Assembly (NCBI GenBank): GCA_001874255.1
Contig: MPDC01000007.1
Location: 1 to 64,000 of the forward strand
DNA: 64,000 nt
Source of the DNA: Alphaproteobacteria bacterium MedPE-SWcel
GTDB taxonomy: Bacteria; Pseudomonadota; Alphaproteobacteria; Rhodobacterales; Rhodobacteraceae
Direction of reading: 5' to 3'
The stretch's first letter is position 1, and every line of letters begins with the position of its first letter. The position numbers were made by a program, and so were the translations under genes. Below the pieces are notes generated by a model. That model saw only the letters and a program-made list of their open reading frames with translations, was not told the origin of the DNA and ran no database searches. Below, in pieces: positions 1-64,000 of the stretch.

Positions 1-62
1 CGCCGAAGGCGCGGCCCCCGCCCCCCCGCGATGCGCAGGGCGCAGCGCAATACCTCGAACAA
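1..62 (-). CDS. possible truncated start of a further operon gene
   Basis: On the minus strand, after the methyltransferase stop at 95, an open frame begins at a TTG codon (60-62) and runs off the left edge, reading L-F-E-V-L-R-C-A-L-R-I. There is no ATG or GTG in this piece and only a weak GCAGG upstream. The operon reads in this direction, so another gene is expected, but about 20 codons cannot identify it. Confidence 0.2.
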   Translation of the reverse strand, partial: MFEVLRCALRIAGGRGPRLR

Positions 63-94
63 CGGCCTGCCGCAAAAGCCGTGGCCTGCCCGGG

Positions 95-574
95 TCAATC
101 CGCCCGGTAGAACATATAGCGTCCGCTGGGAATTCCTGCGGGCCCATCGATCTGGCGGAACCCCACCAGGGGCTGTCCCGAAATGATCAATCCACCCGGC
201 GTCATCACCTGCGCAATCGCCGGAGACAGCCTGGCCGCTTCCGCCACGTCTTCTTCCTTGATGCCAAACCCGAAATCGTAATGGGCCAGGGCCACCCTAT
301 GCGGGCTTTCGGCGAGCCTGCGCAGCATCGGCTCCGCTTCGCCCTGCAGGAAGTTTTCCTCTGGCGGCACGCAGGAGGGATGGCATTGCAACACCCGGTC
401 GATCACCCAGACCCGGCGGTCGCTCAGGGTTTCGCGCAGGTGGTCATAGGTGCGCCCGTTGCCCAGACCGAGATCCAGCACATCGCCGTCGATCCCGCTG
501 ATGGCCGACGCGGCCCAGTTCAGCCCGTCCCGTTGCGCCGTCAGACGTCGCAACATGCTGTCCAGTCGGCTCAT
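95..574 (-). CDS. small class I SAM-dependent methyltransferase
   Basis: The 159-residue protein has a glycine-rich SAM-binding motif I (LDLGLGNGR, residues 33-41) followed by an acidic strand end (VIDR). It resembles the short Methyltransf_17-type family; the substrate is unknown. The ATG at 574 lies one base after the stop of the deacetylase-like gene, so it is the last complete gene of the seven-gene minus-strand glycan operon. A longer reading from 670 exists, but it would overlap the upstream gene deeply and lacks conserved-looking sequence. A paralogue with the same GLGNGRTY core is at 17137-17628. Modification of a glycan or its carrier is an inference from context. Confidence 0.8.
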   Translation of the reverse strand: MSRLDSMLRRLTAQRDGLNWAASAISGIDGDVLDLGLGNGRTYDHLRETLSDRRVWVIDRVLQCHPSCVPPEENFLQGEAEPMLRRLAESPHRVALAHYDFGFGIKEEDVAEAARLSPAIAQVMTPGGLIISGQPLVGFRQIDGPAGIPSGRYMFYRAD

Positions 575-575
575 G

Positions 576-1334
576 TCAACCGATCCTCTCGTCAAAGCGC
601 CAGGGGCGGGCGGGGCCATCCAGCAGCCGGCGCAGAAGGGTTTCGCAGAAGGCCCAGATCTTCTCGTCATGGATCAGGTGGTGCGTCAGCAGGCCCAGCG
701 GTTCCGCCCGTTCCGCCGACCCCGCCCGGCGGGCCTGCAACTGCGCCACAAGAGGGGCCAGGATCAGCTCGCTGTCAAGCAGGCTGCGGTCTCCGTGCCA
801 ATCGACCGGATCGATATGGGTGTTGATCTGCAGAAGTCCCGGCGCCGCCTGCGCCCGCTTGCGGGGGCCAAATGTCGAAACGGCCGCATAGTCCAGACCC
901 GCCAGCCAGGGCAACATCGCAGCCGAGATCCGGTTCCAGGGCGGCACGAACATGGGCCGGAGGTCCGGGCCGAACAGCGCCTTCAGTCGGGCGATGCCCT
1001 GCTCCGCCTCGTTCAGCGCCGCGTCGACCGGGCGGGTACTGCCGAATTCGCTTTTCTTGGCCTCCGCTGGCGCATGGTTCACATGCGCCCAGCCGTGCAC
1101 AACGGGCACCAGATGGCGCGAGCGGCGGACCGCCCCGGCCAGCTCGGCCTCTGCGGCGCGGGGGATCACCGCCAAATGCACGGGCATGTCCAGCTGCCCT
1201 GCCAGATCCTCCAACCGACCAAGCGCCGCGGTCGGCGCCACCGCATCGTCATCGCGCCACCACAGTGGCAGATGCAGCCCCTCCCGGCTCCAGAGTGTCA
1301 GTTCCGCATCCAGTGCATCCCAGCCGTTTGTCAT
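576..1334 (-). CDS. polysaccharide deacetylase-family protein
   Basis: The 252-residue protein has the layout of a NodB-like carbohydrate esterase: an acidic motif WWRDDD at residues 25-30, a histidine motif H-G-W-A-H at 80-84 with a further His at 87, and F-V-P-P-W at 129-133. In the family these give metal ligands and the active-site base, removing N- or O-acyl groups from sugars. No signal peptide is visible, so it probably acts in the cytoplasm on a precursor. It lies 20 nt downstream of a glycosyltransferase gene and 1 nt before the methyltransferase. It could instead be a non-catalytic or unusual-substrate member, because the motifs are not textbook NodB. Confidence 0.78.
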   Translation of the reverse strand: MTNGWDALDAELTLWSREGLHLPLWWRDDDAVAPTAALGRLEDLAGQLDMPVHLAVIPRAAEAELAGAVRRSRHLVPVVHGWAHVNHAPAEAKKSEFGSTRPVDAALNEAEQGIARLKALFGPDLRPMFVPPWNRISAAMLPWLAGLDYAAVSTFGPRKRAQAAPGLLQINTHIDPVDWHGDRSLLDSELILAPLVAQLQARRAGSAERAEPLGLLTHHLIHDEKIWAFCETLLRRLLDGPARPWRFDERIG

Positions 1335-1354
1335 GGTCCCCCCAATTGGCAGCC

Positions 1355-2503
1355 CTATCTCTGCGAGGGGCGCAGCGCCCGGTGCAGCGTTTCAGCAATG
1401 TCCACGCTTCGGGCTGCCCCGTCAAATCGAAAGCCGTCAAGGCTGCGTTGCGGATCCTGCATGACTTGGCTCAGGGCGGTGCAGAGCCGGGCAGGCGTCA
1501 GGCGGGCGGCGGTTTCGACGGCGACCCCCGAGAGCGTTGCCAGGCTGCGGGCGCGCAGGCTCTGTTCTACCTCATTGCCGGCGTCAAACGGCACCAACAC
1601 CGCGGGCACGCCGGACTGCAGCAGATCAAGCGCCGTATTGTAGCCGCACATGCTGACCGAGGCCGCCGCATGGGGCAACATGGCCCGGAAATCCGGCCGC
1701 GCCGGTTCCAGGATCGCGGGCGAGGCGGGGTCGGACAGGGCGGCGATCCGCTCTGCCGCATCGGTGCCGCCGATCAGGAGACGCCATGTCCGGTCCGGCA
1801 TCTCCTTTGCCGCCTGCACCGCACAGGCATATAGCGCGTCGCCGACGCTGCCGCCGCCGGCGCTGACGAGGATCTCTGCCGCGCCGGCCCTGTCGGGATG
1901 GGGCGCCATCGCAGGCGGGGCCACATAGCCGGTATAGCGGAGCCTCTGCGACAGCGCGGGCGAGACCGGCCAGCTGGTCTCCAGCCGGGTCGCCTTGGGG
2001 TCAGAGTGCACCAGGACTGCGTCATAATACTGTGCGATCACCGCATCGGCAGCCTCGGCTTTTCGCGGCTTGGACGGGGGGGCGAGAATGTCGCGGATCG
2101 AGGACAGGACGAGGGGGCGCTCGGGCAGGGCATGGGCGGCCTCCAGCAGGACCTGGAACTCGGCCTGCAGGCTGCGCCGACCGAAGGGGTAGAGCTCTGT
2201 GATCAGCGCATCGGGGTGCAGGCTGCGGATGAGGCTCTGCAGATGCCTCTGGCGCGCCGCGTGATAGTCAGCGTTTGCCAGTGCGCCATCCGCAGCCAGC
2301 AGCCGGGAGAAGGCCAGCCCGTCCGATCGCAGCGGTGGCAGCTGTTCGAAGGCGACGCCCCGGGTCGACAGTTGCGGTGCCGCGCAGCCGCCGGAGACCA
2401 CGGTCACGGCATGGCCTGCCGCCGAAAAGGCCCGCCCCAGCGTCAGGGCGCGCGACAGATGCCCGGTGCCCAGGAGATGGGTCACCGCAATGATGACCTT
2501 CAT
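1355..2503 (-). CDS. MurG-like glycosyltransferase
   Basis: The 382-residue protein begins with the GT-B donor-fold signature G-T-G-H-L-S-R-A-L (residues 12-20). Its C-terminal half has SMCGYNTALDLL followed by GVPAVLVPF, the nucleotide-sugar-binding layout of MurG/COG4671 enzymes. It should transfer a sugar from a UDP- or GDP-sugar at the inner membrane face; the acceptor is unknown. The ATG at 2503 overlaps the upstream phosphatase stop by 4 nt, which fixes the start; a 493-codon reading from 2836 is an extension through that gene. It is the same general type as the product of 5410-6630. Confidence 0.85.
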   Translation of the reverse strand: MKVIIAVTHLLGTGHLSRALTLGRAFSAAGHAVTVVSGGCAAPQLSTRGVAFEQLPPLRSDGLAFSRLLAADGALANADYHAARQRHLQSLIRSLHPDALITELYPFGRRSLQAEFQVLLEAAHALPERPLVLSSIRDILAPPSKPRKAEAADAVIAQYYDAVLVHSDPKATRLETSWPVSPALSQRLRYTGYVAPPAMAPHPDRAGAAEILVSAGGGSVGDALYACAVQAAKEMPDRTWRLLIGGTDAAERIAALSDPASPAILEPARPDFRAMLPHAAASVSMCGYNTALDLLQSGVPAVLVPFDAGNEVEQSLRARSLATLSGVAVETAARLTPARLCTALSQVMQDPQRSLDGFRFDGAARSVDIAETLHRALRPSQR

Positions 2504-3084
2504 GCCGCCTCCTGCAGGAGCCGCACGGGCTCGGGCCATGGGCTGAGCTGACCGTCGGCGATGTCCACCACGAACAGCCGGTTGCGTTTGATCTGAAACG
2601 GGGCCGGGCCTGCGAAATCCCAGCCATGGGCGCGGGCCAGGATCATCCGCATGATGCCGATGTGGCAGACCGCGACGCTGTCGCGATTGAGGCTCAGGAC
2701 CCAGGGCCGCAGACGGTGCCAGACCTCGGCCGGGCTCTCGCCGCCGGGGGGGCGGAACTCCCAGCCCCAGGTTTCGATATCGCGAAAGCCGGAGCTGGCA
2801 TCGGCGCGGAGGTCGGCGCCCCGGAGGCCTTCCCATGCGCCCCAGTTCATTTCGACCAGCGCCGCATCCGTGCGCGGCGCGCGTCCCGCCACCAGCTGAG
2901 CGGTCTCTGTCGCACGCAGAAGAGGGCTGGACCAGAGCGCGGCCGCCTGCCAGGGGTCCGGCAGCGACAGGCCGGCGAGGTCGCGGCGGGCGTTGGCATC
3001 CAGCGCGATGTCGCTGCGACCCTGAATGCGGCCGGCGCGGTTCCAGCCGGTATGGCCATGGCGGAGCAGGGCGAGGCGGATCAT
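2500..3084 (-). CDS. histidine phosphatase family protein
   Basis: The 194-residue protein starts with the phosphohistidine motif L-R-H-G-H-T (nucleophile His9). It keeps the acidic segment EMNWGAWEG and a late VCHIG histidine, as in the cobalamin phosphatase/phosphoglycerate mutase superfamily. These enzymes hydrolyse small phosphomonoesters through a phosphohistidine. Both ends overlap neighbouring glycosyltransferase genes by 4 nt, so its substrate is probably a sugar-phosphate or other intermediate of the same pathway (inference). The ATG at 3084 was chosen over an upstream GTG because it gives the standard N-terminus and the ATGA coupling. Confidence 0.85.
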   Translation of the reverse strand: MIRLALLRHGHTGWNRAGRIQGRSDIALDANARRDLAGLSLPDPWQAAALWSSPLLRATETAQLVAGRAPRTDAALVEMNWGAWEGLRGADLRADASSGFRDIETWGWEFRPPGGESPAEVWHRLRPWVLSLNRDSVAVCHIGIMRMILARAHGWDFAGPAPFQIKRNRLFVVDIADGQLSPWPEPVRLLQEAA

Positions 3085-4172
3085 CCGGGGCGTCCCAGCA
3101 ACGGGCGCAACGCGGACCAAAGCGTCGCGCTGGCGGCGGGGCGGAGGTGGTGCGTGGCGATATGGTGGCGCGCCCGCCGTCCGATATCGGCGCGTTCAGA
3201 CGCAGAGGTCAGCAGGCGCTTCACCGCCAGCGCCAGCGCCCCGGCGCCCGCGTCAACCGCAGGAGCCTGACCGGACAGCAGGATATCGCGCAGGCCGGGG
3301 CGATCCTGTGCCACCACCGGCAGCCCATGGGCCTGGGCCTCCAGATAGACCATGCCGTAGGCCTCGTTGACGCCGGGCCACAGAAACAGGCCCGCGCGGC
3401 CATAGGCCTGGTGCATCGCCTCCTGCTCCAGCGCGCCGAGGAGGCGGACCCGGCGGCCAAAAGGCGCTATCAGCGCCTCGACCAGCGGCCGTGCGGGGCC
3501 GTCGCCTGCGATCTCAAGCTGCCAGTCGCTCTGGCCGAGCGTGTCGAGATGGCGCAGGGTTTCGGCGATCAACGCATAGGAGGCGAGCTTGTCACCGGGG
3601 CGCATCATCCCCGCCGCCAGCATCGGCCCGTCGAGGGTGCCGGCCGCGGGCAGATCGGCGCGGGGCAGGAAGGGGCGCAGATGTATCAGGCGCTGGTCGC
3701 CCATGCGGTCGCGTTCCAGCGTGGCGCGGTCCTGTTCGGTGAGGTAGAAGATCACCGCCGCCTGATCGGCGGCCGCGTGGGCGGCGCGGGCAAAGTCGGC
3801 CCAGGGGCCGGACAGGCGTTTGCTGGCGCGGGTGCTCTCGATCTGGACGTAGGGGATGTCGCGGGCGGCGGCGACGGCCGGGCCGATCAGATCCGGCGCC
3901 TTGTAGTAATTGTGGTAGGTCACCCAGAGGTCGACCTCCGGCATCTCTTCGATCAGACGCCCCACTTCGCGGGCGGCGCGCTGCTGCAGCAGCGCCTGTT
4001 GGTCGCGGTCGCCCAGCATCTCATGCAGGCGCAGGTCCGAGGCCAGCGTGACCTCGCCGCCGCCCTCCTGCAGCAGGGCCATCAGGCTGCGGGCCATGGC
4101 GCGGTCGCCGGAGGGCGTGGGATGGGTCGGCGCTTTCATCGGGGCGTAGAAGGCAAGGCGCGGCGGGCTCAT
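3081..4172 (-). CDS. family 4 (group 1) glycosyltransferase
   Basis: The 363-residue GT-B protein carries the retaining-transferase signature in its C-terminal half (GVNEAYGMVYLEAQ then HGLPVVA, the E-x7-E region that contacts the donor nucleotide sugar). The N-terminus reads RLAFYAPMKAP, typical of GT4. No membrane segment is seen. It overlaps genes on both sides by 4 nt within the glycan operon. The sugar and acceptor cannot be read from sequence. Confidence 0.85.
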   Translation of the reverse strand: MSPPRLAFYAPMKAPTHPTPSGDRAMARSLMALLQEGGGEVTLASDLRLHEMLGDRDQQALLQQRAAREVGRLIEEMPEVDLWVTYHNYYKAPDLIGPAVAAARDIPYVQIESTRASKRLSGPWADFARAAHAAADQAAVIFYLTEQDRATLERDRMGDQRLIHLRPFLPRADLPAAGTLDGPMLAAGMMRPGDKLASYALIAETLRHLDTLGQSDWQLEIAGDGPARPLVEALIAPFGRRVRLLGALEQEAMHQAYGRAGLFLWPGVNEAYGMVYLEAQAHGLPVVAQDRPGLRDILLSGQAPAVDAGAGALALAVKRLLTSASERADIGRRARHHIATHHLRPAASATLWSALRPLLGRPG

Positions 4173-5413
4173 TGCGCAGCCTCCAGCATTGCCGTCAGGC
4201 GGCGGTTCAGCTGCGCAATGCCGGGGGGCATGGTGAAGTCCGCCCGCAGCCGGGCCAGCGCGGCAGCGGCCATGCGCGCGGCGTCCTGCGGCGCGCGCGC
4301 GAGATCCAGCATCGCCGCAGAGAGCGCCTCGGGCGCGTCATCGCTGAGCACCCCATGGGTACCGTTTTCGATGAACTCCGGGATCGCGGAGACCGGCGTG
4401 GACAGGATCGGCAAGCCTTGCGAGGCGGCCTCCATCAGCACATTGGGCAGCCCGTCGCGGTCGCCATCCGCCGCCACCCGCGAGGGCAGCACGAAGAGAT
4501 CGGCGGCGCGCATCGCGGCAATCACCTCGGGTTGATCGCAGGCGCCGCGCCAGGTGATGCGGGCCCCGATGCCTGCGTCCTCGGCCATGCCCTGCAGCAG
4601 ATCGCCAAGGGCGCCGCCGCCGATATGGGTCCAATGCCAATCGAGACCGGCAGGCAGCAGTGCCAGCGCCGCAATCAGCCGGTCGAACCCCTTCTTTTCC
4701 ACCAGACGGCCCACCGACATCATCTGAAACGGGGCCTCGGGAGGGCGCAAGGCGCGCTCTGGCGGGGCGGGGAAGCGGCCGAGATCCAGCCCGTGATAGA
4801 TCATATCCACCGGGGTGCCGCTGGCCAGATCCTGCAGGTGTCTGGCGCCAAACCCGGTGCAGGTGGCGCCAAACGCGGCGCCGTGGCTCTGGTCCGAGAG
4901 CTTCTCGGTGAGTTCCCAGTCGGGCGAGGTCCAGATGTCCTTGGCGTGGGCGGAAAAGCTCCAGGGCAGGCCGCGCATGATGGCGGCGTAGCGGGCGACA
5001 GAGGACGGCGTGTGCAGGAAATGCGCGTAGAGCCCGCGCACCTCGGGCGGCAGTTCGCAGGCCAGCACGCAGGCCTGACCAAAGCGGCGGATGCGGTTGC
5101 GGGTTGGGTCGCGGCGCAGATCGGCGCGCCAGATCCGCCAGGCCTCGGCATATCCCGGCAGCGCCCGTGCCGCCGCGCGGGCGCGGGTGACACGGGCGGG
5201 GGCGTCGTGGAGATATTCCGGCAGATAGTGAACGGGCGCCTGCAGGCGGTCGTGCAACGGGTGCGTCTTGGCATCGGTGGGATGGCGCAGGGACCAGATC
5301 TCGAAGGGCTGGCCAGCCGCTTCCAGCGCCACCAGTTCCTGCGCGATGAAGGTCTCGGACAGGCGTGGCCAGCCCTTGACCAGCACCGCAAGCGCCGGGC
5401 GTGTCTGGCTCAT
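4169..5413 (-). CDS. family 4 glycosyltransferase
   Basis: The 414-residue protein begins LAVLVKGWPRLSETFI, the N-terminus usual for colanic-acid-type GT4 enzymes. It has VGRLVEKKGFDRLI at the start of the donor domain and DGLPNVLMEAASQGLPILS as the E-x7-E segment. It should add a sugar from a nucleotide donor to a lipid-linked or soluble acceptor. The ATG at 5413 overlaps the upstream gene by 4 nt; the longer reading from 5632 lies inside that gene. It is the third of four glycosyltransferases in the operon. Confidence 0.85.
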   Translation of the reverse strand: MSQTRPALAVLVKGWPRLSETFIAQELVALEAAGQPFEIWSLRHPTDAKTHPLHDRLQAPVHYLPEYLHDAPARVTRARAAARALPGYAEAWRIWRADLRRDPTRNRIRRFGQACVLACELPPEVRGLYAHFLHTPSSVARYAAIMRGLPWSFSAHAKDIWTSPDWELTEKLSDQSHGAAFGATCTGFGARHLQDLASGTPVDMIYHGLDLGRFPAPPERALRPPEAPFQMMSVGRLVEKKGFDRLIAALALLPAGLDWHWTHIGGGALGDLLQGMAEDAGIGARITWRGACDQPEVIAAMRAADLFVLPSRVAADGDRDGLPNVLMEAASQGLPILSTPVSAIPEFIENGTHGVLSDDAPEALSAAMLDLARAPQDAARMAAAALARLRADFTMPPGIAQLNRRLTAMLEAAQ

Positions 5414-6630
5414 TCGGCGGCCTCGCGCGGCAGTTGGTGCAACAGCGTGTCGACGCGGCGGGTGACGTAATCCAGCCCGTCCAGCAGCCCGTCCGAGATC
5501 GCCCGCGACGGTTGCGGCTGATGCGCCAGCGCCCGGATCGCGCCGATCATGGCCTCGGGTGTCCAGCCATCGCGGCTTTCGTCCAGCATCGCCACAAGGC
5601 CCAGCTCTTCGGCGCGGCTGGCACGGATCCATTGCTCCAGACGCGGGGTGGTGCGCGGCACGATCACGGCGGGTTTGTCAAAGGACAGCACCTCGCAGAA
5701 CGTATTGTAGCCGCCCATGCAGATCACCCCCTGCGCGCCGGCAAAGAGCGTCTCGATCTCGCTTTCAAAGCCGACGGCCGTCACCCGCCCCTGCAGCGCG
5801 GCCACCCGGTTTTCAAAGGCGGCGCGGGTCTCGCCGGACAGGAAGGGACCGTAGACCAGCATCGCGCGCGGCGCCAGATCCGGGTCTCGTTCATAGGCGG
5901 AAATCGCCAGATCCACCATCATCGCGCCATCGCCGCCACCACCGGGGGTGATCAGCACATAGGGCTGCTCCGGCAGTTCTCCGATGGTGCCGAGGTCACG
6001 GCGCAGGTATCCGGTCCAATGCATCCGCGCCTGCGCCGCGGCGCTGAGGTCCAGCCCGGCGGTCGGGTCGTAGATGTCGCGCAGCCCATAGACCCAGATC
6101 TCATCATAGTAGCGTTCGGTGGCGTCCAGCGCCCATTTCCGGTCCCACTCGGCGCGCAGCACCTCGGGTTCGTCCAGCACGTCGCGCAGACCCAGAACCA
6201 GCTTTGCCTTGCCGCGCCCCTGCAGGAGATCCAGCGTCGGCAGCAATTCACCTCGAAAGCCGGTGGGCTCCTTGTCAACCACTAGAATATCCGGGTCAAA
6301 CTGCTCGGCGGTGGAGCGGATGAGCCCGGCGCGCAGCTCGGTGGTTTCCTCGATATTCATGCCCATCGTGCGGCTGGCGTAGGAGCCGTCGGCGCGTTTG
6401 ATGACCCCGGGCAGGCGCATGTGATCGACCCGGTTCGGAAAGGCAAACCGCCCTGCCACGGGCGAGCCGGTGAGGATCATTGCCGAGGCATTGGGATCCG
6501 CAGCCGTGATGGCCCCGGCCAGCGCCCGCGACCGGCGCAGATGGCCAAGCCCGAAGGTGTCGTGGCTGTAGAACAGGATGCGCGGGCCACGCCCGGCGGG
6601 GCCCAGACGGGGAGGACGGCTGGCTCTCAT
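5410..6630 (-). CDS. MurG-like glycosyltransferase, first gene of glycan operon
   Basis: The 406-residue protein has FYSHDTFGLGHLRRSRALA near residue 20 and, late in the chain, ICMGGYNTFCEVLSF followed by KPAVIVPR. These are the acceptor- and donor-side signatures of COG4671/MurG-like GT-B enzymes. It opens the seven-gene operon and its ATG (6628-6630) follows a 387-bp leader region. It resembles the product of 1355-2503 in fold, so the operon encodes two MurG-like and two GT4 enzymes. No transporter or polymerase is visible inside the window; it may lie left of position 1. Confidence 0.85.
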   Translation of the reverse strand: MRASRPPRLGPAGRGPRILFYSHDTFGLGHLRRSRALAGAITAADPNASAMILTGSPVAGRFAFPNRVDHMRLPGVIKRADGSYASRTMGMNIEETTELRAGLIRSTAEQFDPDILVVDKEPTGFRGELLPTLDLLQGRGKAKLVLGLRDVLDEPEVLRAEWDRKWALDATERYYDEIWVYGLRDIYDPTAGLDLSAAAQARMHWTGYLRRDLGTIGELPEQPYVLITPGGGGDGAMMVDLAISAYERDPDLAPRAMLVYGPFLSGETRAAFENRVAALQGRVTAVGFESEIETLFAGAQGVICMGGYNTFCEVLSFDKPAVIVPRTTPRLEQWIRASRAEELGLVAMLDESRDGWTPEAMIGAIRALAHQPQPSRAISDGLLDGLDYVTRRVDTLLHQLPREAAE

Positions 6631-7017
6631 GGGGCGGCTCGCGGTTTGGGGCAGAAGGGCTGTGGTCTGAAGGGGGGGCGGGGCAGGCGGGATGTGCAGC
6701 GCCCTGCTCGGGTGGCTCCCTGGGTCTTGGCCATGTTCCGCCCCAACATTCCTGCAAACGCGCGCCGGTCAGCGGCAGCTCGCGTTCGGTTGTCTCATTC
6801 TTTTGCCCGGGTTTGCTATGGCCTGACGAACACGCGCGGCCAAAAACGCAGGCGGTTAAACAATCGTGATATAGCCTGCGTGCCGCGGGCATGCAATCAA
6901 ACCGATGGGATCTGACCCTGATCTGAGGTGCAAAATCGACAGCTGCGTGGCTTTTGAACCGGAAATGACGCGGTTCTGGCCAGAAAAGGCGGAGGAAATG
7001 GACTCTTGGAGAGCCTG
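6631..7017. other. divergent intergenic region, glycan operon / MscS gene
   Basis: This 387-bp region separates divergent genes and must hold both promoters. AT-rich stretches around 6853-6880 (TTAAACAATCGTGATATAG) are the best promoter candidates for the rightward gene. No clear dyad, tRNA-like element or conserved ORF was seen; open frames here are extensions of shadow frames. Confidence 0.4.
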
Positions 7018-9390
7018 ATGAAATGTATTCGTTCCGGCCTGGCGCTGGTCGCATTGATCCTTTGGTCGACCGTCCCCGGCTCCGCACAAGACGCCACAGG
7101 CGGCGACGGCAGCCCGCTCGCAGAGGCAATCCGCCAGGCCGCGGAGGCCGGCGTGGGGGTCGTGATCCTTGATGGGCGTGGGCAACCTGTCACTGCCGCC
7201 GCCGAGCCCTCCCCGGAGCAGACACCGGATGCGGATCCGCTGATGGAGGGGGCCTCGGCGGTGATGAAGGCCCAGACCGAGGTCCGGGCCTTTCGCGAAC
7301 AGCTGAACGAGCGGCTCGACGCGCTGCCGACCTCTCTGATCGAGATGGCCTATATCCTGCGCGCCACGAGCCCGGACGGCCGTATCATGACCTACCTCGA
7401 GGTGCTGGCGATCACCACGCTGCTGCTGCTGATCGGGCGCTGGGTGTCGAACCGGCTCTATGGCGAACGGTTGATCAAACGGTTTGTGGTGGCCCGCATC
7501 GAGGATCGGCCCGAAGGCTACGCCGGGAAGATGCCCTTCCTGTTGCTGCGCTTCGTCAGCGGGTTGGGCGCGACCATTCTGGCCATCATCTTTGCCGTGG
7601 CGGTGACGCTTCTGGTGTTTGGCCCCTCCGGGGATGTTTCGGTCGAGTTCACCTCGCTGGCGGTCTATCTGACCTTCCTGGCGGCGCGCACGATGTCGGA
7701 TCTGTGGCGGATGGTGCTGTCGCCCTACCTGAGCCAGTACCGTATCCCGCGCCTTGGCGATCGCGAGGCGAAGCGGTTGTATTTCTGGCTGTCCGCGCTG
7801 GCGGCCTTCGAGTTCGCGGCGGTGATGTTTTCGACCTGGGTTCAGGATTTCGGTCTCACCTACAATATCTATGCGCTCACCTACAGCATCCTGATGCTGG
7901 CGTCCTCGCTGCTGGGGATCGTGCTGGTTCTGGTCAATGCGCGGGCGATTTCGGGGGCCATCCGAAGCACGCGTGACGGCCATGGACTGGCATGGCCGGC
8001 CCGGTTGCTGTCCTGGGTCTGGGCGCCGATGATCCTGATCTACATCTTTTTCGGCTGGCTGGCGTTGGCCTTTGATCTGGTTTTGGAACGGCCGAGCCCG
8101 GTTCCGCCGATCATGGGGCTCTTTGTTGTCCTGACCTCGATCCTCGTGGTTTACGGTCTGATCAACTATGGGATCGAACAGTTTTCCAGCCGCCGCCGGC
8201 TGGTGAGGCCCGCCCCGGTGTCAGCAAGCCCCGCAGATCCCGCGACCGCCGGAGACGGGACTGGGCCGGAGGCGTCCCATGAGGCCGCAACCGGTGGAGA
8301 CCATGCGCCGGACCGCCCGTCCGGGACCCTGCGCCATCCGGTTGCCTCCTACACCGATCTGGCGCGCCGGGCCGCCGGCATCCTGGCCTTTGCGGGGGGT
8401 ACGGTCGCGCTGGTCTACGTCTGGAACCCGGAGTTTGCGGTGGCGCAGGGGTCGGCCCTCGACCGTATTCTCGACGTCCTGGCGATCCTGTTCATCGGCT
8501 ATCTGGTCTTTCATGTCGCCCGGATCTGGATCGACAGCAAGATCGAGGAGGAGCGCGAGGATGAGGCCGGGGCGGGGGAGTTGGGCGATGAGGGGGGTGG
8601 GACGAGCGCCAGCCGTCTGGCGACCCTGCTGCCGCTGTTTCGAGGCGCCATTCTGGCCGTGGTCGTTGTGTCCATCGTTTTGATTGTGTTGATGGAAATG
8701 GGCATCAACGTCAGCCCACTCTTTGCCGGGGCCGGGGTTGTGGGGTTGGCGGTCGGCTTCGGCTCTCAGACGCTGGTGCGGGATATTTTCTCGGGGGCGT
8801 TCTTCCTGATCGATGATGCCTTCCGGCGCGGTGAATACATCGATATCGGCAGCGTGAAAGGCACGGTTGAGAAAATATCGGTCCGGTCGTTCCAGCTGCG
8901 CCATCATCTTGGTGCCTTGCACACGATCCCGTTCGGGGAAATTCAGGTGCTGACGAATTATTCCCGCGACTGGGTGATCATGAAGCTGCCGTTGCGTGTC
9001 ACCTATGACACCGATGTGGAGAAGGTTCGCAAGCTGATCAAGAAACTCGGTCAGGAGTTGCTGAACGATGAGGTGATCGGCGACAATTTCATTCAGCCCC
9101 TGAAGTCGCAGGGGGTGATCGAAATGCAGGATTCGGCGATGATCATTCGGGTCAAATTCATGACCAAGCCGGGCGACCAGTGGCTGGTGCGCAAACGGGT
9201 GTTTCAGGACATTCGCGACCTCTTTGAACGGGAGGGCATCAAATTCGCGCATCGCGAGGTCACGGTGCGGGTGGTCGATCACAACGCCGGGCCGGAGTCT
9301 GGAGCGGTTCGAAATACGGCTCTGGGCGCGGCTCAGGCCGTGATCGAGGACGAGGAGCTGGAGGCAAACCTGGATGGCGATGATCGCTGA
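7018..9390 (+). CDS. MscS-family mechanosensitive channel, large form
   Basis: The 790-residue protein starts with a signal peptide (about residues 1-24, ending G-S-A-Q), then a periplasmic stretch and several hydrophobic helices. The C-terminal MscS domain starts near residue 563 with the pore-lining helix VVGLAVGFGSQTLVRD, followed by the beta domain (GEYIDIGSVKGTVEKI) and the alpha/beta vestibule. Large MscS proteins release solutes under hypo-osmotic shock. The ATG at 7018 has GGAG at 7008-7011; an in-frame TTG at 7006 with GGAGG at 6991 is an alternative. A hydrophilic, highly charged segment (about residues 400-445) separates the two membrane parts. Confidence 0.9.
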   Translation: MKCIRSGLALVALILWSTVPGSAQDATGGDGSPLAEAIRQAAEAGVGVVILDGRGQPVTAAAEPSPEQTPDADPLMEGASAVMKAQTEVRAFREQLNERLDALPTSLIEMAYILRATSPDGRIMTYLEVLAITTLLLLIGRWVSNRLYGERLIKRFVVARIEDRPEGYAGKMPFLLLRFVSGLGATILAIIFAVAVTLLVFGPSGDVSVEFTSLAVYLTFLAARTMSDLWRMVLSPYLSQYRIPRLGDREAKRLYFWLSALAAFEFAAVMFSTWVQDFGLTYNIYALTYSILMLASSLLGIVLVLVNARAISGAIRSTRDGHGLAWPARLLSWVWAPMILIYIFFGWLALAFDLVLERPSPVPPIMGLFVVLTSILVVYGLINYGIEQFSSRRRLVRPAPVSASPADPATAGDGTGPEASHEAATGGDHAPDRPSGTLRHPVASYTDLARRAAGILAFAGGTVALVYVWNPEFAVAQGSALDRILDVLAILFIGYLVFHVARIWIDSKIEEEREDEAGAGELGDEGGGTSASRLATLLPLFRGAILAVVVVSIVLIVLMEMGINVSPLFAGAGVVGLAVGFGSQTLVRDIFSGAFFLIDDAFRRGEYIDIGSVKGTVEKISVRSFQLRHHLGALHTIPFGEIQVLTNYSRDWVIMKLPLRVTYDTDVEKVRKLIKKLGQELLNDEVIGDNFIQPLKSQGVIEMQDSAMIIRVKFMTKPGDQWLVRKRVFQDIRDLFEREGIKFAHREVTVRVVDHNAGPESGAVRNTALGAAQAVIEDEELEANLDGDDR

Positions 9391-9489
9391 CACATGCGTC
9401 CTTGGCACGCCGTGTACTCCCGCCTCCGCACGGATGCACAGGTGCCCTGTACATCGCTTGGAGTTGGGCCGGGCGCCGCGCGCGCCCCT

Positions 9490-10836
9490 TCAGGGGTCGG
9501 GCCACTGCGCCGGGTGGGTGCCACTCTGGGTGGCAGGCAGGGACCAGCCCATCTGGCACCCCGGCAGCGTCAGGGGCGCACGCAGACGCCGCGCCGGACC
9601 CCAGCCGCTGGCCTCGTGACCGGCATAATCGGCCTCTGTCGCATCGAAGATGGCGGGGCCGTGCTGATGGCGCGGCAGACTGGCGAGCTCTTCCGCCATA
9701 CGGGCCAGCGAAAGTCGCGCGCAACAGACGGGTTCGCCTGTTGCGGCGGCGCTCAGCGCATTGAGCACCGATGCGGCCATCAGATAACCGGTGGCATGGT
9801 CCAGCGCCTGAACCGGCAGGGGGGCCGGTCCCTCGGAGGCTGCCCGAATCCGGCCCGTGTCGGCCAGGCCTGAACTCATCTGTACCAGACTGTCGAACCC
9901 GCGCCGCTGCGCCCATGGTCCGGTCCAGCCATAGGCATCCAGCGTCACTTCGACCCGGTTTGGCGCGATGGCGTCGCGTGTGGGTAAATCCAGCCCCAGC
10001 GCGTCCAGCGCTCCGGGCCGGTAGCCGTGCACCAGCACATCGGCCTGCGACAGCAGCGCCTTGAGCCGTCTGAGCCCCGCATCCGTCCGAAGATCCATCT
10101 GTGCCATGTATTTGCCCGCAGCAATGTCCTGCAGCACCCCCGGCTCGTCCCAGCCCGGCGGGTCGATCCGCAGCACATCGGCGCCGAACCCGGCCAGCGT
10201 GCGGGTGCTGACCGGACCGGCCAACACGCGCGTCAGATCGAGCACCCGCAACCCCGCCAACGGCCGGGAGAGACAGGCTGCGGGGCGATCGCGCAGGACA
10301 ATATCGCGCGGCAGCGTCCAGTCGATCAGAGGGTCCTGCGCAACCGCCGCCCCCTGTGGGTGGGCCAGCCAATCCGCCCGGCTGCGCAGGATCGCGGCGA
10401 CACCGTAGGCCTCGACCACCGCCGCCTCCAGCGCGTCTCCGGCCCAGGTCGAGATGGCGGCTGTCACCGCCTCCCTGTCTTCGGCACAGCCAAGAACCCG
10501 CAGCGCGGCCGCCCGGTGATGCGGCAGGTTGGTGTGCAGGCGGATCCAGCCGTCCGTACAGGCATAGTTGCCCGCGATCGGGTCCCAGAGCGCGGGCATC
10601 TCCCAGCCCTCGGGACGAAAGGAATGCCCGAACCACAGCGATGCCAGCCGCTGGTCCACCGTGACCGGCGGCGGGGCCGGCGCGAGGTTCAGGGCCGCCA
10701 CCAGCCGGGCCAGCTCCTGCCCCACCGCCGCGATCGAGGCCGTGGCCAGCTCCGACACCGCAAAGGCGCCGGGACGGTGACCAGTGCCGGTGACCTGATA
10801 GGACCCGGGCCGGGGCAGGGCGGACAGCCGCGTCAT
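9490..10836 (-). CDS. family III CoA-transferase with permuted-looking domain order
   Basis: The 448-residue protein belongs to the CaiB/BaiF family, which moves CoA between carboxylic acids. The family's usual N-terminal motif PLAGLRVLDLTRVLAGP occurs only at residue 192, and the catalytic-Asp region R-R-G-F-D-S-L is at 312-318 (Asp315). The first 190 residues instead contain YACTDGWIRLHTN, like the C-terminal subdomain of ordinary members. Its ATG overlaps the upstream permease gene by 4 nt, so it is the last gene of the peptide-transport operon and may activate an imported acid (inference). Enzyme class is secure; substrate is not. Confidence 0.85.
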   Translation of the reverse strand: MTRLSALPRPGSYQVTGTGHRPGAFAVSELATASIAAVGQELARLVAALNLAPAPPPVTVDQRLASLWFGHSFRPEGWEMPALWDPIAGNYACTDGWIRLHTNLPHHRAAALRVLGCAEDREAVTAAISTWAGDALEAAVVEAYGVAAILRSRADWLAHPQGAAVAQDPLIDWTLPRDIVLRDRPAACLSRPLAGLRVLDLTRVLAGPVSTRTLAGFGADVLRIDPPGWDEPGVLQDIAAGKYMAQMDLRTDAGLRRLKALLSQADVLVHGYRPGALDALGLDLPTRDAIAPNRVEVTLDAYGWTGPWAQRRGFDSLVQMSSGLADTGRIRAASEGPAPLPVQALDHATGYLMAASVLNALSAAATGEPVCCARLSLARMAEELASLPRHQHGPAIFDATEADYAGHEASGWGPARRLRAPLTLPGCQMGWSLPATQSGTHPAQWPDP

Positions 10837-12002
10837 TGCTGATAGGGGTCGAGACTGTCGCGCAGCCCGTCGCCCAGGAAATTGAACGCCAGCACCACCA
10901 CGATGATCGGCAGCATCGGAATGGCGGTCCAGGGGTAGATCTCGATATTGGCGAGGTTCTGCGCGTCGTTCAGCATCACCCCCCAGCTGACCGCAGGCGC
11001 CCGCAACCCGAGACCGAGAAACGACAGCGCCGTCTCGCCGAGGATCATCGCCGGGATCGACAGCGCCGCCGAGGCGATCAGATGGCTCATGAAATTCGGC
11101 AACAGGTGTTTCCGGATCACCCGCCCCGACGAAGCTCCCATCATCTCGGCGGCGCGGACGTATTCTTCTTCGCGCAGCGACAGGAATTTGGCCCGCACCG
11201 AACGCGCCAGACCGGGCCAGTCGAGAATGCCGAGGATGATCGAGATGATGAAGAACACCGCCACCGGCGACCAGTTCGACGGCACCGCCGCCGACAGCGC
11301 CAGCCAGAGCGGCAGCTCCGGCAGCGAGCGCAGGATCTCGATCGCCCGGTTGATGACCCAGTCGATCTTGCCGCCGAAATACCCCGCAACAGAGCCGAAG
11401 AAGATCCCCAGCACGAAGGACACGGTGATGCCGATCAGACCCACCGTCAGCGACAGCTGCGCGCCAAACAGGATGCGGCTGAAGATATCGCGCCCCAGCC
11501 GGTCAGAGCCCCAGAGAAACAGCGTGGCGCCCTCGGGGGCGCAGACCAGATGGGTGTCGGCGGGGATCAGCCCCGCCAGCCGGTATTGCGACCCTTCGCA
11601 GAAGAACCGCAGCTGTCGCGGGGTGTCATAATCGGGTTTGACCACCCATTGAAACGTCTCCAGATCCGCCTCCGAGGTCATCGGATAGATGAAGGGGCCA
11701 AGGAACCTGCCCTCGTGAAACAGCTTCACTCCCTGCGGCGGCGAATAGATATGCTCCGCATCGCGGTCATTGGGGCCATAGGGCGCCACGAAGCCTACGA
11801 AGGGCAGCATCAGATAGCAAAACAGCAGGAAAGCGCCGGAGATCAGGCCGAGCCTGTGGGTCTTGAACTTGCGCCAGACCAGCACCCGGTTCGGCGCGTC
11901 GAGATCCTTGCGCTCCAACTCCCGCAGGGAGGCGCCGGGGTCATAGGGGGCGGCGTCGACATAGCGCTCATCCTGGCCCCTGTCTGATGGGTCACGGCTC
12001 AT
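10833..12002 (-). CDS. ABC transporter permease, DppC/OppC/YejE type
   Basis: The 389-residue inner-membrane permease has an N-terminal cytoplasmic tail, a first helix, and a long periplasmic insertion (about residues 65-165) as in YejE-type permeases. The usual core follows, with the EEYVRAAEMMGASS-x7-KHLLPN coupling loop that contacts the ATPase. It forms the channel with the product of the upstream gene (4-nt overlap) for import of peptides or peptide-like solutes. Five or six helices are visible after the insertion. Confidence 0.9.
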   Translation of the reverse strand: MSRDPSDRGQDERYVDAAPYDPGASLRELERKDLDAPNRVLVWRKFKTHRLGLISGAFLLFCYLMLPFVGFVAPYGPNDRDAEHIYSPPQGVKLFHEGRFLGPFIYPMTSEADLETFQWVVKPDYDTPRQLRFFCEGSQYRLAGLIPADTHLVCAPEGATLFLWGSDRLGRDIFSRILFGAQLSLTVGLIGITVSFVLGIFFGSVAGYFGGKIDWVINRAIEILRSLPELPLWLALSAAVPSNWSPVAVFFIISIILGILDWPGLARSVRAKFLSLREEEYVRAAEMMGASSGRVIRKHLLPNFMSHLIASAALSIPAMILGETALSFLGLGLRAPAVSWGVMLNDAQNLANIEIYPWTAIPMLPIIVVVLAFNFLGDGLRDSLDPYQQ

Positions 12003-13027
12003 GTGTCGCGGCTTTCATAGCGGATGCGCGGATCCAGAAGAACCAGCAGCACGTCAGAGATCATGGTGCCGATCAGGGTCAGCAGCGCGACAAACATCAG
12101 CACGAAGCCCGACAGGAACATGTCCTGCGACTTCAGCGCCTGCAGCAGGACGGGGCCGATGGTCTGCAAGCCCAGCACCACCGAGACCAGCACCGAGCCG
12201 GAGACCATGGCAGGCAGCAGGTTGCCGATATCGGCGACAAAGGGGTTGAAGGCCACCCGCAGCGGGTATTTCATCAGCATCCGGCTCGGGCGCATGCCCT
12301 TGGCCACGGCGGTCTCCACATAGGGTTTGCCCAGCTCGTCGAGCATATTGGCACGCAGGCGCTGCATCATCGCCGAGGCGCCGGAGGTGCCGATCACGAA
12401 GGTCGGCACGATCAGGTGGATCAGGATCGACCGCACCTTCTCCCAGCTCATCGGTTCGCCCTCGTACTCGGGCGCCATCAGCCCGCCGATGGGCAGGCCG
12501 AGATATTGGTGGCCGTAGTAGAACAGGATCAGCGCCAGCAGGAAATTCGGCGTCGCCAGACCGAGATAGCCGATGAAGGCCGCCGTATAGTCGATCATGG
12601 TGCGCGATTTCGCCGCCGCCAGAACCCCAAGCGGCAGGGCGACCAGATAGACAAACAGCACCGCCGCAAGATTCACCAGCACGGTAAGCCAGAGACTGTC
12701 GCCGACAATCTCCGAGACGGGGCGGTCGAATTCAAAGGACCAGCCGAAATTGCCCTGCACCATGCCCGAGAACCCATGCGGGCCGGGCAGCAGGCCCATC
12801 CAGATGAAATACTGCTGCCACAGGGGCTTGTCCAAGGCGTATTCGCGGCGCAGGAACTCTGCCTTGGCGACGCCCGCCTCCTGTCCGGTGGCGCGCAGCT
12901 CGGCGATCTGGTTGGACAGGAAATCCCCCGGCGGCAGGTTGATGATGCAGAACACCAGCACCGACACCAGCAGCAAGGTGAGCAGCATGGTGCCGAACCG
13001 ATAGATTGCGTAGCGCAGGATCTCCAT
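11999..13027 (-). CDS. ABC transporter permease, DppB/OppB type
   Basis: The 342-residue protein begins MEILRYAIYRFGTMLLTLL, the usual DppB start with one helix, followed by a periplasmic loop and five further helices. It carries the coupling-loop sequence RLRANMLDELGKPYVETAVAKG. It pairs with the YejE-like permease. The ATG shares one base with the stop of the binding-protein gene (TGATG), and its stop overlaps the next start by 4 nt, giving strict coupling. Confidence 0.9.
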   Translation of the reverse strand: MEILRYAIYRFGTMLLTLLLVSVLVFCIINLPPGDFLSNQIAELRATGQEAGVAKAEFLRREYALDKPLWQQYFIWMGLLPGPHGFSGMVQGNFGWSFEFDRPVSEIVGDSLWLTVLVNLAAVLFVYLVALPLGVLAAAKSRTMIDYTAAFIGYLGLATPNFLLALILFYYGHQYLGLPIGGLMAPEYEGEPMSWEKVRSILIHLIVPTFVIGTSGASAMMQRLRANMLDELGKPYVETAVAKGMRPSRMLMKYPLRVAFNPFVADIGNLLPAMVSGSVLVSVVLGLQTIGPVLLQALKSQDMFLSGFVLMFVALLTLIGTMISDVLLVLLDPRIRYESRDT

Positions 13028-14994
13028 CAGCCGTCGCCATCCTCGAAGAAGAATTCATCGACCCGGTGCACACCGAAATGCGCCCCCGGATCCCAGGCCC
13101 AGATGGCGGTCTTTGGCACATTGCGCAGGCGGTTGGAGACCACGACGGGCTGCGGCGCGCCGGCGACGATGCCGATGGCAAAGACATTGTCGGCATGGAT
13201 CTGCAGCATCTCGCGCCAGGCCTCGGCGCGGGCCTCGGCGTCCTCGGCGCTGTTCCAATCGTGATAGAGCGCCATCAGTCGTTCGGCGGCGGCGAGGTCC
13301 GGAGCCTCGCCCACGGCGCCGCCGGTCTGGTGGTACTGGCCCCATTTCGGCCAGGACAGGAACACCTGATCGGTGGGGGCGAGATAGGCGGGCGAGGTGT
13401 AGCTTTGCGGCAGGCCATTGTCCCAGCCATACCAGACCGAGGCCATGGTGGTGCCGGAGAACACCCGGTTGCGCAGGATGTCGCGGTCCAGCGGCCGCAT
13501 CACCAGCTTGACGCCGATGTCGCGCCAGTCGTCGGTGATGATCTGCAGCGCGTTCTCCACCTCCTGACGTTCGCCGGCGGTCTCGATCACCAGCTCCATC
13601 GGGCGGCCGTCGGGCAGGCGGCGGATGCCGTGGCCGTCGCGGTCGGTCAACCCGGCCTCGTCCAGCAGCGCATTGGCCAGATCCGGGTCGAATTGCGCCC
13701 AGGCCTCGCGCAGGTCCTGCGAGAAGAACGGGCTTTGTTCCAGCACGGTCATGGCGCCGGGTTTGGCCAGTTTGAAATAGAGCGATTTGTTGATCGCGGC
13801 CCGGTTGATCGCCACCGAGAGCGCCCGCCGCACCCGCACATCCCGCAGGATCGGGCGCCAGACATCATCGACGGTGTTCAGGTTCGGGTAGATCGCGATC
13901 TGCGAGGCGGTGCCGGAGGACCACAGCTCAGTCCGGTAGCCGCCCGCGGCCTCGCCCTTGCGCAGGATCGGGATGTCGCGGAAGTCCAGCCCGCGCGCCT
14001 GCAGGTCGGTCTCGCCCGCGTTGGATTTCGCCGCCACCAGCCCGCCGGAGACGATCTCCATTTCGACGGTATCGATATAGGGCAGCTGCACGCCATTCTC
14101 GTCGATACGGTGATAATAGGGGTTGCGGACGAACTTGTGGCGGATCTTCTTGCCCTGGGTGGCGTTGATCCAGGGATGCAGGGTGGGCAGGTCCGGATTG
14201 TCGAACTTGTCCATATTATCAAGCTTGTTATGGAGCGCGGCCCAGCTTTTGACGCGGGCATAGTCGATTTCTTCCGCCAGTGTTTCGGGGTCGGCAAACG
14301 CCGTGTGGAACTGTTTCAGATAGGCCGAGGGGCGATAGATGAAGGGCGGCGCGGCCTGCGCCAGCGTCTGCAGGAAGCCGGGGTTGGGCTGGCTCCATTC
14401 AAACACCACCGTGGTGGCATCGGGAAAGCTGACCTGCGGCAATTCGCCGTTGACGCGCACGAAATCCGGCGGGCCGGTGGGGTTCAGTTCCGCGTTGTTG
14501 ACGATATGAACCCACCAGTATTCGAAATCCGCCGAGGTGAACGGATCGCCGGAGGACCAGCGATGACCGGGGCGCAGGCGCAGGGTGAATTTGCGGTCCG
14601 CCTCGCTCTCGAAACTCTCGAGGATATCGGGCACCAGATCGTAGGCGTCATTATACCCCACAAGCCGGGCATAGCCGTAGACCACCATCTGCCGGATGTC
14701 CTTGGACCGGGTCACCATGGTGTTGAGCGTCCCGCCCTGCAGGCCGGGGGTGCGGCCCCGCGCGGTCAGGTTCACCACCAGCGGAACATCCGGAAGCCGT
14801 TCGGCCACCGGCGGCAGGGTGCCCGCATCGACCTCAGCGCGCAAAAAGGCGCTCTCCTGTGCGGCAGGCTGCGCCCCGGCGGTCAGCGGCAGTGTGGACA
14901 GGGCCAGCAGCAGGGCCAGGGAGAGGGTCCGGGACAGGCCTGCGGGCAGGGCGCAGGCCGCGCGGCGAATGAGGAAGTCTCGGGCATTAAACAT
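13027..14994 (-). CDS. ABC transporter substrate-binding protein, SBP_bac_5 family
   Basis: The 655-residue exported protein has a signal peptide (about residues 1-36, arginine-rich start, hydrophobic core, cleavage after A-G-A). Family features follow: an early GGTLNTM segment, TLRLRPGHRWSSGDPFTSADF and VRVRRALSVAINRAAI. It is longer than a standard dipeptide-binding protein (about 530), matching the larger YejA-like group that takes longer peptides or modified solutes. The start at 14994 lies 8 nt inside the end of the ATPase gene. It delivers the ligand to the two permeases. Confidence 0.88.
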   Translation of the reverse strand: MFNARDFLIRRAACALPAGLSRTLSLALLLALSTLPLTAGAQPAAQESAFLRAEVDAGTLPPVAERLPDVPLVVNLTARGRTPGLQGGTLNTMVTRSKDIRQMVVYGYARLVGYNDAYDLVPDILESFESEADRKFTLRLRPGHRWSSGDPFTSADFEYWWVHIVNNAELNPTGPPDFVRVNGELPQVSFPDATTVVFEWSQPNPGFLQTLAQAAPPFIYRPSAYLKQFHTAFADPETLAEEIDYARVKSWAALHNKLDNMDKFDNPDLPTLHPWINATQGKKIRHKFVRNPYYHRIDENGVQLPYIDTVEMEIVSGGLVAAKSNAGETDLQARGLDFRDIPILRKGEAAGGYRTELWSSGTASQIAIYPNLNTVDDVWRPILRDVRVRRALSVAINRAAINKSLYFKLAKPGAMTVLEQSPFFSQDLREAWAQFDPDLANALLDEAGLTDRDGHGIRRLPDGRPMELVIETAGERQEVENALQIITDDWRDIGVKLVMRPLDRDILRNRVFSGTTMASVWYGWDNGLPQSYTSPAYLAPTDQVFLSWPKWGQYHQTGGAVGEAPDLAAAERLMALYHDWNSAEDAEARAEAWREMLQIHADNVFAIGIVAGAPQPVVVSNRLRNVPKTAIWAWDPGAHFGVHRVDEFFFEDGDG

Positions 14995-16777
14995 GGCAAC
15001 GCACCTTGTGTCCGGGGTCCAGTGGCACCAGGGGCGGGGCGTCCTGTCCGGCAAAGCGGAAGGCCTCCGGCCAGTTCTCCGGCGCACCGGCGCCCTGGGC
15101 TACGAGTTTCAGGTTGATGGGCCGGTCAACGTCCGGCACCGGCTGAGCGGCAATCAACGCCTTGGTATAGGGGTGTTTGGGGTCATGAAACAACACCTCT
15201 GGCGGGGCCTGTTCGACAATCATGCCCCGGCGCATCACCGCCACTTCGTCGGCAATGCGGGCCACCACCGCAAGGTCGTGGCTGATAAACAGATAGGACA
15301 GTTGCCGGGCATCCCGAATCTCTTCCAGAAGCGAGAGGATCTGCTCCTGCACCGACACATCCAACGCCGAGGTCGGCTCGTCGCAGACCAGAAGCTTCGG
15401 GTCCAGCATCAGGGCGCGGGCAATGGACAGGCGCTGCCGTTGCCCGCCGGAAAACGCATGGGGAAACCGCGTCAGCATATCCGTCGGCAGCCCCACGAGG
15501 CCGAGCATCTCTGCCGCGCGATCCCGGTGATCGGCGCGGCTGCCGGTGCCGTGGATTTCCAGCGGTTCCGAGAGCGTATCAAGGATGCGCTGGCGCGGGC
15601 TGAGCGAGGAATAGGGGTCCTGGAACACCATCTGCGCCTGCCGCTGAAAGGCCCGCCGGGCCGCGCGGTCCATGTCGTGGACGCGCAAGGGATCCGCACC
15701 GGGGGAGGCGCGGAACAGGATCTCGCCACCGGGGTCCACGGTCTCGGCCCCCAGGGCGATCCGGGCGGCGGTGGTCTTGCCGGAGCCGCTCTCGCCGACG
15801 ATGGCGAGGGTGGTGCCACGGGGCAGTTCCAGATCCACCTCCTCGCAGGCCCGGACCAGCGTCGGCTTGCTCCAGCTCTTGCCGGAGCGCAGGGTGAAGG
15901 TCTTTGTCACATGTTTCAGCTCGAGGATCAGGTCCTTGTCCGGCCCCTCGGTGCCGGTCTCGCGACGGGCTGCCGGTTCCTGCGGGATCTTGGGCGCCGC
16001 ATGGAACAGATCCTGAGTATAGGGGTGGGCCGGGGCGCGCAGGATCGGTTCGGCGGCGCCGGCCTCCATCACCCGGCCCTTGTGCATGACCACCACCTGT
16101 TCCGCCATATTGGCGACCACCCCGAGGTCATGGGTGACGAGGATCATCGCCATGCCGGTTTCCTGCTGCAGCTCTTTCATCAGCCCCAGCACCTGCGCCT
16201 GGGTGGTGACATCCAGCGCGGTCGTCGGCTCGTCCGCGATCAGCAATTCCGGTTTCGCCACCATCGCCATGGCGATCATCGCCCGCTGGCGCATCCCGCC
16301 GGAGAGTTCGAACGGATAGGATCGCCAGGTGCGCTCCGGGTCGGGAAAGCCGACGCGCTCGAAACAGTCGAGCACCTGTTGTCTGGCCTCCGCTTCGGAG
16401 CAGCGCCCATGCAGGTGAAGCACCTCCGAGACCTGATTGCCGATCCGGTGCAGCGGCGACAGCGAGCGCATTGGCTCCTGAAAGATCATCGCGATGCGAT
16501 TGCCGCGCACATGACGCATCTGCCGCTCGCTGATCTGTGCCAGATCCAGATCGCCGTCCGCTCCGTTGCCGGCCAGGATCATGCGGCCGCAGTCGAGCCG
16601 AGCCGCACGCGGAAGAATGCGCAGGATGGCGCGGCAGCTGATGGTCTTGCCGGACCCGCTTTCGCCGACAATCGCCAGCGTTTCACCGGCGGCGACCGAA
16701 AAGCTCACATTGCGGACAACCGGGTTGTCCTTCCCGAATCCGATACTTAGATCTTCTACGGACAGAAGGGGGCGCAT
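14987..16777 (-). CDS. ABC transporter with two fused ATPase domains (DppD-DppF type)
   Basis: The 596-residue protein contains two complete nucleotide-binding domains. The first has Walker A GESGSGKT near residue 33, signature LSGGMRQR and Walker [13 protein letters not shown]. The second has GESGSGKTT near residue 320, signature FSGGQRQR and [12 protein letters not shown]. Oligopeptide C-terminal motifs (HPYT, LFHAAPK) follow each domain. It powers the importer encoded downstream. It is first in the operon, preceded by a long near-perfect palindrome at 16876-16900. Confidence 0.92.
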
Positions 16778-16875
16778 TCAGCTACCCCTGCCGCACGGTG
16801 GCTGCGCAAGACTGGTGATGAGAAATCTCCCTGTTTTTTGCCGCATCTTCGCGCGGGCTGACCCTTGTAGTCAAA

Positions 16876-16900
16876 TGTCATTTACCACTGGTAAAAGACA
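16876..16900. promoter_or_regulatory. candidate operator, 25-bp palindrome
   Basis: The core TTTACC-ACT-GGTAAA (16881-16895) is a perfect dyad. It is flanked by TGTC and GACA, so 25 bp are symmetric with a single mismatched pair (A16880/A16896). It lies about 100 bp before the first gene of the peptide ABC operon. Length and symmetry suit a dimeric GntR- or LacI-type regulator; none is adjacent, so the protein is unknown. Confidence 0.55.
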
Positions 16901-16959
16901 GGTGCGGCGAGTGTGACCCTCCGGCCCGTATGTGGCCCCTGTACGGACTCGGTTCCGGC

Positions 16960-17012
16960 CAGAGGCGCCCAGAGGCGACCGGGGGGATGACCGGGGGGAT
17001 GACCTGGGGGCA
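16960..17012. repeat. two adjoining short tandem arrays
   Basis: A 10-bp unit (CAGAGGCGCC / CAGAGGCGAC) occurs twice at 16960-16979. It merges into a 12-bp unit GACCGGGGGGAT repeated exactly at 16977-16988 and 16989-17000, with a diverged third copy to 17012. It lies between divergent genes. Confidence 0.8.
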
Positions 17013-17136
17013 GGTCCTGTCGGGGCGGGGAGGGCCGTGACTGCTGCATTGCCTTCCGCGGGCTGATAGTCAGAAGATACGACAGAAACGCGACAGGCAG
17101 TGCGGCCTGCCGCAGCCGCCAGAAAAAGGATCGCAA

Positions 17137-17628
17137 ATGCCGACACGACTGGATGTTTTTATCGACCGGATGGTGTCTCAGCGCGCCTGTCTGGACTATG
17201 CTATCGCCGAAACGGATGCGCTGTCGGGGCCGGTGTTCGAGCTGGGTCTGGGCAATGGGCGGACCTATCACCACCTGCGACACAGGGTTGCGGGGCGGGA
17301 CATATTTGTCTTTGAACGCGCGGTCGGGGCCCATCCCGACAGCATTCCGGCCGCGGACCGGACGATTCTGGGCGATGTGCGCGAGACGCTGCCCGCGGCC
17401 CTGCTGCGGTTTGGCCCCACGGCGAGCCTGATACATGCGGACCTCGGCGGGCATGATCTGGAAAAGAACGACGCCTTTGCCCGGCTGGTCTCGCCCCTTG
17501 TGGAGCCGCTGCTGGCGCCGGGCGGAATGATGGTGTCATCGGACCGGATGTATTTTGACGCATTGACCGAACTGGCGCTGCCCGAGGGCGCGGTCGAGGG
17601 GCGGTGTTTCATCTACCGCCGCGGCTGA
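17137..17628 (+). CDS. small class I SAM-dependent methyltransferase (paralogue)
   Basis: The 163-residue protein has SAM motif I (FELGLGNGR, residues 34-42) and an acidic second motif (VFERA). It lines up along its length with the methyltransferase at 95-574, including GLGNGRTY-x-HL, an H-P-D/S segment and LLAPGGMMVSSD near the end. It stands as the first of a short rightward group before the GST gene (109-nt gap). Substrate unknown; family assignment is firm. Confidence 0.82.
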   Translation: MPTRLDVFIDRMVSQRACLDYAIAETDALSGPVFELGLGNGRTYHHLRHRVAGRDIFVFERAVGAHPDSIPAADRTILGDVRETLPAALLRFGPTASLIHADLGGHDLEKNDAFARLVSPLVEPLLAPGGMMVSSDRMYFDALTELALPEGAVEGRCFIYRRG

Positions 17629-17737
17629 TCCGCAGTCGCGCCGAGGCCGGGGGGGCGGGTGAAAGGAACGTGACGGGACAGTTTGCACCGGGCCGCGGCG
17701 CCGACTAGGCTGTCGGGACCGCGACTGACAGGAGCCC

Positions 17738-18373
17738 ATGCCGATGATTTTCTTCGATTGTTCCACCGCTCCGAACCCGCGCCGGGCGCGTATGGTTCTG
17801 GCGGAAAAAGGGATCAAAGCCGAAACTCATGAGATTTCCATCGCCGGTGGAGAGCAACTGGGCGAGGCCTATCGCGCCATCAATCCGCAGGCGATGGTGC
17901 CTGCGCTGCGTCTGGATGACGGCACCTTGTTGACCGAGAACCTCGGCATTGTCGCCTATCTGGAGGCCTTGGTGCCCGAGCCGCCCCTGCTGGGACGGGA
18001 TGCGCGCGAAAAAGGGTTGGTGATGATGTGGACGGCCATCGCCGAGACCCAGGGCGGGATGCCGATCGCCGAGGCGCTGCGCAACACCCATCCCGCCTTT
18101 GAAGACCGCGCGGTTCCGGGACCTGCCAACCACGCGCAGATCCCGGTGCTGGCAGAGCGGGGCCGGGCGCGGGCGGAGGCCTTTCTGTCGCTGCTGGAGG
18201 CGCGGTTGCAAGAGGCGCCCTGGCTGGCGGGCGCGGCGTTCAGTTTCGCCGATATCACTGCCTATGTGTTCCTGGATTTTGCCCGGGTCATCCGGATGCG
18301 GGTGCCGGACAGCCATAGCGCCACGCTGGCGTGGCAGTCGCGGATCGCCGCGCGTCCGAGCGCCCGGGCCTGA
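17738..18373 (+). CDS. glutathione S-transferase family protein
   Basis: The 211-residue protein has an N-terminal thioredoxin-like domain (FFDCSTAPNPRRARMVLAEK; cis-Pro motif M-V-P-A-L, then TENLGIVAYLEAL) and an all-helical C-terminal domain with the N-capping segment FSFADITAYVFLDF. It should bind glutathione in the cytoplasm; the Ser in CSTAPN is the likely activating residue as in zeta/beta-like forms. An in-frame ATG two codons later is an alternative start. Specific reaction unknown. Confidence 0.88.
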   Translation: MPMIFFDCSTAPNPRRARMVLAEKGIKAETHEISIAGGEQLGEAYRAINPQAMVPALRLDDGTLLTENLGIVAYLEALVPEPPLLGRDAREKGLVMMWTAIAETQGGMPIAEALRNTHPAFEDRAVPGPANHAQIPVLAERGRARAEAFLSLLEARLQEAPWLAGAAFSFADITAYVFLDFARVIRMRVPDSHSATLAWQSRIAARPSARA

Positions 18374-18420
18374 GGTGGCGACCGGCTTGCACAACCGGGC
18401 GCTGCGGGGCAGTGTGGGCG

Positions 18421-18495
18421 GATGCCCTGCACCGGGATACCCTGCACCGCGATGCCCTGTTCCGGGATGCCCTGCTTCGGGATGCCATGTGCAAG
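18421..18495 (+). repeat. 15-bp tandem repeat, five units
   Basis: Five contiguous 15-bp units begin GATGCCCTG or a variant, followed by CACCGG, CACCGC, TTCCGG or CTTCGG. The array starts 47 nt after the GST stop and lies before the TetR gene. Units differ by a few substitutions, so it is not very recent. Confidence 0.85.
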
Positions 18496-18576
18496 GCGCT
18501 CCCGTCGCGACCCCGCCTGTCCCTTCGCGCTCGCGGATCGGACCTGTCGGGGGCTATCCATGAATTTGAGGCAGAT

Positions 18577-19251
18577 ATGACCCAGAAACCTCTGTTGCAT
18601 CGCGACGACCCCGATGCTGCGCCGCTGATCGGCAATATCAAGGTCACCCGCGAGGACTGGTTGAACATCGCCCTGGATGTGCTGATCCGCGACGGGGTCG
18701 AGCGGGTCAAGGTGCTGGCCCTGGCCGAGGCGATGGGGGTGTCGCGGTCGTCGTTCTACTGGTATTTCAAATCCCGGCAGGAATTGCTGGACGCGCTGCT
18801 CACGCGGTGGGAGGAGACCAATACCGCCGGGCTGATTGCACAGGCGGCCGCGCCTGCGCCGCGGATCACGGGCGCGGTTCTCAATATCTTTCGCTGCATT
18901 GCCAACCCGGATCTGTTCAATACGGCACTGGATTTCGCGATCCGGGACTGGGCGCGCCGGTCCGAGACTGTGCGGGCCCGGATGCGAGAGGGGGATGCGA
19001 CGCGCGTTGCGGCGCTGACCGCGATGTTCGCCCGGTATGGCTGCGCGGAGAAGGAGGCGCTGACCCGGGCCAAAGTGCTGTATTACATGCAATTGGGCTA
19101 TGACATGGCGGAGCCGGAAGAGAGTCATGCCTATCGTTTGACGATGACGCCGGAATATCTGAAGGTCTTCACCGGGCAGGCGCCGACGGAGCCGGAAATG
19201 GCCGAGTTTTCCGACTACAGCCGCCGCTTCTGGCGGGATCTGGCGCCGTGA
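18577..19251 (+). CDS. TetR family transcriptional regulator
   Basis: The 224-residue protein has an N-terminal TetR helix-turn-helix at about residues 46-66 (VLALAEAMGVSRSSFYWYFK) after the usual first helix. A helical ligand-binding domain follows with no recognisable ligand signature. The ATG at 18577 was chosen because conserved sequence starts just after it; the frame stays open upstream through the 15-bp repeat, which is not conserved protein. A micro-frame MNLRQI (18560-18580) overlaps the start. Targets may be the GST gene upstream (inference). Confidence 0.87.
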   Translation: MTQKPLLHRDDPDAAPLIGNIKVTREDWLNIALDVLIRDGVERVKVLALAEAMGVSRSSFYWYFKSRQELLDALLTRWEETNTAGLIAQAAAPAPRITGAVLNIFRCIANPDLFNTALDFAIRDWARRSETVRARMREGDATRVAALTAMFARYGCAEKEALTRAKVLYYMQLGYDMAEPEESHAYRLTMTPEYLKVFTGQAPTEPEMAEFSDYSRRFWRDLAP

Positions 19252-19566
19252 GGATCTGCCTTCAGTGTGGGGTGAAGGACGCGCTTTGCGCGACAGGCTG
19301 TGTCTGGTGCGGGGCACCAGACGCATGCCTCCGGCGGAGGTATTTGTGAAAAGCTGAAACGGCTGAGACTCGTCAAGTGGTGCGCGGTTGATAGCCATCA
19401 GGCCGAGGCGGTGATGCGGTCATTGCGTGCTGGGTGACCTCCGTACGATCCGGAGGCCCCGCCGCGCGGCAGCGCGGCGCCACGCCCAACGGGAGGAGAT
19501 CCTCACGGCAGTGCAGGATCGACGACGGGCGGGAGCTCCCCCTCTGTCAGGTCGTGCGGGAGAGGC
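19252..19566. other. intergenic region after tetR
   Basis: This 315-bp stretch between convergent genes holds the hairpin/tail element at 19302-19359 and a further GC-rich dyad near 19278-19290 (GCGCTTTGCGC). The remainder shows no coding signal. Confidence 0.4.
19302..19359 (+). terminator. 3'-end hairpin plus AGGTATTT tail element, copy A
   Basis: A perfect 9-bp stem GTCTGGTGC/GCACCAGAC with a 3-nt loop (19302-19322) is followed by the self-complementary CCTCCGGCGGAGG (19328-19340) and the tail TATTTGTGAAAAGCTGAAA. It lies 50 nt after the TetR stop in the same direction. The same tail recurs at 30408, 37272 and (reverse) 37694. Terminator function is inferred from position and shape; there is no classical T run. 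Confidence 0.5.
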
Positions 19567-19956
19567 TCAGAACGCGACCATGGCCCAGGCTGCAGTCATC
19601 GCCACATAGGTCAGATGGTGCAGCAATTGATCTGTGCCCATGGCGCGCCAGAATGCGCCTTGGGTCGGGTCCAGCTTGTGGCACTCGGTGTGATGGGCCT
19701 TCCAGAAGTCGATATTGAAATGAACGAGCCATTCTGCCGCACAGATCGCCGCGATGAACCAGGGGGGGCTGCCCACGATGAACAGAACCACCACCGACGC
19801 CAGCGCATGCACTCCCGCGTGCTGAGCGCGTCCGGGATGAAAATACTGGCAGCGCCCGGATAGCATCTTCTTGGTCTGCAAGTAAAAGTCGGCAAACATA
19901 TGTTTGACTTCAAACAGGCACACCAGCAGCAGGACGATACCGACATTCTCTGGCAA
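19567..19956 (-). CDS. DUF3307 family membrane protein
   Basis: The 129-residue protein has an N-terminal hydrophobic helix followed by KHMFADFYLQT, a central hydrophobic helix after H-A-G-V-H-A, then HFNIDFWK and LLHHLTYVAM. The alternating His/Asp positions on membrane helices are the hallmark I associate with DUF3307. No biochemical role is known to me. It is divergent from the ABC-like gene at 20200. Confidence 0.75.
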   Translation of the reverse strand: MPENVGIVLLLVCLFEVKHMFADFYLQTKKMLSGRCQYFHPGRAQHAGVHALASVVVLFIVGSPPWFIAAICAAEWLVHFNIDFWKAHHTECHKLDPTQGAFWRAMGTDQLLHHLTYVAMTAAWAMVAF

Positions 19957-20051
19957 GATGGACGCTCCTTTCGCGGTTGCAGCTTGTTCGGGGTCAACGC
20001 TCAGGCGGACCTTACGGTGTTTTCCACATATCGCAAATATTGTATCGGACT

Positions 20052-20080
20052 GTCTGTGACATAGCTCACAGACGTTTTTT
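20052..20080 (+). promoter_or_regulatory. TGTGA-N6-TCACA dyad followed by T6
   Basis: GTCTGTGA (20052-20059), CATAGC, then TCACAGAC (20066-20073) form a perfect 8-bp dyad. Its core is exactly the CRP-type half-site spacing, and six T residues follow at 20075-20080. It can be read as a cyclic-nucleotide-receptor operator or as an intrinsic terminator or attenuator in the leader of the gene at 20200. Both readings are possible and not exclusive. Confidence 0.6.
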
Positions 20081-20199
20081 CATCATCCGACTAGCCTGCG
20101 GCCGATGCAAGGCCTGTGGCAGGGTTTGCGCCTTTGTTTGCGCCATTGCCTGCGACCGTAAAACCGCGCTACCCATGGCGAACTGACTACCGAATTTCC

Positions 20200-23100
20200 G
20201 TGCCACCTGATTGTCGGAGCCCTCCCATAGAACGCTCGCTGTTCCAATTCATCTGGAAATATTCCAAACGGGATCAGATTGTCCTCTTGCTGGTCACGAC
20301 CTGCCTGTTTCCGTTGCTCTATCTGACGCTGGAACTGCCCAAACGGATCATCAACGATGCCATCGGTGCCCAGTCCTCGACCGTTGACGTCTGGGGCATG
20401 AGCTTTGATCAACTCACCTATCTCTGGATCCTGTGTGGGGCGTTCCTCCTGGCGGTGCTGGTACACGGCCTGACCAAGATGCGCATCAACACCATGAAGG
20501 GCGTGCTGTCCGAGCGGATGCTGCGCCGGTTTCGCTATAGTCTGATCGCCCGCGTCCTGCGCTTTCCGCAGCCCTATTTCGAACGCACCAGCCAGGGCGA
20601 ACTGGTCTCCATGATCACCTCGGAATCCGAACCCATGGGGGGGCTGATGGGGGATGCGGTCAGTCAGCCGGTGCTGCAGGCCGGCCAGATGCTGACCATC
20701 CTGTATTTCCTGTTCCTGCAGAATTTCTGGTTCGGGCTGGCTGCCATTGCGCTGATACCGTTGCAGGCCTGGGTGATCCCCATGCTGCAGCGCCGGATCA
20801 ACCGATTGAACAAGAAACGCGTCCAGCAGGTGCGGGGGCTGGCTTCCGAAATCGGCGAGAGCGCGGCCGGCGCCTCGACCCTGCGGGTCAACGGGGGCTG
20901 GCGCTACCGGATGGCGCGGGTGACGGACCGTCTGGGGCGGCTCTACGAGATCCGGTTCGAGATCTATCAGAAAAAGTTCTTCATGAAGTTTCTCAACAAC
21001 TTCATCACCCAGCTGACGCCCTTCTTCTTTTATGCGGTCGGCGGCTATCTGGTGCTGGAGGGGCGGGTGTCGCTCGGGGCGCTGGTTGCGGCGCTGGCGG
21101 CCTACAAGGACTTGGCCTCGCCGTGGAAAGAGCTGTTGGCCTATTACAACCAGACCCAGGACATGGCTGTGCGCTGGGATGTGATCCTCGAACGCTTCGC
21201 GCCCCCCGACATGGTGGACGAGCATCTGATGGAGGGCGAGCCCGAGGAACTGCCGCATCTGGACGGGGATCTGGTGCTGGATGGGGTCAGCGTCCGGGAT
21301 TCGGATGGCAATCTCGTGCTCGAAGAGATCACCGCCACCTTTCCGAAGGGCGAGCTGATCGGGATTGCCGCCCCCTCCGAGGAGGACCGTCGGGCGCTGG
21401 CCGAAGTCCTGACCCGGGAGGTGCTGCCCTCGGCCGGGCGCGTCACGGTCGCGGGCCACAATATCCGTGAGCTGCATCAGATGGTTCTGGCCACCCGCAT
21501 CGGCCATGCCACCTCGCGGCCGGTGTTGTTTCGCGGATCCTTCGGCGAAAACGTTCTGATGCCGCTGCGCATGCGGCCCATGGAAGAGGCCACGGACAGG
21601 CGCGCGCAACAGGATGCGGTGCGGGCCGGCAACAGCCCCGATCCGTTTGGTGTCAACTGGGTCGATCCCGGCGTGGCGGGGTTCCAGCGCACCGAAGAGC
21701 TGCGGGACTGGTGGTTGCGGATCGTCGAGGGGATCGGCTCTGACACGGCGCTGCTGCGGCGCGGCATGGATCAGGTCTTTGACAAGACGGAACATCCGAA
21801 ACTGGCGGAGGCGCTGGTGCGTTTGCGGCCACATGTGCAATTGGCCCTGATGGAGTCGGGGCTGGATGCCTTTGCCCATTTCAACGACCGCGAGCGCTAT
21901 AATCCGGCGCTGCCGGTGGCGGAAAACCTGCTCTATGCCACCCGCTCCGTGCCGATCACCTACGAGCTGCTGTTGCAGCAGACCGAATTCCTGCAGACCG
22001 TGCGGCGCATCGGGCTCGACAAGGATCTGGTGAAACTGGCGCAGGATGTGCTGGAAATGCTGCGGCAGATTTTCGGCATGGATGGCACCACCCACCCGTT
22101 GTTCCGCAAGCTGGGGCTGGAGGTGTCGGACTACGAGGCCGCGCTGCAGCTGATGCAGAAGATCAAGCTGAAGGGGATGGAGACGCTGGACCCGGACGAG
22201 CTGGCGCAGATGATGATCGTGCCCTTCTCGATCTCGGCCGAGGCGCTGGGGCCCGCCTTCAGCAGCGAGATCGAAAACCGCATCCTGTATCTGCGCGACA
22301 CCCATGGCGCCGAGCTGCTGAGCACGCTGGATGATATTTTCGTGCCGCTCTACGAGGGTCATTTCTCGCCCGGGTTCACGGTGCTGGAGAACGCGATCTT
22401 CGGCAAGATCTCGGACGGTGCCGGGCCACGGGCCGAAGACCTGCGCAAGGTTGTGGCGGATGTCATCGACAAGGCCGGCGTGCGGGAAATGGTGGTCGAG
22501 CTGATCTTTGATCTGCCCGTCGCCGTCGGCGGCCAGGGATTGGGCGCGAGCTTTGCAGAGCCATTGGCGTTCTGCCGGGCCTCGATCAAGCGGCCGGATA
22601 TCCTGATCCTCGAAGGCGCCCTGGCCAGCTTTGACCGCGATACGCGGCGGGCGATGCAGGACAATCTGCGTGATTTGCTGCCGAATGCGACGCTGATCTT
22701 TCTGGAACCCTCCTTCCGGAACCCGGATCGGTTTGACCACTATTTCGAACTGCGTCAGGGCCGCCTGAAGGACGAGCGGGCCGAAGACCGGGGCGCGGGC
22801 GAAGAGGACAGTACCTCGGCGGCGGATCTGTCGCGCAAACTGCGGGCGCTGGAAAGCACAGAGCTGTTCTCCGGCCTCAACCGTCGCCAGTTGCGGCTGT
22901 TGGCCTTTGGGGCGCGCTGGTACGAGGCGGCGCCGGGCACTGCGGTGTTCCACAAGGATGACGACGCCTCGGACGGGGCCTATATGATCATCGAGGGGCA
23001 GGCGGGATTGTTCCTGCCGGCGGATCAGGAGGGCGGCGAGAGCCAGCTGATCGCCAAGGTCGGCCCCGGTCGGCTGGTGGGCGAACTGGGCCTGATCCGC

Positions 23101-23247
23101 AAGGAGCCGAGGGCCCTGTCGATGATCGCGGAAACCGATCTGACCTGTTTGCGGATCGGCGAAGAAGAATTCCTGGCCGTGGTGGAAAACGACGCCAACA
23201 CGGCCTTCAAACTGCTGCAGGTGGTGGCGGGCTACGTGGCGAATTGA
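20200..23247 (+). CDS. ABC-exporter-like pseudo-ATPase with C-terminal cyclic-nucleotide-binding domain
   Basis: From the GTG at 20200 the protein has 1015 residues. Residues 10-310 are an ABC-exporter membrane domain (for example FERTSQGELVSMITSESE, VRGLASEIGESAAGASTLR). A nucleotide-binding-like domain follows, but every catalytic motif is lost: the P-loop position reads GIAAPSEEDRRA (388-399), the signature VGGQGLGASFAEP (776-788), Walker B ILILEGALASFD with Gly for the catalytic Glu (806), and the H-loop FLEP (Glu836 for His). P-loop and signature are about 390 residues apart, so roughly 270 residues are inserted. Residues 880-1010 are a cNMP-binding fold (GAYMIIEGQAGLF, GRLVGELGLI). The start is uncertain: GTG 20116 is also in frame, and an AUA at 20227 has a GGAG seven bases before it. 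Confidence 0.82.
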   Translation: MPPDCRSPPIERSLFQFIWKYSKRDQIVLLLVTTCLFPLLYLTLELPKRIINDAIGAQSSTVDVWGMSFDQLTYLWILCGAFLLAVLVHGLTKMRINTMKGVLSERMLRRFRYSLIARVLRFPQPYFERTSQGELVSMITSESEPMGGLMGDAVSQPVLQAGQMLTILYFLFLQNFWFGLAAIALIPLQAWVIPMLQRRINRLNKKRVQQVRGLASEIGESAAGASTLRVNGGWRYRMARVTDRLGRLYEIRFEIYQKKFFMKFLNNFITQLTPFFFYAVGGYLVLEGRVSLGALVAALAAYKDLASPWKELLAYYNQTQDMAVRWDVILERFAPPDMVDEHLMEGEPEELPHLDGDLVLDGVSVRDSDGNLVLEEITATFPKGELIGIAAPSEEDRRALAEVLTREVLPSAGRVTVAGHNIRELHQMVLATRIGHATSRPVLFRGSFGENVLMPLRMRPMEEATDRRAQQDAVRAGNSPDPFGVNWVDPGVAGFQRTEELRDWWLRIVEGIGSDTALLRRGMDQVFDKTEHPKLAEALVRLRPHVQLALMESGLDAFAHFNDRERYNPALPVAENLLYATRSVPITYELLLQQTEFLQTVRRIGLDKDLVKLAQDVLEMLRQIFGMDGTTHPLFRKLGLEVSDYEAALQLMQKIKLKGMETLDPDELAQMMIVPFSISAEALGPAFSSEIENRILYLRDTHGAELLSTLDDIFVPLYEGHFSPGFTVLENAIFGKISDGAGPRAEDLRKVVADVIDKAGVREMVVELIFDLPVAVGGQGLGASFAEPLAFCRASIKRPDILILEGALASFDRDTRRAMQDNLRDLLPNATLIFLEPSFRNPDRFDHYFELRQGRLKDERAEDRGAGEEDSTSAADLSRKLRALESTELFSGLNRRQLRLLAFGARWYEAAPGTAVFHKDDDASDGAYMIIEGQAGLFLPADQEGGESQLIAKVGPGRLVGELGLIRKEPRALSMIAETDLTCLRIGEEEFLAVVENDANTAFKLLQVVAGYVAN

Positions 23248-23271
23248 AGTGCCGAGTCAGCGGGTCGGACC

Positions 23272-23401
23272 GCCGGGTTGAACTGACGGGTTGAACTGAC
23301 AGGGCGAACTGACGGGGCGAATTGACGGGGCGAACTGACGGGGCGAACTGACGGGTCGGCTTGAAGGGGCGGCTTGACATGTTGGCTTGACGGGACGCCT
23401 G
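23272..23401 (+). repeat. 13-bp tandem repeat, ten units
   Basis: Ten contiguous 13-bp units, consensus GACGGGGCGAACT, begin 25 nt after the stop of the ABC-like gene. Units 4-6 are nearly identical; the last four drift to GACGGGNCGGCTT. No spacers lie between units. This is the longest array in the window and fills most of the gap before the FAH gene. Confidence 0.9.
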
Positions 23402-23495
23402 CGGCACACATATCCGGAAACGGTTGCGCCGGGCGCGGGCTGACCCCTCGGCCCGGCCTGCGCGTGGCCGCAGATATTCAACAGGGAGAGATCAG

Positions 23496-24344
23496 ATGAA
23501 ATTGTTTCGATACCGCACGGGCGAGGGCGTGCGTCCCGGTTTGATGGATGCCAACGGCGTGGCGCGGGATCTGTCGGGACATGTGGCGGATGTGGTCCCG
23601 GATACGCTGGACCCGGCGGTTCTGGCCGCGATCGCGGCTCTGGATGCAGGCGCCCTGCCGGAGCTGAAGGGCGAGATCGACTATGCGCCCTGCGTCGGGG
23701 CGGTGGGCAAGTTCCTCTGCATCGGACTCAACTATTCCGATCATGCCGAAGAGGTCGGTGCCGCGCCGCCGGCACATCCCATCCTTTTCATGAAAGCAAA
23801 TTCCGCGATCATCGGTGCCAATGATGTGGTTCGGATTCCGCGCGGCTCGCGGGCGACGGATTGGGAGGTGGAGCTGGGCGTGGTCATCGGGCAGGCGGCG
23901 AAATACGTGCCCGTCGAGACCGCCCTGCAGCACGTCGCGGGCTACTGTGTCATCAACGATGTGTCGGAACGCGATTTTCAGATGCAGCTGACCGGCCAAT
24001 GGACCAAGGGCAAGAGTTGCGACACTTTCGGCCCTCTCGGCCCCTGGCTGGTCACGGCGGATGAGATCGCCGACCCGCAGGACCTGACCCTGACCTGCGA
24101 TGTGAATGGCCAGAGAATGCAAACCGGAAATACTGACAAGATGATTTTCGGCGTGGCAGAGATCATCAGTCATCTGAGCCAGCTGATGACGCTGCATCCG
24201 GGCGATGTGATTGCCACGGGAACGCCGCCGGGCGTCGGGATGGGGCAAAAGCCCGATCCTGTCTACCTTCGGGATGGCGATGTAATGGAGTTGGAAATTC
24301 AGGGGCTTGGGCGGCAGCGGCAGGTGGCGCGCGCAGACCTCTGA
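23496..24344 (+). CDS. fumarylacetoacetate hydrolase (FAH) family protein
   Basis: The 282-residue protein has a short variable N-terminal domain and the FAH catalytic domain from F-L-C-I-G-L-N-Y-S-D-H-A. Metal ligands are recognisable as D-W-E-V-E-L-G and the Asp in V-I-N-D-V-S-E-R-D, followed by GDVIATGTPPGVG. Members hydrolyse, decarboxylate or hydrate beta-diketo or oxo acids with Mg or Mn; the exact substrate is unknown. The ATG at 23496 has GGGAGAG eight bases upstream; the earlier frame passes through GC-rich filler. Confidence 0.9.
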   Translation: MKLFRYRTGEGVRPGLMDANGVARDLSGHVADVVPDTLDPAVLAAIAALDAGALPELKGEIDYAPCVGAVGKFLCIGLNYSDHAEEVGAAPPAHPILFMKANSAIIGANDVVRIPRGSRATDWEVELGVVIGQAAKYVPVETALQHVAGYCVINDVSERDFQMQLTGQWTKGKSCDTFGPLGPWLVTADEIADPQDLTLTCDVNGQRMQTGNTDKMIFGVAEIISHLSQLMTLHPGDVIATGTPPGVGMGQKPDPVYLRDGDVMELEIQGLGRQRQVARADL

Positions 24345-24393
24345 CGGCCGGAGCAAAAGGTCGCGCCGCGGTCAATGCGGTGCGGCGTTTGTC

Positions 24394-24708
24394 TCATGCA
24401 CAGTAGATGCCGTGCAGCGTATGCAGGATTTGGGCGGCGGGGCCCGGGGCCAGCGCGTAGTAGATCGTCTTGCCATCGCGGCGGGTCACGACCATCTTGT
24501 CCTCGCGCAGGCGCGACAGCAACTGGCTGACGGCCGCCTGCCGTTTGTTCAGACGGTCCTCCAGAGCACCGACAGAGAGTTCGGTCTCGCTCGCCAGATG
24601 GCAGAGGATCATCAGCCGTCCTTCATGGGCCAGCGCCTTCAGAAGGGCCGCGGCCGCGGCGGCGTTTTCTTCCATGTCCTGCATGGACATTTCCCGGGTG
24701 TCGATCAT
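24394..24708 (-). CDS. ArsR-family regulator with SqrR/BigR-like cysteine pair
   Basis: The 104-residue winged-helix protein has ALAHEGRLMILCHL (helix 2), the recognition segment LNKRQAAVSQLLSRLRED, and the wing VVTRRDGKTIYYAL. Its two cysteines, Cys36 and Cys103, lie about as far apart as the pair that forms a polysulfide bridge in SqrR/BigR/YgaV sulfide sensors (about 66 apart). Metal-type CxC motifs are absent. It is a likely repressor released by reactive sulfur (inference). No sulfide-oxidation gene is next to it; the FAH gene is convergent and a 204-bp gap follows upstream. Confidence 0.82.
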   Translation of the reverse strand: MIDTREMSMQDMEENAAAAAALLKALAHEGRLMILCHLASETELSVGALEDRLNKRQAAVSQLLSRLREDKMVVTRRDGKTIYYALAPGPAAQILHTLHGIYCA

Positions 24709-24717
24709 CGGTGTTGT

Positions 24718-24755
24718 CTTCTTTCAGAAGCGATCGTGGTCCTGTGTCATACAGG
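24718..24755 (-). promoter_or_regulatory. two dyads upstream of the arsR-type gene
   Basis: CTTCT-TTC-AGAAG (24718-24730) is a perfect 5-bp dyad just before the start codon and includes the likely ribosome-binding AGAAG. CCTGT-GTCAT-ACAGG (24741-24755) is a second perfect dyad. Either could be an autoregulatory operator; the first could simply be the Shine-Dalgarno region. Confidence 0.4.
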
Positions 24756-24912
24756 GATGAATGGGCCATCGTAAAAATGACGCTAAATAGAGTAAGGCCA
24801 CGGAATGCCGTAGCCGAGCAAGAGTTTTCATAAGTTTGTATTCATTTTTGCAGTCCTCCGCTCAGAAAGGCTTCGATTGCCTCGCTGAATAGGGGGGAAC
24901 TGCGGAGCGGAC

Positions 24913-26145
24913 TCAACCGTTGGGTGGGGGAGCGCCTCCTTCGAAGAGGTTGCCATTGGCGTAGTCACAGGGCGCTTCCTGCATATTGAGGTGCAGGTCA
25001 TCGCCGGTGAAGGGATGCGCGCGGGCGAGGGCTTCGTCTACGTCAATGCCGAGCCCGGCGGATGTGGGCGGGGTGATATAGCCCTGCTCGACGCGGATCG
25101 TGCTCCTGATCAGCGCATCGTGAAAGGGGGTCTCGATCGTTTCTGCCATCAGGAGATTGGGGATGGAGGCGGCCAGCTGGATATTGGCGGCCCATTCCAC
25201 CGGTCCGGCGTAGAGGTGCGGCGCCATCTGCGCGTTGAAGACTTCTGCGATGGCGGCAATCTTCTTGGTTTCCCAGATGCCGCCGGCCCGCCCGAGCGCC
25301 GGTTGCAGGATCTCGGCCGCTCCGGCGCGCAGGGTGGCGGCGAATTCGGCCTTGGTGGTCAGCCGTTCGCCGGTGGCCACGGGGATGCGGACGGTGCGGG
25401 CCACGCGGGCCATGTCCTCGACCATGTCAGGGGGGGTGGGTTCTTCGAACCACAGGGGGCTGTAGGGTTCGAGCGCCTGCCCCAGTCGGATCGCGCCTGC
25501 GGTGTTGAACTGGCCATGGGTGCCGAACAGGAGGTCGGCCTTGTCCCCGACAGCGGCGCGGATCGCCTTGCAGAAGGCCACGGACATCGAGATATCGGAC
25601 ATGGCGGGCATATGGCCGCCCCGGATCGTATAGGGGCCGGCGGGGTCGAATTTCACCGCCGTATAGCCGCGCGCAACCGCATCGGCGGCGGCCTCGGCGG
25701 CCATGTCGGGGGAGGCCCAGAAGTCAGGCAGCGGGTGGCTGTCCAGCGGGTAGAGGTAGGTGTAGGCGCGGATGCGGTCGTTCATCCGCCCGCCCAGCAG
25801 CGCATGCACCGGCCGGTCGCGGTCCTTGCCGAGAATGTCCCAGCAGGCGATTTCCAGACCGGAGAAGGCGCCGATGACGGTCGGGTCGGGACGTTGGGTA
25901 AACCCCGAGGAATAGGCGCGGCGGAACATCAGTTCGATATTTTCCGGGTTTTCCTCCTGCATGTGGCGGGCAAAGACATCCTCGATCACCGCCGTCATTG
26001 CCTTGGGTCCGACGGTGGAGGCATAGCATTCGCCCCAGCCGGTGACGCCGGTGTCGGTGGTGAGTTTGACGAGGATCCAATACCGCCCGCCCCACCCCGG
26101 GGCCGGAGGGGCTGTGATGATGACGTCGAGGTCCTGCAGTTTCAT
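24913..26145 (-). CDS. enolase-superfamily (mandelate racemase/muconate lactonising) enzyme
   Basis: The 410-residue protein has the capping domain (GGRYWILVKLTTDTG-x-TGWGE) and the barrel with KFDPAGPYT, L-W-F-E-E-P and A-T-G-E-R-L metal ligands, and A-P-H-L-Y near the end, as in galactonate-dehydratase-like members. It probably dehydrates an acid sugar. The position of the first metal ligand, D-x-H in galactonate dehydratase, reads F-G-T-H-G-Q, so Asp is missing. A paralogue is at 45652-46860. It follows the alcohol dehydrogenase gene by 104 nt, with a hairpin between. Confidence 0.85.
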   Translation of the reverse strand: MKLQDLDVIITAPPAPGWGGRYWILVKLTTDTGVTGWGECYASTVGPKAMTAVIEDVFARHMQEENPENIELMFRRAYSSGFTQRPDPTVIGAFSGLEIACWDILGKDRDRPVHALLGGRMNDRIRAYTYLYPLDSHPLPDFWASPDMAAEAAADAVARGYTAVKFDPAGPYTIRGGHMPAMSDISMSVAFCKAIRAAVGDKADLLFGTHGQFNTAGAIRLGQALEPYSPLWFEEPTPPDMVEDMARVARTVRIPVATGERLTTKAEFAATLRAGAAEILQPALGRAGGIWETKKIAAIAEVFNAQMAPHLYAGPVEWAANIQLAASIPNLLMAETIETPFHDALIRSTIRVEQGYITPPTSAGLGIDVDEALARAHPFTGDDLHLNMQEAPCDYANGNLFEGGAPPPNG

Positions 26146-26204
26146 GGCTGTCAGCCCTTTGAGAAGGTCGGTGTCGGTGGAGGAGGGGGCCGCGCGCCGC
26201 GCGC

Positions 26205-26231
26205 GGGTCCGGGCCGGAGGGGCCCGGACCC
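26205..26231. other. 11-bp perfect hairpin between co-directional genes
   Basis: GGGTCCGGGCC (26205-26215), loop GGAGG, then GGCCCGGACCC. It lies between the alcohol dehydrogenase and enolase genes. There is no T run on either strand, so mRNA processing or differential stability is more likely than intrinsic termination. Confidence 0.45.
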
Positions 26232-26249
26232 TGGGCGGCTGGGGCAGGC

Positions 26250-27341
26250 CTAGCGATCGAACAGGATCACATTGCGCTTGGCGCTGCCGGTTTTGGTGTC
26301 TGCGATCGCCTCGTTGATCTGCCCAAGCGACCAGCGGCCGGAAATCAGCTCATCCAGTTTCAGGCGCCCCTGCTGATACAGGTCAACGATCCAGGGCACG
26401 TCTCTCTGGATCACCACATCGCCCATCTTGGAGCCCCTGAGCCCTTGTCCGAGGGCAGCCAGAACCACGGGTTCGTATTGGGCCGTCTGGCCGCCGTGGG
26501 GCATGCCGATCATGATGGCCCGGCCGCCCACGCCGAGATAGCGGGGCGCCTGTTCGTAGGCGGGAATGGCTCCGACAGTGATCAGCACAACATCGGCTCC
26601 CTTGCCCCCAAGCGCCGCGCTGGCCGCGCGCCAGGGTTTGGGATCGCTGCCCAGCACGCCATGGGTGGCGCCAAAGTCCCGGGCGATGGACAGTTTATCA
26701 GCGCTCATGTCGACGGCGACGATGCGGCGCGCGCCGGCGATCCGGGCCCCCTGGATGGCATTGAGGCCGACACCGCCGGCACCGATCACAACCACATCTT
26801 CTCCGGCGCGCAGCCTGGCCGCGTTGACCGCGCCGCCGATGCCGGTGATCACACCGCATGAAATCAGCGCCGCCACGTCCTTGGGCATGTCGGCGGGGAT
26901 CTTGACGATCTGACGCGCGCTGACCACGACCTTTTCGGCGAAGGCGCCGCAGTCCATCGCCTGCAGCAGTGGCCCCCCCGCCGAGGTGGTCAGAGGCCCC
27001 TTGGTGCCGTCTCGGGCGGTGGTGCAATTGACGGGTTGGCCAGAGGCGCAGGTGGCACAGGAGCCGCAGGCGCGGATCAGGGTGACGAGGACGTCATCGC
27101 CAGTGGCGAAGCCCTCGGTGCCGGGGCCGGTCGCGCTGATGCGGCCTGCGGCTTCGTGGCCGTAGACCGCAGGCAGGTGTCCCCCCCAGGCGCCCTCGGC
27201 AAAGGAGATGTCGCTGTGACAGATCGCGACCGCGTCCAGCGTCACCTCGACCTCGCCCTGACCTGGCGGCGCGATCCGGATGTCCTCGATTTCAAGCGGT
27301 GCGCCAAAGCTGTGGCAGACAGCGGCCCGGATGGTTTGCAT
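26250..27341 (-). CDS. zinc-dependent alcohol dehydrogenase
   Basis: The 363-residue medium-chain dehydrogenase shows catalytic zinc ligands AICHSD and GHEAAG, the four structural-zinc cysteines in CGSCATCASGQPVNC, and the Rossmann motif GAGGVGLNA. It should oxidise an alcohol with NAD(P) in the cytoplasm. The ATG at 27341 gives the conventional N-terminus (RAAVCHSFGAPLEIEDI); the frame continues upstream without similarity. With the enolase it suggests sugar-acid or polyol catabolism. Confidence 0.9.
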   Translation of the reverse strand: MQTIRAAVCHSFGAPLEIEDIRIAPPGQGEVEVTLDAVAICHSDISFAEGAWGGHLPAVYGHEAAGRISATGPGTEGFATGDDVLVTLIRACGSCATCASGQPVNCTTARDGTKGPLTTSAGGPLLQAMDCGAFAEKVVVSARQIVKIPADMPKDVAALISCGVITGIGGAVNAARLRAGEDVVVIGAGGVGLNAIQGARIAGARRIVAVDMSADKLSIARDFGATHGVLGSDPKPWRAASAALGGKGADVVLITVGAIPAYEQAPRYLGVGGRAIMIGMPHGGQTAQYEPVVLAALGQGLRGSKMGDVVIQRDVPWIVDLYQQGRLKLDELISGRWSLGQINEAIADTKTGSAKRNVILFDR

Positions 27342-27429
27342 GATCTCTCTCCCCGTCGGTTGATCACAGGGTGACGAGGCCATGGGCGCTCTGCAATGCG
27401 GAAAACGGCGCGGCGATGTCGGTTTTACG

Positions 27430-27508
27430 CTACGGCAGGCTGCTACGGCAGGCTGCTGCGGCGGGGCTCTGGCGGCGGGGCTTTGGCGGCAGGTTCTGGC
27501 GGCAGGCT
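27430..27508 (-). repeat. 13-bp tandem repeat, six units, touching a stop codon
   Basis: Six units of about 13 bp: CTACGGCAGGCTG twice exactly, then CTGCGGCGGGGCT-type and CTGGCGGCAGGCT-type copies, one of 14 bp. The array ends on the first base of the MFS stop codon triplet (27508-27510). Confidence 0.85.
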
Positions 27509-28746
27509 CAGCTCCGGCCGCGCAAAAACAGCGCAAAGCCGCAGCCCATCAACAGGATCGCCAGCAGAAACGGTGCTCCGGGCAGCTGCAAAGCCGCGCC
27601 CTCGCGGGTGAAGGCGGCAAAGGTGGCGGTCATCATCAGGGGCGATACGATCATCGAGAGCGCATGGACAGAGGTCAGCACCCCCTGGAGCGTGCCCTGA
27701 TGGGTGTCGGCCACGGAGCGCGACAGGATCCCCTGCAGGGCGGGCTGCACCATCGCGCCGAGCGCGGTCACCGGGATCATCATCAGCGCAATGCCTCCGT
27801 GGGTGAGGCCTGCGAGGATGGCAAAGCCCAGAATGTCGAAGAGCTGCCCGTAGATGACCGTGCGCCGCTCGCCGCCCCATCGCAGGGCGTAGCGCATCAG
27901 CCAGCCCTGCACGATGGCGATGGAGACGCCGTAGATCGCCAGCGACACCCCGATGAGGGCCGGGGTCCAGCCAAAGGAGGCGGTGGCGTAGTAGGACCAG
28001 ATGGCGGGATAGACATAGATCGCCACCGAATAGAGAAAATAGACCAGCAGCAGGCGGGATATTCCGGGGATGCGCCCGAGGGAGCGGAAGGCGCCCAGCG
28101 GGTTGGCCTCGCGCCAGTCAAAGGCGCGCCGGGTCCGGTCGGTGACGGTTTCCGGCATCACCAGCCAGCCAAGCGCTGCATTGGCGCCGCAGAGCGCGGC
28201 GGCGGCAAGGAACGGGGCCCGGGTGCCAAGCTCTGCCAGCAGCCCGCCGAGCAGCGGGCCGAGGACGAACCCGGCGCCGAGGGCCGCGCCCAGCAGGCCA
28301 AAGTTCTGGGCCTTGTCCTCGGGCCGTGAAATATCGGCCATATAGGCCCCGGCGGTCGCATGGGTGGCGGCGGTGATGCCACCGATCATCCGCGCGAGCA
28401 GCATCAGCCACAGGGTCCCGGCCGTCGCCATCACCAGATAGTCAAGCGCCAGTGCCACGAGCGACACCAGCAGCACCGGCCGCCGCCCGATACTGTCGGA
28501 GAGGCTGCCGACGATGGGGCCGAACAGGAACTGCATCGCCGCGAACCCCGTCGCGAGAATGCCGCCCCAGAGGGCCGCATCCGCCAATGAACCGCCGCCC
28601 ACCTCCTGCAGCAGGCTTGGCATGATCGGCAGGATCAGGCCAATGCCCATGGCGTCGATCATCACGGTGCCCAGCACGAAGACCAGCGTCAGCAGCCTCG
28701 GCCGCACCTGTGGCGGCGTCTCTGTCGGGAGGGGCGGCGCGGGCAT
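27508..28746 (-). CDS. MFS transporter, TetA-like
   Basis: The 412-residue protein has twelve hydrophobic segments. The loop 2-3 motif GSLSDSIGRRPVLL and the helix-4/5 signature LARMIGGITAATHATAGAY are those of the DHA1 drug:proton antiporters near TetA. It should export a drug-like or metabolic compound. It begins 64 nt after the hydrolase stop and ends 166 nt before the dehydrogenase start. The substrate cannot be inferred. Confidence 0.88.
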   Translation of the reverse strand: MPAPPLPTETPPQVRPRLLTLVFVLGTVMIDAMGIGLILPIMPSLLQEVGGGSLADAALWGGILATGFAAMQFLFGPIVGSLSDSIGRRPVLLVSLVALALDYLVMATAGTLWLMLLARMIGGITAATHATAGAYMADISRPEDKAQNFGLLGAALGAGFVLGPLLGGLLAELGTRAPFLAAAALCGANAALGWLVMPETVTDRTRRAFDWREANPLGAFRSLGRIPGISRLLLVYFLYSVAIYVYPAIWSYYATASFGWTPALIGVSLAIYGVSIAIVQGWLMRYALRWGGERRTVIYGQLFDILGFAILAGLTHGGIALMMIPVTALGAMVQPALQGILSRSVADTHQGTLQGVLTSVHALSMIVSPLMMTATFAAFTREGAALQLPGAPFLLAILLMGCGFALFLRGRS

Positions 28747-28769
28747 CTTGCTGTGGGGCCTCCTTGCGT

Positions 28770-28825
28770 CACGTCCGGGGTATCACATCCGAGGTATCAT
28801 ATCCGGGCCATCACATCCGGGCGGC
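28770..28825 (-). repeat. 14-bp tandem repeat, four units, containing a stop codon
   Basis: Units CACGTCCGGGGTAT, CACATCCGAGGTAT, CATATCCGGGCCAT and CACATCCGGGCGGC. The stop codon (28811-28813) of the alpha/beta hydrolase lies inside the array, so the last codons of that gene are part of the repeat. Confidence 0.85.
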
Positions 28826-29515
28826 GATCTGGTCGATGAGGGATGCCAGCCGGCCGGGGGCGGCGAAGAAGGGGGAATGCGAGGTCTCCATCGCATGCAC
28901 ATCCCTGTCGGGCCACCGGGCCACCATGCTGGCCTGATACTCCGGTGGAATGGTCTGGTCCTGCGTGCCGCGGATATAGGCCTTTGGCAGCGCCTGCCAG
29001 ACCTCGGGCACAGCCAGCGGCGTCGCCTGCGGCAGGATCGGCTGGGCGCAGAGATGGTCCAGCGCGAAGGCGACCGTCTCTGCCGGGCAGTCGTGATAGA
29101 AGAGATCGGCGGCCCGGTCCCGGCGGATGGTATAGCTGTGGCCATCTGCCGATTTCACCGCGGCATCGCCGATGGTCTGGCGCGGGCCGGCCCTGCGCAT
29201 GTCGATCAGGGACATCTGACGCGTCGGCACATAGGCGCAGAGGTAGATCAATCCGCGCGGGCGGCGGTATTCAACCGCGCCGGTGATGGGAAAACCGGCC
29301 CAGGAGTGACCGAGCACCAGCGTGTCGGCGGATATCTCTGCGGCAACGGCCCGGCAGGTCTCCTCGAGGGTGATCTCTGCCGCAGGGCGGCCATCCCCGT
29401 GACCGGGAAGATCGACGGTGCGCGGGCGGTGTCCCAGCGCCGTCAGAGCCGGGATCACGTCGCGCCAGCACCATGCGCCGTGGCAGGATCCGTGGACCAG
29501 AAGAATGTCAGCCAA
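28811..29515 (-). CDS. alpha/beta hydrolase, hydroxynitrile-lyase/esterase-like
   Basis: The 234-residue protein has [16 protein letters not shown] (oxyanion segment), nucleophile elbow G-H-S-W-A-G, and a late His in METSHSPFF, the order seen in the plant methylesterase/hydroxynitrile lyase group and its bacterial relatives. The ATG overlaps the upstream enol-lactonase-like gene by 8 nt. It probably acts on a small ester. Confidence 0.85.
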
Positions 29516-30311
29516 AGTGTCCGATCTCCGTCAGAAATTGTGTCAGCCGCTCTGTGTAGGGGCCGGGTTGGTCGATGCAGGGAAGGTGCCCTGTGCGCCG
29601 CAGCAGGGCAAACCGCGACCCCGGGATCAGGTCACAGGTTTCGCGCACCATGTCGGGCGGGGTGGAACCATCCTCGGACCCGGCGATGCCCAGCACGGGC
29701 AGCCGCAGCCCGGAGGTCGGCGTGTAGAAATCGGTCCCGGCAATGGCGGCGCAGCACCCGAGGTAGCCATTGACGTTCTGCGCCTCGAACCGGTCCTGCC
29801 AGGGGGCATGGGCCCCGGTGGCGCGAAAGGGCGCGGGGAACCAGCGCGCCATGGTGTCCGCGCTGATGGCCGCGAGGCCACCGGCGCGGACCGCAGCCAT
29901 TCGGCGGTGCCAGATCTCGGCGGTGGCGATCTTGGCGGCGGTGTTCGACAGCACCAATGCGCGGATCTGATCGAGCCGTTTCACGGCCAGACCCTGGGCC
30001 ACCATACCGCCGAGCGAGAGGCCGACAAAGACGCTGTCCCGGATCCCGCAGTGGGTCAGCAGCCGCTCCGCGTCGCGGATCAGCGCTCCCATGGAATAGG
30101 GGGGCTCCGGCGCGGAGGAGCCGCCATGGCCGCGCAGGTCATAGGCGAGAATGCGCAGGCGGTTGGCCGGATCCGCCTCCAGTCGTGCAATGACCTGATC
30201 CCAGATGGACAGGTCGGCGCCCAGGGCGTGCGCGAAGACCAGCGTCGGCGCATCGGCCGGACCCGTGAGACGATAGTTGATCTGAACATCGCCGAGGTCA
30301 GCGCGGGGCAT
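29508..30311 (-). CDS. alpha/beta hydrolase, 3-oxoadipate enol-lactonase-like
   Basis: The 267-residue protein shows [14 protein letters not shown], the nucleophile elbow G-L-S-L-G-G-M and a C-terminal R-T-G-H-L-P-C histidine, the usual layout of PcaD-type enol-lactonases. No other beta-ketoadipate genes are present, so the assigned lactone substrate is uncertain. It is coupled to the downstream hydrolase by an 8-nt overlap. Confidence 0.82.
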
Positions 30312-30384
30312 GGCGTGCTTTCGTTTTGTTGTGCGCGACGTTATACGCCGTCGCCGAGGCAGGTTCCAGTCCTTCTGGGCGGTG

Positions 30385-30434
30385 GCGAGGGGCCGGCCCC
30401 TCGCGCTCCCCGAGGTATTTTTGAAAAGATGAAG
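30385..30434 (+). repeat. 20-bp perfect palindrome plus AGGTATTT tail element, copy B
   Basis: A 20-bp exact palindrome GCGAGGGGCC/GGCCCCTCGC (30385-30404) is followed by CCCCGAGG and TATTTTTGAAAAGATGAAG (30416-30434). Here the element points against both flanking minus-strand genes, unlike copies A, C and D, which follow a gene in its own direction. Confidence 0.6.
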
Positions 30435-30442
30435 GGGCAGGC

Positions 30443-31420
30443 CTAGAGGCTGCGGTTGAGAGCCCTGGCGAACATGTCGTGATCGACGTTGCCGCCCGTG
30501 GCCACCGCGATGACTGCGTCGCCTTCGATGTCTTGCGGGTGGAAGAGGGCCGCGGCCAGGGCGGCGGCGCCGCCGGGTTCGACCACGATCTTCAGCCGCT
30601 GGAAGGCCAGCGCCATGGCCTGCAGCGCCTCGTCATCGGTGATGGTGATGCCGGGACCGCAGAGACGTGTCAGCAGTGGCCAGGTCAATTCGCCCGGAGA
30701 CGGGGTGAGGATGGCGTCGCAGATGGATCCCGAGGGGGCTGCGTTGGTCTCGACCTCGCCGGATTTCAGCGAGCGCGCCACATCGTCAAACCCCTGTGGT
30801 TCGGCCGGGCGGACACGCAGGCCGGGGGCGTGGCCCTCCAGTGCCAGGGCGATGCCGGAGGTCAGGCCGCCTCCGCCGCAGCAGACCAGAACATCGGCCT
30901 GTGAGACATTCTGTTCGGCGGCCTGTTCGGCGATTTCCAGACCGGTGGTGCCCTGACCTGCGATGACCTCCGGGTCATCGAAGGGTTTGATCAGCGTCAG
31001 GCCGCGATCCGCCACCAGAGGGGCGGTGACGGCGGCCCGGTCCTCGCCACCGGCACGATCATAGAGGACGACTTCGGCACCGAGGGCGCGGGTGTTGTCG
31101 ATCTTTAGGCGGGGGGCATCCGCAGGCATCACGATCACGGCCGGAGCGCCATGGGCCCGGGCCGCCATGGCCACGCCCTGCGCATGATTGCCGGAGGAAA
31201 AGGCGACCACGCCGCGTTGCCGCAGCTCGGGCGCGAGGGCGGAGACCGCCGCCCAACCGCCGCGGAACTTGAACGATCCGGTGTGTTGCAGGCATTCGGC
31301 TTTGACCAGCAGGCGACGGCCCGCGATGTCGTCGAGGAAGGGCGAGGACAGCAGCGGCGTGCGGAGGGCGTGGCCTTGCAGCCTCTTGGCGGCGGCTTCG
31401 ATCAGGGCAAGGGAAGTCAT
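30443..31420 (-). CDS. threonine/serine dehydratase-like PLP lyase
   Basis: The 325-residue fold-type II PLP enzyme has the Schiff-base lysine in H-T-G-S-F-K-F-R-G, the AFSSGNHAQGVA carboxylate-binding loop and the glycine-rich phosphate cup CCGGGGLTSG. It lacks the C-terminal ACT domain of biosynthetic IlvA, so it is a catabolic deaminase, racemase or hydroxyaspartate-lyase type. It overlaps the upstream hydrolase by 4 nt. Confidence 0.87.
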   Translation of the reverse strand: MTSLALIEAAAKRLQGHALRTPLLSSPFLDDIAGRRLLVKAECLQHTGSFKFRGGWAAVSALAPELRQRGVVAFSSGNHAQGVAMAARAHGAPAVIVMPADAPRLKIDNTRALGAEVVLYDRAGGEDRAAVTAPLVADRGLTLIKPFDDPEVIAGQGTTGLEIAEQAAEQNVSQADVLVCCGGGGLTSGIALALEGHAPGLRVRPAEPQGFDDVARSLKSGEVETNAAPSGSICDAILTPSPGELTWPLLTRLCGPGITITDDEALQAMALAFQRLKIVVEPGGAAALAAALFHPQDIEGDAVIAVATGGNVDHDMFARALNRSL

Positions 31421-32265
31421 GATATATCTTTCAGAACGGCATGGATGAGGGCAAGGGCGGCGGGTTCGTCAAGGAAGGGGATATGGCCGCGATCCGGCAG
31501 TTCGACCGCATGCAGCGCAGGCAGGCGCCGTTGCATTTCAGCATAGGTCTCGGCCGACAGGATATCGGACCGGGCGCCGCGAATGACGCCCGTGGGACAT
31601 CCGGCAAGGGCCTCGAACCAGGGCCAGAGACTGGGGGGCTCTTCCATCTCGGCGACGGCGGCGGCCTGGGCGAGCATGGCGTCGCGCAGGCGCCGGTCAT
31701 AGCGCAGCTCCAGCCCCTCGGGGGTTTCGATATAGAAGGTCTCCACCTCTTCGCGCCAGCGCTGCGACGGGACGCCGGGAAAGTCAGCGGCCATGGCGCG
31801 CTCCAGGGCGGTGGCGGCCTCGGCATGGGTCTGGGCGGCAGGCGGGCGGCCGAGATAGTCGAAAATCCGGTCGAGGCCCGGGGCGGCGATGTCGGGTCCG
31901 ACATCGTTCAGGATCACGGCAGAGAGGCGGTCGCGGGCGGTGGCGGCCATGGCCATCGCCACCAGACCACCGCGGGAGGTGCCGAGGATGGCCGCGCGGG
32001 GCAGGTCGAGGTGATCCATCAGCGCCAGCACGTCGCGGGCTTCGGTGAGGACGTTATAGGTGGCGGGATCCGCCGCGTAATCCGATCGCCCGCGCCCCCG
32101 CAGATCAAGCAGGATGACGCGGTAGTCGGACAGATGCGGCAGCGCGTAGCGGAAATCCTGGCCGTCCCGGGTCAGGCCCGGCAGGCAGATCAGGGGGATG
32201 CCCTGCGCTGTGCCGTGGTCTTCGTAGTAGAGCGAAAGCGCGTCGGTGGTGTCAAAGCGGCTCAT
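31417..32265 (-). CDS. alpha/beta hydrolase
   Basis: The 282-residue protein has an oxyanion region near L-I-C-L-P-G-L-T-R-D, nucleophile elbow G-T-S-R-G-G, an acidic residue in SDILSAETY and His in P-D-R-G-H-I-P. It matches general lactonase or carboxylesterase-like hydrolases. It is coupled to the dehydratase gene (4-nt overlap) and follows the dehalogenase gene by 39 nt. Confidence 0.85.
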   Translation of the reverse strand: MSRFDTTDALSLYYEDHGTAQGIPLICLPGLTRDGQDFRYALPHLSDYRVILLDLRGRGRSDYAADPATYNVLTEARDVLALMDHLDLPRAAILGTSRGGLVAMAMAATARDRLSAVILNDVGPDIAAPGLDRIFDYLGRPPAAQTHAEAATALERAMAADFPGVPSQRWREEVETFYIETPEGLELRYDRRLRDAMLAQAAAVAEMEEPPSLWPWFEALAGCPTGVIRGARSDILSAETYAEMQRRLPALHAVELPDRGHIPFLDEPAALALIHAVLKDIS

Positions 32266-32304
32266 GTGGGGGATCCTGGGAGACTGGGGGGCGAAGGGAG
32301 CGGG

Positions 32305-32994
32305 TCAGGCGGAGGCGGCGATCTGCGGAATGGAGGTCAGATCGGACAGCTGATGGTCGGGGCGCCAGGGCAGGCGGTCCACCGGTTCGCCCGCGCGATT
32401 GACCCAGACGGTGGCAAAGCCATAGCCGGCGGCGCATCCCGCGTCCCAGCCGTTGGAGGAAACGAACAGCACCTCGGATCTGGGGCCGCCGAAACGGGTG
32501 CAGACGAGATCATAGACCGCGGCTGCGGGTTTGAAGATGCCGACGCTTTCCACCGAGAGCACATCATCCAGCAGCGCCTGCAGACCGGCGGAGTCGACCG
32601 CGCCCTGCAGCATCTCGGGCGAGCCATTGGACAGGATGCCCGTCTGATAGCCCGCATCCTTGAGCGCGCGCAGCATGGCGGGGACCTCCGGGTAGGCCGC
32701 GAGTTGCCAGTAGAGATCGAGGAGCCTCTGGCGCAGGGCGGCGTCACCGTCCAGCGATGCGGCCTCTAGCGCCCAGTCGAGACCGTCCTGGGTGACCTGC
32801 CAGAAATCCGCATGCGCGCCCGCGACCGCCCGCAGCCAGGTGTATTGCAGCTGTTTCAGGCGCCAGTTTTGCGCCAATGTGCCCCAGCTGTCGCGGATCC
32901 GGGCAAACTCCGGTTCGGCGGCGGCCTGACGGGCGGCGGCGGTGACGTCGAACAGGGTTCCGTAGGCGTCGAAAATGCAGGTTCTGATGGTCAT
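32305..32994 (-). CDS. (S)-2-haloacid dehalogenase, type II
   Basis: The 229-residue HAD protein has nucleophile Asp9 in F-D-A-Y-G-T-L-F-D, ILSNGSPEML (motif II), a conserved Lys in I-F-K-P, and S-S-N-G-W-D, all typical of L-2-haloacid dehalogenases. It would convert 2-haloalkanoates to 2-hydroxyacids. The ATG at 32994 puts the nucleophile at residue 9, as in known members; an upstream ATG adds 17 residues without similarity. It heads the minus-strand run. Confidence 0.9.
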   Translation of the reverse strand: MTIRTCIFDAYGTLFDVTAAARQAAAEPEFARIRDSWGTLAQNWRLKQLQYTWLRAVAGAHADFWQVTQDGLDWALEAASLDGDAALRQRLLDLYWQLAAYPEVPAMLRALKDAGYQTGILSNGSPEMLQGAVDSAGLQALLDDVLSVESVGIFKPAAAVYDLVCTRFGGPRSEVLFVSSNGWDAGCAAGYGFATVWVNRAGEPVDRLPWRPDHQLSDLTSIPQIAASA

Positions 32995-33162
32995 GCGGGT
33001 GTCTCCCATTTGGGGGGAAACTGCCACAAGCGGGGCCGGGATCAATGGGCTAAATTGTGTTGGTACGGGTTTACACCTGTGCCATGGCGGTTAGGGTGGC
33101 GGCCTCTTGCCGGGCCCGGGAGGTCCGGAAAACATATCTGATACGCCCGAAAGGGGATCCTC

Positions 33163-33591
33163 ATGACTGCGGTAAAAAATGGCGACACGGTTCGCATCCA
33201 CTACACTGGAAAGCTGACGGATGGCACTGTTTTTGACAGTTCCGAGGGGCGCGATCCGCTGGAATTCACCGTCGGCGAAGGCCATGTGATCAAAGGCATG
33301 GATGATGGGATGGTCGACATGGCGGCGGGCGACAAGAAGACGCTTGAGATCGCCTGCGAAGATGCCTACGGGCCGATCAACCCGGATGCGCGTCAGGCGA
33401 TCCCGCGCGAGGGCATCCCCGACGATATCCCGCTGGAAATCGGCACCATGCTGCAGATGCAGACCCCCGAGGGTCAGGTGCTGCCGGTGACCGTGGTCGA
33501 GGTCGAAGAGGCCACCGTCACGCTCGACGCGAACCACCGGCTGGCCGGGCAGGATCTGATCTTTGACGTGGAATTGGTCGAAATCGCCTGA
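33163..33591 (+). CDS. FKBP-type peptidyl-prolyl isomerase, SlyD-like
   Basis: The 142-residue protein starts VKNGDTVRIHYTGKLTDGT, the SlyD FKBP half-domain, then the insert-in-flap region and a closing LIFDVELVEI strand. SlyD relatives act as cytoplasmic prolyl isomerases and chaperones; the histidine-rich metal tail of E. coli SlyD is absent. A terminator follows at 33631. Confidence 0.92.
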   Translation: MTAVKNGDTVRIHYTGKLTDGTVFDSSEGRDPLEFTVGEGHVIKGMDDGMVDMAAGDKKTLEIACEDAYGPINPDARQAIPREGIPDDIPLEIGTMLQMQTPEGQVLPVTVVEVEEATVTLDANHRLAGQDLIFDVELVEIA

Positions 33592-33616
33592 TCCGGTTTA
33601 CGCCTGATCCGGTCTA
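33585..33616 (+). repeat. 16-bp tandem duplication containing a stop codon
   Basis: CGCCTGATCCGGTTTA and CGCCTGATCCGGTCTA lie back to back. The FKBP stop TGA (33589-33591) is inside the first unit, so the duplicated unit carries a second, untranslated copy of the gene's end. Confidence 0.85.
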
Positions 33617-33630
33617 CGACGGCGGGAAAT

Positions 33631-33674
33631 ACCGTGACAGGAGGCGCCTTGGCTTCTTTTGTCACGGTTTTGTC
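33631..33674 (+). terminator. intrinsic terminator after the FKBP gene
   Basis: ACCGTGACA (33631-33639) pairs perfectly with TGTCACGGT (33660-33668) around a 20-nt loop that contains a smaller GGCGCC dyad. TTTGTCTT follows. It lies 40 nt after the FKBP stop. Confidence 0.65.
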
Positions 33675-33860
33675 TTGGTATTTGTCCCGGGGGCGTGTTG
33701 CGCAAGATACGACGGGCGCGCCTTCGGCAGAACCGAACGGCAAAAGGCGCCCCCGTTTGATGTACCCAGTATGATGTGCCCCGTAGGAGGCGTCTTCAGA
33801 CGAGGGGCCCGTTGCCGTGCTGCCCTGCTGATGTGGTCTTGTGCGAACCGCCTGCCCGAA

Positions 33861-34652
33861 TCAGAGATGATCCTGCTGCGGCATGCCCAAGATATGAAAC
33901 CCCCCGTCGACCTTGATGACTTCGCCGGTGGTATAGGCTCCGGCATCCGAGGCGAGGTAGACCGCCGTGCCGCCGACCGCCTCCAGCGTGGCATTGGACC
34001 GCAACGGGGCGTTTTGCTCGGTATGTTTGAACGTCTTGCGGGCGCCACCGATCGCGGCGCCTGCCAGCGTTTTCATCGGACCCGGAGAGATCGCATTGAC
34101 GCGGATGCCTTCGGGGCCAAGATCGTTGGCCAGATAGCGGGTCGCTGATTCCAGCGCCGCCTTCGCCACCCCCATCACATTGTAGTTCGGCACCACGCGG
34201 TTGGAGCCCTGATAGGTCAGGGTCAGTAGGGTGCCGCCATTGTCCTGCATCAGGGGATGGGCCCGGCGCGCCACCTCGATGAAGGAATAGGCCGAGATAT
34301 CCATCGAGGTCTTGAAGTTGGCGCGCGAGGTATTGATGAAGCGCCCCGTCAGCTCCGACTTGTCGGAATAGGCGATGGCGTGGACCAGGAAATCGATGGT
34401 CGGCCAGCGCCCTGCCAGCTGTTCAAACGCCGTATCGAGCGAGGCATCGTCGGTGACATCCACATTCACCATGAAATCGCTGCCGACGGTCGCGGCGAGG
34501 GGCTCCAGCCGCTTGCCAAAGGCCTCGCCCTGATAGGTGAAGGCCAGCTCGGCGCCGGCCTCATGCATGGCCTTGGCGATGCCCCAGGCGATGGAACGTT
34601 CATTGGCGACGCCCATGATCAGGCCTCTTTTTCCGGCCAGTACTCCGGTCAT
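33861..34652 (-). CDS. fabI: enoyl-[acyl-carrier-protein] reductase FabI
   Basis: The 263-residue SDR-like protein has RGLIMGVANERSIAWGIA (NAD site) and the FabI active-site pair Tyr-x6-Lys in Y-N-V-M-G-V-A-K, plus ISPGPMKTLAG. It performs the last reduction of fatty acid elongation. It starts 6 nt after the FabB stop, in the order fabA-fabB-fabI. A second fabI elsewhere is common in this group, so paralogue identity is not settled. Confidence 0.93.
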   Translation of the reverse strand: MTGVLAGKRGLIMGVANERSIAWGIAKAMHEAGAELAFTYQGEAFGKRLEPLAATVGSDFMVNVDVTDDASLDTAFEQLAGRWPTIDFLVHAIAYSDKSELTGRFINTSRANFKTSMDISAYSFIEVARRAHPLMQDNGGTLLTLTYQGSNRVVPNYNVMGVAKAALESATRYLANDLGPEGIRVNAISPGPMKTLAGAAIGGARKTFKHTEQNAPLRSNATLEAVGGTAVYLASDAGAYTTGEVIKVDGGFHILGMPQQDHL

Positions 34653-34657
34653 GGTCG

Positions 34658-35887
34658 TTATTCCTTGTATTTGCTCAGGACCATGGAGCCGTTGGTGCCG
34701 CCAAAGCCAAAGCTGTTGGTCATGACACTGTCGAGCCCCGCGTTTTCAACATAGGCGGTCGCCACTTCGCCCGGTTCGATCCCCTCGGCGAGGGTTTCGA
34801 CATTGATCGAAGGGGTGATGAAATCATTGTCCAGCATCAGCAGGCAGAAGATCGCCTCCAGCGCCCCGGCCGCCCCCTGGGCGTGGCCGGTCATCGACTT
34901 GGTGGAGGAGATCGGCGGCACCTGACCTGCTCCAAAGACGCGGCGGGCGGCCTCGACTTCGCCGACATCGCCGACCGGGGTCGAGGTGCCATGGGCATTG
35001 ATGTAGGAGACCTTGCGGCCCTCGGGCAGCGATTGCAGCGCCAGACGCATCGCCCGCTCGCCGCCCTCTCCCGAGGGGGCCACCATGTCATGGCCGTCCG
35101 AAGTCGCGGCGAACCCGGTGACTTCGGCGTAGATTGTCGCTCCGCGAGCCAGCGCGTGGTCCAGATCCTCGAGCACCACGATGCCGCCACCGCCGGAGAT
35201 GACAAAGCCGTCGCGGTCCTGATCAAACGCGCGCGAGGCCTGTTCCGGGGTGTCGTTGTATTTCGAGGACATTGCGCCCATGGCGTCGAACAGGCAGGAC
35301 AGGGTCCAGTCCAGCTCCTCGCCGCCGCCTGCGAACATCACGTCCTGCTTGCCCATCATGATCTGCTCGGCGGCATTGCCGATGCAGTGCAGCGAGGTGG
35401 AGCAGGCAGAGGTGATCGAATAGTTGATGCCCTTGATCTTGAAGGCGGTCGCCAGATTCGCCGAGATCGTCGAGGACATGCATTTGGGCACCGCGAAGGG
35501 GCCGATGCGTTTGGTCGCGCCGGTTTTCAGAACGGTCTGATGCGCGGTCAGCATCGCCGAGGTCGAAGGCCCGCCAGAGCCTGCAATCAGCCCGGTGCGT
35601 TCGTTCACCACCTGATCCTCGGTGAGGCCCGCGTCGGTGATCGCCTGTGACATGGCGATATGGGCATAGGCCGCGCCCGCGCCCATGAACCGCAGGGTGC
35701 GTTTGTCGACGTGTTCGGCCACGTCGATCTTGAGCGTGCCCGCGATCTGGCTGCGGAACCCGTGTTCCACCATGTCGGGGCTGGCGACGATGCCGGATTT
35801 CCCGGCTTTCAGCGAGGCAATGACCTCTTCGGCGGTATTGCCGATGGAAGAGACGACTCCCAGACCGGTGACGACGACGCGACGCAT
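34658..35887 (-). CDS. fabB: beta-ketoacyl-ACP synthase I FabB
   Basis: The 409-residue thiolase-fold enzyme has nucleophile Cys in T-S-A-C-S-T-S-L-H, and the two catalytic histidines in N-A-H-G-T-S-T-P and M-T-G-H-A-Q-G-A. Together with FabA it provides unsaturated fatty acid synthesis. The ATG at 35887 gives the standard MRRVVVTGLG start; the upstream 19-codon extension is not conserved-looking. It follows fabA by 101 nt. Confidence 0.95.
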   Translation of the reverse strand: MRRVVVTGLGVVSSIGNTAEEVIASLKAGKSGIVASPDMVEHGFRSQIAGTLKIDVAEHVDKRTLRFMGAGAAYAHIAMSQAITDAGLTEDQVVNERTGLIAGSGGPSTSAMLTAHQTVLKTGATKRIGPFAVPKCMSSTISANLATAFKIKGINYSITSACSTSLHCIGNAAEQIMMGKQDVMFAGGGEELDWTLSCLFDAMGAMSSKYNDTPEQASRAFDQDRDGFVISGGGGIVVLEDLDHALARGATIYAEVTGFAATSDGHDMVAPSGEGGERAMRLALQSLPEGRKVSYINAHGTSTPVGDVGEVEAARRVFGAGQVPPISSTKSMTGHAQGAAGALEAIFCLLMLDNDFITPSINVETLAEGIEPGEVATAYVENAGLDSVMTNSFGFGGTNGSMVLSKYKE

Positions 35888-35988
35888 GATGCGTACTCCT
35901 GTACTCGTGTAAAAGGGGCGGACCCCGTTCCTGTGCCCGTGCATATGTGCCGGTGGTTCCGTGAAAGAGGCGACCGGTTTCAGGTCGG

Positions 35989-36498
35989 TCAGCTCTCTGA
36001 CAGGGCGACCTTCATGTCCTTGACCTGATAGATCACCTCACCGTCGGCTTCCACGATCCCGTCTGCGACCCCCATGGTCAAGCGACGAGTCTGCAGGGCT
36101 TTGGTAAAGTTGATGCGATAGGTGAGCATTTTGCGGTCCGGACGGACCATGCCGGTCAGCTTCACCTCGCCGACGCCAAGCGCATAGCCGCGCCCCTGCC
36201 AGCCGCGCCAGCCCAGATTGAAGCCGGTGAGCTGCCACAGACCGTCGAGGCCGAGACAGCCGGGCATGATCGGGTTGCCCGGGAAATGGCAGTCAAAGAA
36301 CCAAAGATCCGGGGTGATGTCGAATTCCGCGATGATATGGCCTTTGCCGTGTTCACCGCCGTCTTCGCTCACTTCGGTGATGCGATCCATCATCAGCATG
36401 GGCGGCGCCGGCAGCTGCGCATTGCCGGGCCCAAACAGCTCGCCTCTTGCGCATTTGAGCAGGTCTTCTTTGTCAAAGCTGCTGGGATAATTGGCCAT
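35989..36498 (-). CDS. fabA: 3-hydroxydecanoyl-ACP dehydratase/isomerase FabA
   Basis: The 169-residue hot-dog-fold enzyme has the catalytic His in [15 protein letters not shown] and the Asp in [12 protein letters not shown]. It dehydrates 3-hydroxyacyl-ACP and isomerises the trans-2 to the cis-3 double bond at C10. It is first of fabA-fabB-fabI and divergent from irr across 240 bp. Confidence 0.95.
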
Positions 36499-36676
36499 GT
36501 TCGGGGCAACTCCTGCCTGTTGGGTCTCGAAAAGGTTTCACTGCCCCCATTAGCATCGCGTTTACATGTCCTGCAAGGGCGGGGCTATGCTGCAGTCGCG
36601 AGGGGCGCGCGAGGGCCGAAGGTGCGGATTGTCTGCACCGTGATCAGGAATAGTCGGCATGGCTTTGCAAATCCGT

Positions 36677-36706
36677 TTGAAAACGGGCTATACTCTGGCA
36701 TATAGA
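36677..36706 (+). promoter_or_regulatory. candidate promoter of irr
   Basis: TTGAAA (36677-36682), an 18-bp spacer, then TATAGA (36701-36706). The start codon of irr is 33 nt further on, preceded by AGGAAGG at 36729-36735. No exact Irr-box consensus could be confirmed by eye. Confidence 0.5.
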
Positions 36707-36738
36707 TGTCTGGTAGCAGCGAGCGGCAGGAAGGTGAG

Positions 36739-37155
36739 ATGACACCGACCCATGAAGAGAACGCCAATAAGTGGCTGATGGATGCCGGGCTTCGCCCGAC
36801 CCGTCAGCGCGTGACATTGGCGTCGCTGCTGGTCGGAGATGGCAAGCACCGTCATGTCACCGCAGAGAGCCTGTTTGACGCCGCCAAGGACGACGGTGCG
36901 GCAGTATCGCTGGCCACGGTCTACAACACGCTGCGTGCGTTTTGTGAGGCGGGTGTGCTGCAGGAAATCACCGTTGACGGCTCCAAGAGCTACTTTGACA
37001 CCAATGTGCACGATCACCCCCATTTCTACTGGGAGGGGGAGGCGCGGGTCTCGGATGCTCCGTCCGAGGAACTGGTGATCCAGTCGCTGCCGCAGCCTCC
37101 CGAGGGCATGGAAATCGCCTCTGTCGATGTGGTGATCCGTCTGCGCAAGAAGTAA
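36739..37155 (+). CDS. irr: iron response regulator Irr (Fur family)
   Basis: The 138-residue Fur-family protein has a helix-turn-helix region (GLRPTRQRVTLASLL; VSLATVYNTLRAFCEAGVL) and the H-D-H-P-H-F-Y-W-E motif in place of Fur's CxxC zinc motifs. That motif is the feature of alphaproteobacterial Irr, which senses iron through haem status. The ATG at 36739 has AGGAAGG four nucleotides before it. It is divergent from fabA. A hairpin/tail element follows at 37237. Confidence 0.92.
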   Translation: MTPTHEENANKWLMDAGLRPTRQRVTLASLLVGDGKHRHVTAESLFDAAKDDGAAVSLATVYNTLRAFCEAGVLQEITVDGSKSYFDTNVHDHPHFYWEGEARVSDAPSEELVIQSLPQPPEGMEIASVDVVIRLRKK

Positions 37156-37748
37156 TATCGGGCACCAGTTCAGAGCTGAGGTGTTGCCTGGTGCATTTCC
37201 CCGGAGTTTCGGATCGGCGTTTTTTGGGACGGGTTAGGGGGCGCTGCCCCCACGCATCCTCTGGATGCTCACCCCCGAGGTATTTGTCAAAAGATGAAAG
37301 GTCCCTAATCTGTGCGCGTCAATTCGGTGCCGCATTTGGGTCTGGTCGGGTCCATGGATTTCTCCGAGGTGAACGTGCCGCTTCAGGTCGGCGGCGGAGG
37401 CCGGTGTGGCAAGAGGATCCGCCGCGGGGCAGATGAGTGATGGCCGCGCAGGGTGTGGCCAACTCCGGGAATGCTGGTCCGTTACCGGGCCAGTGGGGTA
37501 CCGATGGCAAGCGGCCGCAATGTCGCATCGATTGACACGCCACGGGCAGTGTGCGCTTGAGAGACGCCAGGTCCGACGAAGCGTGTCATGACCGTTCTTC
37601 ACTGGGGGAAGGTGATCGGCACCGAAATTGGCAATGTTCAAAACTCTTGAAACGGGGGCCGCAGCAGCGACGCCATAGCCGCTGTCTCTCAATCTTCATC
37701 TTTTCCAAAATACCTCCGCCGGAGGCCACACTCCACGTATGTGGAGTG
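37156..37748. other. 593-bp gene-free region between convergent genes
   Basis: The ends carry copies C and D of the hairpin/tail element, pointing toward each other. The roughly 390 bp between them has no convincing ORF: the longest frame, minus 37234-37692, has no recognisable domain and runs through the element. No tRNA- or IS-like structure seen. Confidence 0.5.
37237..37299 (+). terminator. 3'-end hairpin plus AGGTATTT tail element, copy C
   Basis: Two perfect hairpins in tandem, GGGGGC-GCT-GCCCCC (37237-37251) and GCATCC-TCT-GGATGC (37254-37268), are followed by CCCCCGAGG and TATTTGTCAAAAGATGAAAG. It lies 81 nt after irr in the same direction. Confidence 0.55.
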
Positions 37749-37749
37749 T
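37694..37749 (-). terminator. 3'-end hairpin plus AGGTATTT tail element, copy D
   Basis: Read on the minus strand, a perfect 9-bp stem ACACTCCAC/GTGGAGTGT with a 4-nt loop begins on the last base of the stop codon of the gene ending at 37749. CCTCCGGCGGAGG and TATTTTGGAAAAGATGAAG follow. This copy is joined directly to a gene end, which supports a 3'-processing or termination role. Confidence 0.55.
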
Positions 37750-38618
37750 CAAAACCACTGACCGGGCTCCATTAGACCCAGATCGAGGAGCTGGCGCGAG
37801 TGCCATTCAAACAGTGCCGAATTGTGCCACTTGAAGCTTTCGATTTCAAAGCTGGATCCCGGATTCCGCTTCAAGGCCTTGGCTGCACGGAAGGAGCAGA
37901 TCGTGGCCGTCAGATTATGGTGCCAGGGGCAGGCGTAGGTATTGTATTCCTGATTGTCGAACGTGTGATCGGTGCGCAGCACCAGATCTTTTGCCGCACG
38001 GAACAAGGCGATGCGGTCAATCTTCCGGCTGGCCGGGGGAATGTGCTCTTCGTGGCGCCAGCGAAGACCGCCAAAGAAATCGAGCTGCCGGTCCCTTGGG
38101 TGGCCGGTGGCCGGATCGCTGCGTGCGAGGGCGTAATAGCCGGACCTGTCAAGATAGGCGCTCTCGATTGAAACGGCATTCGGATGCGTGTCCAGGTCCC
38201 CGGCATAGAGGTCGATGACATAGGTCAGCATGGCATCGCGCCGTTCTTCGGCGTGAAATGTCAGCATCTCGTCGATGCTGCGGGTCTCGCAGAAAGGATA
38301 GAACAGATATTCCGCATTGTAGCAGTAATAAAGCCAGCATCCGGGGGCAACGGCGGCGTTGATGCGGTTGACGGCATCAATCACCGCCTCGGCGTCTCCA
38401 CAGGCGAAGGCTATCCGCTGCACGCGTGAAGCGACATCAGCGGGCAGGCTCATGTCTGCGGGCATGAAGGCGCAGACCGCCTTGAAGCCACAGTTCAGAT
38501 GGTGGCGCAGGGTGGTGGCGACCTCGACCTCGTCTTCCACGAAAATCAAGGCAATCGGGCCTCGGGCCAGTGCGGTCCTGCCCGTTCGCAGGAACGTCTC
38601 CAGCGACTCATACATCAT
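37749..38618 (-). CDS. uncharacterised protein, possible glycosyltransferase-family-2 relative
   Basis: The 289-residue protein is not securely recognised. It starts with an alternating hydrophobic/polar region (ALIFVEDEVEVATTLRHHL) like a nucleotide-binding fold, then GCWLYYCYNAEYLFYPF, EERRDAMLTYVIDLYAG and a strongly patterned C-terminal part (HTFDNQEYNTYACPWHHN). I recall similar genes beside miaB in roseobacters labelled glycosyltransferase family 2; that is memory, not evidence. Two adjacent ATGs (38618, 38615) follow an AGGA. It is divergent from miaB. Confidence 0.7.
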   Translation of the reverse strand: MMYESLETFLRTGRTALARGPIALIFVEDEVEVATTLRHHLNCGFKAVCAFMPADMSLPADVASRVQRIAFACGDAEAVIDAVNRINAAVAPGCWLYYCYNAEYLFYPFCETRSIDEMLTFHAEERRDAMLTYVIDLYAGDLDTHPNAVSIESAYLDRSGYYALARSDPATGHPRDRQLDFFGGLRWRHEEHIPPASRKIDRIALFRAAKDLVLRTDHTFDNQEYNTYACPWHHNLTATICSFRAAKALKRNPGSSFEIESFKWHNSALFEWHSRQLLDLGLMEPGQWF

Positions 38619-38778
38619 ATGGGGCCTGTCCTTTGTGCATCTGCAGGGCGAGCGGGGCGCCGGCTGGTCTTTGCCAGCAAAATCGGGTAATCGGGCCAGC
38701 ATTGCAAGCCGCAGCAAATCGCGCTATGCGCAGCCGCTGTTTTGCCCGCCCGCATCCGCCGCAAGAAGGTAGCCCCGC

Positions 38779-40101
38779 ATGTCCGCGCCCAAGAAGCTCT
38801 ATATCAAGACCTACGGCTGTCAGATGAATGTCTATGACAGCGAACGCATGGCCGAGTCGCTGGGCGGTCAGGGCTATGTGGAGACGCAATCGCCCGATGA
38901 TGCGGACATGATCCTGCTGAACACCTGTCATATCCGGGAAAAGGCGGCGGAGAAGGTCTATTCCGAACTTGGCCGCTTCAAGGGCTTGAAGGCGCAGAAA
39001 CCGGAGCTGAAGATCGGCGTCGCGGGCTGCGTGGCGCAGGCCGAGGGCGAAGAGATCATGCGCCGCCAGCCGCTGGTGGATCTGGTGGTCGGCCCGCAAA
39101 GCTATCACCGCCTGCCCGAAATGGAGGCCAAGGCCGGGGCCGGCGCCAAGGTGCTCGACACAGATTTCCCCGAAGAGGACAAGTTCGAGAAACTGGCCCG
39201 CCGCCCCAAGGCAAAACGCGGCCCGACGGCGTTTCTGACCGTGCAGGAGGGCTGCGACAAGTTCTGCGCCTTCTGCGTCGTGCCCTATACCCGTGGGGCC
39301 GAGGTCTCGCGCCCGGTAGACCGCGTGCTGCGCGAGGCCGAGGATCTGGTAGAGCGGGGGGTGCGCGAAATCACCCTTCTGGGGCAGAACGTCAACGCCT
39401 ATCACGGGGCCGGACCCGACGGCGACATGACGCTGGCCCAATTGATCTGGGAACTCGACAAGGTCGACGGGCTGGAGCGCATCCGCTTCACCACCTCGCA
39501 TCCCAACGACATGATGGATGACCTGATCGAGGCCCACGCCAGCTGCAAGAAGCTGATGCCCTACCTGCATCTGCCGGTGCAGGCGGGATCCGACAGGATC
39601 CTGAAGCGGATGAACCGCAGCCACACGGCCGAGAGCTACCTGCGCCTGATCGAACGGATCCGGGCGGCGCGGCCTGACATTCTGATCTCCGGCGATTTCA
39701 TCGTCGGCTTCCCGGAAGAGACCGAAGAGGATTTTCAGGCGACGCTGGATCTGGTCGAGGAGGTCCGATACGGCACCGCCTATTCCTTCAAATACTCCAC
39801 CCGGCCGGGCACTCCGGCGGCGGAGCGGGCCCAGGTCGACCCGGCCGAGGCGGATGACCGGCTGCGGCGGCTTCAGACGCTTCTGACCCGCCAGCAGCGC
39901 GAGGTGCAGGACAGTATGGTGGGCCGCGAGGTCGGCGTTCTGTTTGAAAAACCCGGACGGTTCCCGGGGCAGATGGTGGGCAAATCCGACTATCTGCATG
40001 CGGTCCATGTGGCGGACTGCGATGCGCAGCCCGGGGGTCTGCGGCAGGTCCGGATCGTCTCTTCGGGCACCAATTCGCTGGCTGGTGAATTGATCCGCTA
40101 G
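38779..40101 (+). CDS. miaB: tRNA-2-methylthio-N6-dimethylallyladenosine synthase MiaB
   Basis: The 440-residue radical-SAM methylthiotransferase has an N-terminal MTTase domain with three cysteines ([19 protein letters not shown]). The radical-SAM cluster motif C-x3-C-x2-C is at Cys159, 163 and 166. A C-terminal TRAM domain follows. It adds the 2-methylthio group to A37 of tRNAs. It runs alone, divergent from the uncharacterised gene. Confidence 0.96.
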
Positions 40102-40453
40102 GCCGGAGCGGGCGCAGGCAGGCTGGGCCAGACGGGCAGCACAGGGTGTTGCGTATTCGCGCCGCTTCCTGCGCTTTCTGAGGCCCGGCCCGTGCCATCC
40201 GCGACAGGACGGGCGACTCGGGGTACCAAAAGAAATCTCCTTGGATCCGGACGCCCTGGTCAGATCTCGGTGATTGGTGCGGTTGCGGAGACGGTTGCAC
40301 CCTAGGGGCGGGATTGTTTCCTGTGGCGGGCGGTGACGGGGATGTTCTGTTTGGGTTGGCGCCAAATTCAGAAAAAGTTAGTGTGAATTCGTGAAGTAAG
40401 CAGGGCCTGAGGGGCGCAGGGGCTGCGTATCCCCATGAGGGACCAAAGAGAGG
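40102..40453. other. intergenic region before the OmpA-domain gene
   Basis: This 352-bp region after miaB contains a perfect TTGGCGCCAA dyad (40356-40365) and an AT-rich stretch at 40364-40400 that may hold the promoter for the OmpA/lipoprotein pair. No gene or repeat array was seen. Confidence 0.4.
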
Positions 40454-40462
40454 ATGCCTGTT

Positions 40463-41062
40463 GTGTTTGATCATATCATGAGCAAGACCTGCGCGACGCT
40501 GATGACCGCGGTGGCGGCTGTCACTTTTGCGCTGGCCATGCCGGTCGCGGCGCAGGAAGAGAGCGAAATCACCCCCGAGGCAGAGAGCGCCCCTGTCGGG
40601 CAGCGCTACGTGCCCACCATCTGGGTCGACCCGGACGGTTGCGAACATTGGGTGATGGATGACGGCGCCGAAGGCTACATGTCGCCCCATGTCACCCCGG
40701 ACGGGAAACCTGTCTGTCGCCCGGGCCTGCTCTGCGGCTTGATGCCCACCGATCAGTTCTTTGCCACCGACAAATACCAGGTGACGGCCGCCGGTCGTCA
40801 GCGCCTGCAGGATTGGTTTCGCGAGGCGATCCCCGGCAACAGATACTTCGTGATCGCGGGTCACACCGACAGCCGTGCCTCGGATGAATACAACATCCGC
40901 CTGTCGCAGCGCCGGGCCAATACGGTGGCCCAGGTCGCCCGCTCGGTCGGGGCCCGGATCGAAGACGTGCGCGCCTATGGCGAACGCAGCCCGCGCGTGC
41001 CGAATACCAGCGCCGCCAATATGGCGCAGAACCGGCGCGTCGAAATCTACTGCGTGCGCTAA
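40463..41062 (+). CDS. OmpA-family protein with a GCEHW module
   Basis: The roughly 199-residue exported protein has a signal peptide ending A-M-P-V-A-A-Q. A short module follows (IWVDP-x-GCEHW, DDG-x-EGY, TPDGKPVC), then an OmpA-like peptidoglycan-binding domain (VIAGHTDSRASDEYN-x-RLSQRRA; NRRVEIYC). It should sit in the envelope bound to peptidoglycan. Start choice: GTG 40463 has AGAGAGG at proper spacing; ATG 40454 abuts it, and ATG 40478 has none. The module is repeated in the next gene. Confidence 0.8.
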   Translation: MFDHIMSKTCATLMTAVAAVTFALAMPVAAQEESEITPEAESAPVGQRYVPTIWVDPDGCEHWVMDDGAEGYMSPHVTPDGKPVCRPGLLCGLMPTDQFFATDKYQVTAAGRQRLQDWFREAIPGNRYFVIAGHTDSRASDEYNIRLSQRRANTVAQVARSVGARIEDVRAYGERSPRVPNTSAANMAQNRRVEIYCVR

Positions 41063-41075
41063 GGAGAGCTTGACC

Positions 41076-41381
41076 ATGACATTTTTCAAAGCGAGTGCCG
41101 CGCTTGTCCTCGCGCTGTCGCTGTCGGCCTGTGGCGATATCAGCGACAAGACCCGGGACAAGAACGTCTTTGACGGGGGCACTGGCGACCTGTCGAACAT
41201 GACGGCCGGGATCTGGGTTGACCCGCAGGGCTGCGAACACTGGATCATCGACGATGGCGTCGAGGGCTATCTCGACCTGCGCCGCACCCCCGATGGGAAA
41301 CCGGTCTGCAACAGTGAACTGGCGCCGAATACGGCCAATGGTCCGTTCAAGCGCGGGTCGAGCTTTATCGATTTGCTCTGA
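41076..41381 (+). CDS. small lipoprotein sharing the GCEHW module
   Basis: The 101-residue protein has a lipoprotein signal (hydrophobic core then L-S-A-C-G, acylated Cys at about residue 20). The rest is mainly one module: IWVDP-x-GCEHW, DDG-x-EGY, TPDGKPVC, nearly the same as in the preceding OmpA-domain protein. It begins 13 nt after that gene with AAGGAGAG at good spacing, so the two are co-transcribed. No family recognised; two conserved cysteines may form a disulfide. Confidence 0.78.
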   Translation: MTFFKASAALVLALSLSACGDISDKTRDKNVFDGGTGDLSNMTAGIWVDPQGCEHWIIDDGVEGYLDLRRTPDGKPVCNSELAPNTANGPFKRGSSFIDLL

Positions 41382-41383
41382 GC

Positions 41384-41460
41384 CGGGCAACGGGTCGGCA
41401 TCTGCTCGGCAATCGCTCGGCAACGGGGCGGCAACGGGGCAGCATCTGCTCGGCGTCGGG
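41384..41460 (+). repeat. 11-bp tandem repeat, seven units
   Basis: Seven 11-bp units (TCGGCAACGGG / TCGGCATCTGC / TCGGCAATCGC types) start 2 nt after the lipoprotein stop. Two unit types alternate, indicating a higher-order duplication. Confidence 0.85.
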
Positions 41461-41504
41461 TGCTCTGCGGAGAGCGGCGGGCCGTCGCTTGACCACAGGC
41501 TGGT

Positions 41505-42383
41505 TCAGGCCTCTTCGCCGGATCGCAATGCGAGCCAGTCCGAGACAGCGCGGACCGAGGCCTTGGTCGAGGCCGCGCGCTCTGCAAGCAGGTAGAAGTC
41601 GTTTCCGCCCGCCTCCCACGGCTGGCCGATCTGGACCAGCCGGGCCGCCGCAAGATCCTGCGCGACCAGAAACCGGCTGACCAGCGCCGCCCCCTGTCCG
41701 GCGATCGCAGCATCCACGGCAAGCGCCGTCTGACTGAGGCGCAGCCCGCGCGGCGATTTATTCTCCAGCCCCATCGCAGCAAGATATCCCGGCCAGAGAT
41801 CATGGGTGTCATGGATCTTTGCCAGGGCCGGAAGCACGTCGGCGCCGCGCGGATCACGGGCGTCACCGACAAGTTTCGGGGCCGCAACGGCGATGACCTC
41901 CTGCCGGAACAGCCGCGTCGCCTGCAGCGATGCGCCGAAGGGCGGTGATCCCTGACGCACCGCGAGGTCAATCCCGTCACTGTGAAAGCTGGAGACTTTC
42001 TCGGTTGCCATGATCCGCAGGTCGATGTCGGGACAGGCCTCGGCAAAGCTCGGAAGATTTGGGATCAGCCACTTGGCGGCGAATGTCGGGGTGACGCTGA
42101 TCAGAACCTTGTCCGGTTCCGGCCTCAGCTCCGCAGTCGCGGCCCGAAGATCGGCGAAAATCCCGGCGATCCGGCGGTGATAGCTGCGACCCGCCGATGT
42201 AAACGCGAGCCCCTTGGGGACCCGCTCGAACAGGGTCAGGCCGAGATGGGACTCGAGCTGCCGCACCTGCTGCGCCACCGCCCCCTGGGTGACGCCCAGC
42301 TCGTCGGCGGCGGCGCGGAAACTCAGGCGGCGCCCGGCGGCATCAAAGGCGCGCAGGCTGTTGAGGGGCGGGAGATTCGTCAT
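41505..42383 (-). CDS. LysR-family regulator, GcvA-like
   Basis: The 292-residue protein has a GcvA-type N-terminus (PPLNSLRAFDAAGRRLSF) with helix-turn-helix ELGVTQGAVAQQVRQLE, and a C-terminal periplasmic-binding-like effector domain. It is divergent from the micro-ORF/membrane gene pair at 42482, the likely target. Confidence 0.9.
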   Translation of the reverse strand: MTNLPPLNSLRAFDAAGRRLSFRAAADELGVTQGAVAQQVRQLESHLGLTLFERVPKGLAFTSAGRSYHRRIAGIFADLRAATAELRPEPDKVLISVTPTFAAKWLIPNLPSFAEACPDIDLRIMATEKVSSFHSDGIDLAVRQGSPPFGASLQATRLFRQEVIAVAAPKLVGDARDPRGADVLPALAKIHDTHDLWPGYLAAMGLENKSPRGLRLSQTALAVDAAIAGQGAALVSRFLVAQDLAAARLVQIGQPWEAGGNDFYLLAERAASTKASVRAVSDWLALRSGEEA

Positions 42384-42481
42384 ATGCCAATAGTATTTCT
42401 ATTGCCAGAGGGGATCAATTCTCAATCGAACCAGATCCTATGGCGGACTATATGTGCCTTGTTCGCTCAAGGAGACATGAG

Positions 42482-42649
42482 ATGGCAGCAGAAAAAGTGA
42501 CACAGATCGCGACCGGCGGCACCGAAATGGCCCACAGCATGGCCCACAACATCGGCCACAGCATGGACCACAAAATGGGCCACATCATTGGCCACAGCAG
42601 CAGCGCCAACAGCCTGCTCCACGACGGAGGCTTGTCCCGTGCCGTCTGA
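42482..42649 (+). CDS. His/Met-rich micro-ORF with tetrapeptide repeats
   Basis: A 55-residue frame starts at ATG 42482 with AAGGAGA 9-10 nt upstream (an ATG is also present at 42477 in another frame). It contains six tetrapeptides HSMA, HNIG, HSMD, HKMG, HIIG, HSSS. His is invariant and the third position is Met or Ile in the first five, which looks metal-binding. Its stop overlaps the GTG start of the next gene by 11 nt, suggesting translational coupling. The codons are also a 12-bp DNA repeat, so it could be a repeat array that happens to be open. Confidence 0.5.
   Translation: MAAEKVTQIATGGTEMAHSMAHNIGHSMDHKMGHIIGHSSSANSLLHDGGLSRAV
42533..42604 (+). repeat. 12-bp tandem repeat, six units, in frame
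   Basis: Units CACAGCATGGCC, CACAACATCGGC, CACAGCATGGAC, CACAAAATGGGC, CACATCATTGGC and CACAGCAGCAGC. CAC is invariant. They encode the tetrapeptides of the micro-ORF at 42482. Confidence 0.85.
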
Positions 42650-42890
42650 TGCCATCGCCCTCGGCACCTCACGCGACCGCCTCGTGTTTGTCGTCAAATG
42701 GGGCGCCTCCGCCGTCCAGATCATGGGGTATACCGCAACGGGCTTCGGCTGGACGCCGTTGAACCTGTATCTCTTTCTTGTCGGCGTCGTCGGTTGGTTC
42801 GCGGTGGGCGCGCTATGGAATGACCGGGCGCTGATGCTGGTCCATCTGGCCGCGCTCGGGGCGATGATCGCGGGCATGGTCAGCAGCTGA
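42639..42890 (+). CDS. small membrane protein, DUF6552-like
   Basis: The 83-residue protein has hydrophobic segments around VVKWGASAVQIMGYTATGFG, LYLFLVGVVGWFAVGALW and LVHLAALGAMIAGMV, so two or three membrane passes. I associate this pattern with small roseobacter proteins named DUF6552, unverified. The GTG at 42639 was chosen because it begins the conserved-looking part and overlaps the micro-ORF; the frame is open from 42588. Confidence 0.65.
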   Translation: MPSDAIALGTSRDRLVFVVKWGASAVQIMGYTATGFGWTPLNLYLFLVGVVGWFAVGALWNDRALMLVHLAALGAMIAGMVSS

Positions 42891-42940
42891 CCGGGACGGC
42901 CGAGCGCGCTCCGCTCCGGGACCACCATGATGCCCCCTGC

Positions 42941-42976
42941 GGCACAGAGGGCACAGAGGGCGCAGAGGGCGCAGTT
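42941..42976 (+). repeat. 9-bp tandem repeat, four units
   Basis: GGCACAGAG twice, then GGCGCAGAG and GGCGCAGTT, 50 nt after the small membrane protein gene and before the dehydrogenase gene. Confidence 0.85.
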
Positions 42977-43074
42977 CAACGCGATTGACCCCATTGGGCC
43001 AAGAGCGGTTGCTTTACCGGTGCGGGTCGGCAGGCCACTCTGTCGGGGCAGCAGATGGAAAAGGAATGCGCGCT

Positions 43075-44094
43075 ATGAAGATCGGTTTCGTTGGCCTCGG
43101 CAATGTGGGAGGCAAGCTGGCGGGCAGCCTGCTGCGCAATGGGTTTGACCTCACGGTGCATGATCTGGACCCCGATCTTGTGGCGGCCTTCGTGGTGCGT
43201 GGCGCGCGCTCCACCGATGGCCCGCTGGCGTTGATGCGGGACTGCGACGCGGTGATCACCTGCCTGCCGTCGCCCGCCGCCTGCGCTGCCGTCGTCGAGG
43301 AGATGTTGCCGGCCGTCGATGGCTCCAAGATCTGGATGGAGATGTCGACCACCGATGCGAGCGAGGTCAGGCGTCTGGCGGCGCTGGTGGCCGAGCGGGG
43401 CGGGGCCGCGATGGAATGCCCGGTCTCTGGCGGGTGCCATCGGGCCGACACCGGCAATATCGCGATCTTTGCCGGCTGCGACCGGGACACGTTTGAACGC
43501 ATGCTGCCGACCCTGACCACCCTGGGCCGCCGGGTGCTGCATACCGGCGAGATCGGCAGCGCCTCGGTTCTGAAGGTGATGACCAACTATCTGGCCACGG
43601 CGAACCTGCTGACCTGCTGCGAGGCGCTGGTGACGATGAAGGCCGCGGGCATGGATATGAACACCACCTACGAGGCGATGAAGATCTCCTCCGGCACCTC
43701 CTTTGTGCATGAGACCGAAAGCCAGGTGATCCTGAACGGGTCGCGCGACATTTCCTTCACCATGGATCTGGTGAAGAAAGACATCGGCCTGTTCCAGAGC
43801 ATCGCACAGGCCCATGGTGTGCCCTTGGAAATCAGCCCGCTGATGGTCGAGATCTTTACCGACGGCATCGCCCGCTTTGGCGACCGGGAACTGTCGCCGA
43901 ACATCATCCGGCGGCTGGAAGAGGCAACCGGCCTCACCGTGTCAGCCCCGGGTTTTCCCGCCGAGATGGTCGATGACGAACCGGAAGAGCCGGGCTATGA
44001 GGTCATTCCCACCGGGCTTGCGGCGCCGCTGGCCAAACTGCTGGCCGCACAAACCCCTGCCGCTCAACCGCCCGCCGCAGACCCCCCTGAATGA
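43075..44094 (+). CDS. beta-hydroxyacid dehydrogenase (3-hydroxyisobutyrate dehydrogenase family)
   Basis: The 339-residue NAD(P) enzyme begins GFVGLGNVGGKLAGSLL (dinucleotide fold), has substrate-binding PVSGGCHRADTGNIAIF, the catalytic Lys in S-V-L-K-V-M-T-N-Y-L, and a longer proline-rich C-terminal tail than usual. It oxidises a 3-hydroxy acid. ATG 43075 has AAAGGA-like sequence 8 nt upstream; an ATG at 43066 is an alternative. Confidence 0.9.
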   Translation: MKIGFVGLGNVGGKLAGSLLRNGFDLTVHDLDPDLVAAFVVRGARSTDGPLALMRDCDAVITCLPSPAACAAVVEEMLPAVDGSKIWMEMSTTDASEVRRLAALVAERGGAAMECPVSGGCHRADTGNIAIFAGCDRDTFERMLPTLTTLGRRVLHTGEIGSASVLKVMTNYLATANLLTCCEALVTMKAAGMDMNTTYEAMKISSGTSFVHETESQVILNGSRDISFTMDLVKKDIGLFQSIAQAHGVPLEISPLMVEIFTDGIARFGDRELSPNIIRRLEEATGLTVSAPGFPAEMVDDEPEEPGYEVIPTGLAAPLAKLLAAQTPAAQPPAADPPE

Positions 44095-44194
44095 ATCTCC
44101 TGCGGAATGAACCACGGCTGAATACCGCGCGGCCGGTCACAAACCTGATCGGGGCGCGCAATCGCCGCGCCCCCCGTGGGTCCGGCTGCCGCCA

Positions 44195-45637
44195 TCATGG
44201 CGCGAAGGGCGGCCTGACCTTCACCTCCAGATAGTCCTCAAACCCGAAGCGTCCGCCCTCGCGGCCATTGCCCGATTGCTTGAACCCGCCGAAAGGCGAC
44301 CCGTAGTCGGTGCCGCGCCCGTTGATATGGATGCCGCCCGCGCGCAGCGCCCGCGCCATCCGCAGCGCCCGCGCCGCATCGCCGGTCGAGATATAGGCGT
44401 CGAGACCGTAGATGGTGTCATTGGCCAGCGCGATCGCCTCCGATTCGCTGTCAAAGGGAGTCATCACCAGAACCGGACCAAAGACCTCCTCGCGCCAGAG
44501 GGTCATCTGCGGGGTGACATCGTAAAAGATCGTCGGCCGCGCGAACCAGCCCTGCGCCAGCTCGGGCGCCAGACCTTCGGGACGCCCCGGCCCGCCGATC
44601 AGCAGCGGCGTGCCCTCGTCGAGACCGGTGCGGATCATCCGCTGCACCCGGTCGTATTGCAGCCGGTCGAACAGCGGGCCGATATGGTCGCCCTCCTGAT
44701 GCGGATCGCCAACGGCCTGTTCGGACGCGGTTGCCCGCGCGATCTCCAGCGCCCGGTCATAGGCGCTGCGCTCGATCAGCATCCGGGTGGGGGCGTTGCA
44801 GGACTGGCCGGTATTGTCGAAACAGGCCCGCACCCCTTCGGCCACGCGGGCCTCCAGATCGGCATCGGCAAAGATCACATTGGGAGACTTGCCACCCAGC
44901 TCCAGCGCCACCCGCTTGATCGTGGCGGCGGCGTCGCGCGACACGGCGCTGCCCGCGCGGGTAGAGCCGGTGAAGGACATCATCGCCACATCCGGGTGCT
45001 GCGACAGGGCGGCCCCGACCGAGGGTCCATCGCCGAACACCAGGTTGAAGACACCCGGCGCAAACCCCGCCTCGTGGATCATCTCGGCAAAGAGGCGCGC
45101 CGACAGCGGCGTATGTTCCGACGGTTTCAACACGCAGGTACAGCCCGCCGCCAGCGCCGGGATGACCTTCAGCGCGATCTGGTTGATCGGCCAGTTCCAG
45201 GGCGTGATCAACCCGCAGACGCCAATCGGCTCATGGCTGACGATATCGCCATTGGGCAGGGTTTCCTCCTCCTGATGCGCCGCCAGCGTGGCGATGAAGG
45301 CCTCCAGATGACCAAGCCCGGACGCGGCCTGCTCCGCGCGCGACAGGGTGATCGGCGCGCCCATTTCGGTGGTGATCGCCCTGGCCAGTTCGTCCATACG
45401 GCGGCGCATCACCTCTGCCAGCCGCCGCAATAGCGCCAGCCGCGCGGGCTTTGGCAGCATGGAATAGGTGGCAAACGCCTGCTGCGCCGCCGCCACCGCG
45501 CGATCCACGTCGCGGGCATTGCCGAGGCGCACCAGACCGACCTGGGCGCCGGTTGACGGGGTGAGGATCGGCATGGTTTCGGTGCCGTCCGGCTGCTGCC
45601 AGTCGCCGTCGATATAGAAATGTTGCAGAACAATCAT
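44195..45637 (-). CDS. aldehyde dehydrogenase (NAD(P)-dependent)
   Basis: The 480-residue protein has P-W-N-W-P-I-N-Q (oxyanion Asn), LELGGKSPNVIF (general-base Glu) and NTGQSCNAPTR (nucleophile Cys), the full ALDH catalytic set. It oxidises an aldehyde to the acid. It follows the enolase gene by 14 nt; the ATG at 45637 gives a normal-length N-terminus. Its role is probably to follow the GMC oxidoreductase in the same operon. Confidence 0.92.
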   Translation of the reverse strand: MIVLQHFYIDGDWQQPDGTETMPILTPSTGAQVGLVRLGNARDVDRAVAAAQQAFATYSMLPKPARLALLRRLAEVMRRRMDELARAITTEMGAPITLSRAEQAASGLGHLEAFIATLAAHQEEETLPNGDIVSHEPIGVCGLITPWNWPINQIALKVIPALAAGCTCVLKPSEHTPLSARLFAEMIHEAGFAPGVFNLVFGDGPSVGAALSQHPDVAMMSFTGSTRAGSAVSRDAAATIKRVALELGGKSPNVIFADADLEARVAEGVRACFDNTGQSCNAPTRMLIERSAYDRALEIARATASEQAVGDPHQEGDHIGPLFDRLQYDRVQRMIRTGLDEGTPLLIGGPGRPEGLAPELAQGWFARPTIFYDVTPQMTLWREEVFGPVLVMTPFDSESEAIALANDTIYGLDAYISTGDAARALRMARALRAGGIHINGRGTDYGSPFGGFKQSGNGREGGRFGFEDYLEVKVRPPFAP

Positions 45638-45651
45638 GGTCTCTTTGCCTT

Positions 45652-46860
45652 TCAGGGGGTCACATGCGCGGTGTCGAGCGTCAGGTGCAGCTCCTGCCCC
45701 GTATAGGGCCGTGCGGCGATGGCGCCGTCGTCCAGTTCCAGCCCCAGACCGGGCGCGCGGGAGGGGATGACATAGCCGTCCTGCCATTCGATATCGCCTT
45801 TCACGCAGGACATGTAGGGGCCTTCAAACCGGCCGATGCTCTCGAGGATCAGGAAATTCGGCGAGGCCGCCGCGATCTGGATATTGGCCGCCGCCACGAT
45901 CGGCCCGCAGTAGAGATGCGGCGCGATCTGGGCCTGTTTCACCTCGGCCATGGCGGCGATCTTCTTGGCCTCCAGCAGCCCGCCGACGCGGCCAAGGTTC
46001 ATTTGCAGGATCGACGCGGCCCCCGTCTCCAGCAGGCGGGCGAATTCGTATTTGGTACAGAGACGCTCTCCGGCGGCGACGGGGATGGAGGTGAAGCGGG
46101 CGACCTCGGCCATTGCCTCGGGGCTCTCGGGGGGGACCGGTTCCTCGAACCACAGGGGATCGAATGGCTCCAGCGCCCGTGCCATGCGCCGCGCGCCGGA
46201 GACGGTGAACTGCCCGTGGGTGCCGAACAGAAGATCGGCACGATCCCCCACCGCCGCGCGGATCTCACGGCAGAAGGCGACCGAGCGGCTGATGTCCTCC
46301 AGCCGGGGTTGGTGGCCGTCGAAAATGGTATAGGGCCCGGCGGGGTCGAATTTCAGCGCGGTAAAGCCCTCCGCCACCATCTGCGCCGCGATCCCGGCGG
46401 CAATGGTCGGGTCAGTATAGGCGTTGGGCTGGTTCGGATCCGGGTAGACGTCGCCGGCGGTGGGGTAGATGTAGGAATAGCTGCGCAGGCGGTCATGCAC
46501 GCGCCCGCCCAGAAGATCCGCCACCGGTTTGTCGGCGGCCTTGCCCAGAATGTCCCAGCAGGCCATTTCCAACCCCGAAAACACCCCCATCACGCTGACA
46601 TCCGGACGCTGGGTGAAACCCGCGCCATAGGCCTTGCGGTACAACAGCTCGATCTGCTGCGGATCGGCCCCGGCGAACTGGCGCTCAAACATGTCCCGCG
46701 CCATGGCGCAGCAGACCTGCGGGCCGAAGGTGGCGTTGTAGATCTCGCCCACGCCGGTGATGCCACAGGCGGTGGTCAGGCGCACAAAGATGAAATAGCG
46801 CCCGCCGTGGCGGGGCGGCGGGTTGGCGACAACAAAGGTTTCAATCGTATCGAGACGCAT
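45652..46860 (-). CDS. enolase-superfamily enzyme, paralogue of the one at 24913
   Basis: The 402-residue protein lines up from end to end with the product of 24913-26145 (GGRYFIFVRLTT, GFTQRPD, KFDPAGPYTI, LLFGTHGQF, LWFEEP, GERL, APHLYCGP). Metal-binding Glu residues are present but the Asp expected before H-G-Q is Gly. In this locus it lies between an oxidase and an aldehyde dehydrogenase, fitting acid-sugar dehydration after oxidation (inference). Confidence 0.86.
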   Translation of the reverse strand: MRLDTIETFVVANPPPRHGGRYFIFVRLTTACGITGVGEIYNATFGPQVCCAMARDMFERQFAGADPQQIELLYRKAYGAGFTQRPDVSVMGVFSGLEMACWDILGKAADKPVADLLGGRVHDRLRSYSYIYPTAGDVYPDPNQPNAYTDPTIAAGIAAQMVAEGFTALKFDPAGPYTIFDGHQPRLEDISRSVAFCREIRAAVGDRADLLFGTHGQFTVSGARRMARALEPFDPLWFEEPVPPESPEAMAEVARFTSIPVAAGERLCTKYEFARLLETGAASILQMNLGRVGGLLEAKKIAAMAEVKQAQIAPHLYCGPIVAAANIQIAAASPNFLILESIGRFEGPYMSCVKGDIEWQDGYVIPSRAPGLGLELDDGAIAARPYTGQELHLTLDTAHVTP

Positions 46861-46872
46861 ATGCTGCTCCTT

Positions 46873-46910
46873 TGGCAGGGGTGCGACCAGCTGGCAGGGG
46901 TGCGATCAGC
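46873..46910 (-). repeat. 19-bp tandem duplication containing a stop codon
   Basis: TGGCAGGGGTGCGACCAGC (46873-46891) is followed by the same 19-mer with one change, C to T (46892-46910). The GMC gene's stop (46906-46908) lies in the second copy. Confidence 0.85.
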
Positions 46911-48522
46911 CGTCGCGCAGAATCAGATCCGCCGCGCGCATCGCGAGCATCAGGGTGGGGGCATTGGTATTGCCGGAGGTGATGTTGGGAAAAACCGAGG
47001 CATCGACCACCCGCACACCCGCCAGCCCGTGCACCCGCAGGCTCGCGTCGACCACGGAGTCCTCCGCTCCGGCGCCCATGCGGCAGGTGCAGGTCGGGTG
47101 AAACACGGTGGAGGCGCGGGCGCGAAAGGCGGCCAGCAGCGCCGCGTCATCCATGGCGGCAAAGCCCTCGGTCTTGCAGCCGGAGGTGACCGACGCCAGC
47201 GCGGGCGTCGCCGCCAGCCGCTGCAGCACCCGGCTGGCCCGGATGGCGAGGCTGCGGTCCTCGGACGTGGCCAGCGAATTGGCTTCGATCAGCGGCCGCA
47301 CCCGTGGATCGGCCGAGCGGATGCGGATACGCCCCCGGCTGGTGGGGCGGCAGGGTTGCGCCGACAGCAGATAGCCCTGCCGCCGATCCATCACCACCTG
47401 TCCCGCAGCCGTGACCTCATAGGAGGCCGGGTTGCAAAACAGCTGCAGGTCCGGCACCGTTGCCTCGGGGCCAGAGCGGACAAAGCCCCCGATCTGATTC
47501 ACCGGCACCGACAAGGGCCCGCGCCGCCGCAGCGCATAGGCGGCCCCGGCCCGCAGTCGCCCGGACAGCCGACCCAGCACCGCGTTCAGCGTGCGCTCCC
47601 GCGTATGGAACTGCCAGGAGAGGGCCAGGTGATCCTGCAGGCCTTCGCCCACCTGGGGCAGCGCGCGGCGCACCTCGATCCCATGCTCGCGCAACACCGG
47701 CGCGGGCCCGATGCCGGACAGCTGCAGCAGTTGTGGAGAATTGAGCGCACCGGCGCTCAGGATCACTTCGCGGGCGCGCGGGCGCCACTCCTTGCCGTGA
47801 CGAACATAGCGCAGCCCGACCACGCGCCCCCCCTCAAGCTCCAGCCGCCGGACCTCGGCGCGGGTCACCAGCGTCAGGTTGGGCCGCCGCAGCGCCGGCC
47901 GCAGGAAGGCATCCGCCGCAGACCAGCGGCGCCCGTTGCGCACGGTGCTGCGATAGGGGCCCAGCCCCTCTGCCCCTTCGGTATTGATATCCGGGGTGAG
48001 GCCCAGCCCCGCAGCGCCCGCCGCTTCCAGAAAGCGGCTGGAAAACGGATGCATCTGCTCCGACAGATCCTGCACCCAGACCGGGCCATCGCCTGTGCGG
48101 CGCCCGGTGGCGTCGCAGCGGGTCTCCAGCGCCTGATAGGTCTCGCGGACCTCTGCCCAGCTCCAGCCGGCGGCGCCTGCGCGGCTCCAGTCGTCGAAAT
48201 CGTGCGGCAGGCCCCGGACATAGGCCATGGCGTTGATCGAGCTCGACCCGCCGACGACCCGCCCGCGCGGCCAGTAGATGGCGCGCCCGTCCAGCGCTCT
48301 GTCCGGCGCGGCATGATCGCCCCAGTTCAGCGCGGCATTGCCATAGGTGAAGGCATAGCCAACCGGCACTTTGATCCACAGGTTGCGGTCCGCGCCCCCG
48401 GCCTCCAGCAGCAGCACCCGGTGGCGCCCGCAGCGGCTGAGGCGCTCGGCCAGAACGCATCCGGCGGAGCCTGCACCGACAATGATATAGTCGTAGCGCA
48501 GGGCGGAGGGGGCTTCGGTCAT
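46906..48522 (-). CDS. GMC-family FAD oxidoreductase, choline dehydrogenase-like
   Basis: The 538-residue flavoprotein has the ADP-binding motif YIIVGAGSAGCVLAERL, GMC signature 1 GGSSSINAMAYVRG, signature 2 SAGALNSPQLLQLSGIG, and the active-site His in V-F-H-P-T-C-T-C. It oxidises a primary or secondary alcohol and passes electrons to quinone or another acceptor. It heads the GMC-enolase-aldehyde dehydrogenase operon and is divergent from a LysR gene. The ATG at 48522 gives the usual N-terminus. Confidence 0.92.
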   Translation of the reverse strand: MTEAPSALRYDYIIVGAGSAGCVLAERLSRCGRHRVLLLEAGGADRNLWIKVPVGYAFTYGNAALNWGDHAAPDRALDGRAIYWPRGRVVGGSSSINAMAYVRGLPHDFDDWSRAGAAGWSWAEVRETYQALETRCDATGRRTGDGPVWVQDLSEQMHPFSSRFLEAAGAAGLGLTPDINTEGAEGLGPYRSTVRNGRRWSAADAFLRPALRRPNLTLVTRAEVRRLELEGGRVVGLRYVRHGKEWRPRAREVILSAGALNSPQLLQLSGIGPAPVLREHGIEVRRALPQVGEGLQDHLALSWQFHTRERTLNAVLGRLSGRLRAGAAYALRRRGPLSVPVNQIGGFVRSGPEATVPDLQLFCNPASYEVTAAGQVVMDRRQGYLLSAQPCRPTSRGRIRIRSADPRVRPLIEANSLATSEDRSLAIRASRVLQRLAATPALASVTSGCKTEGFAAMDDAALLAAFRARASTVFHPTCTCRMGAGAEDSVVDASLRVHGLAGVRVVDASVFPNITSGNTNAPTLMLAMRAADLILRDG

Positions 48523-48719
48523 GGGCGTGGATCCGGGTGCTGGAAACAGGTCTCCAGATGGACGCCCGCAGGCCCGGACTGCAAACAACGGCTTTGACCG
48601 CTTTGACCCAAATCAGGTTGTGGCAGGTTGGGGCGGCCTGCGGAGGCAGGCGTGCGAAGGGGGGCTTGTCCTCACCGGGGCGCCGCCGCATGATGACGCG
48701 ATCAACCAACGGAGCCCTC

Positions 48720-49601
48720 ATGCGCAGGCTGCCTCATGTCACCTGGCTGCGGTCCTTCGAGGCGGCCGCCCGTCACAGCTCTTTCAGTGCGGCCGCGGAA
48801 GAGCTGTACCTGACGCCGGCCGCTGTCAGCCAGCAGATCCGCCAGTTGGAACACCACCTCGGCATCCAGCTGTTCAAACGCCTGCCCAAGGGGGTGCAGC
48901 TGACGGATATCGGGCTGGCCTATGCGATCCCGGTGCGCAAATCCTTTGTCGAGATGCAGGCGGCGACGGACGGGCTGTTCCGGGTGCAGAGCAAGGCGGT
49001 GGTGCGGGTGCGCTGTTCGATCAGCTTCGCGGCGCTGATCCTGGCGCCGCTGTTGCGCGACTTTGCCCAGCACTGCCCCGAGATCGATGTCGAGCTGTCC
49101 ACCGCCGTGTGGTCCGACCGGATGGAGGGGGCGGGGGTGGATCTGGACATCCGCTACGGCGACGGCACCTGGCCCGAACAGACGGTGCATCCGCTGCCGG
49201 TGGAGGAGGCGACGCTGGTGTGCCATCCTGACTATGCGGCGCAGCTCGGGCCGGACCCCGCTCCGGAGGTCCTGACGGCGGCGGATATCGTCCAGATCGT
49301 CGGGTCGGAAACCGATTGGGACCGCCTGTTTCAGCGCTGCGGCATCGAGGCCCCCCGGCCGCGTCACTGGATGAGGGCCGATTCCTCGCTGATCGCCATG
49401 CAGATCCTGTCGGCGGGGCACGGCTGTGCCCTGATCTCGCGCAGCTTTGCCCGTCGGGCGCTGGACGCGGGCCAGCTGGTGGCGCCGTTTGATCTGAGCC
49501 TGCCGATGCAGGCGAATTTCGTTCTGGTGGAACGCGACGACCTGCGCGAGAATCGCACTCTGCGCAAGCTGATCGACTGGCTGCTGGTGCAGCGGATCTG
49601 A
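48720..49601 (+). CDS. LysR-family regulator, GcvA-like
   Basis: The 293-residue protein starts MRRLPHVTWLRSFEAAARHSSF with helix-turn-helix LYLTPAAVSQQIRQLE, typical of GcvA. The ATG at 48720 has CGGAG upstream; the frame is open earlier but lacks similarity. It is divergent (197 bp) from the GMC operon and is its likely regulator. The gap contains GCTTTGACC twice in tandem (48591-48608). Confidence 0.9.
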   Translation: MRRLPHVTWLRSFEAAARHSSFSAAAEELYLTPAAVSQQIRQLEHHLGIQLFKRLPKGVQLTDIGLAYAIPVRKSFVEMQAATDGLFRVQSKAVVRVRCSISFAALILAPLLRDFAQHCPEIDVELSTAVWSDRMEGAGVDLDIRYGDGTWPEQTVHPLPVEEATLVCHPDYAAQLGPDPAPEVLTAADIVQIVGSETDWDRLFQRCGIEAPRPRHWMRADSSLIAMQILSAGHGCALISRSFARRALDAGQLVAPFDLSLPMQANFVLVERDDLRENRTLRKLIDWLLVQRI

Positions 49602-49654
49602 CCGGCAGGCGCAATGGGTCACGCGTCAGGGCGGCGGGCATTCGGGGGCAGGCG

Positions 49655-50545
49655 CTAGAGGTCCGCCGCTTCCCTGCGCACCCAATCGACGAAGGCTGCG
49701 GTGTCCCGGGACGGCGTGCCGGGTGTGGTGACGTAATATCCGCAGCCCGGATCCAGCGCCGCGTCGGGCCAGGGTTTCAGGGCGCCGTCCCGCTCGGCCT
49801 GACCGGTGATCGACCGCCAGCCCAGCATAAGCCCACGCCCATCATAGACCGCCTGCGCGGCCTGCACGTAATTGTTGAAGATCTGGCCACCGCCGCGCGG
49901 CCGCTGGAGGCCCCGGGCCTGAAAATAATCCTCCCACCCGGCCCAATGGGTATTGTGCGGCGTGCGCACGTGAATCAGGGGCGCCTGCGCCAGAGGGCAG
50001 CCCTCTGCCAGCAGCCGCTCCACCAGCGCAGGCGCGCCGACCGGGCAGATCTCCTCGGCGAACAGCGTCTCCGTACGCCCCTCGCGCCAGCCGCCATTGC
50101 CATAGCGCAGGGCGACATCAATGCCGGGGCTGAGCACCGGAAGATCCGTCGCCGGGGCCTGCACGTTCACGGTGATATCCGGATGATGTGCATAAAAAAT
50201 TGGCAGTCTTGGCATCAGCCAATAGGTCGCCATGCCCACGGTGCAGGCCACCGTCACCTGCCGCTCGCCGATGGCATGCAGGGCCCGGATGTCCTCCAGC
50301 GTGGCAGAGATCCGCCCCAACCCCTCGCGCACGGCCCGCGACAGCATCTCGCCGGCATCCGTGAGTCGCGCAGGCCGCACCCGCCGGTCGAACAGGGCCA
50401 CCCCGACGTGATCCTCCAGCGCCTTCAGCGCCTGGCTCACGGCGGGTTGGGTCACGTTCAGCCGCGCCGCCGCATCCCGCATCGATCCGTGGCGGGACAG
50501 GGCCTCAAAGGTCACAAGCAGGCGCAGGGGTGGCAGATGGTCCAT
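49655..50545 (-). CDS. LysR-family regulator, GcvA-like
   Basis: The 296-residue protein has the LysR helix-turn-helix LNVTQPAVSQALKALE and an effector domain starting near residue 92. It is divergent from the dioxygenase/aldolase pair (113-bp gap) and probably controls it through the dyad at 50554-50574. Confidence 0.9.
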   Translation of the reverse strand: MDHLPPLRLLVTFEALSRHGSMRDAAARLNVTQPAVSQALKALEDHVGVALFDRRVRPARLTDAGEMLSRAVREGLGRISATLEDIRALHAIGERQVTVACTVGMATYWLMPRLPIFYAHHPDITVNVQAPATDLPVLSPGIDVALRYGNGGWREGRTETLFAEEICPVGAPALVERLLAEGCPLAQAPLIHVRTPHNTHWAGWEDYFQARGLQRPRGGGQIFNNYVQAAQAVYDGRGLMLGWRSITGQAERDGALKPWPDAALDPGCGYYVTTPGTPSRDTAAFVDWVRREAADL

Positions 50546-50553
50546 CGATCAAC

Positions 50554-50574
50554 ATAATCCTCAGCTTAAGTTAT
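50554..50574. promoter_or_regulatory. candidate LysR box
   Basis: ATAAT-CCTCAGCTTAAG-TTAT is a 21-bp AT-rich imperfect dyad (ATAA/TTAT ends) between the divergent LysR and dioxygenase genes. LysR activators commonly bind such sequences; no test is possible here. Confidence 0.35.
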
Positions 50575-50658
50575 CTTCACCCGAAACAGACTGTCGTCAA
50601 GCCCGTCTCTCGTGAAATGCTGCGCAGCAGAAACCCAATCGAAAGACGTGCCTCCTCC

Positions 50659-51807
50659 ATGAACGATCTCAGCTCTCCCCTCGCGGTTCCCGCCGTTGCC
50701 GGTCTTGGCGAAAAAGGCCTGGACATCACCCTTGCCGACGGCAGCACGCATTACTTCAACTACTATTGGCTGCGCGACAATTGCCCCAGCTCCTTCAGCC
50801 CGGTCACCCGCGAACGCAGCTTTGACATCTTCCACCTCGACGCTGCCCCGCAGGCGCAAACCGCATCGGTCGAGGGCGATGCGCTGGTCCTTGACTGGCA
50901 GGGCGAAGACCACATCACCCGCCTGCCGCTGTCCTGGCTGGAGACCTACGCAGGCGGCAGGAGCCGCCCCGATCCCGCCGATCTGTCGCGCGTGGCCTGG
51001 TTCGGCGATCACTACCCGGCGGTGCCGCGGTTTTCGCAGCCGGAGCTGGTGGCGGATGGTGCCACCCGCGCAAAGTGGATCGAGGCGATGCTGGTGCATG
51101 GGTTCACCATCGTGACCGACATGCCCGACAGCAACGAGGGGCTGACCGAAACGGCCGAGCTGATGGGCTCTGTCCGGCCGACGTTCTTTGGCACCTATTT
51201 CGACGTGAAGACCCACATCAACCCGACCAATACCGCCTATACCGCCGGTGCGCTGGAGCTGCACACCGATACCCCGGCCGAGGAATTCGCGCCGGGCATC
51301 CAGTTCCTGCACTGCCGGGCCAATACGGTGCAGGGCGGCGACAGCCTCTATGCCGATGGCGTTGCGGTGGCCAATGATTTCCGCAGGCGCGATCCCGAAG
51401 GCTTCAGGCTGCTGAGCGAGGTGGCGATCCCCTTCTACTGCGAACATGACAGCTATGATGCGCGCTCGCGCCAATATGTGATCGAGCTGGACCAATATGG
51501 CGAGGTCGAAGGGCTGACCATCAGCCAGCATATGGCCGATATCTTCGATCTCGATCAAAAGCTGCTGGATGACTACTACCCCGCCTTCTGCCGCTTTGGC
51601 CGGATGCTGCAGGAAGAGAAATACATGATGAATTTCCTGATGAAGGGCGGCGAATGCATGGTCTTTGACAATCACCGGATCGTGCACGGCCGCGCCGCCT
51701 ATACGGCGACTAGCGGCGACCGCTACCTGCGCGGCTGCTACGTGGACCGCTCCGAGATGCGCTCGACCTATCGCGCATTGGTCAGCGACGGGCGGTTCAA
51801 GGCATGA
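50659..51807 (+). CDS. gamma-butyrobetaine hydroxylase-like Fe(II)/2-oxoglutarate dioxygenase
   Basis: The 382-residue protein has the N-terminal domain of gamma-butyrobetaine/trimethyllysine dioxygenases (YYWLRDNC) and a TauD-type catalytic domain. Iron ligands are H-T-D in LELHTDTPAEEF and His in RIVHGRAAY, and the 2-oxoglutarate Arg is in Y-L-R-G-C. The N-terminal zinc site of eukaryotic and Pseudomonas enzymes (C-x-C-x2-C) is reduced to one Cys (NCPSSFSP). Its stop overlaps the aldolase start by 4 nt. Hydroxylation followed by retro-aldol cleavage is an inference. Confidence 0.87.
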   Translation: MNDLSSPLAVPAVAGLGEKGLDITLADGSTHYFNYYWLRDNCPSSFSPVTRERSFDIFHLDAAPQAQTASVEGDALVLDWQGEDHITRLPLSWLETYAGGRSRPDPADLSRVAWFGDHYPAVPRFSQPELVADGATRAKWIEAMLVHGFTIVTDMPDSNEGLTETAELMGSVRPTFFGTYFDVKTHINPTNTAYTAGALELHTDTPAEEFAPGIQFLHCRANTVQGGDSLYADGVAVANDFRRRDPEGFRLLSEVAIPFYCEHDSYDARSRQYVIELDQYGEVEGLTISQHMADIFDLDQKLLDDYYPAFCRFGRMLQEEKYMMNFLMKGGECMVFDNHRIVHGRAAYTATSGDRYLRGCYVDRSEMRSTYRALVSDGRFKA

Positions 51808-52598
51808 CGCGGGTGGCACACTTCCCCGATACCGACACCGGCACCGACACCGGCACCGATATCGAGGCGGATACTGATACGGATACCGAGACGAATACTG
51901 AGGCCGCGTTGCGCGCCGATCTCGCCGATGCCTTTCGGATCTGTCACAGGCTGGGGTGGTCCGAAAGCGTCGGCAACCACTTCAGCGCCGCCGTCTCTGC
52001 CGATGGGCAGCAGTTTCTGCTCAATGCCAAATGGCAGCATTTCGACACCATCGCGCCGACGGATCTGCTGTTGCTGGACAGCCGGAGGAGGGCCACGCCG
52101 GAGGGGGTGGATGCCTCGGCCTGGTGCGTGCATGGCACCCTGCACCGCCGGCTGCCGGAGGCCCGCGTGGTCTTGCACGCCCATTCGCCCTATGCCACCG
52201 CGCTGGCCTGCCTCGCGGATCCGACGCTGGTGCCGATCGACAACAACACGGCGCGGTTTTACGGGCGCACGGCCTATGACCTTTCCTTTGGCGGCATCGC
52301 GGATGCCACCGAAGAAGGCGAGCGGCTGGCCGATGCGATGGGGGACAAATCGGTGCTGGTGATGGGCAACCATGGCGTCACCATTGTCGGCGAGACGGTC
52401 GCCGATGCCTTCGAGGATCTCTATTTCTTTGAAAAGGCGGCGCAGACGCTGATTCTGGCGCGCTCGGGCGGGGGGACTCTGGCGGTTCTGTCGGATGCGG
52501 TGGCGCAAAACACCGCCGATGGCTGGCGCGCCTATCGCGGCATGGCAGAGGCGCATTTTGCCTATCTGCGCCGCACGCTGCCGCCGCGGCCGGGATGA
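51804..52598 (+). CDS. class II aldolase/adducin family protein
   Basis: The 264-residue protein has an unusual acidic N-terminal repeat (D-T-D-T-G-T type, residues 9-34), then the family domain: H-F-S-A near the start, zinc ligands in V-L-H-A-H-S, and G-N-H-G-V. Such enzymes perform retro-aldol cleavage of sugar phosphates or dehydration/decarboxylation of related compounds. It is coupled (ATGA) to the dioxygenase, so its substrate is probably a hydroxylated product. Confidence 0.87.
   Translation: MTRVAHFPDTDTGTDTGTDIEADTDTDTETNTEAALRADLADAFRICHRLGWSESVGNHFSAAVSADGQQFLLNAKWQHFDTIAPTDLLLLDSRRRATPEGVDASAWCVHGTLHRRLPEARVVLHAHSPYATALACLADPTLVPIDNNTARFYGRTAYDLSFGGIADATEEGERLADAMGDKSVLVMGNHGVTIVGETVADAFEDLYFFEKAAQTLILARSGGGTLAVLSDAVAQNTADGWRAYRGMAEAHFAYLRRTLPPRPG
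51828..51905 (+). repeat. in-frame 6/12-bp repeat in the aldolase N-terminus
   Basis: GACACCGGCACC occurs twice exactly, followed by GATATCGAGGCG, GATACTGATACG, GATACCGAGACG and AATACTGAG copies. The result is a Thr/Asp-rich tail that is not part of the aldolase fold. A very similar unit occurs at 61959. Confidence 0.8.
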
Positions 52599-52640
52599 TC
52601 GCGCCCGGCAACGGCGCCTCACAGCTGCACCCGCGACCGG

Positions 52641-52696
52641 CACAGGAAGGGCACAGGAAGGGCGCGGGCAGGGCGCAGGCAAGGGCACGGGCAGGG
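52641..52696 (-). repeat. 11-bp tandem repeat, five units
   Basis: CACAGGAAGGG twice exactly, then CGCGGGCAGGG, a 12-bp variant and CACGGGCAGGG. It fills the gap between the convergent aldolase and ferric-reductase genes and stops six bases short of the latter's stop codon. Confidence 0.85.
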
Positions 52697-52702
52697 CCTG
52701 GG

Positions 52703-54025
52703 TCAGTCGTAGACAAACAGCTCGGACAGGATGCGCGACGCGGGAACGCCAAGCGCCAGCAGGTCGGCCTTGACCGCCCGCAGCATCGCCGGGGGACCGC
52801 AGAGCACATAGAGCCACTCCCGGCGCGCGTCCGTATCGAAATGCCGCCGCAGCAGGCTGGCATCAATCAGCCCGGTGGCGCCGGTCCAGGTCTCGTCCGG
52901 CTCGGACAGCACATGCTCCACCTCGGTGCCATGCTGCGCGGCGAGATGGCGGAGCTCTGCTGGCGCCACGATCTGCGACTGGCGCCGGTTGCCATAGATC
53001 AGGACCGTGGGACGGGGGTCGTCGGTGCCTGCAAGCTCGCGCAGAATGCCCAGCAGCGGCGCAATCCCCACCCCGCCCGCAATCAGCGCAATCCCCGGCG
53101 CGTCTTCGTGACCGACATGGCTCAGATGGCCATGCGGCGCCTCAAGCCAGGCCCGGCTGCCCGGCTGGATCTGGCCGATGCTGCGGGTGAAATCCCCGAG
53201 CTCCTTGATGGTGAACTCCACATCGGGTCCCGCCGAGGGGGCAGAGCTGATCGAGAAGGGGTTTTCGTTCAGGCTGAAGACGCCATGCCCGATATTGAGC
53301 CAGGCAAACTGACCCGCCTGATAGTCGAGCCCGCCGTCAAAATCCGGCCGCAGCGTCACCGCCCAGGTCCGCTCTGCCACGGGACGCACCGAGGCGACGC
53401 GCCAGGGGTGCCGCCCGCGCAGCAGCGGCGCCACGAGATAGACATAGAGCAGCGCCCCCATGGCGCAGGCGAAGAACACGATCCAGACCCAGCCCAGCAG
53501 CGGATCGGCGCTGTAGCGCCCCGCGCGCAGCACATGCAGCACGCCGAACCCCGCAACCAGCGCCGCCACCAGCCCATGCAGCAGGCGCCAGACCGCATAT
53601 GGCATCCCGCTGGCGTCGCGCGCGATGGCCATGGCGACCAGCCCCGCCAACAGAAGCCAGGCCGCGATGCCGGGCCAGAACCCCTCCCAGCTGTAGTTCA
53701 GCGCCGTTTGGCTGCTGACATCCCAGACCGGCGGCGCGCTCATCGGCGACACATAGAGGAACGGATGCACCACCGCGAGGACAAGCGCCACCCGGGCCAG
53801 ACGCTGATGCGCCCGCATGATGACATCAGAGCCCGCACGTCGGGTGATGCTGCGAAACCGTCCCAGCAGAAAGAACTCCGTCAGGATCATCGCCAGAGAG
53901 ACCAGTCCCAGACTGCTGGCCAGCTCATCGGGAAAGGGCCGCCGCGGCAGGTCCTGGATCCAGGCGAGCGTCAGCGGCAGGGCTGCAAGACCAAGATAGA
54001 GCGGGACAAGAATGGCGATTGGCAT
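52703..54025 (-). CDS. ferric-reductase-like transmembrane flavoprotein
   Basis: The 440-residue protein has an N-terminal ferric-reductase-type membrane domain with histidines on helices (RAHQRLARVALVLAVVHPFLY; LLHGLVAALVAGFGVLHVL) that may bind haem. A ferredoxin-reductase module follows: N-P-F-S-I-S-S for FAD, GGVGIAPLLGIL for NAD(P), and the C-terminal C-G-P-P-A-M-L. It should move electrons from NAD(P)H across or into the membrane. The ATG at 54025 starts just before the first helix. Confidence 0.86.
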   Translation of the reverse strand: MPIAILVPLYLGLAALPLTLAWIQDLPRRPFPDELASSLGLVSLAMILTEFFLLGRFRSITRRAGSDVIMRAHQRLARVALVLAVVHPFLYVSPMSAPPVWDVSSQTALNYSWEGFWPGIAAWLLLAGLVAMAIARDASGMPYAVWRLLHGLVAALVAGFGVLHVLRAGRYSADPLLGWVWIVFFACAMGALLYVYLVAPLLRGRHPWRVASVRPVAERTWAVTLRPDFDGGLDYQAGQFAWLNIGHGVFSLNENPFSISSAPSAGPDVEFTIKELGDFTRSIGQIQPGSRAWLEAPHGHLSHVGHEDAPGIALIAGGVGIAPLLGILRELAGTDDPRPTVLIYGNRRQSQIVAPAELRHLAAQHGTEVEHVLSEPDETWTGATGLIDASLLRRHFDTDARREWLYVLCGPPAMLRAVKADLLALGVPASRILSELFVYD

Positions 54026-54416
54026 GGGGTGGCTTTGACCTCTGCTGCGCCGAAAGGCTGTTCCGGACGGGTTCAGCCTCCTGTGTACAAGGCCCTGCCC
54101 CCCGATCAAGGCCCTGATCAAGGCCCCGGTCAAGGTTCCGGTCAAGGCCCCGGTCAAGATCCTGCGATCCAGGTCCTGACCACATCCGGGGGTCTCTGCC
54201 CTGTCCAACATCATCGCGAAACCGCTGTGCCGCCGCTGTTAGGCCCGTGTTCTGAGGCGCTCTTCGGCGGCAGCCCGGACCTGCGGCGCTGTTCCGGGTT
54301 GAACCTATGGCTGACCCTGTGGCTTAGCCTGTTCCTAACCGCCGCTTCCGCAACCGCGACTTCCCCCCGCTTTGGCCCGCGCTATCCTGCGAGCGATCAG
54401 TTGCAGGAGATTCCCC
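54026..54416. other. divergent intergenic region, ferric reductase / TMADH-like gene
   Basis: This 391-bp region holds a 12-bp tandem array (54089-54167). An open frame continues through it on the minus strand but has no protein-like conservation. Promoters for both genes must lie here; none stands out. Confidence 0.4.
54089..54167 (-). repeat. 12-bp tandem repeat, about five units
   Basis: Unit AAGGCCCCGGTC (two exact copies) with variants AAGGCCCTGATC, AAGGTTCCGGTC and AAGATCCTGCGA, preceded by a longer partial copy. It lies in the leader of the ferric-reductase gene. Confidence 0.85.
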
Positions 54417-56486
54417 GTGCGCGACCCACGCTATGACATTCTGTTCGACCCGATGGACATCGGCCCGCTGACCGCCAAGAACCGGTTCTATCAGGTGCCG
54501 CATTGCAATGGCGGCGGCTACCGGGACCCTTCGGCCGCCGCCGAGATGCGCGGCATCAAGGCCGAGGGCGGCTGGGGGGTGATCTTTACCGAGCAATGCG
54601 AGATGCACCATAGCTCGGAAATCACCCCCTTCATCGAACTGCGCCTGTGGGAAGACAAGGACATCCCGCAGCTGCGCAGAATGTCGGAGAAAATGAAGAC
54701 CCACGGCGCGCTGGCGGGGATCCAGCTGGCCTATTCCGGCATCAACGGGCCGAACCTCTATACCAAGGAGGTGCCGCTGGCGCCCTCGGCGATGCCGATC
54801 CGCACCTTCACCAACGATCCGGTGCAGGCGCGGGCGATGGACAAACAGGACATCCGCGATCTGCGGCGCTGGTTCGTGACGGCGGCCAAACGCTCCCGGC
54901 TGGCGGGGTTCGACCTGATCTGTCTCTACGGTGCCCATGGCTTTGGCATCTTTCAGCATTTTCTCAGCCGCGCCACCAACCAGCGCAGCGATGAATACGG
55001 CGGCAGTCTGGAAAACCGCGCCCGCTTCGTGAACGAGGTGATCGCGGATATCCGCGATGCGGTGGGCGATACCATGGCGCTGACCCTGCGGGTGAGCCTC
55101 GACGAGACCATCGGCACGCTGGGGTTTTCCAACGCCGAGCTGCGCGACTTCATCGAAATGAACAGGGATCTGCCCGATCTCTGGGATCTCGCCCATGGCA
55201 GCTGGGAGGATTGCTCCGGCCCGTCGCGGTTCAAGGAGGAGGCGGCGCAGGAACAGCTGGTGCGGGGCATTCACGAGCTGACCCGCAAACCCATCGTCGG
55301 CGTCGGCCGGTTCACCTCGCCCGATGTGATGGCCAGGATGATTCGCAGCGGGACGCTGGATTTCATCGGCTGCGCGCGCCCCTCCATCGCCGATCCCTTC
55401 CTGCCGAAAAAGATCGAGGAGGGCCGGGTCGAGGACATCCGCGAATGCATCGGCTGCAATATCTGCATCACCGGCGACATGACCATGTCGATCAGCCGCT
55501 GCACCCAGAACCCGACCTTCATGGAGGAATGGCGCAAGGGCTGGCACCCCGAAAGGATGAACCCGAAGGGCAACAGCTCCAATGTGCTGATCGTCGGCTC
55601 CGGTCCCGCCGGTCTGGAGGCCGCCTGGGCCCTGTGCCGCCGCGGCTATGATGTCGCCGTGGCCGAAGCCAGGACAGAGATCGGCGGCCGTGTCCTGCGC
55701 GAGGCAAAACTGCCGGGCCTGTCGGCCTGGGGGCGGGTCGTCGACTATCGCCAGTACCAATTGTCGCAGCGGCCCAATGTGGACATCTACCTCGACAGCG
55801 CGCTCGACGCAGAAAGCATCCTCGATTTCGGCTTTGAGAATATCTGCATCGCCACCGGGGCCACATGGCGCGCCGATGGTGTTGCGCGGCAACATGTGGT
55901 GCCCATGCCGATCGCGCCGGGCGCCCGGATCTACACCCCCGATGACCTGATGGATGGCTCGCTGCCCTCGGGCCGGGTCATCCTGTTCGACGACGATCAC
56001 TACTATATGGGCGGCGTGCTGGCCGAGCTGCTGGCCCGACAGGGGGCAGAGGTGACGCTGGTGACGCCCTCGGCCTATGTTTCGGATTGGACAAACAACA
56101 CGCTGGAGCAGATCGCCATCCATCCCCGTCTGGTCGAGGCCGGGGTGGAGATCGTGCTGAACCGCGGGATCACCGAAATCCACGCCGATCACGTCCTCAG
56201 CAATTGCGTCTATACCGGGCGCAGCCAGCGGTTTGATTGTGATGCGGTGGTGATGGTGGCCTCCCGCCGCGAAAACAGCCGGCTGTTCACCGGTCTGAAG
56301 GCGCGGCAGGCGGAGTGGGCCGATTGCGGCATCCGCTCGGTCGAGATCATCGGCGACGCCAATGCCCCCGGTCCGATCGCCTGGGCCACCTATGCCGGGC
56401 ACCGCTATGCGCGCGAGCTGGACGGGCCGGATCTGGGCGACGCTCTGCCGTTCCGGCGCGAGATCACGGAGCTGGCGGCGGGGTGA
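54417..56486 (+). CDS. trimethylamine/dimethylamine dehydrogenase-family flavoenzyme
   Basis: The 689-residue protein has three parts: an FMN barrel, a 4Fe-4S motif C-I-G-C-N-I-C with a fourth Cys before T-Q-N, and an FAD/ADP-binding half (VLIVGSGPAGLEAAW). Cys30 (Q-V-P-H-C) matches the cysteine that binds FMN covalently in TMADH. Tyr and His of Y-G-A-H are kept. Substrate-pocket positions differ from known enzymes: Gln60, Glu74, Ala105, and Asp where TMADH has Trp355. It should oxidise a secondary or tertiary amine and give electrons to ETF. The GTG at 54417 has CAGGAGA upstream. Confidence 0.88.
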   Translation: MRDPRYDILFDPMDIGPLTAKNRFYQVPHCNGGGYRDPSAAAEMRGIKAEGGWGVIFTEQCEMHHSSEITPFIELRLWEDKDIPQLRRMSEKMKTHGALAGIQLAYSGINGPNLYTKEVPLAPSAMPIRTFTNDPVQARAMDKQDIRDLRRWFVTAAKRSRLAGFDLICLYGAHGFGIFQHFLSRATNQRSDEYGGSLENRARFVNEVIADIRDAVGDTMALTLRVSLDETIGTLGFSNAELRDFIEMNRDLPDLWDLAHGSWEDCSGPSRFKEEAAQEQLVRGIHELTRKPIVGVGRFTSPDVMARMIRSGTLDFIGCARPSIADPFLPKKIEEGRVEDIRECIGCNICITGDMTMSISRCTQNPTFMEEWRKGWHPERMNPKGNSSNVLIVGSGPAGLEAAWALCRRGYDVAVAEARTEIGGRVLREAKLPGLSAWGRVVDYRQYQLSQRPNVDIYLDSALDAESILDFGFENICIATGATWRADGVARQHVVPMPIAPGARIYTPDDLMDGSLPSGRVILFDDDHYYMGGVLAELLARQGAEVTLVTPSAYVSDWTNNTLEQIAIHPRLVEAGVEIVLNRGITEIHADHVLSNCVYTGRSQRFDCDAVVMVASRRENSRLFTGLKARQAEWADCGIRSVEIIGDANAPGPIAWATYAGHRYARELDGPDLGDALPFRREITELAAG

Positions 56487-56574
56487 CATGGTGACATGCC
56501 GACTTGGCGACCTAGCCGGTCAGGCCGACGGTCAGGCCGACGGCCGAGTTGTAGGCTGGGTTGAAGGCTGGGGG
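56482..56574 (+). repeat. mosaic of three short tandem arrays containing a stop codon
   Basis: GGTGACAT twice then two 8-bp variants (56482-56513); CGGTCAGGCCGA twice (56517-56540); and GTAGGCTGGGTT/GAAGGCTGGGGG (56551-56574). The stop TGA (56484-56486) of the TMADH-like gene lies in the first unit. Confidence 0.8.
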
Positions 56575-56654
56575 GTGTAGGCTGGGCTTATGCGCCCCCG
56601 GCCTCGCCGCGCCCCCCCGTTCACGCCATGCCGCGCGGCCAGCCGCCGCGGGGG

Positions 56655-56852
56655 TCAGTCCAGATCCGGGTCAAAGATCTCTTCAATCGGCAGCCCGAAC
56701 AGCCGCGCAAGCCTGAAACTGAGCGGCAGGCTCGGGTCATACCGGCCCCGTTCCAGCGCATTGATGGTTTGCCGCGACACCTGCAGTCGGGCGGCGAGCT
56801 CAGCCTGGGACCAGTTGTTGCGCTGGCGCAGCTCCTGAATGCGATTGTTCAT
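56655..56852 (-). CDS. small XRE-family HTH regulator
   Basis: The 65-residue protein is one helix-turn-helix domain (NNWSQAELAARLQVSRQTINA) with the short IEEIFDPDLD tail usual for repressors paired with small membrane proteins. Its ATG overlaps the stop of the upstream membrane-protein gene by 4 nt. It probably binds the two operators at 57306-57362. Confidence 0.88.
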   Translation of the reverse strand: MNNRIQELRQRNNWSQAELAARLQVSRQTINALERGRYDPSLPLSFRLARLFGLPIEEIFDPDLD

Positions 56853-57217
56853 CGAAACCGCAGCCGCCCCAGCATCACGCCGATGAACCAGAGGGTCGCG
56901 ATCAGCGGCATGACGACAAACATCGACAATCTCGGCAGGCCCGCGCCCTCCAGAAACCCGTAGCCGAAGGTGATCAGCGCCGTGCCCGCCACCGCCAAGG
57001 CCAGCGCCTCGAACTGCAGCTTGCGCTGCATCTCGTCCATATGGCGGATGCTCCAGATGATGACCCCGCAAATGAACACGACAGCCAGCATCGGGCTGAG
57101 CGAGACCAGAATGCGCATCACCCGGGTTTCGATGCCATGGGCAAACAGCATCTTCGACACCACCAGCAGTCCCGCATAGGCAATAAATCCGATCAATAGG
57201 GCAGTCATTCCACGCAT
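56849..57217 (-). CDS. small four-helix membrane protein paired with XRE regulator
   Basis: The 122-residue protein has four hydrophobic helices (around residues 5-25, 37-58, 70-90, 98-115) with a charged cytoplasmic loop R-H-M-D-E-M-Q-R-K. It resembles the uncharacterised partner of small HTH repressors (DUF2178-like). It may sense membrane state and control the regulator (inference). ATG 57208 is an alternative start. Confidence 0.78.
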   Translation of the reverse strand: MRGMTALLIGFIAYAGLLVVSKMLFAHGIETRVMRILVSLSPMLAVVFICGVIIWSIRHMDEMQRKLQFEALALAVAGTALITFGYGFLEGAGLPRLSMFVVMPLIATLWFIGVMLGRLRFR

Positions 57218-57235
57218 GGCACTCTCCGTTATCAG

Positions 57236-57310
57236 GTGTTCCGTTTCGAGGTCTTCCGTGCTGCGGTCTTCCGTTTTGAGGTCTTCCGGGTTGACCTGTT
57301 CTGGCTGGAA
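57236..57310 (-). repeat. 15-bp tandem repeat, four to five units
   Basis: GTCTTCCGTTTTGAG-type units (GTGTTCCGTTTCGAG, GTCTTCCGTGCTGCG, GTCTTCCGTTTTGAG, GTCTTCCGGGTTGAC, then a degenerate one). The array lies in the leader of the HTH/membrane operon, between promoter and start codon. Confidence 0.85.
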
Positions 57311-57362
57311 AGCGTGCTTTACATCTAGGGGCGCCCCGGAGGCGTGTCAAGCACGCTTTACA
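57306..57362 (-). promoter_or_regulatory. promoter with two overlapping palindromic operators
   Basis: Two 18-bp sites, TGGAAAGCGTGCTTTACA (57306-57323) and TGTCAAGCACGCTTTACA (57345-57362), share the pattern TG-N2-AAGC-N2-GCTTTACA. Read on the minus strand, TTGACA (57350-57345) and TAGATG (57327-57322), 17 bp apart, form a promoter; one operator overlaps the -35 and the other the -10. Repressor occupancy would block transcription of the membrane-protein/HTH pair. Confidence 0.68.
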
Positions 57363-57614
57363 CTCCGCACGCACCCTCTGCCCCCCCCGCCCGCTCCCCT
57401 GCCGCCCGCCCCTCCCGATGCCCTCCCACGATCTGTTTCACCGCGCGCAAACGCCGTCTTTTCAGGCGTCGCCTCAGGTGCGGACCCTGCGGATGTGCGG
57501 TTTGGCCACCGGATTCGGGCCCGGATTGACCCACATCAATGCGATGGCCGCGCCAGGGCCTATCCGGGTCCTATGGGTTGCGCCCCTCGCGCGATCCGGT
57601 GCGGAGTGAAAGAT

Positions 57615-58628
57615 ATGCGGGTGAACAAAGCTCTGGTTGCGGTGCTGGCCGCGGTGGTTCTGGGCGGCGGCTACTCCTATGTGCGGCAGGTCACGGCACC
57701 GGGCCTGCCCGACGGGATTGCCTCCGGGAACGGGCAGGTGGAGGCGGTCCAGGTCGATGTGTCCTCGCTCATTGCCGGGCGGGTGGCCTCGGTGCTGGTG
57801 AAAGAGGGCGACCTCGTGCAGCCCGACCAGCTGGTCGCGACCATCGACGCCGAGGTGATCACCGCACAGCTGGCCCAGGCCGAGGCCGAAGTCGCCGCCG
57901 CCGAGGCGCAGGTGGCGGCGGCGCTGGCCACGATCGCACAGACCGGCGCGCTGCTGGCGCTGGCCAACGAGGAGCTGACCCGCACGGAGGCGCTGCAGGA
58001 TCGCGGCACGGCCACCGTGCAGATCCTCGATGCCCGCCGGACCGATGTCGCCGTCGCACAGGCCAACCATGATGCCGCGCGGGCGGCGCTGGTCAGCTAC
58101 GAACGCGGCGTGGATGCAACCCGGGCCGCCGTGGCGCAGGTGGCCAGCACGCTGGAGGATACAGAGCTGACGGCCCCGGTTCTGGGGCGGGTGCTGTACC
58201 GGCTGGCCGAACCCGGCGAGGTCATCGCGGCCGGCGCCAAGGTGCTGACGATCATCAATCTCTCCGAGGTCTATCTGGAATTCTTCCTGCCCGCATCGCA
58301 GGCCCACCGGCTCGCCGTCGGCAGCGAGGCCCGCATTCGTCTGGATGTGGTGGACGCGGTGGTGCCCGGCCGTGTCACCTATGTGTCGCCGGTGTCCCAA
58401 TTCACCCCGCGCAGCGTCGAAACGGCGGACGAGCGGCAAAATCTGGTGTTCCGGGTGCGGGTCCGGGTGCCGCAGGAGCTGATCGAGAGCTACATCGACT
58501 ATGTCCGCACCGGCATCCGGGGCGTGGCCTATGTCCGCCTTGCCCCGGCCCCGGACAGCCCGCTGGCCGACTGGCCGCCGGAGCTTGCCCTGGACGCGCA
58601 GTCCGCCCTGCCGCTTCTGAACCAATAG
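57615..58628 (+). CDS. HlyD-family periplasmic adaptor (YhiI-like)
   Basis: The 337-residue protein has an N-terminal membrane anchor (ALVAVLAAVVLGGGYSYV), a split lipoyl-type domain (SSLIAGRVASVLVKEGDLV; APVLGRVLYRLAEPGEVI) around an Ala-rich coiled-coil hairpin (about residues 80-180), and a beta-barrel domain. It links the ABC pump to an outer-membrane channel. It lies 11 nt before the RbbA-like gene, the same order as yhiI-rbbA-yhhJ. Confidence 0.9.
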   Translation: MRVNKALVAVLAAVVLGGGYSYVRQVTAPGLPDGIASGNGQVEAVQVDVSSLIAGRVASVLVKEGDLVQPDQLVATIDAEVITAQLAQAEAEVAAAEAQVAAALATIAQTGALLALANEELTRTEALQDRGTATVQILDARRTDVAVAQANHDAARAALVSYERGVDATRAAVAQVASTLEDTELTAPVLGRVLYRLAEPGEVIAAGAKVLTIINLSEVYLEFFLPASQAHRLAVGSEARIRLDVVDAVVPGRVTYVSPVSQFTPRSVETADERQNLVFRVRVRVPQELIESYIDYVRTGIRGVAYVRLAPAPDSPLADWPPELALDAQSALPLLNQ

Positions 58629-58639
58629 GAACAGTCCTC

Positions 58640-61513
58640 ATGATGCCGGTTGTCAGCGCTCATGGTCTCAGCCAGCGATACGGCGCCGTCGCCGCCCTCG
58701 ACGATATCTCCGTCTCGGTGCCCGCCGGGCAGATGGTGGGGCTTCTGGGGCCGGACGGGGTCGGCAAATCCACCCTGCTCGATCTGATCGCCGGGGCGCG
58801 GGTGCTGCAGCAGGGCCGCCTGAGCGTTCTGGGCGGCGACATGCGCGATGCGGCCCATCGGCGTCATGTGGGCCCGCGCATCGCCTATATGCCGCAGGGC
58901 CTGGGCAAGAACCTGTACCATGCCCTCTCCGTCGCCGAGAACCTGGAATTCTTCGCCAACCTGTTTGCTCTGAACGCACAGGAGCGCCGGTCCCAGATTG
59001 CCCGGCTGACCCGGGCCACCGGGCTGCATCCGTTTCTTGACCGGCCTGCGGGCAAATTGTCGGGCGGCATGAAGCAGAAGCTGGGCCTGTGCTGCGCGCT
59101 TTTGCATGAACCGGACCTGCTGATCCTCGACGAGCCCACCACCGGTGTCGATCCGCTGTCCCGGCGCCAGTTCTGGCGGCTGATCGCCAGCATCCGCGCC
59201 GGGCGGCCGCATATGTCGGTGCTGGTCTCCACAGCCTATATGGAAGAGGCAGAGGGCTTTGACTGGCTGGTGGCCATGGACGCGGGCCGCATCCTCGACA
59301 GCGGCAGCCCGAGCGACCTGAAGACCCGCACCGGCACCGGCGATCTGGAAAGCGCCTTCGTGCGGCTTCTGCCCGAGGACAAGCGCCGCAACGGCACCGG
59401 TCTGGTCATCCCGCCCCTGACTGCCGCCGCCGGTCCCCCCGCGATCACCGCGCGTGGCCTGACCAGGCGGTTTGGCGATTTCACCGCCGTGGACGAGGTC
59501 AGTTTCGACATTCGCAAGGGCGAGATCTTCGGCTTTCTCGGCTCCAACGGCTGCGGCAAGACCACGACAATGAAGATGCTCACGGGGCTGTTGCCGATGT
59601 CCGCCGGCCAGGCGCATCTGTTCGGCCGCCCCGTCGATGCCGCAGACCTGCGGGCGCGCAAACGCGTCGGTTTCATGAGCCAGGCCTTCTCGCTCTATGG
59701 CGAGCTGACCGTGCGCCAGAACCTCGATCTGCACGCCCGCCTGTTCGAATTGCCCCGCGACCGGGCGCGGGAGCGGATTGCGACGCTGGTCGCACGTTTC
59801 GGGCTGGCGCCGCATCTGGATCTCGTCTCGGGGGATCTGCCGCTGGGCCTGCGCCAGCGCTTGTCGCTGGCCGTCGCGGTGCTGCACGCGCCCGAGGTCC
59901 TGATCCTGGACGAGCCGACCTCGGGCGTCGATCCCGTGGCCCGCGATGCGTTCTGGGACCTTCTGGTCGACCTGTCGCGCGGCGACGGGGTGACGATTTT
60001 CATCTCCACCCATTTCATGAACGAAGCGATGCGCTGCGACCGGATCTCGCTGATGCACGCGGGGCGGGTTCTGGTGGTCGGCCCGCCGCAGGAGCTGGCG
60101 GCCGCCAGCCCGTCCGGCACCGTCGAAGAGAGCTTTGTCCGCCATATCGAGGAAGCGATATCAAACGGCGGCGCCGGACCCCCTGCGGCAGATGCGCCGC
60201 CGCAGATCGCCCCCGACCTCGCCCCAAACCCTGCCCCAGACCCGGCCCCAGATCCGGCCCCAGATCCGACTGCAGGCCCGGCACCGGACCCCGCAGCGGC
60301 ACCGACACCACTGACCGACCCGACACCACTGACCGACCCGACAGCACTGACAGCAGCGGCACCACCAACAGTTCGGCCCCCGATCCGCTTCAGCCCGCGC
60401 CGCATGGCGGCGATTTCCCTGCGCGAATGGCGCGAGGTGCGCCGGGATCCGATCCGTCTGGCCTTTGCCTTCCTCGGCTCGATCTTTCTGACCGTCATCT
60501 TCTCGCTGGGGATCTCGATGGATGTGGAGGATATCTCGCTGGCGGCACTGGATTTCGACCAGAGCCCCGAAAGCCGCGAATATCTGTCGTCCTACTACGG
60601 CTCGCGTACGTTTTCCGAACAGCCCCCCCTGCTGACACGGGATGACCTGATCACCCGGATGGCAGCAGGCGATGTGGCCGCCGCCATCGAGATCCCGCCG
60701 GGGTTCGGGCGCGATCTGAAACAGGGGCGCAGCGTCACCGTCTCCACCTGGCTCGACGGGGCGAACACCACCCGCGCGGGCACGGTCGAGGCCTATGTCT
60801 CGGGGGCGCATCTCGCCGCGCTGCAGGACCGCTCCCGCCGGGCCGGGCTCGATCCGGACGATCTCGCCGTCTACGAGGCGCACAGCCGCTATCGCTACAA
60901 TCCCAGCTTCGAGAGCATCCGCGCCATCGCCCCCGCGGTGCCTGCCATCCTGCTGATGATGTTTCCGGCCATCCTGATGGCGATTTCCGTGGCCCGCGAA
61001 AAGGAAATCGGCACCATCACGAATTTCTACGTCACCCCGACCAGCCGGGCCGAGTTCCTGATCGGCAAGCAGATCCCCTATGTGCTGATCGCCGTGCTGA
61101 ACACCATCAGCCTGTCGGCGGTGGTGACGCTCGAACTGGGCACCGCGATGAAGGGCAGCCCGGCGGCGCTGGTGCTGGGCGCCTTTCTCTACGGGGCGGC
61201 GGTGACATCCTACGGGCTGCTGATTTCCTCGATCACCCGCACGCAGGTGTCGGCCATCTTTGCCGCGGCGATCCTGTCGATGATGCCCACCACACAGTTC
61301 TCGGGCATGGTCCAGCCGATTTCCACGCTGGAGGGCGCCGGGCAGTGGATCGGCCAGCTCTGGCCCGCCAGCTATTTCATGCATCTGTCGGTCGGGACCT
61401 ACACCAAGGGGCTGAGCTTTGCGCAGCTGCTGCCCGATATGATGGCGCTGGCGGCGTTTACGCCGGTGTTCCTGATCCCCGCCATCCTGCTGCTGCGCAA
61501 ACAGGGGAAATAG
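58640..61513 (+). CDS. RbbA/YhiH-like double-ATPase ABC transporter with fused permease
   Basis: The 957-residue protein has two ATPase domains: Walker A GPDGVGKST near residue 38 with signature LSGGMKQK, and GSNGCGKTT near 302 with a weak signature LPLGLRQR. A Pro-rich linker (about 515-575) built from 12- and 18-bp DNA repeats follows, then an ABC-2 permease with six helices and a large periplasmic loop. In E. coli, RbbA is described as a ribosome-associated ATPase/putative transporter; here operon context favours efflux. It precedes the YhhJ-like permease by 1 nt. Confidence 0.9.
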   Translation: MMPVVSAHGLSQRYGAVAALDDISVSVPAGQMVGLLGPDGVGKSTLLDLIAGARVLQQGRLSVLGGDMRDAAHRRHVGPRIAYMPQGLGKNLYHALSVAENLEFFANLFALNAQERRSQIARLTRATGLHPFLDRPAGKLSGGMKQKLGLCCALLHEPDLLILDEPTTGVDPLSRRQFWRLIASIRAGRPHMSVLVSTAYMEEAEGFDWLVAMDAGRILDSGSPSDLKTRTGTGDLESAFVRLLPEDKRRNGTGLVIPPLTAAAGPPAITARGLTRRFGDFTAVDEVSFDIRKGEIFGFLGSNGCGKTTTMKMLTGLLPMSAGQAHLFGRPVDAADLRARKRVGFMSQAFSLYGELTVRQNLDLHARLFELPRDRARERIATLVARFGLAPHLDLVSGDLPLGLRQRLSLAVAVLHAPEVLILDEPTSGVDPVARDAFWDLLVDLSRGDGVTIFISTHFMNEAMRCDRISLMHAGRVLVVGPPQELAAASPSGTVEESFVRHIEEAISNGGAGPPAADAPPQIAPDLAPNPAPDPAPDPAPDPTAGPAPDPAAAPTPLTDPTPLTDPTALTAAAPPTVRPPIRFSPRRMAAISLREWREVRRDPIRLAFAFLGSIFLTVIFSLGISMDVEDISLAALDFDQSPESREYLSSYYGSRTFSEQPPLLTRDDLITRMAAGDVAAAIEIPPGFGRDLKQGRSVTVSTWLDGANTTRAGTVEAYVSGAHLAALQDRSRRAGLDPDDLAVYEAHSRYRYNPSFESIRAIAPAVPAILLMMFPAILMAISVAREKEIGTITNFYVTPTSRAEFLIGKQIPYVLIAVLNTISLSAVVTLELGTAMKGSPAALVLGAFLYGAAVTSYGLLISSITRTQVSAIFAAAILSMMPTTQFSGMVQPISTLEGAGQWIGQLWPASYFMHLSVGTYTKGLSFAQLLPDMMALAAFTPVFLIPAILLLRKQGK
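60215..60358 (+). repeat. in-frame 12-bp and 18-bp repeats coding the linker
   Basis: Six 12-bp units (GACCCGGCCCCA type, encoding D-P-A-P) at 60215-60286 are followed by an 18-bp unit encoding T-P-L-T-D-P at 60305-60322 and 60323-60340, with a diverged third copy. They make the non-conserved linker between the ATPase and permease parts. Confidence 0.85.
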
Positions 61514-61514
61514 C

Positions 61515-62663
61515 ATGACCAGCCTGCGACATATCTTCTGGCTCGGCACCAAGGAGCTGCGCGCGGTTCTGTCCGACGCCGCCATGGTCGGGCTGATCCT
61601 GTTCACCTTCACGGGCATGGTCTACATGCAGGCCAGCTCGATGCCGGAGAACGTCAACAACGCCTCGATTGCCATCGTCGACGAGGATAATTCCGCCCTG
61701 ACCCGCCAGATCGCCAACGCGTTCTACCCGCCCTATTTTCAGACGCCAGACCATATCGGCGCGGGCGAGGTGATCCCGGCCATGGATGCGGGGCGGTATC
61801 TTTTCGCGCTCACCTTCCCGCCGCATTTCGAGGCCCAGATCCGCCGGGGTCATCGCCCCGAGATCCTGATCGACATCGATGCCACCGCCGTCATGCAGGC
61901 CGGGCTGGGCGATGGCTACATCCAGACCATCATCGCCGCCGAGATCACCCGGTTCCTGACCGGAACCGACACCGGAACCGACACCGGAACCGAGACCGGA
62001 ACAGCCCCCACCGTGACCAACGAGATCCGCCGCGCCTACAACCCCAACGGCGAGATGAGCTGGTTCAACGCGATCACCGGCATTCTGGATTTTCTCAACC
62101 TGGTCATCATCATGCTGACCGGGGCGGCGCTGGTGCGCGAACGGGAACACGGCACCATCGAGCATCTGATGGTGATGCCGCTGCGGGCGGCTGAAATCGT
62201 CCTGGCCAAGGTCTGGGCCAATGGCGTCATCATCCTGGCCGCCTTTGGCATTTCCATGACCTTCGTCGTCGAGGGCTGGCTGGCGGTGCCCGTCGCAGGG
62301 TCGCGCGGCCTGCTGCTCTTTGGGGCGATGCTCTATATCTTTGCCGCCAGCTCCATCGGGATCCTGTTGGGAACGATCGCTCGCACCATGTCGCAATTTG
62401 CCCTGCTGGTGCTGTTGGTGGTGATGCCGATGATGCTGCTGTCCGGCGGCACCAGCCCGGTCGAAAGCCAACCGGAGATGCTGCGCTTCTTCACCAACCT
62501 GCTGCCCTCCCGCCACTATATCTCCTTCGCGCAGGCGGTGGTCTTTCGCGGCGCCGGGATCGATATCGTCTGGCCGGACTTCCTGCGCATCCTGGGGCTT
62601 GGCACCCTGTTTCTGCTCGCCAGTCTCGCCGCCTTCCGGAAATCCCTGAGCGCGGCCGGCTGA
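61515..62663 (+). CDS. ABC-2 type permease, YhhJ-like
   Basis: The 382-residue permease has a first helix near the N-terminus, a periplasmic domain (about residues 45-175), and a C-terminal membrane block with the ABC-2 signature region (REREHGTIEHLMVMPLRAAE; LPSRHYISFAQAV). A Thr-Gly-Thr-Asp repeat lies inside the periplasmic domain. It probably forms the second transmembrane half of the RbbA-like efflux pump. Confidence 0.9.
   Translation: MTSLRHIFWLGTKELRAVLSDAAMVGLILFTFTGMVYMQASSMPENVNNASIAIVDEDNSALTRQIANAFYPPYFQTPDHIGAGEVIPAMDAGRYLFALTFPPHFEAQIRRGHRPEILIDIDATAVMQAGLGDGYIQTIIAAEITRFLTGTDTGTDTGTETGTAPTVTNEIRRAYNPNGEMSWFNAITGILDFLNLVIIMLTGAALVREREHGTIEHLMVMPLRAAEIVLAKVWANGVIILAAFGISMTFVVEGWLAVPVAGSRGLLLFGAMLYIFAASSIGILLGTIARTMSQFALLVLLVVMPMMLLSGGTSPVESQPEMLRFFTNLLPSRHYISFAQAVVFRGAGIDIVWPDFLRILGLGTLFLLASLAAFRKSLSAAG
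61959..62006 (+). repeat. in-frame 12-bp repeat, four units
   Basis: ACCGGAACCGAC twice, then ACCGGAACCGAG and ACCGGAACAGCC, encoding T-G-T-D tetrapeptides in the periplasmic domain of the YhhJ-like permease. The unit nearly matches GACACCGGCACC in the aldolase gene. Confidence 0.85.
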
Positions 62664-62676
62664 GGCCGCGGTCCGG

Positions 62677-63600
62677 TCACAAGTGGCGCAGCACCTCGTT
62701 CAGCAGACGCTGCGCCACCGAGGTCAGCTTGCGTTTGCGCGCATGGATCACCAGAAACGGCGGCACGCTGATCGCGGTATCCAGATCAAGCGTGGTCAGG
62801 CCGGTCCCGATCCCCGACAGCATCTGCGCCACCTCATGGGTCTGGGTGGCGATGGTGTCCGACTGGCCGACCAGCGACAGCGCGATCAGCAGCGAAGAGG
62901 AATTGGTGATCCGCTCCGGCATCGCGATGCGGTTCTCGAGAAAGGCCTGTTCGAACGCCAGCCGGATCGGAGAGCCCGGCTCCTGGATGAGGAACTCATA
63001 CTCCAACGCCGCGCGCAGCGAGGTCCGGCCGCCTGCCAGCGGATGGCCCGCGCGCACCAGAAACGCCACCTCTTCGGTGCGGCCGGGATAGGCCTGATAC
63101 GCGCGGGCGTCGCTGTCGGGGCTGATGCGCGCAATGATGAAATCGAACCGTCCCTCCTCCAGCCCCCGCATCAATTCGACCGAGGGGGCGACCTCGATGG
63201 TGGGCTGAATATCCGGCGCGATCCGGCGCACCTTCATCAGCGCGGGCAGCAGCGCCGAGACCGCAGGACCGGTGACCGACCCCACCCGCACCCCGCCCGC
63301 CTTGCCCGATTGCAGGCTGCCGACTTCGGCGGCCAGCGAGTCCAGCTCGGCCAGGATCACCTGCGCATGACGCACAAAGGCCTCTCCCAGGGCGGTTGCG
63401 GTCATGCCGCGGGGCTGGCGGTCGAACAAGGCGCCGCCGACCTCGGCCTCAATGTCCGCCAGAAGCCGCGAGGCCGAGGGCTGGGTCATGTTCACCGCCT
63501 CGGCTGCCAGTTGCAGCTTGCCGGTGTCATGAATGCTGCGCACCAGACGCAGTTGTGACGGCTTGAGCCGCGTGGCCAGGGGAAGAACCATGTCTGACAT
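62677..63600 (-). CDS. LysR-family regulator, GbpR-like
   Basis: The 307-residue protein has helix-turn-helix VNMTQPSASRLLADIE and an effector domain. The long variable N-terminus before the HTH (MSDMVLPLATRLKPSQLRLV) and its position divergent from a ChvE-like gene are as in Agrobacterium gbpR-chvE. It probably activates the sugar importer in response to its sugar. ATG 63600 chosen; ATG 63591 is possible. Confidence 0.88.
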   Translation of the reverse strand: MSDMVLPLATRLKPSQLRLVRSIHDTGKLQLAAEAVNMTQPSASRLLADIEAEVGGALFDRQPRGMTATALGEAFVRHAQVILAELDSLAAEVGSLQSGKAGGVRVGSVTGPAVSALLPALMKVRRIAPDIQPTIEVAPSVELMRGLEEGRFDFIIARISPDSDARAYQAYPGRTEEVAFLVRAGHPLAGGRTSLRAALEYEFLIQEPGSPIRLAFEQAFLENRIAMPERITNSSSLLIALSLVGQSDTIATQTHEVAQMLSGIGTGLTTLDLDTAISVPPFLVIHARKRKLTSVAQRLLNEVLRHL

Positions 63601-63715
63601 ACCATTTTTGTTATCTCTCCCCACGTTATTTAGATTGGTATGATATGTGAACCCATCCTATCGTCCGACTCGGGAGATCGCGGACAACACCCGCGGGCTT
63701 GAGGAGGAGAAAAGC
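63601..63715 (+). promoter_or_regulatory. promoter region of the ChvE-like gene
   Basis: TATGAT at 63639-63644 is a good -10, but the -35 position (about 63616) is poor, as expected for a LysR-activated promoter. CATACCA (63598-63604) and TGGTATG (63636-63642) form an inverted pair flanking the region. GAGGAGGAGA at 63701-63710 is a strong ribosome-binding site for ATG 63716. Confidence 0.45.
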
Positions 63716-64000
63716 ATGACCCTGAAATCAATTCTGGTCACCACCGCACTGGTGAGTGGCCTTGCAACGGCCGCCTTCGCAGAAGGCAAGATCGGTATCG
63801 CAATGCCGACGAAATCCTCTGCGCGGTGGATCTCTGACGGAGAATCCATGGTGAGCCAGTTCGAAGAGGCGGGCTACACCACGATCCTGCAATATGCCGA
63901 GGATGACATTCCCAACCAGCTGGCGCAGATCGAGAACATGATCACCAATGGCGTCGACGTGCTGGTGGTGGCGGCCATCGACGGCACCACCCTGTCGAAC
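63716..64000 (+). CDS. sugar ABC transporter substrate-binding protein, ChvE-like (partial)
   Basis: Ninety-five codons are present before the right edge. They show a signal peptide ending A-A-F-A and the start of a periplasmic binding protein ([32 protein letters not shown]), the ChvE/multiple-monosaccharide type. The rest of the gene and probably the ATPase and permease genes lie outside the window. Confidence 0.85.

Follow-up and report, generated by a model that had tools for sequence, protein, structure and literature searches.

The locus raises the question of how a protein with the membrane part of an ABC exporter could work when its ATPase motifs have been replaced and a cyclic-nucleotide-binding (CNB) domain stands at its C-terminus. 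The window, by which we mean the whole 64,000-nucleotide stretch of marine-bacterium DNA analysed here, carries the gene on its plus strand in a frame with no stop from 20116 up to the stop at 23247. Residues of the window protein are counted from 20203, and the layout is as follows.

20227..23247, plus strand, ABC-exporter-like protein with a dead ATPase domain and a fused CNB domain; proposed ATA start, 1006 codons plus stop
20245..21192, plus strand, transmembrane domain of the ABC exporter fold (residues 15-330), from Pfam and from PDB sequence and fold matches
21244..21567, plus strand, N-terminal half of the ATPase domain with the lost Walker A and the ordinary Q-loop unit (residues 348-455), from the PCAT1 alignment and motif-keeping relatives
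21568..22506, plus strand, extra segment with two further Q-loop-like units and no PDB fold match (residues 456-768)
22507..22776, plus strand, C-terminal half of the ATPase domain with the lost signature, Walker B, catalytic Glu and H-loop (residues 769-858)
22858..23244, plus strand, CNB domain (residues 886-1014) with the cassette GEL...PRALS, from Pfam and alignment

Pfam matches ABC_membrane at residues 48-298 (6.7e-21) and cNMP_binding at residues 910-997 (2.3e-15; 56.8 bits, cut-off 27.5); ABC_tran scores just 13.0 bits, with a cut-off of 25. In a sequence search of solved structures, PCAT1 aligns with query residues 68-462 and 768-857, the alignment breaking at query 462/chain 465 and restarting at query 768/chain 485. 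The net extra length relative to PCAT1 is about 285 residues. The AlphaFold2 model of the full chain (pLDDT 77.7, pTM 0.67) has ABC exporters as its top Foldseek matches (E ~6e-14), with low TM-scores of 0.2-0.3 by query length. Judged by its ABC_membrane transmembrane domain and by the model, the protein is an ABC exporter of the type IV fold by descent. The original prediction, made from the letters of the DNA, had described an exporter-type membrane domain, about 270 extra residues between P-loop and signature, and a C-terminal cNMP fold; the Pfam matches, the exporters found in the PDB by sequence and by fold, and the PCAT1 alignment agree with it on all three. The window protein resembles type IV exporters (PCAT1, TmrAB, MsbA, P-glycoprotein) in transmembrane homology, overall fold and the order of transmembrane and ATPase domains, and differs from them in its replaced ATPase motifs, the extra residues with Q-loop repeats and the C-terminal CNB domain.

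The motif positions were read by aligning the window protein with relatives that keep the motifs. None of Walker A (GxxxxGK[S/T]), the LSGGQ signature, the Walker B Asp, the catalytic Glu and the H-loop His was found in the window protein. The Gly-Lys position of Walker A is Asp395-Arg396 (local sequence APSEEDRR), and LGASF stands where LSxxQ (LSGGQ) is expected. The Walker B Asp is replaced by Glu804, the catalytic Glu by Gly805, and Glu835/Pro836 occupy the place of the H-loop His. D395 and R396 are invariant in 62/62 rows of the alignment (the window and 61 loci), and the segment APSEEDRRA is conserved across the window's clade. The claim that all ATPase motifs are replaced is thus right for the window, but the Walker B Asp is still Asp in most orthologues (consensus LILD). 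Within the window's clade the motif losses are fixed among homologues (28/28 rows), a point on which the original prediction had wanted an answer. We infer that the window protein would be independent of ATP hydrolysis.

The family was searched with a profile built on the extra segment and was found in 131 of 385 sampled Alphaproteobacteria genomes, at 138 places. In a phylum-wide draw it was present in 31 of 398 genomes, all 31 of them Alphaproteobacteria, the window's class. A literature search found no paper on this ABC family, which is not proof of absence. Motif loss is graded across the family: among 87 distinct aligned members, Walker A is GxxxxGK[S/T] in 4, GK only in 25 and neither in 58, and outside the window's clade (n=59) the corresponding counts are 4, 25 and 30. 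All four members with a canonical Walker A also have the Walker B Asp-Glu. In L155, Walker A, Walker B Asp-Glu and the H-loop His are all present together with a signature reading LSGAQ, and the Q-loop Gln is lost; L164, L190 and L203, with a fused CNB domain, keep Walker A and B and have lost the H-loop His. The fused, motif-less rows of the window's clade (28) form a single clade with support 100 in FastTree, and this clade is all that we use from a tree with long branches and 25 open forks. A second copy in the own genome (50% identity) belongs to the sister clade. Homologues with intact Walker A/B, which the original prediction had named as evidence against itself, do exist (4/87), but none falls in the window's clade; they therefore argue for ancestral ATP use rather than for ATP use here. 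Given the graded loss, the ancestor of the family probably bound ATP, and since some relatives keep Walker motifs, a residual nucleotide role in the wider family is possible.

Selection on the gene was estimated from the window and seven close orthologues, for which some dS values exceed 1 and are near saturation. The dN/dS is 0.02-0.10 for the transmembrane domain, 0.03-0.12 and 0.02-0.08 for the two halves of the ATPase-derived domain, 0.06-0.15 for the extra segment, 0.05-0.12 for the CNB domain and 0.10-0.60 for the linker. The best-conserved region is the transmembrane domain, with a mean identity of 86% to 21 orthologues. Matched stretches are open in 61 of the 62 loci tested (out of 80), and the sole internal stop among these is in L109, a metagenome assembly. 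The low values in every domain save the linker match the maintained protein that had been proposed.

Profile similarity shows the Q-loop unit of the protein to be repeated within the extra segment. L128, a relative, has three stretches like the Q-loop unit of exporters, namely the ordinary one and two more. The units end in (E/D)N-(L/I)-(L/F)-(F/Y)-G, and the sequences at the three unit ends in the window are ENVLM, ENLLYA and ENAIFG. With unit profiles taken from 53 family rows in the columns of L128, the two extra units align with each other at 97.7% probability (E 1.4e-12) and with the ordinary unit at 88.4% and 86.3%; in each of the unit comparisons, 0/100 column-shuffled controls matched the real score. 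We had also considered an unrelated domain for this segment, and dropped it in view of these profile similarities and shuffles. Modelled alone, the segment has a pLDDT of 83.9, and a fold search of the PDB with this model gave a best E of 1.2, with no match below 1.

The C-terminus of the window protein belongs to the CNB family by its Pfam score above the cut-off and its kept cassette Glu and Arg. These residues, E961 and R970, are invariant in 62/62 rows, window included. In the sister clade, which includes the second copy of the own genome, Asp replaces the cassette Glu. The domain shares these features with bacterial CNB domains (PF00027), and its fusion to an ABC exporter fold and tie to a glycan cluster set it apart from others of that family. 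In many relatives it is a separate neighbouring gene (with cassettes such as GEIAILCDVPRTATV in the stand-alone CNB proteins), and in the window's clade it is fused. A CNB match lies within 1.5 kb of the ABC gene in at least 118 of the 138 places in the 385 class genomes; eight of the 20 misses are in genomes of the window's bacterial family (G000, G061, G190, G367), whose fused domain scored too weakly to be counted. In the chosen wide-flank loci outside the window's bacterial family (L118-L120, L184-L190, L196-L200 and L202-L205), a CNB domain adjoins or sits in the ABC gene in 19/19. The idea of a CNB domain simply added to one protein gives way here to a class-wide pairing, next door or fused. 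The fetched stretches of the same 19 loci contain the glycosyltransferase GTa in 13 and an adenylate/guanylate cyclase gene in 4. The R. lentis annotation lists in a row a cyclase, an Opp-type importer, three glycosyltransferases, the ABC protein and the CNB protein; that of an S. meliloti plasmid gives a similar row, cyclase included. The own genome has five Guanylate_cyc (PF00211) matches, none of them on the window's contig. The ligand of the CNB domain would most likely be cAMP.

The neighbourhood points to a glycan pathway for the ABC family, a link that was not part of the original prediction. The conserved cluster in the window consists of the following genes.

95..670, minus strand, Methyltransf_17 (PF12692) methyltransferase of the conserved cluster
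576..1334, minus strand, polysaccharide-deacetylase-type protein, from homology to an L120 gene so labelled and TM1040 synteny, with no Pfam match above cut-off
1355..2536, minus strand, glycosyltransferase GTc (Glyco_tran_28_C), bounds given without a determined start
2500..3120, minus strand, histidine phosphatase (His_Phos_1)
3081..4172, minus strand, glycosyltransferase (Glycos_transf_1)
4169..5632, minus strand, glycosyltransferase GTb (Glycos_transf_1), bounds given without a determined start
5410..6630, minus strand, glycosyltransferase GTa (Glyco_tran_28_C), the one co-occurring with the ABC family
10833..16777, minus strand, Opp-type ABC importer with two permeases, an SBP_bac_5 binding protein and an ATPase
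17137..17628, plus strand, second Methyltransf_17 methyltransferase

The cluster (95-17628) thus holds four glycosyltransferases, methyltransferases, a deacetylase-type protein, a histidine phosphatase and an importer. Ruegeria sp. TM1040 has it in the same order, the second methyltransferase not being listed there. GTa was found in 127 of the 385 class genomes and shares 124 with the ABC family, leaving 7 with the ABC gene only and 3 with GTa only (Fisher p 7e-88, with genomes treated as independent despite shared ancestry). The distance from GTa to the ABC gene is at most 5 kb in 85 genomes and at most 20 kb in 88; 46 of the 131 family genomes are without GTa inside 5 kb. About 15 kb separate GTa from the ABC gene in the window, and the fetched stretches of the further wide-flank loci that belong to the same bacterial family as the window (L117, L121, L122, L191-L195, L201, L206 and L207) contain GTa in 0/11; in TM1040 the cluster lies farther out than the wide-flank stretch. 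Linkage of GTa to the ABC gene is loose in the window's own bacterial family.

An ABC exporter gene with glycosyltransferases and proposed glycan export is also found in S. meliloti. According to PMC3687685 and PMC12239276, MsbA2 (SMb21191) is an exporter of an unknown polysaccharide whose gene is co-transcribed with glycosyltransferases. Unlike the window protein, MsbA2 (a 600-codon frame assigned by position) keeps both Walker motifs, A and B, in canonical form and is without the extra module; it is an analogue, not a member of the family. The true S. meliloti relative lies at pSymB 841723-844432. MsbA2, the first candidate for this relative, was rejected because its coordinates (~938 kb versus 842 kb) and its sequence are those of a different, canonical ABC protein; the likeness is confined to the design.

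The frame of 1015 codons in the original prediction is indeed open, but the GTG at 20200, where that frame begins, is probably not the start and lacks conservation in the closest relatives. The start is probably ATA at 20227, and translation from this codon is a prediction.

20227..20229, plus strand, proposed non-canonical start codon ATA
20216..20219, plus strand, Shine-Dalgarno-like GGAG, 7 nt before the ATA

The start motif was located in 77 of 81 rows (the window and 80 loci), with ATA in 60, ATC in 15 and ATG in 2. ATA or ATC at the start position in 75/77 rows was unexpected. The corresponding codon in five sister-group relatives is ATG or GTG. Codon-periodic conservation starts at the ATA/ATC codon, the entropy by codon position being 1.77/1.54/1.55 upstream versus 0.42/0.17/1.10 in codons 2-21. 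G is present at -11 in 73/73 distinct contexts and at -10 in 70/73. A conserved non-NTG codon at the onset of coding constraint and an upstream Shine-Dalgarno-like motif are therefore both present. ATA makes up 3.7% of the Ile codons elsewhere in these genes. In 26 columns Ile is found in at least 90% of 76 rows; of these columns the start column is highest in ATA, at 80%, and the runner-up reaches 8.5%. The rows are related and all columns share their ancestry; a binomial value is not a fair probability for such rows, and comparing columns gives a better control. GTG at 20200 and GTG at 20116 were rejected as starts; neither is conserved, and 47 of the 75 ATA/ATC rows have no ATG, GTG or TTG from the upstream stop to that codon. 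An upstream ATG, GTG or TTG in 28/75 rows, one four codons downstream in 8/75 and the lack of any Shine-Dalgarno-like motif, when searched for, in 9/73 distinct contexts count against an ATA/ATC start. The infC gene of the own genome has no ATG, GTG or TTG upstream in its frame and, by our reading, starts with ATA. In S. aureus, initiating ribosomes are described at the AUA codons of both infC and ccpN, with the one in ccpN giving about 10-30% of AUG expression (PMC13009471, in part). The window gene is like these two in having a conserved AUA start after a Shine-Dalgarno-like motif, and unlike them in being a membrane-protein gene of Roseobacters with a start predicted from sequence.

The reading that we favour, tentatively and at somewhat less than even confidence, is that the protein serves a glycoconjugate as a gate or organiser, responds to cAMP and works without ATP hydrolysis. 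The idea in the original prediction of a ligand-gated membrane sensor or scaffold in place of a pump has partial support. The protein would be dimeric and exporter-shaped, would sit in the inner membrane without hydrolysing ATP any longer, and would be under the control of a cyclic nucleotide, most likely cAMP, at the C-terminal CNB domain. Ligand binding would move the ATPase-derived domain and the Q-loop-repeat module, and the transmembrane helices would follow. The cluster's glycosyltransferases would make a glycolipid or glycan whose passage or assembly the moving helices open, close or organise. Expression would be low and limited by IF3. Read from sequence, the predicted fold with its exporter transmembrane domain, the fixed motif loss, the low dN/dS of purifying selection and the intact ligand residues E961/R970 argue for this reading. 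So do the family-wide CNB pairing, the cyclase in 4/19 loci, the five own-genome PF00211 matches, the co-occurrence of GTa with the ABC family, and the presence of the same cluster in the window; the repeat structure and the conserved ATA/ATC start are likewise read from sequence. Counting against it are the contig with no cyclase match, the Asp for the cassette Glu in the sister clade, the distance of GTa in the window (~15 kb), its 0/11 in the other loci of the window's bacterial family, the 46/131 genomes without it inside 5 kb, the Walker motifs kept in some relatives, and the lack of a precedent tested here for an exporter fold working without ATP. A fuller account would have an exporter scaffold rebuilt, in an unnamed alphaproteobacterial family, as a second-messenger-gated and ATP-independent membrane gate. 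The Q-loop unit would have been repeated to give a new module and the ATP site lost stepwise; the CNB domain, as neighbour gene or fused, would be the switch, the glycoconjugate of the glycosyltransferase cluster the cargo, and synthesis in Roseobacters would be kept low by an AUA start answering to IF3. We think it unlikely that all of these parts hold together.

Alternatively, the protein might transport nothing and act solely as a scaffold or regulator, keeping the glycosyltransferases at the membrane and passing the cAMP signal on to them. The fixed loss of all catalytic motifs and the co-occurrence of GTa would fit, and the large conserved extra module without a PDB match could be a docking surface; the conservation of the transmembrane domain and the strong purifying selection, however, go beyond the needs of an anchor. 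We give this a minor but real chance.

The protein could also be the degenerate half of a heterodimer in which a canonical half-exporter encoded elsewhere hydrolyses ATP, as in TM287/288, and we consider this improbable. ATP sites in exporter dimers are composite, and with both Walker A and signature lost, both sites of such a dimer would be damaged. Among the cluster genes identified in window 1-24 kb outside 6856-9408, no exporter-type partner was recognised, although the own genome has other exporter-like genes (weaker matches). Exporters with one degenerate site are common, and in TM287/288 and TmrAB the other site stays canonical, as described in part of PMC7756269. The window chain shares with these two the exporter fold and altered ATP-site residues; unlike them, it retains no complete catalytic motif.

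A residual or altered nucleotide site, giving a slow or nucleotide-gated exporter, might be read from the full Walker A of 4/87 relatives and from the conserved APSEEDRRA segment of the clade, but Asp-Arg for Gly-Lys, Gly for the catalytic Glu and an ABC_tran score below the Pfam cut-off make it decidedly doubtful. A decaying exporter relic would account for the loss of every catalytic motif and for the internal stop in L109 (1/62 tested loci), yet it is contradicted by 61/62 open stretches, a dN/dS of 0.02-0.15 outside the linker and clade-wide conservation, and is hardly credible.

If the cAMP-responsive gate or organiser is the true reading, an exporter fold would be working or regulating without ATP hydrolysis, controlled by a second messenger, and members of its family still show intermediate stages of ATPase motif loss. 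The family marks a conserved glycan locus in about one-third of the sampled Alphaproteobacteria (131/385), with cAMP as a likely signal, and its gene offers a conserved AUA start. The window protein may belong, as a component under signal control, to an unknown pathway for cell-surface glycans.

The following features are considered here (window coordinates unless a contig is named).
6856-9408: stretch bounded by glycosyltransferases and the CoA-transferase gene
20227-20229 (+): predicted start codon of the ABC-like gene, ATA in the window; 75 of the 77 rows compared have ATA or ATC at that position
23279-23362: short, imperfectly repeated units of type gaactgacggggc, a little past the stop codon of the ABC-like gene
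C54:40972-44019 (L122), own genome: second copy of the ABC-like family, 50% identical

Two minus-strand frames within 6856-9408 matched no Pfam family, and the TM1040 counterpart of this stretch contains a mechanosensitive channel gene.

The second copy has a GTG start, and the Glu of the cyclic-nucleotide-binding domain's ligand cassette is replaced by Asp. A DUF6478-type gene is located near this copy, and a CAAX-protease-type gene near its relatives. In the family member of L117 (G034:C62), about 340 additional bases separate the transmembrane domain from the remainder; the gene, extra bases included, is a single open frame of about 1190 codons. The deposited pSymB of S. meliloti 1021 (L222, 2459-3813 and 15667-18433) carries a cyclase gene and a family relative, each divided between two reading frames. 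For the relative, the matched stretch is 2710 bases long in this sequence and 2709 in strain 2011.

Across the 77 rows compared, coding constraint sets in at the predicted ATA/ATC start. The RefSeq start of the TM1040 gene is located approximately 17 codons downstream of this position (L206, 12064). The infC frame of the own genome (L223) was searched upstream for an in-frame ATG, GTG or TTG and none was found; judged from the sequence, infC appears to start with ATA, like the ABC-like gene.
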